64,000 nucleotides of DNA. It comes from Sycon ciliatum. Lineage: Eukaryota > Porifera > Calcarea > Leucosolenida > Sycettidae. Position 1 is the first letter of the stretch; every line of letters starts with the position of its first letter. The stretch lies in the NCBI RefSeq assembly GCF_964019385.1, contig NC_088643.1:50225395-50289394 (forward strand), written 5' to 3'. Position numbers and translations under genes: made by a program. The notes under the pieces were generated by a model. That model was not told the DNA's origin. It worked only from the letters and a program-made list of their open reading frames with translations, and searched no databases. Positions 1 through 64,000 of this stretch are shown in pieces.

Positions 1-486
1 AGGGGGGGGGGGGAGATCATTACGTCATCCCAGCAGATGTGTGTAGAAGCCACGGTGACTAACTCGTACAACTTCCAGCCCTATACTTCATAAAGTACCG
101 GGGCGGAACCACTTCCTTCGATATCATGGCATGAGGCTGGAAGCGGTACAGGTACTCTCGCCGTGATATTTTGTCAAGTTTTCAAAAATGTGCCATTGAT
201 TAGAAAACGAGTACAGTCCCACGTGGCTATGATCTTTGCTGTGGCTACGGTGCCATTGGTCCTGAAGTAACACAAGCAAAACTTGAGCAGTGACAGTCTG
301 CCCTCTGAGTTTAGTGTTTGAACTCGTTGAGGCCAGGAGTCTACTATTGATAACGTGAGTTTTGGGTAAAATTGGATCTACTGCTAAGCACAGTACAGTG
401 TAGCTGGTCGATAGGCCCATAATGTCACTCACTAGTGTTATTTGTTTTCTGTGTCTGCAGTGGGTTCCAGACCCGGCATGAAGCCA

Positions 487-840
<354 letters not shown>

Positions 841-1199
841 TCTGAGGTGAGGTCTGAGGTGTGTGTGTGTTCTCGTCTCCCCAAGCGCGTTTTGTTTGCC
901 GAGGGACTCAACACAAGGCCCAGACATGGTCCCAAGAAACGTTGGAGAGACATCGCCGCTGCTGATCTGAGTGCTCGGTGCGTGACAGGTGACTGGTACG
1001 ACTTGGCACAGGACAGACGAGACTGGCGCCTCATGTGCAATCGTCCCCGACCGGCTGTGCCAAAGCCTAGAGTGTTAATTTGCGGCTGTGGCAGGGACTT
1101 CCGTTGGCCCAACGATCTAACTCGCAACAGGAAATACTGCAACTCCTGATGCTATCATTGCATGGAGCAATGGGCATCCAAAGGTCCAAAGGTGTATGT
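841..1199 (+). pseudogene. Truncated LINE tail 2: ORF C-terminus plus 3' hairpin
   Basis: A 5'-truncated open frame (stop 1147-1149) resembles the C-terminal part of the LINE protein at 15,027-18,755: PKRVLFAEGL and GPKKRWRDIA correspond to its PKQVLFGSFL and GPRRRWKDCA, and a finger-like CGCGRDF...DLTRNRKYC corresponds to its CTVCGRDF...DMARHKC. Just after the stop is a hairpin CATTGC/GCAATG (1156-1172), then AAAGGTCC repeats and GT-rich sequence. The frame has no start of its own and is a retroposition remnant. Confidence 0.75.
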
Positions 1200-1438
1200 G
1201 TGACCACCTGGCTTGAGAGTTGCCAAGATCGTCCCAGCTGGAGACGAGTTGCAAGTAGCACTCCACCGCCACAGCCCGCTCCTGATCCTCTTCTCTGTGT
1301 CTGTGGACGCCCGTTTCGTCGACAAGGAGACCTGAAACGACATGCCAAGTTCTGCGCTCGTGTTCTCACTTGAACTTTCCGACATTCGCTATCATTGCGT
1401 ACGCAATGGGCAAGATCAAGGTCAAGGTCAAGGTGTGC

Positions 1439-1440
<2 letters not shown>
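1200..1440 (+). pseudogene. Truncated LINE tail 3: zinc-finger C-terminus plus 3' hairpin
   Basis: A second 5'-truncated copy of the same 3' end. The frame encodes CVCGRPFRRQGDLKRH followed by AKFC and stops at 1371-1373. The hairpin CATTGC/GCAATG with loop GTAC (1393-1408) follows, then three AAGGTC repeats and (GT)n. Together with tails 1 and 2 it forms a head-to-tail series in which each copy starts in the GT-rich tail of the previous one. Confidence 0.75.
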
Positions 1441-1486
<46 letters not shown>

Positions 1487-1508
1487 ACGCGTGTGTGCTT
1501 GTGTGTGG
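1441..1508. repeat. (GT)n microsatellite: empty site of the right-arm LINE
   Basis: A GT-rich tract with CGCACGCG interruptions runs without interruption into GGATCCTTACCAGGC. The corresponding right-arm position carries a 4 kb LINE between the two halves of this tract (14,957-14,987 and 19,034-19,070), so this is a pre-insertion allele. Confidence 0.85.
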
Positions 1509-4489
1509 ATCCTTACCAGGCCCGTCGCACCGACTTTGGAGGTGGGCGGCCCTGGAAGGGGGTCCGAGGGTACCCTTTTGGGGAATTTTTTCAAAAATTG
1601 AAGCCAATTGCAAGCATTTCCGGGCATTTGGTGCCATTTCAGTTTAACTACAACGAAAGACTTTTTGATTTTGCAACAAACCGAGAAGACGCTACGATTG
1701 GGGACATGGGTTCTTCATTATCCTCCCCCCGGGAAAATTTCAAAAATTGAAGCCAAATCGGCAAATTGAAGCAAATTTGCAAGCATTTCCAGGCATTTGG
1801 TGCCATTTCAGTGTGTTGTAGTGCAATGAAAGACTTTTTTCATTCTGCATTAAACCACGATCGGGGACAAGGATTCTTCTTTATTTGCCACGTTTGGGCT
1901 GAGCTGCGATCATCGCGCTTTGTTGCAGTGTGCTCCAAAAAAAAAAAAAACGCCGAAAAAGTGGGGCGGCCTCAACCACCCCAGCTGTGAGTATGGGTGT
2001 ATAAAAGAGTACGCTGACTTGAGCACATCAAAGTCACTGAGGTACTGAGACAGAAGATAAACCGCATACCGTTTCTGGCGGAAAACGTTGTTTCCAACTT
2101 TGAATTAGACCTGAACAAGCCATTCTCGATATTAATTTTGTAAAATGAAATGTACCCTTGATCATCATGCACAAGAGCATGCCTCTACCCAAAGTAATTA
2201 ATTGGTAGGCCTGGTTAGATTAGTCTAGAGGCTAGAATCCAGCGCTGCTGCATGCTGCAAGACTGGACTGGAACATCGGGATTTCACGTGGGATACCTGG
2301 CAGGAGATGAGAACATTATTGACGAAAAAGTTAGAAAAAGTTCGGAAAAACCCGTCAGTCTTCACGAATTGGGTGGGTCAAATGTTTTGGAATAGTTATG
2401 ATCCAGCCATGGCCAGGCTGCGCCTTCCGGCTCCGCAAGATCCTTCCAGTATACATGTACATGCAGGCGATTCGCTCTGCATGTGATCATGTTCTGCGGT
2501 TCATTGCTACATTGCAGCACGTCTTACCAGCACTGTTTGCATGCGCCTGCAGGCAAATGGACACAGCCGCCAGGACGAGGACGAAAGTGACACTGCAATG
2601 TATCTGCACCATTCTTTATCACAGTCTTTGTCTTGTTCGCTGCGCACACCTGTCTTCACACTTTTGGTCTTGACTTTCTGCGGCACAGCGCTCCAGGCAA
2701 ACGGTGTTTGATGCCAGGGGAGTAGAATGATGGAGCACCTCCACCGGGCCTATGTTACAAAGTCTTACTGCTAAGTGCTATCTCATGGCGAGAGTACTTG
2801 CGCTGACACGGGAAGCCTTCGCTAGACCACTGCCCTACCAAACGGTTTTCTGTTGCACAACACTGTCACACATGATGCAACACGACACGCAGTCCATGTC
2901 ATTTGCGCTATGGCTTTCACCTTTCGGTGGGAACTCCGGATCAGCCTCAGTGTGTATGGGCTATTTTCTACAGTCTTTAGATCTACCACAAACCGATAGC
3001 TTCTTACCGGTATAAACGTCGATACCCTTCGACGTACAGCTAGTCTTGGCCGTTGTTGCCACCAGTTATGCAGATACCCGACTTTGGGTACGAATGTGCC
3101 ATGGTCTTCCCAGAGCCAGACCATGCTGGATGCGGACGACGCCTCGCTCGGACAGCTGCTCCCAAGCTGGGCCGCCAGAAGGTGATTTTCTTTTCCGACA
3201 GTCGCGACAAAGAATGCTCGTTTGTTGTTGTTGACATTTGGACTGTGTGATCGTGAGAAGCAGCTGGCTGACGTGCTACCGGTCAGATCCGGCAGTCAGC
3301 TATCCGTGTATTATCCTCTCACTGAATCACTGAGTCACAGGCGGCGTTCTCCACCACACAGCTGCTCTGGTCTAAACTAACGACACCCCGGCCCCTTCTG
3401 TTCCGTTATAACGTCGCTTTACACTTGGTGCATAACGAACTCGAATCAAGCTCAGTCAAGGACTACTCAAACACTAGCCCTTTCCCAAAGATGCCATAAT
3501 TTATGCTTTTCGCAACTAACTTACTCATGCTTTTCGCAGCCGTGCCAAAACAAGTGCGAGCTGCTAAAATCGCATCCATATTTTCAGGAAAGGCTCAAAA
3601 GTTGATAACTAGAGAGGTTCTGCACAACGAAAATTCGAACGAAGTTTCGCGACAGGCCTTGCGAAAATGTGTACGAATTTTCGCACGAACTTTGTGTTCT
3701 GCACATTTTCGTAGTTTGCACGCGCCAAGTGCACGTACGACATGACCCAATCTCACGAAACTTCCTACGAAAGTTCATCAGGCGAAGCGCCAGCACCGAA
3801 AAAGAGCCCTAAAAGTTGCACTTTTATTTTCCAAATCCGACCCCAGGCCCGGGAAATTTGAAACTCAGCTCAATATCGCCAAAAAGAGACTATTTTATCC
3901 CTTGCTCACAAGAGCTTCCCTGGTGGTATCGTCTTGTTCCGAGGCAATGTTTGGGAAGGTGCGGGCATTAGCTGCCCTAAGTTTCGCGGAAAGCTCCAAG
4001 CGACATCAATTTCCTCGCTTTCTCGCCAGAGTTTTCAAGACCGACGCAACTCGTCGTCAAAAAGTACTCAGCGTGGATTTCGTGCCGAATTCCGCCCCAA
4101 ACAATTTAGGCTGACCTCTCGCCACCAATCGAACCCACTGATATGTATCTACCTATACACGAGCAATGGTTTGAGCCCAAAGAAGGACAACTTCACAACG
4201 AGCACACTTTCTGAGGGTAATATTTACTATGTGTATCAGTATTAGAACACCATCAAGACGACAAATTGACCAGCAGAAAGACAGAAAGTTGCACTACAAA
4301 TACATGCATACAGCAGCTGTATAAACATAAATAATTGAACAGAAAACTATGTAACTGGATCCCACCAAAAACAGTAAAGCATCCCAAATAGTATGCGCAT
4401 ACACATATACATGAAGGAAGGCTATGTTGCCACCATACACTGGCTACGCACACGGACATCATTCTGGAGAGCTGAGCATCAGCGTGCGC

Positions 4490-4690
4490 ACACACCCACA
4501 CACACATCTGCAGCTGCTGATCTGCATGCACGAGCGCACACCCACATGCGCATGCACACGCGCGCGCGCGCACACACACCCACATATACACATGCACGCG
4601 CGCACACTCCTGCCCTGTGCTGTCGAGCCACTGCCACAAGGGTTGCGTGGGCCTCGAAGGCACCGGAGAGAGAATAGTAGAACGCAGTCC
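4490..4690 (-). pseudogene. 3' tail of the zinc-finger LINE family
   Basis: On the minus strand the sequence GGCAGTGGCTCGACAGCACA, followed by GGGCAGG and a GT-rich tract, matches the 3' end of the intact LINE (about 14,988-15,030) and of the copy at 21,285. Only the tail is present, so it is a severely 5'-truncated insertion. Confidence 0.6.
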
Positions 4691-4925
4691 CATAGATACA
4701 CACGCACACACACACACACACATGTACACAACACGTGCAAGTACACACGTGGCAGCTTACTACAAGAGAACCACACAAGTTCACATGTGGGCGCGAACTG
4801 TATTCACAGTTGGTCATACTGTCTTGGGCATATGAGGGAGGAGCAGGAGAGTGAGTGATTGACTCAGACACAATGCGCTTCGACATGCTAGCACATGCAC
4901 CGGCTTCAGACAGTGGCAGAACGTG

Positions 4926-5030
<105 letters not shown>

Positions 5031-8000
5031 ACCAGCGTTCCAGCTCAAGCTCCAAATTTCTAGTTGCTTCTCCTGGTCACAGTAAACACAGAACAGGGCT
5101 CAGGCAGTGCCGAGGAAGTGCTTGTACTTGGTGCAGTGTCGTGAGCAGGATAAACTTCCAACATCTCTACACAGTGTAGCTCTTCAGGCGCACACGAAGA
5201 CTCAGAAACCGGAATATACTTTACATGATGATTGAAAGTCCAGCAGCACAACAAAACTTCCAAGGACTGGTTTGGCACTAGCTTCCGTCTCATTGGCGTG
5301 CGCCCAGCCAGTTTTGGAAAGAAAGAGTAGACGTTCATTCCTCGTTCAACCTGCAATGAACTGGAGACAACACAAACCAACAAGACGACCATGGTTATCA
5401 TCAGCTCATGTGTTCACCAACGCAGTGCTACCATTCACTTTCCTGCTCCAAATGCACTACCAGGCTGCATGGTACTACTGTCGTGGACATGGAAATCCGG
5501 TCGCACGTATAGCGGCCCCAGGGCGCTGGCCATGTAGCCGTAGCACGGTTTATCATGCGCTGCTGATGGTCGCATTGGATCAACATGTGCACTGCATGCA
5601 ACGTTCTGTACGTGCTGAGGGTGCCGGCCCCGGTCAATCGACTGGATTTCCATGTCCGCGACAGTACGATGTGTCGATAATAGACCGTGATTTGCATTTT
5701 CCAATGATTAGGACTGGTATTATTTCTATTTTTCACACTTAGAAAGAAAACAAGGGGCAAGATTTGATATGGATTATGTGGTTGTTGGCTATGTCAACAT
5801 TTGAAAGAGGGTTGCAACCGTGATAGCACTGCAACATGAGTTTAAACCTACGTATTGCATGGTATACTCAACAGTTGGCGAGCAGAGAATTTCGTGCCGA
5901 ATTCCGCCCCAAGGTTGTGCACAGCAAACAACTTGATATATCATTAGCCCTACCCTTGTGCTATACGTACCCGTTGTGCCGATCGAGCCTGAGCCCTCTA
6001 CTCGACTCCACGGTCCAATGACATTCGGTCATCATGGCCAAATTCAAGTCACTCAAGTGTTGAGAAGTGTCTACGTCGTCGCACACAGCATGTGTCGACA
6101 TACAAAAATATGTGTACGATAGAGAAAGAACTACTGAAGAGCAACCAACTGGTTTCAGCATTCTCCTTCAAAGGATAGGTCGGTGGCAGAGGGCCAAAGC
6201 CGGACAATAGTTGGAAATTCTCAGCGTTGAATTTCTACAGGCTGTAGATACCTGGAAAAGCTCGATTTCCCGCCACGGAAAATAAAAAAGTCTTGATTTG
6301 GGGTGCTGGCGCTTCGCCTGTCATTTCGCGTTCCCTGCAAGTTTCGCGTCCAAAGTTGCGAAAGTTCGTGCGAAGTTTCTCACTTCGTGACGTAGAGCGA
6401 AAGTTCGTACACATTTTCGTTTTGCAGAACCTCTCTAACATCGCAACAAAAATGAGAGAGTTCTTTTGCATCGAAAAGTAGCAGAAATAGCTGAACTGCG
6501 GCGACAGCGAACCCTATACAGTACGGTATACCCCTTCCTTCCTGCTGTGAACCACAACAGTTACTAATAGAAATACTTACATTGTACATGTACATATGTA
6601 TGTATTTACACACCGCAACTTCCAAGTAGACGGTATGCATCTTCCATCATTTCAGTACACTCAAAAGGGAATGCACATGACGTATCTATCCATTTCTGGC
6701 GACCTAGCTAGAACCTGCTGCCAGTGTCCCTCTTCACTCGTTCTTTCTATGAAAGGGGAAGGCAGCACTCGCAGAAGATTTTCCAAGAATGCAATGTCGA
6801 CTGGTGCTCGTACCATAAGAAGGGAGAAATCAAAGTCCGCTCTTGAATCATGCCTGAGAATTAGAAAATTATTTCAGAACACGCTTGTGTAGATTTCCTC
6901 CCAGTGCCACTGACATCTCGCGACCTTCAAATATTATAACTTGCTCGATCATCTCCCGCACTGACTAGCAAATTCGTCAGGTAGCTGTGGATGGATCGAT
7001 TCAGGGAGATCGAAGGTAATTACATCGAAGCACTTCAAACACGTTTCAAGACGCACTTCAAATTTTGTAATTGTGTCTTGAAAATTGTTTAGAACAATTC
7101 GTACTTCAATACGCTGTTGAGTTGTATCCTCTGCTTGGGAGTCTCGACTGTTTTATTGCTGCATGGCTTTCCTCAACACCGTTCACTGTACATGTATCGC
7201 GGAACGCAGATTGGATGGCATTGGAGGTGAATTTGATAATTTGTGACTGTGTCATCAACCAAGTGAGGACATCAAATATCAACAGGGACGCTCCGAAAAT
7301 CACAAACGCTGCGAAATAGATATGAAATGGTCTTACACACTGGAGGGTATTCCACATTCATTGTGTCATATCTTTAGACTGTCCGAAAGTTTGTCGTGCC
7401 GTGCAACTTTCACAGACTAATCCGATAATTGGCATGTGGCCCTACTGGCACACCCTCATGCATATGCTGTTGAGTTTATCTATATGTGCACGCACATGTG
7501 TGTATAATACATATACAATTTTATTACGTATGCAAAATTAGGCAATCTATATTATGTGTGTGCACTCACTCCTATGACATAGAACGACAGTGCAGGCTAT
7601 GTAAAGTCGCATCAATGTGTGTCACCCGGGTGTGTTCATGCATGCGCGCTCGCGCGGGCGTTTTGTGTGCGCGCCTGGCATGGCATAACGCCGTTCAGTA
7701 TGACTAGTGTTGAACCGTGGTAATTTGCCCCCACCCCCTCTTTTTTCTGCTGGCGTTGGATATGCAACTAATGACATAAACTCGGTTGTTGAAAACGAGT
7801 GCCATGCACCACAATGGATTGACAATAATAATTATAATACAAGTAGCACTGTAAAAGCGCTGGTAATACTTATGTTGCAGCCATGGCAGTTGTGAGTAGC
7901 TTTCCAAGTCAAGCCTGCTGCAGAAATTATTGCTCTCTGACCAGCTGGAGTGGCCCAGGACTGCCGGTTGTGGAGAACAGGAGTGATGCTTGTATATACG

Positions 8001-8231
8001 CTTGTATTTACATGATGTACACAGTGTGCTTCGAAGTAACGTTAGGTGTATTACTGGTGTGTTCTTCTGCCTGTGCGCGTGTACATGTGCTGGTCAGTGT
8101 GGAACCGCCATCCATATCAGATCATACAGCTGCTATCAGTCTGAACAGCTTGTATCTGGCAAATAGGGTTTTAATGACTCGATTTTGCTAACTGTGTTCA
8201 ACAGAGTGGCATTGCACACAGCTACTTGATG

Positions 8232-8777
8232 TACCGTACTGGCAATAATATGTTGCCGCGTAACGCGTAACGCAGGGGGTGCGGCGTAACGCGCGACCAG
8301 GCTAGTGCGACAAATTTTCGTTGAGTTCGTAACGCGCGTCCGGCGGGGTGCGGCGATCTTTTCATTGCAGTTTGCACTGCAAAAAAAGGCTGAAAACTGT
8401 GAAAGCACGTGTACCGCGTGGTGAACAGTTCAAAACTAGACGCAGCAGGAAGTCCTGACCCTCGAAGGCGCATCATTCAGTGGTTGGCGATCTCAATGGT
8501 TTCTTCTTTCCCGAGGTCGTTTTGCACTCTGATTGTTAAAATATACAGTCTTCTATTGATATCGTTGTCGCCCTTTGCCGTCGGGTTTGTAACAGTTGGA
8601 TAGCACCTGAATTTCTGTGCCTTCAATGTGGATGAAAAGAAAAAATGATGCGGCAAAAGCAAAAAAATGATGCGGCAATAGCAAAAAAGTGATGCGGCAA
8701 TAGGAAAAAAAGGACTGCGGCAATATAGAAACCTGTGTAACGGCTCCTGTGCGGCAACATATATTGCCAGTACGGTA
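8232..8777. mobile_element. MITE-like element with TACCGTACTGGCAATA ends
   Basis: It begins TACCGTACTGGCAATA and ends with the reverse complement. The interior is unusually rich in CGCGTAACGCG-type motifs and has a short tandem series of an AAAAAATGATGCGGCAATAGC unit. It shares most of its content, inverted, with the neighbour at 8971-9319. No coding capacity. Confidence 0.7.
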
Positions 8778-8970
8778 GTAGAGCTTTGGATCAAGTTTTA
8801 GCAGTTTCCACCGAAGCTAACTACCAAAATAGAACTTTGAAGTCGCCCACATACTAAATGCCATAGCTGAGCATGTGCATTGAGTGTATGGTCTAAAGGT
8901 CTTCACAACTAGCTCCAATGCGGCAGATACGTGTCTTACATTACTTGATTGCAACATCTTCAGAACATAG

Positions 8971-9319
8971 TACCGTACTGGCAATATATATGGTCGCAGT
9001 GAGGCCATGAAGCGTTACATTGGCACATGTTTGCCGCACGCAGGGCGTTACGTGCAAAGTCGCACAGGAGCCGTTACACAGGTTTCTATATTGCCGCAGT
9101 CCTTTTTTTGCTATTGCCGCATCACTTTTTTGCTATTGCCGCATCATTTTTTTGCTATTGCCGCATCATTTTTTGCAAACTGCAATGAAAGGATCGCCGC
9201 ACCCCGCCGGACGCGCGTTACGAACGCAACGAAAATTTGTCGCACTAGCCTGGTCGCGCGTTACGCCGCACCCCCCCTGCGTTACGCGTTACGCGGCAAC
9301 ATATATTGCCAGTACGGTA
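8971..9319. mobile_element. Second, inverted copy of the TACCGTACTGG element
   Basis: It has the same termini as 8232-8777 and the opposite internal orientation, with the tandem GCTATTGCCGCATC unit at 9110-9175. The flanks continue the palindrome outward: TTGATTGCAACATCTTC near 8947 is answered by GAAGATGTTGCAATCAA near 9330, so this copy sits inside a larger inverted duplication. Confidence 0.7.
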
Positions 9320-9939
9320 CTATGTTCGGAAGATGTTGCAATCAATAATATTATTGTAAGACACGTATCTGTCATATGGTGGAGTCAGGGGTTCTAAGGC
9401 GTTGGACAATGTCCCAGTGCAATGTGCTGATTCTTGAAATATGGCATCACTTGAAACTTCAAAGTTTTATTTCACGAGTTACCTTCAGTAGAACCTGCTC
9501 AAACTTTGCTTCACAGTACCATTATTAGGTTATGATAGCATAACCATCGAATACAGGGCAAGTCCAGTGTCAAATACTTGTGGACGGGGCTAATATGTGG
9601 GACGTGTGCGCTGAAATGGGATGATTCCGAAAAGAGAAAAAAGGTCACCTTCTAGCAGAATTCTACCCACTTCTACAGCTTATGCTGATATTTAGCAAGT
9701 ATACTACTGTCCTGATGTTGGACATCAAGAAAAGGGGGTAACTACCAGTGCTACGGCCAAAAAAGTGGTTTTCCGGTATTTTTTGGCCTAAATTGGCAAT
9801 TGTGAGTATGCTATGTTTGGCCCCTCCCCCGAGTTAAACCGGCCGGTAGAACTTGATAAAAATTTGTCTCCGTACACTAGATATCCAACGGAACAAAGTA
9901 CAATCGTTTGTAGCCACGTTTCAAAAAAAATTGGACCCG

Positions 9940-10160
9940 AGGGGAAGGAGCCACCTTAATTGGGAACTCGTGGCCTGGCACAAGGGAAACATGGATGCAG
10001 TGAATGGGATTTCGGTCTTTGACCACTTTGTGGGGGGTCTGATCTACTCACCTCCCACCGCTTAGGAGCTGCATCTGCGCCTTGATCCAAGAGGGTGGTG
10101 GCGTTCCTGCGGATGCGGAAAACTGGGCCTTTGACCGAGTCTCACGCGAACCGTGAAATT
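9940..10160. repeat. Interspersed repeat, copy 1
   Basis: It matches 36,895-37,090 in the same orientation (shared GGCCTGGCAC, GGAAACATGGATGC, GTCTTTGACCACTTTGTGG, GATCCAAGAGGGTGGTGG). A short related end (GAGTCTCACGCGAGCCGTGAA) occurs at about 27,478. Family not recognised. Confidence 0.7.
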
Positions 10161-10162
10161 TT

Positions 10163-10487
10163 ATGTAATTAAATAGAGATCCACAAAAGATGTTTGATAG
10201 CCCTTTCCCAAAGATGCTCGCCACTTCTTTCGCAACTTTTCGTTGCGGTTGGTTTGGAAAAAATCGGAACCTTCGCAGCTTTCTTCATTTTCGCGAACTA
10301 CCTCTCAACCTTTCCGCAACCTTGGCCCCATGGCATGGGGTCAGAAGGTCAAGTCAAAGACCATGAAGACTACAGTCATGTCGATATGTCGGACAAATGC
10401 ATACACGCACGTTTCTCGCGTGCTTTCACTGCAGTTTCAGATTCATTTCAGACTCAGAGAAACAGTAGAGTCTACACACTGTAGAGT
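10163..10487. repeat. Interspersed repeat with TTTCGCAACTTTTCG motifs, copy 1
   Basis: A near-identical direct copy lies at 39,346-39,652 (ATTAAATAGAGATCCACAAA through AACAGTAGAGTCTACACACT). The motifs resemble CGAAA-rich sequence at 3580-3790 and 6300-6440, so it may be a derivative of the same transposon group. No coding capacity. Confidence 0.75.
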
Positions 10488-12308
10488 GTAGATCAACGGT
10501 AGATATAGATACGTTATGTGCATTCCCTTTTGAGTGTACTGAAATGATGGAAGATGCATACCGTCTACTTGGAAGTTGCGGTGTGTAAATACATACATAT
10601 GTACATGTACAATGTAAGTATTTCTATTAGTTGTGGTTCACAGCAGGAAGGAAGGGGTATACCGTACTGTATAGGGTTCGCTGTCGCCGCAGTTCAGCTA
10701 TTTCTGCTACTTTTCGATGCAAAAGAACTCTCTCATTTTTGTTGCGATGTTATCAACTTTTGTTTGAGCCTTTCCTGAAAATATGGATGCGATTTTAGCA
10801 GCTCGCACTTGTTTTGGCACGGCTGCGAAAAGCATAAGTTGCGAAAAGCATAAATTATGGCATCTTTGGGAAAGGGCTAGTGTTTGAGTAGTCCTTGACT
10901 GAGCTTGATTCGAGTTCGTTATGCATCAAGTGTAAAGCGACGTTATAACGGAAAAGAAGGGATGTTGTTAGTTTAGACCAGAGCAGCTGTGTGGTGGAGA
11001 ACGCCGCCTGTGACTCAGTGATTCAGTGAGAGGATGATACACGGATAGCTGAGTGCCGGATCTGACCGGTAGAACGTCAGCCAGCTGCTTCTCACGATCA
11101 CACAGTCCAAATGTCAACAACAACAAACGAGCATTCTTTGTCGCGATTGTCGGAAAAGAAAATCACCTTCTGGCGGCCCAGCTTGGGAGTAGCTGTCCGA
11201 GCGAGGTGTCGTCCGCATCCAGCATGGTCTGGCTCTGGGAAGACCATGGCACACTCGTACCCAAAGTCGGGTATCTGCATAACTGGTGGCAACAACGGCC
11301 AAGACTAGCTGTACGTCGAAGGGTATCGACGTTTATACCGGTAAGAAGCTATCGGTTTGTGGTAGATCTAAAGACTGTAGAAAATAGCCCATACACACTG
11401 AGGCTGATCCGGAGTTCCCACCGAAAGGTGAAAACCATAGCGCAAATGACATGGACTGCGTGTCGTGTTGCATCATGTGTGACAGTGTTGTGCAACAGAA
11501 AACCGTTTGGTAGGGCAGTGGTCTAGCGAAGGCTTCCCGTGTCAGCGCAAGTACTCTCGCCATGAGATAGCACTTAGCAGTAAGACTTTGTAACATAGGC
11601 CCGGTGGAGGTGCTCCATCATTCTACTCCCCTGCCATCAAACACCGTTTGCCTGGAGCGCTGTGCCGCAGAAAGTCAAGACCAAAAGTGTGAAGACAGGT
11701 GTGCGCAGCGAACAAGACAAAGACTGTGATAAAGAATGGTGCAGACACATTGCAGTGTCACTTTCGTCCTCATCCTGGCGGCTGTGTCCATTTGCCTGCA
11801 GGCGCATGCAAACAGTGCTGGTAAGACGTGCTGCAATGTAGCAATGAACCGCAGAACATGATCACATGCAGAGCGAATCGGCTGCATGTACATGTACAGT
11901 CTGTATCGGCTATAGCGTACCCTTTTGATTTCCGTGATTTTATCACTATAGCCGATGCATCACTATGCGATACGATCGATTTTTTTCTTTTTTCGATCGA
12001 CACATGAAAGGCAAGGAAATACTTCCAGCATGGCGTTTTGACAAATGAGCATTCATGCTGCATAGTTGACAGTGCCCGCATTTCCATAAAAAAATTCTGT
12101 CATGTATATGTACATGTATCACTATAAAAATAAGCAACGTGAAGAAAGTAAAAGCATAGGGCCTTTGATATTATTGCTACATGTATTTTATAGTTATCAC
12201 TATAGCCGATAATAATATAGTGTGTTATGCATGTTTTGATTCTTTGTTGCCATCATAATATCCGATATATCATTACATCCGATAATATTGGTTATAGTGA
12301 TATTTTAT

Positions 12309-12432
12309 AAGAAAGGGTTTGCTCCCCACACCGGAGCTCGCGCTATTCCGCCGACTTTACTTGACACTTGACAAGTGTCAAGTAAAGTCGGCGGAATAGC
12401 GCGAGCTCCGGTGTGGGGAGCAAACCCTTTCT
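12309..12432. repeat. Palindrome at the start of the 479-bp array
   Basis: The first 60 or so bases of the array unit (GTCAAGTAAAGTCGGCGGAA through GGGTTTGC-type sequence) are present as an inverted copy immediately to the left, centred on ACTTGACAAGT near 12,368. It would fold into a near-perfect hairpin and suggests snap-back synthesis or an inverted partial unit. Confidence 0.85.
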
Positions 12433-12674
12433 TACAAATCATCGCCGAAGTCGCAACCACTACTTCGTATTGTTGTGCCCAGCGCGGGCTTGCGACTAGT
12501 TGGTTTGGAGGTGACAGCGTTGCGAATGACCGAGGGTCCTCAACGTCTGGTCTCACCGTCCAGGAGCGACACTGACTCACGCTGCTATCTGGTGTTCACG
12601 AGGTGTTTGTCGCGCTGGAAATGGAGCGTCTCTGTAAGTTTGTATCCCTGGTGATGTTTGTGCCTGGAGAGCAC

Positions 12675-12682
12675 TATATAAG
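12675..12682 (+). promoter_or_regulatory. TATA-box-like motif in the satellite unit
   Basis: TATATAAG lies 39 bases before the ribozyme in unit 1 and recurs at 13,154 and 13,633. It sits in the loop of a possible hairpin GAGCAC/GTGCTC. Promoter function is inferred only from the motif and its position. Confidence 0.35.
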
Positions 12683-12720
12683 TGGTGCTCTTCAGGCACA
12701 ATCTTCCTCAGCCTACTCAA

Positions 12721-12766
12721 GCTCAACTGATGAGGGGTGAATTCCCCGAAACACTGTGTATTGAGC
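12721..12766 (+). ncRNA. Hammerhead ribozyme (type I), unit 1
   Basis: A self-cleaving RNA motif. Stem I is GCTCAA (12,721-12,726) paired with TTGAGC (12,761-12,766); the core CTGATGA is 12,727-12,733; stem II is GGGG/CCCC (12,734-12,737 and 12,744-12,747) with loop TGAATT; the core GAAA is 12,748-12,751; stem III is minimal (CA/TG or CAC/GTG around a tiny loop, 12,752-12,758); the cleavage triplet GTA ends at 12,760. All invariant hammerhead core bases are present. Predicted cleavage is between 12,760 and 12,761. A very short stem III is typical of the metazoan type I ribozymes found in tandem repeats and retrozymes. Confidence 0.9.
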
Positions 12767-13199
12767 AGGGAGTGGTGCTTTCTTGCAGGTTTGCCGAGTC
12801 GAAGGTTCGATGGACTTCTCGTGTGCTCTGGATGGCAGTCGTGAGTCAGTCAAGTGTCAAGTAAAGTCGGCGGAATAGCGCGAGCTCCGGTGTGGGGAGC
12901 AAACCCTTTCTTACAAATCATCGCCGAAGTCGCAACCACTACTTCGTATTGTTGTGCCCAGCGCGGGCTTGCGACTAGTTGGTTTGGAGGTGACAGCGTT
13001 GCGAATGACCGAGGGTCCTCAACGTCTGGTCTCACCGTCCAGGAGCGACACTGACTCACGCTGCTATCTGGTATTCACGAGGTGTTTGTCGCGCTGGAAA
13101 TGGAGCGTCTCTGTAAGTTTGTATCCCTGGTGATGTTTGTGCCTGGAGAGCACTATATAAGTGGTGCTCTTCAGGCACAATCTTCCTCAGCCTACTCAA

Positions 13200-13245
13200 G
13201 CTCAACTGATGAGGGGTGAATTCCCCGAAACACTGTGTATTGAGC
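13200..13245 (+). ncRNA. Hammerhead ribozyme (type I), unit 2
   Basis: An identical copy 479 bases downstream of unit 1, with core CTGATGA at 13,206-13,212 and GAAA at 13,227-13,230. Cleavage is predicted after 13,239. Cleavage here and in unit 1 would release a 479-nt monomer with ends suitable for ligation into a circle. Confidence 0.9.
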
Positions 13246-13678
13246 AGGGAGTGGTGCTTTCTTGCAGGTTTGCCGAGTCGAAGGTTCGATGGACTTCTCG
13301 TGTGCTCTGGATGGCAGTCGTGAGTCAGTCAAGTGTCAAGTAAAGTCGGCGGAATAGCGCGAGCTCTGGTGTGGGGAGCAAACCCTTTCTTACAAATCAT
13401 CGCCGAAGTCGCAACCACTACTTCGTATTGTTGTGCCCAGCGCGGGCTTGCGACTAGTTGGTTTGGAGGTGACAGCGTTGCGAATGACCGAGGGTCCTCA
13501 ACGTCTGGTCTCACCGTCCAGGAGCGACACTGACTCACGCTGCTATCTGGTGTTCACGAGGTGTTTGTCGCGCTGGAAATGGAGCGTCTCTGTAAGTTTG
13601 TATCCCTGGTGATGTTTGTGCCTGGAGAGCACTATATAAGTGGTGCTCTTCAGGCACAATCTTCCTCAGCCTACTCAA

Positions 13679-13724
13679 GCTCAACTGATGAGGGGTGAAT
13701 TCCCCGAAACACTGTGTATTGAGC
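13679..13724 (+). ncRNA. Hammerhead ribozyme (type I), unit 3
   Basis: A third identical copy, 479 bases after unit 2, with core CTGATGA at 13,685-13,691. The following partial unit stops before the ribozyme, so the array holds three ribozymes. Confidence 0.9.
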
Positions 13725-14987
13725 AGGGAGTGGTGCTTTCTTGCAGGTTTGCCGAGTCGAAGGTTCGATGGACTTCTCGTGTGCTCTGGATGGCAGTCGT
13801 GAGTCAGTCAAGTGTCAAGTAAAGTCGGCGGAATAGCGCGAGCTCTGGTGTGGGGAGCAAACCCTTTCTTACAAATCATTGCCGAAGTCGCAACCACTAC
13901 TTAGTGATATTTTACTGGATAAAATACGTTTTGCTTTTGATATTTCGTACCAATATCACTGTAGCCGATATATTCTTATATCCGGTCACTCTATAGCCGA
14001 TACAGACTGTATACTGGAAGGCTCTTGCGGAGCCGGAAAGCTCAGCCTGGCCATGGCTGGATCATAACTATTCCAAAACATTTGACCCACCCAATTCGTG
14101 AAGACTGACAGGTTTTTCCGAACTTTTTCTAACTTTTTCATCAATAATGTTCTCATCTCCTGCCAGGTATCCCACGTGAAATCCCGATGTTCCAGTCCAG
14201 TCTTGCAGCATGCAGCAGCGCTGGATTCTAGCCTCTAGACTAATCTAACCAGGCCTACCAATTAATTACATTGGGTAGAGGCATGCTCTTGTGCATGATG
14301 ATCAAGGGTACATTTCATTTTACAAAATTAATATCGAGAATGGCTTGTTCAGGTCTAATTCAAAGTTGGAAACAACGTTTTCCGCCAGAAACGGTATGCG
14401 GTTTATCTTCTGTCTCAGTACCTCAGTGACTTTGATGTGCTCAAGTCAGCGTACTCTTTTATACACCCATACTCACAGCTGGGGTGGTTGAGGCCGCCCC
14501 ACTTTTTCGGCCGTTTTTTTGTTTTTTTTTGGAGCACACTGCAACAAAGCGCGATGATCGCAGCTCAGCCCAAACGTGGCAAATAAAGAAGAATCCTTGT
14601 CCCCGATTGTGGTTTAATGCAGAATGAAAAAAGTCTTTCATTGCACTACAACACACTGAAATGGCACCAAATGCCTGGAAATGCTTGCAAATTTGCTTCA
14701 ATTTGCCGATTTGGCTTCAATTTTTGAAATTTTCCCGGGGGAGGATAATGAAGAACCCATGTTCCCAATCGTAGCGTCTTCTCGGTTTGTTGCAAAATCA
14801 AAAAGTCTTTCGTTGTAGTTAAACTGAAATGGCACCAAATGCCCGGAAATGCTTGCAATTGGCTTCAATTTTTGAAAATTTTCCCCAAAAGGGTAACCTC
14901 GGACCCCCCTTCCAGGGCCGCCCACCTCCAAAGTCGGTGCGACGTGCCTGGTAAGGATCCACACACGCGCACACACCCACACACACC

Positions 14988-17900
14988 TGTCCTGTCCTGT
15001 CCTGTAGAGTCACTGCCGCAAAAGGGTCACGTGATCCCATCACTGGGAAACTTGAGAAGAGAGAGAGAGAGAGGACACGACGCTCGATGACGCTCCAGGT
15101 GCACGGGTAGTCGCATCCGCTTGCCGCATATGCACACGTGCTGGAAGGCTGAGCGCTCCTCTGCTGTTGGTCTATGCGCCACCCTTGAACAGCGATGCCT
15201 TCCCCGTCCCCGGACACCGCGAAAGCAGCGACCACACCTGTCACAATGCGCGGCACAACATCCCTCCGCCGGTGCCGTCGCTCCGGTAGTTCCAGGTGGC
15301 ACTGCGGCATCCACCGTTGAGGCACACACATGCCGGACCAAGCCACCGCGGCTTCTCAGCCACCGCCCACACCGCCCGCACTGACTGGCGCCCCGCTGCT
15401 CAGACACAGGCTGCGCACGCTCCTCCAGACACTTATGCCGAGCCATGTCTCCTTTCCGTGCAAAATCCCGTCCGCATACCGTACATACCACTCGGGGCGG
15501 AGGCTCAGGCACATTGTCAGGCTCTTGGTAGGTGCTGCGCCACTCCGCGCGAGACTCACATGCAACATCATACCATGATGCCTCCACGCCACGGGCACGT
15601 AGATCTCGGACAGCACAGTCCTTCCATCTGCGGCGTGGGCCATGTGCTGGGCGACGCTGCAAGAAGGAGCCAAACAGTACCTGTTTTGGGATGCGGTTGT
15701 CCGGCATCCGCGCCACATGCCCCAACCACTCCAACCGCCGATGTGCAATTTTGTCTTTAATCGTCTCGGAGTCTCCCCAGCGCACCAGCAGCTCTTCGTT
15801 GGTGATGTGTTCGTCCCACATCCGGCTTCGAGAGACCCGGAGGATGGATCGGATGCACCTCATGCTGAAGGTTGAGAGCTTCTGCAGGTCATGCTGAAGG
15901 GGCGTCCAGCACTCAGAGCCATACAACAGCAGGGACAGAACGCAAGCATTGAATACGCACCGCTTGGTGTGCATCAGCAGATGTGGATTGGAGAATACAG
16001 ACTTCCGAAGAGCACCGCAGGCCCTGGAGGCTTGGGCAATCCTTGCGGCGATGTCCCGGGACGAACGGCAACCGCTGTCCACTACAGAACCGAGGTATTT
16101 GAAATGCGGTACGCATTCCACCTCCGCTTGACCAAGTTGGAGGGGAGCGCGGTCAGTAAGCGTGATGCCGGGGCCAACAACTACAAACTGAGTCTTCGTT
16201 GCACTGATGGTCAAGCCGAATCCCGACGCCACCTCGTGAAGACAGCACAATGCTGCCCCCGCTCCAGACCGAGTCGTAGCGAATAAACAAGAGTCGTCAG
16301 CAAACTGGGAATCTGTTAGGCAATGGTGTTGGTCGTCACGGCGGGGTTTACGGTATAAATCGCTGTTGTATGCTGAGCGGAGCTCGAAGCCAACCCCGTC
16401 AACTCTCCTGGCGCGGTGTTGCCACTGGGTCATCACGGCCCACATAAAGATAATAAAAAGGACCGGCGCCATAGAGCACCCCCGGCGAAGACCATTGCCA
16501 ATGCTGAACGGGTCTGATAATATGTTGTTGAACTGCACCGATGCTGACATGGGGTCGTGGAACGACCGGATGATGTTGATAAGCTTTTCTGGTACTCCCG
16601 CACGGCCGAGGACCTGCCACAGACACCCCCTGGGCACTGAATCATAGGCCTTCTTCAGGTCGATAAACACAAAAAATCCCTTGGCCTGATGTTCGATTGA
16701 CTTTTCCATGAGCTGTCGGACGGTGAAGATCATGTCAGAGCAGCCACGCCCTCGCCGGAACCCGCATTGGGACTCAGGGAGGAATTCCTCTGCGACTACC
16801 TGCAGCCTTCTCTGAAGGACACCCGCCAAGACCTTGCCGACCACATCCAGCAACGCAATGCCCCGCCAATTGTCGCACTGCGACAAATCTCCCTTCTTTG
16901 GAATGGGGATGAGGGTAGCATCCGCCCACTCCCGCGGAACGCTGCCATCTCGCCACACATCTCCAAACAGCTCCATGAGCTTGTTGTTGAGCTCCTCGCC
17001 ACCGAACTTTAGCAACTCTGGCTGTATCCTCGATGAACCAGCAGCGGTGCCATTGCGAAGTCGAGAAATGGCCTTGGAGATCTCATGCATGGTTGGTGGT
17101 TCCTCAAGGCTCGACACTACAGGTCGCTGCTCAACGCAAGCCATGATATCGGGGTTGTACGAGCTCTCTGGGTTCAGGACAGATGTGAAATGCCTCTGGA
17201 ACCGCTTGCATTGATCCTCAGTCGACTGGCACAGGTTTCCATTCTCGTCCTTAATGGCGGAAGTCTTGCACGGAGTTAATCCCTCACATGCAGCGTGGAT
17301 AGCATGAACGCATTTCCAGACGACTGCCCCGTTGAAGCGCGCCTCTGTTGCCTCCTGTGCCTTATTCAAAATCCAAGCCTCTTTGGCATTTACAACGGCT
17401 GCGCGCGCCTGCGATCGAGCAGCCCCGAAGCTGGCCCAATACGTGTCGCCCCTCTGCTGACCGTGGGCAAGCCACTCCGCGTAGCACTCATTGCGGGCGC
17501 GCAGAAGGGGCTGTATGGTTGCAGAGTTGTCATCATACCAGTCGGCCTGACGGAGTTCGCTCGGGCCCAATACATCAGCGGCTGTGGCAACCACGGTATT
17601 GCGCACATGGGTCCACTTCTCCCCAATGCTACCATCGCTGCTCCAGCAATCTCGCAATCCAGCAGATAAAGCGGCACGATACTTGTCCGCGGTGGTCACG
17701 CAGCGCGGGGGGCGACGTCCCACATCGTTGACGTCTTGTAACGTGGATGCGCAGGAATCCGATTGATCATGCTCGGCCACCGCCTTACTCCGCAGCTTGC
17801 CGACATTAAATCGGCGCCCCCGGCTCGCTCCACGTCGGGCAACCCCCACCGGGCGATGCGGGAACTCAAAGACTATACAAAGCAGCTGGTGGTCACTGCC

Positions 17901-19027
17901 ACACTCAGCACCACGAACAACGCGCACGTCCCTGCAAAATCGCCGATGATCCTGACGCATCAAGATATAGTCGATGCAGTGCCACTGCAGAGAGCCGGGG
18001 TGCTGCCACGTCCGCTTGAAGATATCCCGCTTGGGGAACCAGGTGTTGCAGATCCACAAATTATTTATTGCTGCAAACGACAGTAGCTCATCTCCAGAGG
18101 AATTCAACTGTCCAAAACCATGCATGCCGCGCACACCACTCCAGCCATCGTCAGCTGTTCCTGAACCCACACGGGCGTTGAAGTCTCCAAGCAGAATACA
18201 GCAGTCCCTGTCAGGAACGCCAGCTATTACCTCCTGCAACTGTTCGTAAAACTGATTTTTGCTGGCACGCGGAGCTGCATAAGTCGGAGCATACGCACTG
18301 ACTACCGTCACCCATGCGACTTCTCCCCCACGCAGGGCGAATTTGAGACGTGCAGTGACAAGACGAGGGCCCACAGTCCGCCAGACCGAACCACCATTCT
18401 TCCACGCGTCTGTTGCAAATTTATTGAGTGCCAGGGCGACTCCTTCTCCTCGTCTGTTGCCCGGAGCTCCATCGCCAGGCACGGGGCGACCCGAACACAA
18501 GATAGTAAAACCGTCAACGACATAAATGTCATCGCCGAACCAGTGTGTCTCCTGCAATCCAGCCGCCGCCACGCTCAACCTGCGCAGCTCGGCAGCAACA
18601 CGATGACATTTCTTGTCCTCTGCTACTCGGCCAGAAACGCTCGCCGTAGCTACGCCGCCACTCCTTTCCACAAGGGAGCGAACATTCCACGACCCAAACG
18701 TCAAGCAGCGCCGTCCCTCTCTCCCACTCTTCTCCCTCTCCTTGACGTACTTCATAGCTTTTCGGAGCTGGATGGAGATATTCCACTCGGGGGCTCGTCA
18801 CACCACCGCGAGTGGCGACTTCGGGCGCAGCAAGAGGTGGCGGTATCAAAAAAACTCGCCTCGTCCTCCTGCTACGTGGCTCCCGTCGTCGGCAGCTCAC
18901 TGTCTACGTACTGGCCCTGGAGACAACCCTCAAGGGGTCGCTCCAGGCCTCTCTTTCGCCCAAAAGTACTCGAAAAACAAGAAAAAGTCAGGAGCAGAAA
19001 AATTTCAAACTGCCTCCTTGGGCAGCT

Positions 19028-19033
<6 letters not shown>
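14988..19033 (-). mobile_element. Full-length non-LTR retrotransposon inserted in (GT)n
   Basis: A 4.05 kb element with a 5' UTR of about 280 bases, a single 1242-codon ORF and a short 3' UTR that ends in ACAGG repeats running into a GT tract. Both ends abut GT/CA repeat: CA repeat at 19,034-19,070 beside the 5' end and CA-rich sequence at 14,957-14,987 beside the 3' end. The left arm has the uninterrupted repeat at 1441-1508. No poly-A tail is seen. The same 3' terminus (GGCAGTG, then TC, ACAGG and CAGG, GTGTG) is present at 4490-4690 and about 21,285. Confidence 0.9.
15027..18755 (-). CDS. Non-LTR retrotransposon polyprotein: APE endonuclease, reverse transcriptase, zinc fingers
   Basis: An intact 1242-residue ORF with no frameshift or stop. 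The N-terminal apurinic-type endonuclease shows GSWNVRSL (about 21-28), QETHW, LLGDFNARVG, IDYILMR and SDHQLL, so its catalytic residues are present. A linker of about 300 residues is followed by a reverse transcriptase with QCGFRRGRG, FIDLKKAYD, NGLRRGCSMAPVLF and the catalytic FADD. A thumb/connection region follows (YGSECW, RRLEWLGHVARM). The C-terminus is an array of four fingers: three of the form C-x2-C-x12-H-x-C (CTVCGRDF...RHKC, CGRCGRWL...RHVC, CDRCGRCF...RHRC) and one CICGKRM...RHRASC. There is no separate ORF1. The element would nick target DNA and copy its RNA by target-primed reverse transcription. I cannot assign the clade. The intact frame suggests recent activity. Confidence 0.93.
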   Translation of the reverse strand: MKYVKEREKSGREGRRCLTFGSWNVRSLVERSGGVATASVSGRVAEDKKCHRVAAELRRLSVAAAGLQETHWFGDDIYVVDGFTILCSGRPVPGDGAPGNRRGEGVALALNKFATDAWKNGGSVWRTVGPRLVTARLKFALRGGEVAWVTVVSAYAPTYAAPRASKNQFYEQLQEVIAGVPDRDCCILLGDFNARVGSGTADDGWSGVRGMHGFGQLNSSGDELLSFAAINNLWICNTWFPKRDIFKRTWQHPGSLQWHCIDYILMRQDHRRFCRDVRVVRGAECGSDHQLLCIVFEFPHRPVGVARRGASRGRRFNVGKLRSKAVAEHDQSDSCASTLQDVNDVGRRPPRCVTTADKYRAALSAGLRDCWSSDGSIGEKWTHVRNTVVATAADVLGPSELRQADWYDDNSATIQPLLRARNECYAEWLAHGQQRGDTYWASFGAARSQARAAVVNAKEAWILNKAQEATEARFNGAVVWKCVHAIHAACEGLTPCKTSAIKDENGNLCQSTEDQCKRFQRHFTSVLNPESSYNPDIMACVEQRPVVSSLEEPPTMHEISKAISRLRNGTAAGSSRIQPELLKFGGEELNNKLMELFGDVWRDGSVPREWADATLIPIPKKGDLSQCDNWRGIALLDVVGKVLAGVLQRRLQVVAEEFLPESQCGFRRGRGCSDMIFTVRQLMEKSIEHQAKGFFVFIDLKKAYDSVPRGCLWQVLGRAGVPEKLINIIRSFHDPMSASVQFNNILSDPFSIGNGLRRGCSMAPVLFIIFMWAVMTQWQHRARRVDGVGFELRSAYNSDLYRKPRRDDQHHCLTDSQFADDSCLFATTRSGAGAALCCLHEVASGFGLTISATKTQFVVVGPGITLTDRAPLQLGQAEVECVPHFKYLGSVVDSGCRSSRDIAARIAQASRACGALRKSVFSNPHLLMHTKRCVFNACVLSLLLYGSECWTPLQHDLQKLSTFSMRCIRSILRVSRSRMWDEHITNEELLVRWGDSETIKDKIAHRRLEWLGHVARMPDNRIPKQVLFGSFLQRRPAHGPRRRWKDCAVRDLRARGVEASWYDVACESRAEWRSTYQEPDNVPEPPPRVVCTVCGRDFARKGDMARHKCLEERAQPVSEQRGASQCGRCGRWLRSRGGLVRHVCASTVDAAVPPGTTGATAPAEGCCAAHCDRCGRCFRGVRGRGRHRCSRVAHRPTAEERSAFQHVCICGKRMRLPVHLERHRASCPLSLSLLKFPSDGIT

Positions 19034-19069
<36 letters not shown>

Positions 19070-19070
19070 G
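19034..19070. repeat. (CA)n at the LINE 5' junction
   Basis: The remaining half of the target microsatellite, adjoining the element's 5' end (GCAGTAAGCTGCC on the minus strand) and continuing into the arm sequence AAGCACACCTTGACC. Confidence 0.9.
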
Positions 19071-19672
19071 CACACCTTGACCTTGACCTTGATCTTGCCC
19101 ATTGCGTACGCAATGATAGCGAATGTCGGAAAGTTCAAGTGAGAACACGAGCGCAGAACTTGGCATGTCATTTCAGGTCTCCTGGTCGACGAAACGGGCG
19201 TCCACAGACACAGAGAAGAGGATCAGGAGCGGGCTGTGGTGGTGGAGTGCTACTCGCAACTCTCAAGCCAGGTGGTCACACACACCTTTGGACCTTTGGA
19301 TGCCCATTGCTCCGTGCAATGATAGCATCAGGAGTTGCAGTATTTCCTGTGGCGAGTTAGATCGTTGGGCCGACGGAAGTCCCTGCCACAGCCGGTCGGG
19401 GACGATTGCACATGAGGCGCCAGTCTCGTCTGTCCTGTGCCAAGTCGCACCAGTCACCTGTCACGCACTGAGCACTCAGATCAGCAGCGGCGATGTCCCT
19501 CCAACTTTTCTTGGGACCATGTCTGGGCCTTGTGTTGAGTCCCTCGGCAAACAGAATGCGCTTGGGGAGACGAGAACACACACACACCTCAGACCTCACC
19601 TTAGACATGCCCATCGCAGAAGCGATGATAGCGAACAGCTATGTTAGACATAGCAACTTGTGCTGGGATTAC
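19071..19672 (-). pseudogene. Mirror copies of the nested LINE tails
   Basis: Right-arm counterparts of the three tails at 772-1440, with hairpins at 19,100-19,115 (loop GTAC), 19,305-19,321 (loop TCCGT as read on +) and 19,612-19,627 (loop AGAA as read on +). The finger frames are present but diverged by substitutions and stops relative to the left arm. The stems are intact in both arms. Confidence 0.75.
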
Positions 19673-19673
19673 A

Positions 19674-19707
<34 letters not shown>

Positions 19708-20352
19708 TGGTTGGTGTCCTTGGCAGTAGCCTGGTGATAATATTCCCTGGTTCCGACTGCACAGCCCCCCCCCCCCCTCTGGCTTCATGCCGGGTCTGGA
19801 ACCCACTGCAGACACAGAAAACAAATAACACTAGTGAGTGACATTATGGGCCTATCGACCAGCTACACTGTACTGTGGTTAGCCAGAGTTGTACTAGATC
19901 CAATTTTACCCAAAACTCGCGTTATCAATACTAGACTCCTGGCCTCAACGAGTTCAAACACTAAACTCAGAGGGCAGACTCTCACTGCTCAAGTTTTGCT
20001 TGTGTTACTTCAGGACCAATGGCACCGTAGCCACAGCAAAGATCATAGCTACGTAGGACTGTACTCGTTTTCTAATCAATGGCACATTTTTGAAAACTTG
20101 ACAAAATATCACGGCGAGAGTACCTGTACCGCTTCCAGCCTCATGCCATGATATCGAAGGAATTGGTTCCGCCCCGGTACTTTATGAAGTATAGGGCTGG
20201 AAGTTGTACGAGTTAGTCACCGTGGCTTCTACACACATCTGCTGGGATGACGTAATGATCTCCCCCCCCCCCCTCTCTATAAATAATATTATTGTCATGC
20301 TACATCCTATAAATTAATTAATTGTGGTCTCTAACTCTCTATTGTAACTTTT

Positions 20353-20484
20353 AGGAAACTTCACTTCTCAACTCCAAATTCCGAAAACGGTCTCTTCACT
20401 GCGATTTGTTGTAATGTAAATTTGAATTTTAATCGCAGTGAAGAGACCGTTTTTGGAGTTTGGAGTTGAGAAGTGAAGTTTCCT
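20353..20484. mobile_element. Small fold-back MITE
   Basis: A 53-bp left arm (AGGAAACTTCACTTCTC... to ACTGCGAT) and an almost perfect inverted right arm (20,432-20,484) are separated by 26 bases. The total is about 132 bp with no coding capacity. It lies between the giant repeat and the lectin exon. Confidence 0.85.
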
Positions 20485-20613
20485 AAATTTGTAAATGGCT
20501 GTGTTGGAGTTTGCGGACAATTAGAAAACCTCTATTGTACCAGTAAAACTAATTCAGTTGGGTCTTGGAGGTTAGTTTACATCAGTTTGTGTGTTGCTAT
20601 TGACTTTGCACAG

Positions 20614-30098
<9,485 letters not shown>

Positions 30099-31110
30099 GG
30101 ATTGGCAGTGGTCTTGTCATAAATGAAAACTGCACAATCTGCCTCTGCAAAAGCACTGATTTTCTGCTGCTCCGGCCATTGTTGGGACGGGAAAATTTAA
30201 TGATGGGTAATAATGCAAAGTGAGTTTTCTCCAGTTTTGGTATGCCTGCTTGTAGCTATTGCACATGCGCATCTCTACGTTTGAGGTACACTGATGCACC
30301 ACAAATCTAGTTTGTATGGACACTCGACCACGCACATGATTTTGTACTCTTCACCCTGTATTTCTTCTCCAAAGATCGTTTTAAAAATGCTGAATCCATA
30401 ATTATACTGACATTGAATGATGTCCTTGCTTTTGTCACCTGCGCGCGTGCTTTGTCGAGACCATTTGCCATTGCTTCGAACTGTGATCAAGACTGTCCGA
30501 TGTCATTCTCACCTGCTAAACTTCTTAAGGACTGACATCAATATGGAGGTTTGGATCGGCATCAGCATACAAATGGAACGTCTACTTCGGTACTTTGAAG
30601 TATAATGTAAAGCAGTCACACAGTGACAACTGTCCAACCAAGTCTCCAGTCTTACTTGCTATCACTCGTACAGTCGTAGTTTCCTTCTACAAATGACTCA
30701 TCCCACATCACAACTAGCTCTATCACCAAGAGTGCATAACCCCAAGAGTGTGCAACTCCTAGTCTCCGAGCTATGCGTGCCGTCTGCTGCGCGCTGGCTG
30801 CATTACATTGAGACAATGATGATCCAGCTGCCTGGATTTGAGTTTTCCTACGGTTTAGCTTATACAATCTCACGTGCAACACTGTAAGTTCAAAGGCAGC
30901 GCCTATGCGTGACGGATCACCACACACAAAAGCAACAGCATCGTCCAAAGTCTCCAAGGAAAGCGGATTTCGAAGCTGGAAACTGTAGCAGATCAATAAT
31001 GACGCAATGGCACACATTCCGTGGCTACGTAATGCAGGCAAAGCCCCGCGCCAGACCCCGTATGCAGAGTTGCATACTCCTGTGGTTATGTACTCTCACT
31101 CTTCTTCTAG
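30099..31110. other. 3' flank of the lectin receptor gene
   Basis: It probably includes the 3' UTR (the coding frame ends at 30,098). A minus-strand frame of 129 residues (30,652-31,041) is open but has no recognisable domain, and I do not call it a gene. Confidence 0.4.
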
Positions 31111-31310
31111 CATAATGTCTTAATGATAATACTACATAGGTCAGTGAAGAAATAATGTCTTAATGATAATACTACATAGGTCAGTGAAGAAATAATGTCT
31201 TAATGATAATACTACATAGGTCAGTGAAGAAATAATGTCTTAATGATAATACTACATAGGTCAGTGAAGAAATAATGTCTTAATGATAATACTACATATA
31301 TGGTCAGTGA
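31111..31310. repeat. 40-bp minisatellite, five copies
   Basis: The unit TCAGTGAAGAAATAATGTCT and its continuation TAATGATAATACTACATAGG repeats at an exact 40-base period (31,141, 31,181, 31,221, 31,261). The copies are almost identical. Confidence 0.95.
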
Positions 31311-32544
31311 AGAAAGAGGATGGGGCATGTGCAGAGCAGAGCAGCAGTGCAGGCTCAGCACTACACCTGGCATCCTGCCCGTGACCAGCCATCACACCTA
31401 TCTGTAACATGTACATGTACCGGTATGTGCCTTCCAGCAAACAACATTGCGCTGAGCGTTCATGCACTATTTTACGACTTGTAGGTGCCACCTGACTTGC
31501 TATAATTATATAATAATTATACTTTTTGGAAGATGCGCCATTATGTTTCCCCCCTTTTTTTGCTACAACAGGGTGAAGTTCACTATCTGCTAGCCATTCT
31601 ACATTATCAACCTTCACTGGCGAGATCCTGATGATCGAAACAGCTGCTGTCTGAAGGAGCAGAGTACCAACTGAAGTGTCGTTTTGCTGATGGTGTGCAG
31701 TGGCAACGTGTTGAAGTCGGCCGAAGAGCGCAGCGGTGTGGTGTGGTGGTTGATAAGAATACAATTATTATTTTTTTATGAATATAGTCCACTGTCATGC
31801 CAGTCTGTACAGTGTTGGGTGGTTAGTCCACTGTCCAGTCCACTGTACAATGCAGAGTCTGGATAAGTTACTAAGGATAATCTCCCAGTGATTGCGTCGT
31901 AGCAATAAACTCTGAGTAGAGACTGACTGGGATTTCCACTGGACCCTATGATATTATTATGTGTGAACACAATGAATTCTTCGCTTTGTACCAGCTTTAT
32001 AATTTGTAATGTTCTGAGAATTCGCAAACTCCATTGCAGCCGTTTATTTTACACCTTTAAAACTAGGGGTGACATGATTACACTTTTCAACTATCGGTTA
32101 ACCTACCCTTGTACCGATTCGATTATCGAGTATGATATCGATTATGATATCGATTACTGCATCCTAGAAATCGTCGCGCCAGACCAGAACAAAGTATGCC
32201 GTGTTGACACATACACATGTACAATATACACACGCATATGCAGATAAACCGCGTACTCTTACACAGTGCAGTGGCACATCACATATGCGGGTGCAGACAG
32301 TCATTTATTTATTTATTTGTTTTCACAGCCCTACTGGAAAACATATGGATAACAAAAGAAACGAGGAAAAGAACAAAGTACAGTATCTAGTAGTGCCGAA
32401 CATGACATTCTTTTGATTCTTGCCGACTTTTTTTAGAATCGCGTAATCGAAACAGACAGCGTAATCGAAATCGTTTCGTTGTAATGATCGATTAGACGGA
32501 TAATCAATATAATCATTTCAGCCCTATAATTAAAACAATCTTTC

Positions 32545-34625
32545 ACGATCCAAACACTCATGCGCGGTCTTTCTGCTGCACATGTGTACAAACACCAACG
32601 TAACTATGTAAAATGCCTTTCCAGATCCTGCCATCGCTGCTACATCCGCAACCTCCGTGCCACGATATCTCCCACAAACCCTCACCTCCCATCCCTCCCT
32701 GTGCTCATTCGTCAACTGCGAAATCCTACCAGTGCCCGGGTCATACCTTCGAAGATGGTGGGCCCCAGTGGTCGAACAAGCACCTCTCCGGCATCCATTG
32801 GTAACTTATTGAACCGCCACTTCGTCAGTGCTGGCTTGCAGGTTGACCCCGATGCTCCTATTCCCACTATTTCCTCCCTACCTCCACCAGCAACTACATT
32901 GCACTCCCTGATCATCACCTCATCGACTGTTCACAAGTATATTGCAAGACTGCCTCTGAACAAATCCCCCGGAGCTGATAGGATCACCAATGAGATCCTC
33001 AGGAAACTGAGCTACTCAATTGCCCGCCCACTCTCCATTCTTTTTAACCTTTCCCTCTCCTCCGGCACATTCCCGTCACGATGGAAGTCAGCCACTGTCA
33101 TTCCAGTGTACAAAAATAAAGGCGACAAGAACCACCCGTCTAATTACCGACCAATCTCCCTCCTGTCCTGCGTCTCCAAACTGCTAGAGAGAATAGTGTA
33201 CGACCGCTTGTACGACCATATCTCCCCTCTTCTTCACCCCGCACAATCTGGCTTCCGTCGTAAGGACAACACATCCCTGCAATTGTCCCGCATAATCCAA
33301 GACCTCTGCTCCCTAAAAGACCAGGCAGCGGCAGGTCTCCTGCATCTGTTTCTTCGACCTCTCCAAGGCCTTCGACACCGTGTGGCACAAGGGCCTGATC
33401 GCCAAACTTCGTGCCCATGGTGTCTTCGGCTCCCTACTCGCCTGGATAACTAGCTACCTCTTGGACCGAAATCAGTGCGTCACAGTAAATGGAACCTTAT
33501 CTGACCCCGAGTCTGTGACATCCGGAGTGCCCCAGGGCTCCATTTTAGGTCCCCTGCTCTTCCTAACATACGTTAATGACCTCCCCTATTCAGTTCCCAA
33601 TCTTTCTTTGTTTGCAGATGATACCACTGTCCTTGCTTCCTCCCCATCTCACGCCACCCTGTACCCCAAAGTTCAGACCTGTATCAACGACATTGTTCAC
33701 TGGATGAGCACTTGGTACCTTAAGCCAAATGTGACCAAAACCGAGCTCCTCCTTTTTCCCCCTCCCACAGATCCAGTGCCCATCTTCCACTTTCCCGATG
33801 ATCCCGGTCACCCTATCTCTGTAGCGCCCCACCATAAACACCTTGGCATTGTCATAGATTCCTCCCTCTCCTGGTCTCACCATGCTGATCATGTGTCGTC
33901 CAAAGTATGCCGATCTGTCGGCGTAATGTCAAGTCACTTGTCCCATTTGCCCCAAAATTGCCGGATTAATTTTTATAAATCATACATTCTTCCCCTCTTC
34001 ACGTACGGCTTCCCTGCCTGGTCCACCATTAACAAAACCCACATAGGTAAATTAGAAGTTCTCCATCGCCGTATACTGCGCATCATATTTCGTACTGATC
34101 GTTATATCTCAAATCTAGACTTGTATGCTGCTGCATCCACTACCACTCTGCAACATTACCTTGATGCTTCCACTTGAAGTGCACCCTGGCACATTCAATT
34201 TTTCTTGACCAGCACCCTGCTCATTTACAGTCCCTTAATTGGTTCAACTCAGGTGGCACCACCCGAAGCTGCGTTCGTCTCCCCTAGCTAGGTCTACCCT
34301 ATTCGTAAATTCCCCATTCTTTTCCTCCTACTCCACGTGGCTCCAACTGCCTCCCAGTGTTAGACAAGCTCCAGATATGCCCAAATTCCGTACCCTCGTC
34401 AGACAGCACTTCAGTATCTCCCAGTAAACAAAGTCACAGCCCCCACTTCCGCTGCAAAGCTCGCTGAGCATCCCATTGCTTTGTAAGTTGCTAATCCCTT
34501 CCCACTTTGTGTACGTGCTCTTCATTTTCTTTTTTTCTCTTCTTCCGTGGTTGGTCTCACCCTCTCCTCAATTCAATTGGCTGTCTTGACATGCCACGAG
34601 GTGCAGAAATAAATAAATAATAGAT
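32545..34625 (+). mobile_element. 5'-truncated CR1/L2/Jockey-like LINE
   Basis: Reverse transcriptase sequence followed by a 3' region that ends in an (AAAT)n-type tail at about 34,605-34,625. The 5' half with the endonuclease is missing. It is a different family from the zinc-finger LINE: the RT motifs differ and the tail is AAAT, not GT. Confidence 0.85.
32560..34427 (+). pseudogene. Frameshifted LINE reverse transcriptase
   Basis: Three consecutive frames make one protein. 32,560 to about 33,340 holds the RT fingers (NKSPGADRITNEIL, NYRPISLLSCVSKLLERI, SGFRRKDNTS). About 33,340-34,177 holds FFDLSKAFDTVWHKGL, SGVPQGSILGPLLFLTYVND and the catalytic FADDTTVLA, then the thumb (HKHLGIVIDSSLSW). 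About 34,178-34,427 holds the typical C-terminal signature (FFSSYSTWLQLPPSVRQAP...FRTLVRQHF). Shifts at about 33,340 and 34,180 break it. It cannot make a full enzyme. Confidence 0.85.
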
Positions 34626-34808
34626 AAATGTTACTTCATATTCATCAAATTTCTGGGGTGTGGCCCATCGTTAAGGAATAGTTGAAACAGTGAAACAAAA
34701 ATGCACAGTACCAAGGAATTGACAAGGTATTAGTATGCAGTGGGGCGCTGTAAGAAAGTGATGAGAAGAATGCAGGTGAAGAAAACAAAAGGGCCAGATA
34801 TAATAGAT

Positions 34809-34832
34809 GTGTGTGTGTTGTGTGTGTGTGTG

Positions 34833-34910
<78 letters not shown>

Positions 34911-34928
34911 GCGTGCGTGTGTGTGTGT
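34809..34928. repeat. (GT)n microsatellite
   Basis: About 120 bases of GT with a few TTGTG and GCG interruptions, beyond the tail of the CR1-like LINE. A short duplication (GTTAGTGCAACATAGAATCA) follows at about 35,017-35,060. Confidence 0.9.
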
Positions 34929-34949
34929 ATTTTGTGGAGTGTATAGCAG

Positions 34950-35831
34950 CACCGGTGAAAGGTGTTGGGAGAAAAGGTGGGAGAGATGTAGAATGCCTTG
35001 TCTGTGTGTGAACGTGTTAGTGCAACATAGAATCAGAATGTTAGTGCAACATAGAATCAGAATGAATAATTATTGTAGCTGGAATCGTACTTGTAGGTGT
35101 TGGGTGAAAGATGTAGACAACTGTTTGCGGCAGAGTATACGGTACAATGACTGAGATAGCACACACATACACCAAACATTAATGTGCCATTGTATGCAAC
35201 ATCACAGTCCATCACTACACCAAAATGCACCGCACTGTGTCCAGCAGTGCACCGATGACCATTGCTTCACGCATACGATAATGCGATAATTTACGACGGG
35301 CAACTGTGTGATTAGATTTGATGCTCCTGAGATGTGTGTAGAGGTTATAGCTTGCTATTGCTTTTGCTATTGCTATTGGTGATATTTTGCATAGTGGTCT
35401 CCCCATGGGGTGGCTGGTGCTTGAACTTTCGCTTCTGCAGTGCTGCTCAAACCTCTTCCTGGCAGGGCTCTCCGGAAAATCTCTTTAAAAAATGCAAGGA
35501 AGTAGAGAATTCAGGAAATGCTATATACAGTCATGCACTTATAGGGTGTATCAATGCTAACCAAATAAAAAATCCAAGCAATTGGTGTCGGTGAACCCAA
35601 GGAAAAATCCAAAACAACATGTTGGCTATGAGAAAGAACACCAAGGAAACTCAAATGAAAAAAATGAAAATAGAAAGGCTGACGAACAATGCTTTAAAAA
35701 GCACTCCGGGTGCCATGTGAACATAATTAGAACGCGAGGTCAGATGTGGCATCTATTGGCTTTCTGTTTTCGTACATGGCTGCATTTGATGGATGCGGCT
35801 ATGAGCTGCAAGGCATTAATCATGGCATTAA
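34950..35831. other. Intergenic sequence, nothing recognised
   Basis: No domain-bearing frame, clear repeat or RNA gene was found apart from the short duplication noted at its left edge. Confidence 0.4.
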
Positions 35832-36560
35832 TCATGGCCCTTTTACTGGGAGGTATGGATTGATGTACACTTCGTCGTTGTTGGAAGGCTGCAAGTCTTG
35901 GTAAAGATCATCTTCTGGTGGCGCTGGAAGGAGAGCTAGGGACACATCGTCAAGATGTCCATTGTCCGGATTGGCTGGTTTAAACCGTTTTTCATTACAG
36001 GTATTGCTGTTGACATAGACAGCTGTAGTGGGTACCAGGCGTTTCGTACGGGGAGGACAGTCATTGGTGAGAATTGACGCAGTGTTGATGTACTCCCCAG
36101 CGAAAGCTTCTTCACCATCTGTGAACTCATCCGTTGCACAATAGTAGACTTCGGTGTCGTCACTAGGTGCTCCTAGGGTATCACCGCCCTTAATTGTACA
36201 ATAAATCATTGTGATTATAGGTATGTTGATTGTCTTCTTGCTCTGCACACTTGCTGGTGATCATGGTAGAAACATCAATTTGAGCCGTGCCTGTCCTACC
36301 ACACGCTGCTGGCACATCCTGTGGAAGCAGATTTCCTCCATCATTGCCTGATTTCCTGTGCCCAGTGGTGTCCACCCAGCCTAGCGTTGTTGTGGTTGCT
36401 GCCTCTGCTGTAAAATGTTGATCCAATCCCGTATTCCCAGCAATTGGTAGGGCGGAACTCTCCGTCAGAGAGGTTGTATAAGTATTCCCTGTCATTGGGT
36501 CCATGGGTACATGTACATCCAGACTTGGTAGACAGCCAAGGGCTTCAAGGTGGTTAGGCA
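35832..36560 (-). pseudogene. Paralogous cytoplasmic tail of the lectin receptor
   Basis: Minus-strand frames resemble the last exon of the receptor at 29,464-30,098: VPMDPMTGNTYTTSL against its APMGTQTGDTYTAL; EVYYCATDEFTDG against EAYYCSTDEFTDG; EYINTASILT against EYANTASVLM; and the end LYQDLQPSNNDEVYINP against FYQSLQAPLDDQVYMKL. The spacing of the two final tyrosines is conserved, but the second motif is YINP, not YxxL. The frame breaks near 36,190-36,200. No lectin or transmembrane exon is visible beside it. It is probably a decayed duplicate, or a gene with an assembly error. Confidence 0.7.
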
Positions 36561-36894
36561 GCAGTGAGAAAGAATAAAATACGTACACAGTAAGTAAATT
36601 GCCCATTCGGATAGAATACAGGAAATGAAAACCAGATGGTGGCAGAATTTAGGATTAAACTCACTTTTAAAACACACACACACATAATATCAAGGCAGGT
36701 CATTTTTGGAGTAACCAAAACGTTTTCTCGTGACGCTCATCAGCGGCCATGGTCTGGTCAGGCGGTTACCCCAATTTTTCTTATGTAGATTGCTAGCAAT
36801 TGGATAAGAAACTCCCAATTTCGGAAAATTTATGCAGAAAGTGATCACGAGTTTCCTGTTGTTTTGATGCTGGATTTTTTCAGGCGTGCTGCGA

Positions 36895-37090
36895 CCCACA
36901 GTTAATTGGGAACGCGTGGCCTGGCACGAGGGAAACATGGATGCCGTGAATGGAATTTTCGGTCTTTGACCACTTTGTGGTGGGTCTGATCTACTCACCT
37001 CCCACAGCTTGGAAACTGCATCTGCACCTTGATCCAAGAGGGTGGTGGCGTTCCTGCGGAAGCGGAAAACTGCGAACCGTGAATTTTTTT
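36895..37090. repeat. Interspersed repeat, copy 2
   Basis: A direct-orientation copy of 9940-10,160, with clear but imperfect identity, ending near GCGAACCGTGAA. Confidence 0.7.
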
Positions 37091-37800
37091 TGAAGCTGGC
37101 AAAACGGTGTTTTGAAACAATTCTTCTTTTCTTTTGCAACTGTGGCACTGCTACTAAGTCTTGTTGAAGACTGTACAAGTACGTATACATTAGCACTTTA
37201 GCAGTGTTGAGAGACCGGGCATACATGTACCTGCATTTTTGCACTGGCTTTGACATTGTTGCGGTGTACTTGACGGAGCATCGTCGGTGATGGTTACAGC
37301 CATTCTAGATATGTGAACGACAATAATGACATTAGCACCATGTTAGTATGTATGTTAACATAGCACCATGAAGAATTCAAGGAGGGCACACTAGGGATAA
37401 TAGTAGCTGATAGCTGGAAACCAATCACACTTTTACAGTCACATCAAGCCAAGATGCATCGATACAATCATGTATGAATTCGGAATACTATACAGCGACG
37501 GTATACAGTGAAGTTACTGCGATCACAGATTCATTGAAGAACTGAAACTGGTTGTGGGGCTCAGTGAAAACGAAGCACAGCCATAATTATAAACCTTCAA
37601 CTTGCAGATGGTTTGGAGCACGTCCAGTTAATGAGTATCTCATATTCCAGGGCTTTAACACAGGGCTGTAGCACCCGGCCTGGCCGGTTCGCGCATGGCC
37701 GGACCTTATTGCGAAAAAGGTTGACCCGTCCAATCGACCCTTTGCACAATAACGGTCACGTGATCCGAGACGGGGCATCCTCTTCGATTTTTGTGCAGAG
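37091..37800. other. Intergenic sequence, nothing recognised
   Basis: Short frames are open but none shows a domain. Confidence 0.4.
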
Positions 37801-37806
37801 TATCAG

Positions 37807-38013
37807 TTGTTGAGCATGGTGGAACACTGTATTTCAGTTTCCATTTTGGAGATGGAGGAGAGAGTGTCGAGTGGTTTGCCGTCGATGGCTGTGAAACTCG
37901 TGGACGAACTGTCAAATGAAGAATGGTCTGTGAAGGAACTGAACAGTTTTCTGCTGAATGAGGGTGCGTATCTGTCTGGAAAAAGAAGGAGTTGTTGGAG
38001 AGGTAAGTTTTCC
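37807..38013 (+). pseudogene. SAP-like domain fragment
   Basis: The frame encodes LSNEEWSVKELNSFLLNEGA and then YLSGK, after which a shift by one base would read KKELLERV up to a good donor (AG/GTAAGT at 38,005). EL-x2-FL-x3-GA-x2-SGKK-x-ELLER fits the SAP helix-turn-helix pattern, so one base seems lost in the A-rich run. SAP domains are common in transposon-derived and DNA-binding proteins of invertebrates. Weak call. Confidence 0.3.
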
Positions 38014-38523
38014 GCATTCAGTGGATATTTCGGATTACTGTAGATTGAAATTTATTTTTATTTTCTCTACCTTCTCTCCCCTGTCGATGTAGAGAACACT
38101 TCTCTATGCAGAAGCCTGATGCTCCTAGAACTAAGAAGGGCACCACTTCCTCGAGTGTACCTTCATCATGCCCAACATTTCATGCGTCCCAGTGGATGAG
38201 TGATGAACCTCTGTTTCCCAGAGTGAGTGCCACAGCATGCTTGCTTGTCTCCAACGCAGGGGCAAGTCGCCGACGACAGTGAAGAGGGAGCTGATGGAGT
38301 AGTACAAGTGAACAGGCCCGTGGATAGTGTCCATGAGTTTTACTTTGGTGGCTATGTGCATAATGTGAAAGTCTGTCATATCGTGCACACAGCCACAGCT
38401 CGCACTCAGATGACTTTCTCCGCACACCTGAACGATGAGGCTGCGTCTCTCTCCACTTCAACATCAACAGCTCGAGCAGCGCCAGCAAGCAGTCGATCTT
38501 CCAATAGCGAAGACAGGGATGGG

Positions 38524-38716
38524 TCATGCCTTTTTCTCAAGCTCCAGAGTCTCTTGGCAGGGCGTTCCATATCTTCGCAAAAGCAAGGTCGGATGAAAGT
38601 CGTCATGGATAAAGTGTTCCGAGCACAACACTGGGAACGATATCGCAGCACTGCGGCCCTCTTCTCGCCAGATAGCCAGGATTCCAGAGTGTGGAATGCC
38701 AGCATCACCAGGGAAC
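38524..38716 (-). pseudogene. THAP-like zinc finger fragment
   Basis: The minus-strand frame HAFPGDAGIPHSGILAIWRE followed 7-10 residues later by VLCSEHFIHDDF matches the second half of a THAP domain (F-H-x-F-P and C-x2-H-F plus DF). The first Cys pair is not in the same frame: an acceptor-like CTAAG lies just upstream, so the N-terminal half would be in another exon or lost. It may be an exon of an unrecognised gene or a relic of a P-element-type transposase. Confidence 0.4.
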
Positions 38717-39257
38717 GCATGGAAAAACAAGTGGGTTCCTTAGACTAACGTTAGGGATGACGGTTGCTGCAAACAAGAACCCAACAGTGGTCCTTGGAAA
38801 GCGTTTCGGAACTTCTTCCTTCAGAACTAAAAAAACTTCAAATAAAAAAGGCTGCGGAGTACATACATGAACATCGCGTCGGGACCGTGAAAACACAGCC
38901 TGTCACAGGAAACTTGATCACGTCCTGCAGCAAACCACGCATGCTGGTTGCATGCCAAGTGTGCAGCGCGTGCACAGCATGCCCCGTCTCGACCCCTCTC
39001 GCTTATTGTGCAAAGGGTCTATTCTTGCAATACGGATTACGTCAATAATGTTCACCTCTGGTCAAGTATCCAATTTGAGCAGACCACCTGGAATCCCCGT
39101 GCTACGGTTCTATTCTCACCTTTTCTTTCGTCGCCGACCCACAAAAGCCAAGGTGAGGATCGTGATGATGATGACGAGAGCACAACATACTACCACTGAA
39201 GGTATTACAGCAACGTGGGTAGGCTGGCTTGGACTGCTTGAATGTCTTGTAGAAAAG

Positions 39258-39882
39258 AACTGCAGATCATGATGTATGGCGTACAACACTCAACAGTACT
39301 ACACGACTTTCCGTAACAGCAAGAGTACATAAACCACGTTTATGGAATTAAATAGAGATCCACAAAAGGTGTTTGATAGCCCTTTCCCAAAGATGCTCGC
39401 CACTTCTTTCGCAACTTTTCGTTGCCGTTGGTTTGGAAAAAATCGCAACCTTCGCAACTTTCTTCATTTTCGCGAACTACCTCTCAACCTTTCCGCAACC
39501 TTGGCCCCATGGCATGGGTCAGAAGGTCAAGTCAAAGACTACATGTCGATATGTCGGACAAATGCATACACGCACGTTTCTCGCGTGCTCTCACTGCAGT
39601 TTCAGATTCATTTCAGACTCAGAGAAACAGTAGAGTCTACACACTGTAGCGTGGGTCGCAGCACGGCTGGAAAAAATCCTTCCGCTTCCAAGCAGGACTT
39701 GAACCTGGTAGATCTACCCTCTGTTTCTCAATCATGGTCTTAGACCATCCCACTATGCCTGCCTACATACATAACATAAACATGGTTTAATTACAAAAAC
39801 GTGGTTTATGTACTCTTGCTGTTACCATGGTTACGGAAAGTCGTGTAGTACTGTAGTACGCCATACATCATGATCTGCAGTT
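39258..39882. mobile_element. Fold-back element with ~80-bp inverted ends
   Basis: AACTGCAGATCATGATGTAT and the following bases to about 39,339 are repeated inverted at about 39,799-39,882 (ending ATCATGATCTGCAGTT). The interior contains a copy of the 10,163-10,487 repeat (39,346-39,652) and a tRNA-like segment. One motif (GCAAGAGTACATAAACC) recurs at about 45,534-45,552. Confidence 0.8.
39688..39760 (-). repeat. tRNA-like segment (SINE or tRNA relic)
   Basis: The minus strand carries TGGTCTAAGAC (A-box-like, 10 of 11 positions) and GGTTCAAGTCC (perfect B-box), about 30 bases apart. It does not fold into a good cloverleaf. Confidence 0.45.
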
Positions 39883-40656
39883 CAGGCTTTTCTCTCTCCC
39901 CCCCCCCCCCCCCCCCCCTCTCAATGCCTACAATGTAATGGTGCGGTCCATGATGAAGACATACACCGCTAAAAACACACCCGCACTTCAGCTGGTAGCA
40001 CATGGCATGGCAGTGCAACAGCCACAGCAGTGAAATCTGGACTGATGTACACTTGCGGTGGGGGGGGGGGGGGGGGGGGGATTAAGAGCCAATGTCGACT
40101 ACCTCATGCAGTCATGGCAAGCTGAGTGCCATTTCGTGGCATTGCAAATATTCGTATGATTTTCTCTGAATTGTAAATTGACACAACTGTAGAATGAAGA
40201 GCCGTGATTAAAAGGGAACTCATGGTTTCTAAGAGGATTGGAAACATCGTGAGGATTCGCTTGGTTTGTGTCGGCCAGCCGGATAGCCTGAGCTATAGAA
40301 GCTATGAAAAATTCTGAAATAACTGGCGTCATCTGGGTAACAATTGTCAACAAAAAATAGCAGATGAGTGAAACTGTTCGGATCTTCCCAAGTTGTACAT
40401 TGTACTGTTGAGATACCGAATTCAAAAAAATCAATACAAAAATACAAAAAAAACTGTATCGAGTGCTCTGGTCCACAGAAAGAAAACAGTCGATTACGAT
40501 AAAGTTTTAAGTCGGATATGGTTGGAAGCTTCTCTTGAAATACTATATCTGCCGCTAGAGTTAGAGTTTTCGATGGACATTTCTCGCATGGAAATGTTCT
40601 CAAGGGTATACAATGCCTTTCGCAAACTTTGGAACCAAGCCTCCCGGATGATTATC
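39883..40656. other. Repeat-poor stretch with G/C homopolymers
   Basis: A poly-C tract (39,900-39,919) and a poly-G tract (about 40,062-40,080) flank unremarkable sequence. A minus-strand frame at 40,099-40,476 is hydrophobic but has no domain I can name. Confidence 0.4.
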
Positions 40657-40977
40657 ACCGTAAAGTACCGCGAGAGCGCCCCACCATCGCGTCCTTTCGT
40701 GGTCGTGTTGTGGAGGTGGCGCCCTGTCCGTAGGTGATACGACGCTTACATGTACCTAGTACACACGTTGCACGTTATGCAGTCAATCCATACTCAATTT
40801 CCTTCGAGCGGGTGTGGGCTCCACACAAAACATGCGAAGTGTTACCTTGTACACTGAAGTTCTCATACTAAACAAATTTGTAGTGCTCTGCCACACGATT
40901 TCCCTTCTCTTGGCTGAAAAAACAAGGTGGCATGGTGTGCTTCCGTGAGACAGGGCGCTCTCGCGGTACTTAACGGT
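40657..40977. mobile_element. MITE-like element with ACCGTAAAGTACCGCGAGAG ends
   Basis: The 25-bp end ACCGTAAAGTACCGCGAGAG followed by CGCCC (40,657-40,681) is repeated inverted at 40,953-40,977 with one mismatch. About 320 bp, no coding capacity. Confidence 0.75.
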
Positions 40978-41156
40978 ATTTTTTTTTAAAGATTCAAACG
41001 CATGGCCATTGAGAACAACAGGCAATGGCCCAACATGCATAGAGTGTGATTTTATACATAGCTCAAGCTTTACTCAATCTCCGGACAGCTAGCAGCTAAA
41101 TCAAGGTTTAAAAAATTGCTCCAGAAATAGAGAAGAATATCGAGAGAATGTCGAAA

Positions 41157-44100
41157 TCAAACTCCGGGGCTGGTTCTCAATCGGAATTTGTAGCGCCATG
41201 TGGTCAGTGTAAACAGTCCTTTGCCAAGGAGAATAACACCAACCAGCGAGAAGAAGAAGTAGTGGACGCCGCCGGGTCCTGAGTCATGGTAGAATGTCGA
41301 CGCCGAGTAGGACACTAGCAGAGCCATCAGGCCGGCGCTCAGCAAACCGGAGATGCCAGACATTGTGTACACCAGGGCGATGCACAGGCCTTTCATTGTC
41401 TTCGGCGACTTGGCATAAGCGAATTCCAGGGCTGGACACGAAGAAGTGTGTAAGTGTGTGTGCAAAGACCACATGCACACACAGAAAGAACAATGGTGTC
41501 AAACACATGCCCCAGAAAGACCATCACTCTACCCAGTTGATCAGACATTAACGCACACGATGTTTACAATGCCAACATCACGGGCAAAACAGCCCAAATG
41601 TGGTAATATTAGCAGTGCTTTCAGCCAGGTTTTTGTAGAAATATGAGGTTTTCTTTATAAATCCCATCTCTCTGACGTTCACACGTCTCTTCAATACTTT
41701 ATGATCTACTCCATGCCCGTTCATCTGAGGAGAACTTTCCCCTTTGACTGCATTTGCTGACTTGGTGCATCAAGTCTCAAAATTGCACAGAAGAGCACAA
41801 CAATTATCCGCTTTTTCCAGAATGGACATAGTAAACGTCTTTTAAATTACGTTCTACCACGTCGCCCTTCAACAGATTTCCAGTTTCGAATGACCTATTG
41901 TGAGAACTTTGAAATTCGCAAAAGCTGCAACCTCTGATGTACTATTTGTGTGTGGGGGGGGGAGGCAATAATCATCATGCTATACCCCCCCCCCCTCCCC
42001 CCCCCCACACACACCCCACCCCAAGAATGTGCACGTCTGCATGGGTGTTCTGTGGGGCTTCTGCAACAGCAGAGATAACAGAGACCCGTATAATTACGTG
42101 CAGGGTTTCTCTTCTTGTGGTGGGGAGTATACTGTACGTGTCCTGCCTGAGCAAACGCTTTTAAAGTCACAAGTAATACAACACACGGATGGCAACAGAT
42201 ACTGACTACTGACTACTGACTCATGAGTCAAGATAGAACAGCATTCCCACTCACCGGATATGTAGACAAGTGTCTCTGCAACCCCTGATAAGATATACTG
42301 GGGTAGCTGCCAGAAGATAGGCAAGTTGGAAGCAGTATGGTTGTGGTTGAAAAGCACCGGGTCGATAATTGTCGTTTGGTTCCAGCGGTCAGGCTTGCGA
42401 CGCTGCATTTCGACAACGGCAGCGCACAGCACGCTGAGCGCCGCCACGATCATGCCGATTCCCATCCGCCTGAAGAGGGTAATGCGCCAGCGTGCTAAGC
42501 GCTCCAGACGCGGGTACACCACGCCGTGAAACACCGGTATGCACACCACAATGGACAGGCAGCTGACGGCGGCTATTGTACCGGACGGAACGAACGGCTT
42601 CTGCAGTGACGGGCCCAGCGGGGTGTCTTCATCTCTTGGTATCACTGGCTTCATCAGAGTTCCCTGGGCAGTGAAAGTAGTGATCGTCTGCACGTGTCAT
42701 CAACAAGCAATAGCATAACGATACAGGCAGATTTTAAAAACTAAAATAACACGGCATGTGCTCATATAAATTAAAAGTGCCGAGTGTAAGTGATCATGTC
42801 CGGTATCCAATTCTTTTAGTCCTCAAATCAGAACACTCTCACGCGGTATCACACTGCCGGCTGAGTTGATCAAAGTAACTATGGTAACTCTAGTAACAGT
42901 TAAAAATTATTTTTAAAGTTATATATCAATCGTCTGTGCTCTATCCAAAGTGGACGGGGCAAACCGAGGCCACTTTCATTGTGAACGTCCTTGACACTGC
43001 TTTAGCCCTTGACGCCTTAGTTTTGTCATTGCCATGCTCACTGGCGAGAGTGACTGATGGAGATTAGCACATACATGTACATAAGTCACATGCTTATGTT
43101 GTCTGATGATTGGTTTTTGCCATGAAACTCTGAGTTACAACAAAAAACAGCCCTATATACTTCCTTTTGTGTACCTCTTGCGTAAGTCACATGCACGCAT
43201 GTACTGGTATAATCTGTGATCGTTGGCAGGGGTGACAAAGGGAAATGCGCACATGATTGTATAAGTAGTCCCATGCACGGCGCATGCAGTGCATTGTACC
43301 TGTGACATGATAGTGTAAGTAGTTCCATGCACGGCGCATGCAGTGCATTGTACCTGTGACATGATAGTGTAAGTAGTCCCATGCACGGCGCATGCAGTGA
43401 ACTGTACCTGTGACATGATAGTATGAGTAGTCCCATGCACGGTGCATGCAGTGCATTGTACCTGTGACATAATCACACTGTAGAAGAGCATGGGAATCAG
43501 TACCAGCAGCAAATTGTAGAAGTTGCGCGCATCCACCACATCATTGCTGGAGTGCGTACCTCCGTGCTCAGTATCAGCATATGAGAGAAAACCAGTCCAC
43601 TTCTTGCACTTGGCCAGTGTTTCTTCCGTAGTGCTCATGCGCCTCGCTCTGGGCTCGGGATGCAGCCGTCGCCGCTGCTTCCGCCACACCCGAAAGGCAT
43701 CGAGATAAACACTGAACACCTGCACAATGCCACCCTCATCTGTCAGATGCTGCGTAGAAAAGAGAGTACGCTTGCAGCAGTGTAGCAGAACAATGGATAG
43801 TCCATACGACACAAACACTGGCATGAATCCAACGAAGAATCCACAGTTGACCTGAAAGAAGGACACTAAGCTCATATTGATCAACGCCGACATGTTTATC
43901 CACCAGTAGTACAATGGGAAGAACTCTTTAGCTTTCTGCACAGTTTCACCACGCCGCCAAAACTGATCCATGCCGAGTACAACAATAGATCCACGTATGG
44001 CAGCCATTCCCAGGCCGACGAGTACCAAACCGAGCAGCACCAGTACTTGCAGCATGGTTCTCCTCTTCGCGTTCGGCATGCCAGTTTGGCTAGCGATGGT

Positions 44101-44535
44101 GCTGCCGCTCTCCTGGAAGTAGGTCACACCGGCCGAACACAGCATTGACGCAGCACCCAGCAGCTGCAGGGCCAGGCCCATGTGTAGCATAGCGTACCGA
44201 CTGCACTTGGTGTCCGTTAGCGCACCAGTCACAACTGACAGGACCTGTGGAATATTTGCGACGAATAATTCAGCCATGTTGATCTGCGCAGGAGACCACT
44301 CCAATAGGCCATGATACTCCAGAAAAAACCCTAGATTCGTCAGCAAGCCCTCAGATATTGACAGCGCAGAAATCAGAATCACCCAATTAGACGGATGCCA
44401 GTTCCACCGGTGCAGGAACGACTTTGTCGTTTTTCCACTTCCAGCAGCATGCTGCTCGCCTTCATCTTGACTGGTGAAATTATGTACCGTAGATCTCGCT
44501 GAGTTTAGAAGGGGAGTACTCTCTGATAGCGACAT
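41157..44535 (-). CDS. SLC15/POT-family transporter, gene A
   Basis: Three exons: 44,535-43,462, 42,687-42,255 and 41,431-41,157; phases 0 and 1 join exactly to 593 residues. The protein belongs to the proton-coupled oligopeptide transporter (PTR2/SLC15) family, nearest in layout to the peptide/histidine transporters A3/A4, and should be a 12-helix membrane protein. Family features include GLGMAAIRGSIVVLGMDQF (the conserved G-DQF loop), FFPLYYWWINMSALI, LPIFWQLPQYILSGVAETL and ALEFAYAKSPKTMKGL. The ExxER motif of helix 1, used in proton coupling by many family members, is not present: the site reads ISEGLLTNLGFF. Exon 1 starts with a cytoplasmic segment ending SESTPLL-type, with a possible dileucine sorting signal near residues 3-10. 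Its donor lies in a 54-bp minisatellite. It is tandem with the laminin-G gene upstream and related to genes B and C. Confidence 0.92.
43247..43468 (-). repeat. 54-bp minisatellite that duplicates the gene A splice donor
   Basis: Four units of 54 bases span the exon 1/intron 1 border. Each repeats ATGTCACAG|GTACA(A/G), giving candidate donors after 43,462, 43,408, 43,354 and 43,300. The unit is 18 codons long and stays open in the frame of exon 1 through every copy. Confidence 0.9.
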
Positions 44536-46203
44536 TGTCTGTTCTCCCTGGCCTGACCGGCAGTATGAATGGAAAGTGTGTTACTATTCTAGACTAGTAC
44601 AATGCACACGGCCGGCAATGGCCATGATGACCACAATTACATGACTGTAGTGTAGGGCTGCAGACGTGCCATCACTGCATCAGGCATGACCACGGGGACA
44701 CGCTAAACCACCACTTGCATTTATGTGTGGATCAAAGAAGACATGAGCACTCAAGTCAAAAATGAAACAACATTACAGAGTCATACTGCAACTTTAGCCT
44801 ACAAAGTTTACAAATAATTGCTGAAGCCTGAAGGCGCAAAGACGCCAGATCAAAGCGCAAAGACCCCAAGCTCCCCAGCTCATGAGTCAGAACGCCACGC
44901 GCCACACGAAGTAGGCACTCACAGTTTTGGCACTTCACTCACCGGCCCCACTTTACGTGTTGTACTGAGTCTGTTGTATACGTGTAGGCGCCGGCGCTAG
45001 GGACAAGCATGCGGCTATGCGGATGGCGGTCCCGATTACCTGATAACCGATACTGCGATAGTGCCAACTGTGTCCTGGTGTTTGTATGACTTCACTTATT
45101 GAAGACATCTGCTGACACATAGAATTGGTGAATTGGCCATGCATGCATGGTTGGTGTGGGTATTCGCCGAATGGGAATGCAAAAGCCACATAGATGTGGG
45201 TGTGCAGGGTTGCAAGCTATGAGGGGGGGGGGGGGGGGGGGGGGGCAGTGACGCTTGCCGGCATGCCATTCAACGAACTTTGCCATTCAAATCTCACTGC
45301 AAGCTTGCACTGCTTGCCGCTAAATACACAACTGCCCCCCCCCCCCTCCCCCATACACACACACACATGGATCGGACCTTACAACGCATAAAAATTCCGG
45401 TAATTTGCGATTACCTTGTCCACATACACTGTTACCTCTTCACGATCACACCGACAGTAACCCGACAGTAACCCGACAGTAACCCGACAGTAACCCGTGT
45501 GGTTTATACCTATAATTAGTATAATACCAAGACGGCAAGAGTACATAAACCTTATTTTAAAAGTACACTGGATGATACTGCATACAAGAAACAAACTCTA
45601 CCTAGCATCATGTGCAGTGTACAGTGTACAGGGTACACAGCCTTGTACAGTAATATTAGCCGATGGAGGTTAACAAGGTGATTGATTGGTGTACGTGTTA
45701 TTGGCAATGAGAGAAGTATCTAAGTTAGGCATGGGCACCACAGCAATGGCTACCCAAGCACCAGCGACACGCATTATGACTGCGATGGAGCACCTACTGG
45801 TGCTTATGACTGCGATGGAGCACCTACTGGTGCTTATGATTGCAGCTGTCAGCACAGTTTGACCTGATTCAGTTCACAGCACTTTGACTCAGTAACAGTT
45901 ACAGCATCTTGCAGAAAAGATACGAAACGGCTTCAATGAGAAAATGTGTGCAGTGCGCCTTGTATTCAGAAACATACTTCAGAAGTAGTACTGATACTTA
46001 TAGCCGACCGTAGACTAACGCAAGTCACCTATTAATTTTATCGAGTGGATCGGTGCCAAAGAGCTCGCATTCAACACAGAACATTGCCTGTTTAATACGC
46101 CGTGATTGTTTGCTGCTGAAGGCTACCAAGTGAACGTAAGCTATCTAATGGAATCCATGCTGTCTGGCTGATGTGTGCCTTGCTGATTTGCACAGGCTCA
46201 GTT
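44536..46203. other. Intergenic region between gene A and the laminin-G gene
   Basis: It must hold the gene A promoter and the laminin-G gene 3' UTR. Visible features: a poly-G tract (45,223-45,245), a poly-C tract near 45,337-45,350, four copies of the 11-bp unit CGACAGTAACC (45,449-45,497), and a duplicated 28-bp unit GCGATGGAGCACCTACTGGTG (45,781-45,838). No gene seen. Confidence 0.5.
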
Positions 46204-49200
46204 CTACAGACACTCTTCGAATTGGTTTGCTCTGCCATCTGCGCTGTCTATCGGTGTTTGCTGCGGGTAGTAGTGACCATTATGGCGATGGACATACCTC
46301 CGCTGAAAGTAGACGACAAGAGCAATGATAATGAGCGCGGCGAAGACTACCAGGATAATCAGAAAGAGCAACGAGAAACCGGTCGATCCAGAACCAGACT
46401 GAGCCAGTTCAATTCCGTTCAGTGTTCCGCTCTGCAGCGTTGGGCTTTTCGGAAGTGTTGACGGCTCGGAGGATCGGCAATATCTGTCCGTATCTCCATT
46501 GCTTGCACATCTGCACTCAAAACTGTTGCTGCTTGCGACATTTATGCAATAGCCCAGGTTACATGATCTTTCCGGTACACAACTTGGACAGTAGTTCAGG
46601 TGCTTCACAGACGCATTGCCCTGGTTCCGCAGGTCAACTTCCATTCCGTTCACGACCGCACTGCTCAAACACCCAACAAAATTCCGTGCACCGAAGCGTA
46701 CATCCGTTATGGAACCAGAGCCGGTCACATTGAGAGGACTAGACTTGAAACCGTCCAGTACGACCTTCATATAGCCATTCATCAAGTACACAAGAAGTAC
46801 GTGTAACTGTCCATCGTGAAAGTCCGGTATCGTACTCCAAGACATTGCAAATGGCTGGCTAGTTCCCGTTTGCCGATTGTCTAACGTCAACATGTTGCTT
46901 TCGGTAAGGGTGATGAACACGATATTCTTCTGTGAATCTTGCATGCGCACTATATGCAAGTCGGTGCTTTTTGTAATGCGAAACTCCACCGAGACAGCAA
47001 CCTGGGTCGTGGGAGGGCTGATGGTTGAGCGGACGTGACTGTTCTGCAGAAACACTGGGTGAGTCACCATTGAGTGCAATCCCAGGAGAGCCGTGCCTCG
47101 CACAATGTCATTCGTGGGTGTGGGGTAGCCGTCCAGGACATGGTCACCGTTGACGAGAACCTCATTGATATACCCGCACAGGGGCTTGGGGATTCGGCCG
47201 GTCACCAGAGTCAGTTCCTCGATCGGCCGATATTTACCGATCACCACCGCCGTGATTTCCAGGGGCAGGAAGAGCAGAATCTGTGCCTGCTTTCCCTGCA
47301 CGTCCAGCGTGACACTGTCACTGGATACCATCAGGTGCACAAAACCCCGACTGCGACTTGCCGGCAGGAAAGTGTTGCGACTGCTTGCCCATGAGTAGGT
47401 TTGCCGTTGAGGAATAGCCATGAAAAATCCCCCTGCTGATTTCTCAATGACTAGGATTGGCCGACCGGCAGGGTCATATGCAGCCAACAGAGCAACTGCA
47501 GTGTCTGGATCGGTATTGTCAAACCTGAACATGACCGAAAGTCCTGCAGTTGTGTTCAACCGACTCGTGTCCAAGTGTAGGAAATGATCACAGCGTAAAG
47601 TCACCATTGTCGATTCTAAGCACAAATCGAAAGAAGAGATCAATGTGAAAAACAAACAAGAAGGCATTTCTGGTGTATTTCAAATAGTGTAGTACCTGCA
47701 CGCCATGATGTCTTTTGCATAGCCCCTATTCTGGAGGTAGGTCACGGATTAGATGGGAGAATATGTGTGAATTGAGCTCTAGTCCCCACCTGTTTGCGTG
47801 GGAAGTACCCTGGAGGGTTGTGATGCACACACTTCTGAACTACAGCCAAGCGGCAGTGAGCCATGGAAATTGGGGGAGAAAACAGCAAAAGTGATGCTGC
47901 ACACAGTTTTTTCCCCATCCCAAATTATTGGCAGTGATTCACAGGATGATAGCAAGCTTCAAATGCCTTCCAATGGATGCCTAAGAACACCTTCAAATGG
48001 TGGGCAGTTCTCATGCGTTCCCCAAGCACTTCGCCACGAACACACAACTACTCTAAAAACTCCTGTGGCCATTCGACCCTTTGCCATAGGGCCTATTGGC
48101 AACCCTAGTTAACGTAACCAATACTAATGCAATGTATTTCATTAGTATCAAATACGTACCATGCTGGCACATTGGTCCGTAATACCCTGTCTGCTGGCAG
48201 TTGCATGTTGGGCCAGTCCACGACGACTGGCATGCGCCAGAGTTCCGGCAGTATTCCTGTCCAGCACAGAAATCATGATCACAGCTGCTGATGCTGCCAT
48301 CAGTGACAGGCCACGAGGAATTAGTAGCATTTGCGGCCAGGTAGCGCTGTGACGAGCAGGGGAAGTCAGCTTCGGCTGAAAAGCAAAGCCCATTGATGCG
48401 CAGCTGTCCAATGCACCCCACGAAATGACCCAATGCTGGAAAGTGTCCTGTGCCGACTGCAGTGTTGACACATCTGCTTTCAGGCCCGCCAACAAGTACC
48501 TGTGAGGCGTTCAAGCCACCTATTAGCTTTGGACTTGATGGCAGTGAGGGTGCTTCCAGTTCGACTTGCTCTTTCTCATCTACTTGCATGACCAGCTGCG
48601 TGCGAGTTTGCCAGATTTTCACTGCATGTACTTGCTTGTCGCTATAGCTCTTCTGCGAACACCTGCTCTGTGCTCCGATATGCACACACAGCAGGCTGTT
48701 GCTGATGAAAACACCCCCGGCAGGAGGATCTGTGCTCTGCGCATCGAGGAAGCCTAGCACTGTGCTGTTGTGCTGGGCAGTCCTGAAGCTAAACGCTATG
48801 CTTTCCAGCTGTTTCAGCCTAGTATCGGAAATCAGCAAGGATGACTTCTTGGACAGGAGCAGCAGGGCCTCGTTATTACAGCGGTATAGTTTAGGCTCAC
48901 AGCGACTGCCAAATGTTACTTGTCCCTGGCGGATTGTTTGGGATTGAGTTTCTCCTGCTCCAATGCTTGCTAGTTTCAGAACATGGTTTCCATCCACATA
49001 CACACGTCTCATGCAGCCATAATAATTGTCACCACCGGGAGATAATCCAATTGTATTGCCGCCGCCACCCACCAGAACAGACCAGCGCAGTGATCGCCAC
49101 TCGTCGCGCAGCAGCATGGGCTGATACACGGCCGTGTAGGCTTCGGCGTTGACGAGCAGGTGAATGGCTGTCCGTCGAATGTACACAGCAACGCGCACCC

Positions 49201-50134
49201 AGGAGTCGCTCAGTGGCAGTGCGTTGGACATGATCACTGTTGACTTGCTTTTCTGCAAGAGGGCAGCTAACACTTTATTCCCAAACTGCATGACCTGAAC
49301 GAACACGTCACGTTGCGACTGCAGCTTCAGCAGCAGAGCACTGTTGGTTTGAGACGAGAGCTGAAACTCAATTTGCAAAACGGTGAGCGGGTGCTCTTTG
49401 GTATCACAGCGTACATCAACGGGCAATGCAGGCAAGTAGATGTTAGCATCTCCAGGGAAGGATGCAATTAGGCTGTCTGCACACATGCATAAAGCACAAA
49501 TGGTCAAGAAAAACACATCGCCGACATGTTACTGCCTGTTTAAAGGCCAATCAGGTGCAATCCAACACCGCTATGCAACACCGCTATGCAACACCGCTAT
49601 GCAACACCGCAACACCGCTATGCAATCAGGCCATCAGGCTGCTCTATGCCATTGTGCCGTTGTGCAGGTCTACAGTGTGTGCAATTAGTCAATCAGCCCG
49701 CTCTATGCTATGCAATCGGTCCATTGTACTGCTCTATGCAACCGGCTCATTGTGCTACTCTATGAAACCGACCCATTGTACTGCTCTATGAAACCGACCC
49801 ATTGTGCTGCTCTATGCATGTGCACTCAGCAACTCACAGTTAGAGTATTTTCTGTGACCTGCAACCAATGGCACTACCCCCCCCCCCCTCTCCCACTTTT
49901 TCTCACTTACTCACTCATTCACTCACTCACTCCCTCTCTCTCTCTCTCCCTCTCTCTCTCTCTCTCACCTCATATATCAGACCTCAGACCTGCCCACCGT
50001 GGTAGCCATGATAGCGAACAGCTTTGTTAGACATAGCAACTTGTGCTGGGATTACACCATTCAACAGCTTGCAAGGCTGATGAATTGACCGCCACTAATT
50101 TTAGCCTGGTCTACACCACATGGCTGATTGAAGC

Positions 50135-50227
<93 letters not shown>

Positions 50228-51367
50228 TTGACCTTTGACGCCCATCGCCGGAGGCGATGATAGCAATGCTACGGCAGAAGCCATAGCAACTTGTGCTGGG
50301 ATTGCACCATTCAACAGCTTGCAAGGCTGAAGAATTGACCATCACTATTCAGCCTGGTCTACACCATACAGCTATTTGAAGTGACTTTTTCTGGCCAGTG
50401 AATCCCACACACACACACACACACACACGCAGATGCACACAATCGCATGTGCACACGCACACTCGTTCCTCATTTTTAATCTTCTTCTGCAGCTCACGCT
50501 TGACTGCATGCCCACGGAAAATGCTGAACAGTTCGAACAGATTGGTTCAGCATTTGCCACTATGTGTTGGGGAAGTGTGTACAATAGTACATCCCATTTA
50601 CCTTGCATGCATGACATTGTCTTGCGTCCACAGCCACAACTGTTCTCCAAACCAGTCGATGGCGATCCTATGAACTGATTGCCAGCCGCATGCTTGTCGC
50701 AGCACCACGCTCCATCGGCAAACAATCGCATCTTGGTTGTGCGCGTCGGATCAGAAATCTTGCCATTCACCGCCATACCATAGATACACGCGTCCCAGCT
50801 ACTGAAGGCGTTTGGCGAAGGCACTGGAGCCGCTGCACTTGATGCACTGCTGGCATTGTTCTTAGCAACCTCCCTCCACTCATAGGTTGTGTTATCCAGC
50901 AGCAGAGATTGCATTTCCGGACGACCATCCTCTTTCCTGACAAGGGTCATCAGCAATGCGTGAACTCGCCCGTTGAATGTTGCACGAGGTGGTCGGAGCG
51001 TGTACAAAACCACGCTTCCACTCTCGTACAGGGCGAACGCCAAGCTGTAATCGTCAACGAACAGGGTAAAGCGTGGACCAGAAGGATTGTTCACGCCGAG
51101 TATCTGACCACTGCCCGCATGACTGCTAAACTGCACGCTGATGTTTAGTCCAGTTTGCGACACGGCTTGACCTACGTCGTGATCGTGTTCCGCGCGACAA
51201 GCCGGAAGGTCAGCGTACACTGCCGGCGGCACAGTAGCTGCGGAAACAGCCAGCACCACCACCGCAGGGCAGAGTACCACTACCACCAGCGCTACTCCCA
51301 GAAGAACCATCGTGGGAATACTGCGACGAACATGGCCAGCCATCCTATTCTCGATCTCCAGTCCCAA
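46204..51367 (-). CDS. Neurexin/Caspr-like laminin-G and EGF transmembrane receptor
   Basis: Three exons: 51,367-50,602, 49,476-48,160 and 47,615-46,204; all phase 1, summing to exactly 1165 codons (1164 residues). Start choice is open between Met at 51,367 and at 51,343; both precede a hydrophobic signal segment. Exon 1 codes for one laminin-G-like domain and a Cys-rich end. Exon 2 codes for two laminin-G domains and an EGF (CDHDFCAGQEYCRNSGACQS... to MC, about residues 655-693). Exon 3 codes for two more laminin-G domains, a second EGF (CVPERSCNLGYC...), a transmembrane helix (about 1107-1131) and a 33-residue tail. The juxtamembrane RRYVHRHNGHYYPQQ resembles the protein 4.1/FERM-binding motif of Caspr, neurexin IV and syndecan-type tails, and the C-terminus EECL fits a class III PDZ ligand. 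It is probably an adhesion or junction receptor. LamG order differs from classical neurexin, so orthology is unproven. Confidence 0.88.
49565..49815. repeat. Short degenerate tandem repeats in intron 1
   Basis: CACCGCTATGCAA repeats (49,567-49,625) followed by irregular copies of CATTGTRCTGCTCTATG (49,680-49,817). No coding value. Confidence 0.8.
49980..50440 (-). repeat. Two LINE/SINE tail units in intron 1 of the laminin-G gene
   Basis: Two tandem units share GATAGC, CATAGCAACTTGTGCTGGGA, CACCATTCAACAGCTTGC and GCCTGGTCTACACCA. The second carries the hairpin CATCGC/GCGATG (50,243-50,259) and ACCTTTG repeats next to (CA)n (50,190-50,226); the first has a decayed version (about 49,992-50,011). 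On the minus strand these match tail 1 at 772-840. (CT)n and (CA)n separate the units. Confidence 0.75.
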
Positions 51368-52873
51368 CTGCTACGTATCGATGACAAGATCCAGCAAGCC
51401 TTCACCACAAAAAAAATTGTTCCAAGTCGCATTCACAGTGGAACGGTTGGACCGTTCAATGATGGTACGTTTCCAGTGAACCTCGGCGGCTCCAGTGTCG
51501 AATCTACTCGTAGATCTGAACTTCAGTCTTGGCTGACTTCTAGCTTCACATCAGCCTAGCCGTGTCACCAAGTAATCGCCCCCTGCATCGGCCCATGGCC
51601 TGGGACTCAGTATCGTTCCTTCAAAACTAACGTTACTTTACCACAGCAGATCTACTCAGTGAGTAGATCTACAGGACCGACTAGCGACTGCACATGTGCT
51701 GATTCTGTAGGAGACTGCATTGGAGACTGAGGAGTAACAAGAAAATCGTCCTCTGTCACTACAGAGTAGATCTACAGTTGAACTGAGGCAAGTAGATCTA
51801 CTACTGTACAGCTTACATAATAATTATTATGGACTCACTCGACTCCTGATACATGTATCGAACACCATTGTGAAGGAGAATTAGTTCTTTATAGCCGAAG
51901 TCCGTTATACTGGCATGTGGCCCATGGCATGCGGCAGTATGAGTGAACGTGGTCTGCATATGCGTCCCTTCAAGATAAGGTTCGTTAGAAACGAAATGGT
52001 TCGCTACAATGGTTGTATGGGTTCAAACATTGACATGAGCTAGCATGGAACGGTTCATTATTTTTTACATGTATCACGAAATTCGTTATAATTATGTGAG
52101 TTCGTTATAAGTGGTGTCGACGGTATGTTTTTTTTGGCTTTGGATCACGGACAACGCCATCATGGCGTCATCAAGAAATAAAGCAGCTGAGGTCGAGGGA
52201 CTCGACTGCAAAAACCTGAAACAGCGGAAGGAAGAAGTGTGCAGACGGAGTCTGTCAGCGTCGGTAACCACACAGACACACATATACGTACATCGTCAAC
52301 TGCACAGAACAGTAACTGTTACAAACTTACGATTATTATGTCATTGGCAAGAGATAGTGCAGTGAGGTGATTCTGACAGTGAGTGCAGTGATAACTACTA
52401 GTAGTAGTAGTACATGTACAGTGTACTGCTCGGATTAGTAGATCTACTGGTGAATGCTAGGTGCGGACGCCGCGGAGGCTTCCCAGGAATCCCTGAGTCA
52501 GTGTCATCACCTGATCATTGTGAACGAGGAGGTAACTGCCTGACTGGTCTAAAACTAAGTAAAAGTGAGTGCAGCTACAGTGTACTAGGTCACTCGACGG
52601 ACTTGGGGTCTTGGGTGCGGGGACGTCTAGTCTGTGCAATTATGTAGCACAATACCCACGCATACAGTGATCCTCTTGGAGCTCAACCGCAGAGTCCTCA
52701 GAGTCACTGGCTTCAGCCATCAATGCCCATCATGCAACTAAGTACTTCAGTAGCTACACAGTGTGAGTGTGACGTAGCGAGTCACGGAGTCGGTACATGT
52801 ACACACAGGTATGCAGCAGTAGTCTGGCGACTTGACTCGTGACAACACCGAGGACTACTTGCAAGTACTAGTA
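51368..52873. other. Divergent intergenic region, part 1
   Basis: Between the divergent starts of the laminin-G gene (-) and gene B (+). It presumably holds the laminin-G gene promoter. Many short palindromes of GTAGATCTAC type occur at 51,645-51,800 and 52,436-52,450. No coding sequence recognised. Confidence 0.5.
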
Positions 52874-53254
52874 AGGCCAAACTAAAGAAGGTGTGTGGTT
52901 CGACTAACATGGACATTTTTTTTACGGGCGGGCGGGCGGATTTTTTTTTTTTAATATATTTTTTAGTACATGTAAATACACTGTATACGCGTATCGAGTA
53001 GACTCTACTACCAGCACAAGGCAGCAGTCGTACCACTCACTGCACTGCACTGCAGTACAACTACAAGTCAAGTCCAAAACTTGCAAAAGGAGCCGCCTGC
53101 GTCCGCAGACTCACGCCGCACAGCACGTAGACGTGGACGTGTTCAGTCCACGTACGTCAGTCACACGACAGCCCGCCGAAAAAAAGTTACGGTCGGGCTG
53201 AAATTGTACGGTCGGTCGGGTGAGTCGAACCACACACCTTCTTTAGTTTGGCCT
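52874..53254. mobile_element. MITE-like element with AGGCCAAACTAAAGAAGG ends
   Basis: The 32-bp end (52,874-52,905) is repeated inverted at 53,223-53,254. The 381-bp element has an A/T-rich interior and no coding capacity. Confidence 0.85.
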
Positions 53255-53506
53255 AACAGTAATAATTATTATTAGTTGTAGTAACTGTTGTCGACCAGGT
53301 ACATGTACATGTACCTGTATAGACAGATTGTCAGCTGCATGCATAGCATTGCTGTATTGTTAAAGTTAATGAAATTATTTCTATACAATGCGCAACATTG
53401 TTCTACGTCGACTACTAGTAATCAGACGCTACGCATGGGGTCATAATCAGCACGACGATCCCAATAGTGTACAATACTATTGATTGACAGGTTCACATGT
53501 TGGGAG

Positions 53507-53600
53507 ATTGACAGTCAGTGTGTTACAAAGCGGAGGACGCACGAAAACAGTGCTCCCGACTAGACTACAGTACAACGAGTTGGCAGAGTCACGCTCCTGG
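53507..53600 (+). repeat. Novel interspersed repeat, copy 1
   Basis: GATTGACAG, GCGGAGGACGC, GAAAACAGTGCTCC, TTGGCAGAG in order. It shares this series with 53,709-53,795 and, inverted, with 58,091-58,177. Confidence 0.6.
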
Positions 53601-53708
53601 GGGCATCTCAACCGTATGGGGCATAGCCCCAGTTTGTGTTAAAACCAGGAATAGCGGGGAGCACATGTACTAGTATGATGTAGTGGGACACAAGTCTACT
53701 ACTATTGT

Positions 53709-53795
53709 TTGATTGACAGCATGAAACAAGGTGGAGGACACTGTGTTCGGAAACATGACCTTACTACAACCTTCGGCGGTTGGCAGAGCCCCGGT
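53709..53795 (+). repeat. Novel interspersed repeat, copy 2
   Basis: GATTGACAGCATG, GGTGGAGGACAC, CTACAACC, CGGTTGGCAGAGCCCCGG. It is diverged from copy 1 but closer to copy 3 at its right end. Confidence 0.6.
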
Positions 53796-53879
53796 CCCTG
53801 CCGACCATTTGAACCATATGGGTGTTGAACCCGGTTCTGACCCTCATACTAACAATATGCGTGAACTATAACAACTGGT

Positions 53880-55128
53880 TTATCTAATACTAGTTCTGAA
53901 CTAGTATTGGGTTATAATAAGTCTACTACTAGTAACAGATCATTTTCAGGACAGTCATACATGTACGTGCACAATTAATTTTAGTACCAAACTGACAAGG
54001 AGTACTGAGACATTCCAAGGCATAAAAGGGAGCTTGAGCGGTAAGATGGCGCCACCCAACGGCCTTCCAACTTGGAAGGTTCATGGATATTAGTGATAAT
54101 TCAAAAAAGAGGAAGGTAGGCGCCATCGAGCCAAACACAAGCTGCATTCCAAGGCTCCATGGAATGTTGGCTTGGTACGATAACGGGATGGTTAGAGATT
54201 GGACAATATGGTCTAACCACAGTTCGACAACGCAAAACAACAACCACCCAACTTGGGAGGCTCAATTTTTATCAAAGATAATAATAATTTTACTTTGAAG
54301 TAATGATAAACGAAATGTCTCTGCAGTCGACTAGTCCTTGTCTAAATTCTACACATCTGACTGCTCAAATTCTGGTCTGGTTGGTGGACTCTAACTCAAA
54401 ACTTCCTTGTGCTCCACTGTTTCCTATGTTTTCAATGTATCATTAGGCTCGTACTATACTGTCTTCAGCTACCTAGCTTTACTTTACAAAGAAGTATACT
54501 TTCCTTCAGTACGAGTGCTAGTACATGTGTATGTCCAAAGTACTGCGGACATGCATGGCAGTGCCATCATTGACATTTTCATGTCCGTACCCGGGAGTCA
54601 CAGTGAACCATGCCGCATGCGAACTTAGCTCCTGTGACCGTCCGTCCGACAGCTGAGCTCATCCCACTAGTGCACTAATAATTATTATGACAGGCCAGGA
54701 CAAGTCAACCTGTCGCATCCCATCATGTCTGGCGGCACTGTCGAGTGTTGAGTTACTCAGTAGTATGACAGGATGAGACAGAGCACGTGGATTTCCGATG
54801 CACTGGTATCGTGAAGGATGGACCGTTGATTACTGATGGTATAATACAGGTCTCTAAGGTCCAAAGTACTCTTTATCTCCTGGGGAAATGGTTCGTACCT
54901 TCACACCGAAATGTCTTGTGATTACGATCGGTTGTCTTCAGTGACGCTGCTGTTCAATGTGGTATGGAGAGGACAAGAGAAGAGATTCTGGCGGAAGACT
55001 ATTCGAAAGAGAAGAATGAGACTGTGTTGTGATGAAAACAATACTTCTGGGCGGTTTGGTTAGACTTCAAATTGATTTTCATCAGCTTATCCAGTGGCTA
55101 TCGTGGTTCTCAGTGACCCAAGCCAAGG
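53880..55128. other. Divergent intergenic region, part 2
   Basis: It should include the gene B promoter and 5' UTR. I see only short palindromes (ACTAGTTCTGAACTAGT near 53,890) and no coding sequence. Confidence 0.45.
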
Positions 55129-58100
55129 ATGGACAGTGACACCAGCGAAAGGCAACCTTTTGCCGATACTGGCTCCCCGAGGATAGGTATTAGGCGACGA
55201 AGTTGGCCTGAATGGCACTCATCATACACGGTTCTGCTAGTATCGCTTCTTGAAAGAGTGGGTAAGGGTGGACTTGTCGTGAATCTTGTGCAATACTTGG
55301 AATTCCACAGTTTCTTGGGCTGGAGCTCAAACAGTGCTACGATTGCCACTTTGCTCTGCACGAAGTTGTCCATGTTGGGCGCAATACTGTCTGGCTTACT
55401 AGCGGACACTCTGTTTGGCCATTACAGAGTGTTACTAGTGTCACTGCTGCTGCAGTTGGCCGGCTCGTTGCTTTTGCTGGCAGCGGTCGTTGCGGAGTCG
55501 AATGTTGCACACGATGAGAAGCATCATAGCTCACTTGAAGGCTTGGTGATCTCTGGGCTAGTCCTGTTCGGCCTCGGTCTCGCAGGATCAACAGGAACCG
55601 AGATCCCGCTCGGAGTCAGTCAGCATGCTCTGAGGGGAGAAAGTGGACAACAGGCCAAGGTGTTCTTTCCCCGCTACTACTGGTGCATTAATGTAGGCTC
55701 CATGCTTGGCTTGTTGTCTGGAGTTATACAGGTTCAGGAATCTTACCATGTTTACGGCTACATACTTCCACCCGTCTTCTATTTCCTCAGTGTCATTGCG
55801 CTTCTCCTACTAAATAGAACCCAGGGCCTGCTGGAGGGCCGGGTCAGCCGGGTCACGCGCCCGGCTGGGGAACTGCACGACCTGGCTGAACAGATAACAC
55901 CGGGTCCAGTCTGACCTGGCTGAAAAATGTCTCAAACTGACAATGGATTCCTAAAATACCGGTATTTTACGACTCGCGGACCCCATCTGTTGCAAATCTA
56001 GCGCAATCGTAGTCAGTCCACGTCCACAAGCGACAGAAACTCGGCTAGGGTCAACTGGGGTCAACTGGTTCGAGTGCGATCTCGCCAGCGGCGAGCAGGA
56101 AGTCAGGACATTCAAAGTCGATGGGGGCAGGCAGTCAAAAGCGGCGCGAAGAGAAAAAGAACTCACGCTTTGTCGTTTACCTTCTACGTTTGCTTCGAGA
56201 GAGCAACAAATTAATGGCTGTGAAAACAGTCGAGAGAGCAAAAAAAGGCTGAGAGCAAAAATGGCTGTGAAAACAGTCTAGTACGGAGCCTCGGGAGGGA
56301 GCTTTAACCGATGCTGCTCATGGCAACCGCAAATCGGGCCGAGTCATTTGCATCTGAGGGCACGCGGTGCCGATGGCCTCGCAGACTGGCAACAGCCGCA
56401 CGGATGAGGGCAAAGCTGAGCTTACATCGGACGTAGGAGATTGTGGCAGCGTACGGCTCCTGCTTCTTGTCGGCGAGCATCGATGCCAGCCGAGCATAGA
56501 GTGCTGTCGCAGCTTTGCCATACCCTCCAGTGCAGGACAAGACAACTGGTGAGAAGGAGGCGTGCTCGACGTTGGTGATCCGTTCCTCGTAGCGGCGACG
56601 CTTCTCCTGCTCATGTCGCTTGTACACAGCGGGCAAGGCAAACTTGGCGTTGGTGGGGGCGTGGGGGTTGAAAACCCGGACATCAAAGTACGAACGCTCG
56701 TACCGACCTCCCCAGACTCCACTGGCACCGATGTCTAGGCGGGCGTTGTCTTCAGTTGAAGCTGACCGTAGCGTCATCCTCTCACCTGTCAGCGGCTCTA
56801 GCAGCGGTTCCACCACAACTTGGTGCGCAACTTCCTTCATGATGGATGCTGTGAGGTCGCGTACCTCGTTGTGGCGGAGGCTAGGGTAGCCGCCGGTTGA
56901 GCAGGAGAGAGCATGGGCCACGGTGAATGATTTACCACAGCTGCAAGCAGAGGGCAAACGCTTCAGAGGCCAGCCATATCGCAATGAAACCGCATCGTGA
57001 AATGCGCCCTTCGATAGCGTGAAGCCAAACATCTTCAGTGGTTTGCATGTCAGCCACGACGAGGCACCCTTCTCCGCCGCCAGCTCCCTGGACCGCTTTA
57101 AGTCCGAAGCGATGCTCTCTTCCACAGCGACTAGGGTCTCCTTCTCCCTTACGGAGTGGATCCTGCGCACCTTCGCCTTCTCTGCCTTCATGGTGTGGTG
57201 AACATCACCTAGTTCCGTGTTTTGCACAATGATCCGCTCCACCAATGGCTGCGTGATGGTCCTGGAGTCATCCAACTGGCTGGCGAGATCGCACGTGTTG
57301 ATTAGACCCATGCCCCCTAGGCGACAAGGCAGAGCGAGGAGAGTGCGGGTGGTCTGATCAGGAGCGGGGTGTCCTGTGAGCGCCGGGGGGTTCTACGTTT
57401 GCTTGAATTGCGGACTTTGATAGTTCGCCTTGTTCTCTAAAATTTCCGATTTCTGGTAATAAATTCGCCTTTCTGTTTTCCTGCGTTTTGAGCAGGCTTT
57501 TTTGGTTGTTTTTCTGCCGGATGATCTGACCCGGCTTGACCCGGCTGGCCTGCATGCGCCAGGTACACTTTGACCGGGCTGCGTTGAATGTCTAGAGCAG
57601 GCCCTGAGAACCATTCTTGGAGAGATGCCGTCGCGCGCAAATCCCATCTCCGACACTTGGACCGTTGCCAAGGAAGCCATTCGAGTTCGATGGAGGAAAA
57701 ACAAGAGAAGCCCCATGGTTTTCACCCAGGAGAGGCAAGGCGCCAACCGGCTGTACTGGAAAGATTCTGCTGGGTCTCTTGCGAACTGGGTGAGGTACGC
57801 CGAGAAGACGTATGGAGGCAGCTTCGATTACAACCGTGTCGCCAAGGTGCACAACTTCCTCTCCGTTCTGGCAGTTCTCTCCGCCATGATGTTTTGTCAA
57901 ATCACTCTGGCACAGGTACTAATATGGTAGATTGCACACACGCACACATACACATGCGCACGCAACCACGCACACGCAGACACTGCGTGACACTGACCTT
58001 TCAGCAATTTTCCCGCCAACGTTCCCACGTTTAAACGTTTTAAGACTTGTGATAGTAGATGTGTTACTATAGCTAAGCCTTGTTTGATAAACCGGGGCTC

Positions 58101-60210
58101 TGCCAACCGATGATGGTTGTAGCCAGGAGCACTGTTTTCAACACAGCGCGTCCTCCGCCGTGTAACATGCTGTCAACCGATCAACATGACTGTATCAACT
58201 ACTTCAAGTAGTATATGTGTATGTGTGTGCGGGTACAATTACCACAAAAATAATATTTTGAAGCATGTTGCCATGCAGATCCCTAAAGCGTTTGTGGGGC
58301 AACTTCACTGAGCGCTTGCAAATGGTATCTTGATTCCAATTCTATCGTTTTGTGCGCAGACGTTGACATCATTCGTATCGCAAGGGAATCTAATGCGCCT
58401 ACCCATCCAGAGAGCACCAGCAAACAACGGCTCCTTCCACATTCCGGCCTCGTCCTTCACTGCCTTCAACAGCATTGGTGTTCTGCTCGGTACCCCAATT
58501 GTGATCTGCGTCATTTATCCCGGATGGCAGGCCTGGTCCAAAGGCACTCCTCCCAGCCACTTGAAACGCATCACTTTTGGCATGATGCTGGCAATAGTCG
58601 TGCTCATGGCGGCGGCTGCTCTGGAGGTGGAACGTAGGAAGGCGGGCAGGTGGGACGCGCTCACCACCGCGGACCACAGCGCCAATCCACACAGCAAGAT
58701 CCTGAAAGTCTCCAGCCTTCCTATCTACTACCAAGTACCGCAGTACACTCTGTCTGGCCTTTCTGAAGTTTTCATCACAGTGTCTGGTAAGATCCAAGTC
58801 CAGGGACACAGCATGTTTCAGGCATACATGTACTGATATTCCTGCGTGTAGCCCTATTCTTAGAAAGCTCAGTGGGCAGTTGCATTAGTGATAGAAACCA
58901 GTAATGAGGCCCTGGTTTAGGCCTTGACGGATTGTGCTAATATTTTCGTGAAATTATGTTTTTCGCATTGCAGAAAAAATTGCAGAATTATGCTATTTTT
59001 ATGCTAAAAGTTATCATATTATGCCGCATTAGGCTCACATATGCTGCTAATGTATATGATGGTTCTGTGCAAAATAACAGGGGATTTTTTTGTATAGGGC
59101 GTTGTACTGTAGTAGCAAAAGTTCAACGGGGTCAACGCACCGTCCGACATACAATTGTAGCTACGACCGTCACTGAATGTAGTGGACTGGACATCTTATC
59201 AAGGGAGTCGTAAACCTACGACTTCCTGGTTCATCTACTTGCACTTGTAGAACATGTACAACTCAATGGAATTTGATGCGAACACGCGGATTATTCCATT
59301 ATTTATGCGATTCGTATGCAATTTGCCTCGAATTATGCGATTATCGATTTCGGTAGGAATTATGCGAAAAATTATGCTAGCATAATCCGTCAAGCAAGGC
59401 CTACCCTGGTTCGATCTCCAATTCAGTCAACTGTATCAGTTTGAATTAGAGATTTCACTATTGTTGTTTAAAGAATACGAAGTTTCATAACCGGCGGATA
59501 GACAACAATCTAAGATTAAAAACCTCGATGAAGAGGACGAGCTGGATTGATAGTTGCCATTTCTTCAGTGCAATGATGATTTCTGATGAGTGCTGCACGA
59601 AAACTTGTTCGGATCCTTCTTTCACATTTCCATTCTCAGTTCGTTCTCTTTCTTCTATTACTAGTACACCGTTTATCGAAACCCATTATTTCTATTCGTT
59701 GTCATATGTTGAGTAAAGCAACCAAATGTCATTATGGTTCAGCTCTGTCCAGGCAGCCATGATTCCAAGCGATGATAACTAGAGTGCTTTATTTTTACTC
59801 AATATATGTACTACCTTTGCTTACGAAACGAATCCATGTGTACTGTGTGTGCAGCTCTTGAATTCGCATATTCTTGCTCACCACCACGAATGAAGGGAAT
59901 AGCCGTTGGCTTGGTGTATGCGTCCATTGGGCTGTCGTCCATTGTCAGTGTTGGCGCTCTGCTGCTGATTCACGCGCTCCACCCAAGCATGTTCTACGTG
60001 TCTGATCAGCAAGGACAGGTCTACTACTACTATATCGCTCTTGCTGGGATCATGCTCGTTGGCTTGGTCCTGTTCCTAATTGTTTCCAAGCGTTTCAAAC
60101 GCGTCCCAATCTATTCGTCAGCTGGTGCCAGTGGTGGGGTCAATGACTATCGGGCTATCAGTACTACCAGTATGACGGCAAGTCACGTGACTATTTCACA
60201 GTCCGTGTGA
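55129..60210 (+). CDS. SLC15/POT-family transporter, gene B
   Basis: Model: 55,129-55,842, 57,601-57,915, 58,360-58,786, 59,855-60,210, giving 603 residues, close to gene A's 593. The last two introns have clear GT-AG borders and the same phases (0 and 1) and positions as gene A. The first junction is less sure: donor CGG|GTCAGC is weak. The protein shows LLERVGKGGLVVNLVQYL in helix 1 (the ER of ExxER kept, the first Glu absent), LADTLFGHYRVLLVS, LFGLGLAGSTG, FFPRYYWCINVGSMLG, SSLPIYYQVPQYTLSGLSEVF and ALEFAYSCSPPRMKGIAVGL. It is a multi-pass transporter of the peptide/histidine type by family. Convergent with gene C, which is more similar to it than to gene A. Confidence 0.85.
56196..57388 (-). 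mobile_element. 5'-truncated retrotransposon fragment in a gene B intron
   Basis: Flanked by a 14-bp direct repeat TTCTACGTTTGCTT (56,182-56,195 and 57,389-57,402), which reads as a target site duplication. The insert holds the C-terminal coding part and a 3' region on the minus strand. No long poly-A tail is present. Confidence 0.75.
56304..57311 (-). pseudogene. Retroelement C-terminal region, CCHC knuckle plus nuclease-like domain
   Basis: A 335-residue open frame, continuing upstream to the truncation at about 57,388 (LLALPCRLGGMGLINTCDLA). It contains RYGWPLKRLPSACSCGKSFT then VAHALSC (a C-x-C-x8-H-x3-C knuckle), followed by ARLDIGASGVW and RSYFDVRVFNPHAP. A Cys/His knuckle followed by LDI...FDV is reminiscent of the restriction-like endonuclease end of RLE-type non-LTR elements, and similar proteins are common in invertebrate genomes. 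The reverse transcriptase itself is absent, so this is a dead 5'-truncated copy even though the frame is open. Family assignment is tentative. Confidence 0.6.
58091..58177 (-). repeat. Novel interspersed repeat, copy 3 (inverted)
   Basis: On the minus strand: GTTGACAGCATG, GGCGGAGGACGC, GAAAACAGTGCTCC, GGCTACAACC, CGGTTGGCAGAGCCCCGG. It lies in the gene B intron between exons 2 and 3 of the model. Confidence 0.6.
58850..59850. other. Last intron of gene B
   Basis: It contains AT-rich sequence with repeated AATTATGCGA-type motifs (59,280-59,390) but no recognised element or gene. Confidence 0.4.
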
Positions 60211-60801
60211 TGGCCGAATACTAACACTAAGTAACAGTATTGTTTCATATGTCATGACGTCAGTATTCATATGTCATGACGTCAGTATTCAAGTCATTGT
60301 CTAATGATTTCGTTGCAGAGATGCAGGATAAATGGAGGATACTTTGGTTACTGTTGCAATTTGGTTTTTGACAACCAGGCATACCAATTCTCAATGCTAC
60401 TGCTGCCTCTTCTCTTGTTATGATTGTCACTTTTACTCTTGTTCTTGTTGGTGGCGATGGCGGCGGCGTTGTTGCTGCGGACACTCATATCACATCTGAT
60501 TCTGCACCCCAACGCGCCCAGCAATAGATGCTGTTGGCCAATATCAGTTATTCCGGGGTGAACTCCAATGCTAGACATGCCGAAAAATTACCATTTACGA
60601 AAGTGTGCCGATGGTATCAATAATTCAATATGTTTCGGAAATGGGTACTTCATGCAGTTTAAGTCCACTTTCAAAAGTTTGCAATGTTATAGGTAATACT
60701 TTTGGCATATACATGACATGATGTCACATTTTGAAAGATGTTTATTTTAAAGGGGAAGTTAAGGCAAAAATCAAAATTTCACCAGTTGTAGTCTTCGGGG
60801 T

Positions 60802-61560
60802 GCTGAGTCGAATGGTCTTGGTCCGAGAAAGCTGAGACGCTCCCTTCCTACTTGAATCCCAATCAAACTCGCGCACTTCCACCGAAACTGGGTGACTGCG
60901 CCCTACTAGATGGGGATTTGTATGCAAAATGTCACTAAAAGCGCCATTTCGCTCTTATAAAAGCACGGATGACCGCGATTGGCCCATATGTTGTAGTCTT
61001 TTGGACGCTGAGTCGATTGGTTTTGGTCCGAAAAGGCTGCGATGTAGCGTTCCTCCTTTATTCCCAATCGAACATGGTTGAACAAGCGGTCACGTGCTCC
61101 TGGGTGCCCAAATCACCTGGTCACCACGCCAGCAGGCGACAACTTTCACACCAAGGTTCAACTCGAGTTCAACTCGAGTGACAGGAGTGCACCCAAAAAA
61201 GGTCAAACAGGCTAGTAAGTTGTACCCTGCAGGCACGGTGACCAGGTGACTGGTGTACGCAGGAGCACGTGACCTCTTGTTCAACCATGTTCGATTGGGA
61301 ATAAAGGAGGAGCGCTGCATCGCAGCCTTTTCGGACCAAAACCAGTCGACTCAGCGTCCAAAAGACTACAACATATGGGCCAATCGCGGTCATCCGTGCT
61401 TTTATAAGAACGAAATGGCGCTTTTAGTGACATTTTGCATACAAATCCCCATCTAGTAGGGCGCAGTCACCCAGTTTCGGTGGAAGTGCGCAAGTTCGAT
61501 TGGGATTCAAGTAGGAAGGGAGCGTCTCAGCTTCCTCGGACCACGACCATTCGACTCAGC
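60802..61560. mobile_element. Fold-back element between convergent genes B and C
   Basis: The left arm 60,802-61,140 is repeated inverted at 61,222-61,560 (GCTGAGTCGAATGGTC... answered by ...GACCATTCGACTCAGC). Each arm itself contains two related direct repeats of GCTGAGTCGA..GGT.TTGGTCCGA. A TATAAAAG motif and its mirror lie inside (about 60,955 and 61,400). Open frames on both strands are a consequence of the palindrome. No transposase. Confidence 0.85.
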
Positions 61561-61900
61561 AATAGGAGAAATGCATGAGCAGATACATGCACATAAATAC
61601 CATTCAAGGCCGTTTACCATCATGCAACCAGTTGCAAGCAATCAAGTGCATGATGGAAGGTGGATCTACTAGAACCAATGATACTAGCAATAGAAACACC
61701 CCATGAGTGAGATCACCGATGAGGCTAACACATCTGTCGGTAAATGAGAATGTAAACGAAAAATACGCATTCTCTCCATTGTTTTTGCACGGAAATCTGC
61801 CTAGATATCATCGACGGGCCTACCCAAAGCAAGAATAAAAATGGCAAAACCGTTACACGTCATATTATGGGGTGTGTAGTATGTAGTGTGTTCTCGGGGA

Positions 61901-63258
61901 CTATGCTGAAAAGCTGCTGTTCGAATTTACAACAGTGCTAAACGTTGTCTGGGGAGTCACAGACTGAGACGTTGCCAGGTTCTCTGAATAGATGGGGGCT
62001 CGTTTGATACGTCTGGAGATGATTTGAAATATTGCCAAGCCGACCAGCATGACACAGCCGAGTGTCAAGAAGAAATAGTGCACTTCTCCTTGCTGGTTGC
62101 TCATGTAGAAAATGCTCCACTGGAATTTTTGAATTAGCCACAAAATTCCAACACTGACGCAGGATGACAGGCCGATAGATGCATAGACCAGACCCACGGC
62201 AATGCCTTTCATTCTGGTAGGCGACCGAGAGTATGCAAACTCCAAAGCTGAACATCAACCACACCGCAAGATCGAGTGTACAAACAAAATGAAAGTGCAC
62301 CCGGGTAACATCTGCTGAGAATGATGTGTTGGCAGATTGCCTTTCCGAATGTGCATAATTTACTCACGACGTGGAGCAACACAATCACATGAGAAACAGC
62401 AGAAAGTGGATCATGGCCCAGTTATAATTATTATTATCTTAATTAAACTCGGATACTGAGCCATTAATAACATTTCGTGTAAAATCCGCACATTTTCTGA
62501 CTGCTTATTATCTTGTTACAGTCGTGGATAATTGCTTCATATCTCATTCCCATGTGTTTTTCTTCTATACCATAACATATTTTTCTCCTTTTTCAGTCCC
62601 TTAGACTTGTGAAATATATTTATGGACTCAGATGGAGAGCCAAGGTTTAATTTATACAAAAGAGAAAGACCATGGGGAAATAGGTATAGCGTAACTTGTA
62701 GTTCCTCGGTCTTTCTCTTTTGTATAAATATAGTTATCATAGTCTATTTTACTACAACTTGACAGCACCTGACGCATCATTTTGAGCCATTGGCGAGATA
62801 TTTTTTAAGCAATGACACACAAAAAGGAAAAGCTCACCTGACACTGTGATGAATGCCTCAGAGATTCCCGACAACGCGTACTGCGGGATCTGGTAGAATA
62901 TTTTGAGACTTGAAACAGTCAGGGTGATATTGGGATTGTCGTGGTCGGACACCACCGCCGAGTTCCACCTGCCATCCTGCCTTCTCTCCGCCTCGAGAAC
63001 AGTGGCTGCTGCAATTGCCAGGACTGCAATCACCATGCCGACCGTGATGCGTTGGAAGTGACTCGGGGGCGTGCCCCTGCAGTACGATTGCCAGCGAGGG
63101 TAGACAACATAGCTAGCCAGTGGAATGCCGAAGAGGACACCGAGGCCATTGAAGACCGTAAAGAAAGAAGCCGGAATGTAGAAGGAGCTGTGATTTGCAG
63201 TTGCTCTCGGTATCGGTAGGGTCATGAGATTTCCCTGAGATACAAAGGATGTCATGGT
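61901..63258 (-). CDS. SLC15/POT-family transporter, gene C (last two exons)
   Basis: Exons 63,258-62,838 and 62,247-61,901, phases 0 and 1 as in genes A and B. They encode TMTSFVSQGNLMTLPIPRAT, FFTVFNGLGVLFGIPLASYV, SSLKIFYQIPQYALSGISEA and ALEFAYSRSPTRMKGIAVGL, that is, the C-terminal transmembrane helices. Identity to gene B is high. The 5' exon(s) are not found in the remaining 740 bases to the window edge, so the gene continues beyond 64,000 or is partial. Predicted function as for genes A and B. Confidence 0.85.
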
Positions 63259-63300
63259 CTGAGCACACAGGAAACACAGCACATACTTATTTGCCCACAT

Positions 63301-64000
63301 AGTTCAAGTACCTTCTAGCAACACTTCGGAAGGGGAAACGCTATTTCATTGGTTGGAACAAGAGAGTTCTAACCTTGGATTTTGTTCATGGATTCTTGTG
63401 GCCAGTTTCTACGGATTCTTGTGGCCAGTTTCTACGGATTCTTGTGGCCAGTTTGTACTTTAATATTGACTCCTCATGGTGTACAGTACTGTCAGTCGCC
63501 GAAGAACGGGGGGAGGGGGGGGGGTGTCAGCCTCCTAGCCTAGACCGTTCTTACTTTCATGTATTACAGTCTACTCGCAGTTCAGTCACTGTGTATACCA
63601 GGGAGTAGTAAAATACAGGGAGGTGACACGAGCATGTACGGCCGGTTTGACGATTGCCTCAGCACCGTTTTCACCCGGCGGGTGAGATTGGGGTACTATG
63701 GGTACCGAAGTGTGTAGACACGCGCGCGGATCAGGATTCTCTTGATCAGGGAGTAGTAAAATACCTACCGCCAAAGAGACTCCTACTGCAGCCCGTAGAA
63801 ACTCAGCGCTGAGAATTTCCCACAATTGTCTGCCTTCACAAAGTTTGGTAGTCGACCAAACTACCACTATGTCAGGATAGAAGTCCAGCAAGAGTGGTAT
63901 CACTTTGGGAGATATCCCTGCGTGCCGTAGATTTTTCCTGTGTCGATACAAGCTGTTTACGACGACGTAGCCCGCATTTCAATCCTTGACAAACTTAGGA
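63301..64000. other. Presumed intron of gene C
   Basis: It contains three tandem copies of GGATTCTTGTGGCCAGTTT (63,391-63,452), a G-rich tract (63,508-63,523) and a repeated GGGAGTAGTAAAATAC (63,600 and 63,749). No POT exon 1 was recognised. Confidence 0.45.

Follow-up and report, generated by a model that had tools for sequence, protein, structure and literature searches.

A non-coding hammerhead ribozyme element with Penelope-type ends in the genome of the sponge Sycon ciliatum

Results and discussion

Structure of the locus

The window analysed here, a 64,000-nt stretch of the Sycon ciliatum genome, contains three direct 479-bp units, starting at positions 12372, 12851 and 13330 and followed by a partial fourth unit. 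TRF delimits the repeat at 12372-13902, with a period of 479 and 99% matches, and the three units differ pairwise at only 1, 1 and 2 positions, as the near-identity described in the original prediction for this DNA implied. A C/T change at phase 38 is common to unit 3 and the partial unit 4 and absent from units 1 and 2 (phases are counted on the unit, phase 1 being 12372). The unit has a GC content of 53.0%, and the longest ORF round the 479-nt circle comprises 44 codons; no reverse transcriptase (RT) or GIY-YIG ORF was found within 12308-13901. The ATG of the ribozyme was considered as the start of an ORF of a Penelope-like element (PLE) and rejected, since every CTGATGA contains ATG and the frame spans just these 44 codons.

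The array had been labelled a satellite starting at 12371. It instead represents a single insertion of a mobile element present in high copy number: target-site duplications flank it, one of its arms is inverted and its ends are fixed. Its true start is 12308, where a 64-bp inverted copy stands head-to-head with the direct units. The whole insertion (12308-13901) is flanked by exact 13-bp repeats, and this 13-mer has only two occurrences in the window (Table 1). Two positions on the unit are referred to below as RT-start sites: site A at about phase 61-63 (12432-12434) and site B at about 93-99 (12464-12470). The ribozyme element is nested in a host terminal-inverted-repeat (TIR) element and is consequently the younger of the two. 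An inverted duplicate of the locus near 2452-2455, 97% identical, lacks the TIR element. The empty site at 2452 was rejected as that of the ribozyme element because it belongs to the outer TIR element, and a search within the window found no paralogous empty site of the ribozyme insertion.

Table 1. Coordinates of the features at the window locus
Feature	Position	Strand	Remarks
Left 13-bp target-site duplication TAGTGATATTTTA	12295..12307	.	exact repeat of 13902-13914
Right 13-bp target-site duplication	13902..13914	.	exact repeat of 12295-12307
Inverted arm, phases 479 + 1-63 reversed	12308..12371	-	outer end at RNA-3' site A (phase 63), no tail
Direct arm, three 479-bp units + 93 bp	12372..13901	+	outer end at RNA-3' site B (phase 93), with tail
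AC-rich tail stem-loop CGAAG..CTTCG, phases 75-96	12446..12467	+	in each unit; truncated at the insertion's right end
Host TIR element, CAGTCTGTATCGGCTATAG ends, TA duplication	~11897..14009	.	limits set by eye
Hammerhead ribozyme, unit 1	12721..12766	+	descriptor and folds; predicted cut 12760/12761, after GUA
Hammerhead ribozyme, unit 2	13200..13245	+	descriptor; predicted cut 13239/13240
Hammerhead ribozyme, unit 3	13679..13724	+	descriptor; predicted cut 13718/13719
Hammerhead with outer stem I (CTACTC 12713-12718 / GAGTGG 12770-12775)	12713..12775	+	pairs in the predicted dimer
44-bp near-palindrome, TATATAAG (12675) central	12658..12701	+	20-bp hairpin, z -7.4; blastn self-inverted matches
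44-bp near-palindrome, further copies	13137-13180; 13616-13659	+	one per unit

The hammerhead ribozyme

The core in each unit reads GCTCAA / CTGATGA / GGGG-TGAATT-CCCC / GAAA / ACA-CTG-TGT / A / TTGAGC. In stem I an internal loop separates two 6-bp parts, one inner and one outer; stem II pairs GGGG with CCCC, and the minimal stem III has only 2 bp beyond A15.1-U16.1. A descriptor requiring the core, at least 5 bp in stem I, at least 3 bp in stem II, at least 2 bp in stem III beyond A15.1-U16.1, and UH returned exactly three sites on the two strands of the window and none in 150 dinucleotide shuffles. The conserved sequence and helix features of a type I hammerhead (CUGANGA..GAA, A15.1-U16.1, H17, and three helices with the open end at stem I) are thus present in 3/3 units, which bears out the complete core claimed for every 479-bp unit. 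The box reported upstream of the ribozyme likewise exists, as the TATA sequence TATATAAG in each unit; the claim stands as to its presence, while its setting is a 44-bp palindrome forming a 20-bp hairpin.

A covariance-model search had been named beforehand in the original prediction, with the lack of a significant match as grounds for giving up the ribozyme. Rfam gave no hammerhead model for the window and two smaller stretches, neither at gathering score nor at E ≤ 10, and on those terms the outcome formally goes against the claim. This was judged not to be fatal, since stem III is so short and the motif pairs as a dimer, and since published searches for minimal PLE-type motifs used RNAmotif, according to an excerpt of PMC7229834. 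The miRNA-like Rfam matches at 12333-12408 were discarded as they correspond to the palindromic junction between the two arms.

Folding calculations are in line with action as a dimer. In isolation, the folded 70-nt hammerhead motif is no more stable than its shuffled versions (z -1.0), and for a single hammerhead the hammerhead fold lies at -19.5 kcal/mol versus -23.1 kcal/mol for the best fold. The cofold of two copies lies at -56.9 kcal/mol and its pairs make up a double hammerhead, with stems III and I formed between the copies and stem II inside each. Likewise, the stem III pair probabilities predicted for a 601-nt two-unit transcript are 0.89-0.96 between units and 0.00 within a unit. 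A two-unit transcript is therefore predicted by these models to fold as a double hammerhead via its palindromic stem III. The 479-nt monomer folded as a circle reaches -192.6 kcal/mol versus -160.0 ± 6.6 kcal/mol for 100 shuffles, with 70.6% of its nucleotides paired.

A dispersed family with two fixed classes of outer ends

The genome search that the original prediction had suggested turned up a family of thousands, which that prediction had missed: in 538,412,230 bases (313 contigs) of Sycon ciliatum the exact 46-nt ribozyme has 2,636 occurrences (1,358 + 1,278), compared with 0 for the reversed control. In an unselected list, consisting of the first 100 of the 2,636, opposite-strand neighbours within 1.5 kb were arranged -+ 16 times and +- 0 times, most same-strand spacings were 477-480, and 34 of the 59 clusters held a single exact ribozyme. 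Outer ends were studied in 37 insertions, namely the window locus plus the 36 best among the 40 that were scored from 1,160 first-look candidates, a choice by which young copies are over-represented. Of 101 copies, 94 retain an intact ribozyme, in its core as in all of its pairs. Its variation is low (22/6,546 vs 350/36,203); selection on the ribozyme was rejected as an interpretation because low variation also marks other stretches of the unit. Searches for hammerhead patterns in viral contigs gave 0, 0 and 2 matches, and the latter two were rejected as related arrays, being single type I hammerheads with a longer stem III.

The main result is that the element has Penelope-type ends, a feature missed in the original prediction. 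Two opposed arms are present in 28 of the 37 insertions, the other 9 being one-armed. The order is a simple -...+ in 26/28 of the two-strand insertions, and L017 and L032 bear extra short pieces, for which the script classification was kept. The RNA-3' outer ends (n = 65) were located at phases 55-72 in 31 cases (class A), at 88-112 in 32 (class B) and elsewhere in 2, meaning that two end classes with sites about 34 nt apart hold 63/65 ends yet cover 9% of the unit. One end of each class was observed in 23/28 two-armed insertions, the exceptions being L017 and L038 (both B), L043 (both A), and L032 and L036 (one B and one unclassified). For 23 mixed insertions among the 26 with both ends classified the binomial chance is 4.4e-5 at one half. 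Most of the two-armed insertions combine two internal 3' ends with a tail on one of the arms, the PLE type of integration.

Target-site duplications of at least 10 bp accompany 29/37 insertions. Away from trinucleotide repeats they were found in 13/18 cases, versus 1/306 mismatched left/right pairs. Trinucleotide repeats contain or adjoin 19/37 insertions vs 265/7,400 background positions, and elsewhere the insertion flanks are 66% AT vs 52%.

Penelope-like elements of the same genome

GIY-YIG domains scoring over the cut-off were found at no fewer than 13 places, among 150 that were scored out of 944. Two loci carry long frames, of 807 codons (L061) and 749 codons (L060), with GIY-YIG over the curated cut-off in both; RVT_1 scored 27 bits at L060, short of its cut-off of 29.6 bits. 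A YIDD motif was recognized by eye. Opposed copies occur at both loci. The PLE protein P0121 has Sycon relatives with 51%, 40% and 53% identity, the last over 16% of the query, and a search for a relative in PDB found none.

The PLE 3' ends lie at ACCGCTACTTCGT, which is identical in 12/13 nt to phases 85-97 of the 479-bp unit; when a 200-nt PLE 3' segment is aligned with the unit without gaps, these phases match best. The match is only 13 nt long and 10/2,000 random 39-mers of L061 matched the unit as well at some place, so that what gives it force is where it lies; the sharing of a 3'-end motif by PLE and element carries limited weight alone. Nineteen PLE windows, tail-bearing by choice since the query stopped at the tail, all reach the end motif (19/19), in the form CTACTTCG in 13 and as variants in 6, with a single-base difference in five and two changes in the sixth. 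Beyond the motif 18 of these copies enter differing flanks, as judged by eye, and L069 enters a 421-bp tandem unit. Tailless PLE ends were observed 34-37 nt upstream, in two copies (L061/L058 and L055). PLE ends lie in trinucleotide repeats in 2/19 windows (L067 and L075, TAA) vs 19/37 for the element. The 48-nt tails of PLE and unit both fold as a hairpin with CUUCG on the 3' side (-8.8 and -5.5 kcal/mol), that of the unit being weak in longer context (pair probability 0.02-0.46).

A CTGATGA..GAAAC stretch of the PLE was examined as a full hammerhead and rejected, as it fails the descriptor and cofolding yields no double hammerhead; it is hammerhead-like only. At L066, ORF-less 421-bp tandem units 98.5-98.8% alike each contain about 305 bp at 96-99% identity to the PLE, including the hammerhead-like core and the tail end. 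Hence, terminal parts of PLEs do become ORF-less tandem elements in this genome.

Origin and mobilisation of the element

The best explanation, to which we assign a probability of roughly 85%, is a non-autonomous, non-coding, retrozyme-like hammerhead element mobilised by PLE machinery. This reading rests on the fixed paired ends, the duplications, the clonality of insertions (see below), the PLE ORFs in the genome, the common end motif and the published anatomy of PLEs. Transcription of the tandem units would be followed by pairing of neighbouring hammerheads through the palindromic stem III ACACUGUGU and cleavage as a double hammerhead, releasing 479-nt monomers, which may circularise, as known retrozymes suggest. 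A PLE reverse transcriptase/GIY-YIG endonuclease would then act on this RNA in trans. To judge from the ends, copying would be primed on both strands by staggered nicks in DNA that is rich in AT or consists of trinucleotide repeats, the distance between nicks usually being 12-14 bp, with reverse transcription starting at the fixed internal sites A (~phase 62) and B (~phase 96), normally one per side. The opposed cDNAs would pass the cut site, often repeatedly, stop variably and be joined head-to-head. The expected product is a duplication enclosing two opposed arms of clonal unit sequence, with a tail of about 34 nt on one arm only. As the two start sites are used one per side, such a mechanism is testable: it implies two priming sites, two nicks and one RNA.

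Other origins were weighed against this one. Head-to-tail units that are 99% alike would also be expected of satellite DNA spread by unequal exchange with the hammerhead carried along, but this is contradicted by the dispersal of the insertions, their duplications and opposed arms and the fixed positions of their outer ends, as well as by the clusters with a single exact ribozyme (34/59 in the first 100), and the probability left for it is almost nil. Mobilisation by LINEs, i.e. target-primed reverse transcription with twin priming, is slightly less remote and still highly improbable. LINEs are present, e.g. as a 1256-aa ORF at 15027-18797, whose product matches a Sycon ciliatum protein with 99% identity across 94% of the residues compared, and twin priming likewise yields inverted 5' parts; however, in twin priming both pieces derive from one RNA with one 3' end, whereas here each side of the insertion ends in an RNA-3' end, at one of two fixed internal sites used one per side, and the end motif matches the PLE motif. 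A closer contender, to which we give a little less than even odds, is that the 479-bp unit is the terminal repeat (pLTR) of an unseen autonomous PLE, arrayed as solo pLTRs after loss of the ORF, and hence a miniature PLE. Its layout is pLTR-like, with a TATA box followed after 52 nt by the ribozyme and after 220 nt by the RT-start tail (the distances in the 421-bp unit are 42 and 144); the tandems at L066 show that PLE pLTRs do become ORF-less, and the Sycon relatives of P0121 point to other PLE families. Conversely, compared with the single PLE family whose pLTR was read, the unit is similar only in the ribozyme core and the 13-nt tail end, and no ORF was seen between unit copies among the 37 loci, in flanks of about 2 kb that were inspected unsystematically.

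The nature of the template was approached via the arms and the alleles. Arms exceed 190 nt, and so pass the cut site, in 54/65 cases, and exceed 669 nt, passing it twice, in 35; the longest measure 2,126 nt and many are shorter than one unit. Inner ends are scattered, with 1/65 within 5 nt of the cut site. In combination, these properties rule out a cut linear monomer as the template. When units were compared at 11 polymorphic positions, pairs involving a minor allele were concordant 110/118 times within one strand of an insertion and 119/124 times between the two strands of one insertion, compared with 1,968/14,399 between different insertions; mixed alleles were found in five (L036, L042, L043, L045 and L046). 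A circle and an uncut multimer both fit these data. Arms shorter than a unit in many of the source insertions favour the circle, and we infer with some preference that it is the usual template. The more specific picture, in which the PLE enzyme copies round and round a single ribozyme-made RNA circle, probably with two enzymes at two sites, one for each nicked strand, we regard as evenly balanced. It would, if true, be direct genomic evidence for Penelope machinery spreading hammerhead circles, and the PLE, the 421-bp pLTR array and the 479-bp element would be successive grades within one genome. A linear multimeric transcript of one clonal array is a tentative alternative that we consider about half as likely as not being so: read-through of an already clonal array also predicts clonality and long arms, and for the PLE of Anolis unprocessed RNA was the main in vitro substrate in the available portion of PMC11167929. 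The phase-38 change that unit 3 has in common with the partial fourth unit can be read in the same direction, but it is a C-to-T change at a CpG and could have arisen twice. Against a linear template, arms reach 2,126 nt but many stay below one unit, and repeated linear copying would shorten arrays. Both the circle-template and the unseen-PLE readings overlap with mobilisation by PLE machinery.

Relation to known elements

In its mode of action the element resembles a retrozyme, in its integration a PLE. The likeness to metazoan hammerhead elements put forward in the original prediction is supported: as in the metazoan non-LTR retrozymes described in the excerpted text of PMC7229834, units are non-coding and tandem, with type I hammerheads, a self-paired monomer, thousands of copies and insertions with target-site duplications longer than 4 bp. 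Conversely, with 479 bp and 53.0% GC the unit falls outside the descriptive ranges given there (about 150-450 bp, GC <50%), and its weak palindromic stem III differs from those retrozymes. The satellite-like retrozymes of newt and axolotl in the same excerpt share a very short stem III, a palindromic loop and cleavage expected mainly as a dimer, and differ in their units of 330-350 bp vs 479. Retrozymes seem promoterless in the part of PMC7761336 available, whereas the element has a TATA box.

PLE structure includes opposed pLTRs, an optional 31-bp tail, a 9-bp duplication and a TATA box in the pLTR (PMC3846280, excerpt), and PLE integration involves internal RT start at two sites, with both strands cut and extended, in AT-rich targets (PMC11167929, excerpt). 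With the pLTRs in these partial sources the element shares the TATA box, the minimal hammerhead (of other PLEs), the duplications, the AT-rich target and the 3'-end motif, and with the insertions the two RT-start sites and the tail of 30-40 nt that only one of the opposed arms carries. It differs in lacking an RT/endonuclease ORF, for which reason it was not filed as a PLE, and is not alignable with the sponge PLE pLTR examined except in the core and tail end.

The mover of metazoan hammerhead retrozymes has been an open question, and the ends described here suggest PLE enzymes. PLEs are named as candidate movers in PMC7229834, and PLEs together with LINEs in PMC11722881 (both in excerpt); the former proposes PLEs as a 'strong candidate' in the text available and does not show it, whereas the ends here bear a PLE-type integration signature. 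Further reviews are PMC4918200, PMC6431247 and PMC8490949 (excerpts). A search of the open-licence PMC literature found no report of such elements in Sycon, nor of such ends on a retrozyme. The present family is high-copy, with the PLE end signature on most copies examined, alongside PLEs with a common end motif. Within the same genome, the 421-bp unit of L066 likewise is an ORF-less tandem with a hammerhead-like core and the common tail end, and differs from the 479-bp unit in being nearly PLE-identical over 305 bp.

A neighbouring insertion and an inverted duplication in the window

A further insertion of the 479-bp hammerhead family (locus L043, in the region 50191412-50192838 of C1, the contig that carries the window) was found ~34 kb ahead of the window. 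This locus is an exception in the family, as both of its ends are A-type (RNA-3' ends at unit phase ~62) and its alleles are mixed, and the insertion perhaps represents two events. Within the window, positions 1-3609 form a large inverted duplication with 10749-20274, at an identity of 89-98% depending on the piece, and one arm alone carries the inserted terminal-inverted-repeat element.

Other repeats and coding sequences

A Sycon protein is 99% identical to the LINE-type ORF (see table), which looks recently active. Exons of POT-family peptide transporters lie at the two tabulated positions and also in ORFs close by, apparently belonging to several copies. The two 22-bp-period arrays are mutual inverted copies, and a ~760 bp stretch (60801-61561) is self-inverted with a self-complementarity of 90%. 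Within the stretch 1-1501 of another locus of this genome (L066), a tandem unit of 421 bp originates from the terminal sequence of a Penelope-like element.

Features in the window and hammerhead motifs on viral contigs
Feature	Position	Strand	Details
LINE-type ORF	15027-18797	-	open, 1256 aa; endonuclease, RT, zinc-finger-like C-terminus
C-type lectin domain	20604-21302		
POT-family peptide transporter exons	43153-44580	-	PF00854; ORFs nearby
POT-family peptide transporter exons	55117-55914	+	PF00854; ORFs nearby
Laminin G ORF	48053-49528		
Tandem repeats	8640-8725, 9089-9174		22-bp period
Tandem repeat	31112-31315		40-bp period
Tandem repeat	43251-43470		54-bp period
Type I hammerhead motif	L001:6867-6898	-	IMG/VR viral contig; single, ordinary stem III
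Type I hammerhead motif	L002:2824-2853	-	IMG/VR viral contig; single, ordinary stem III
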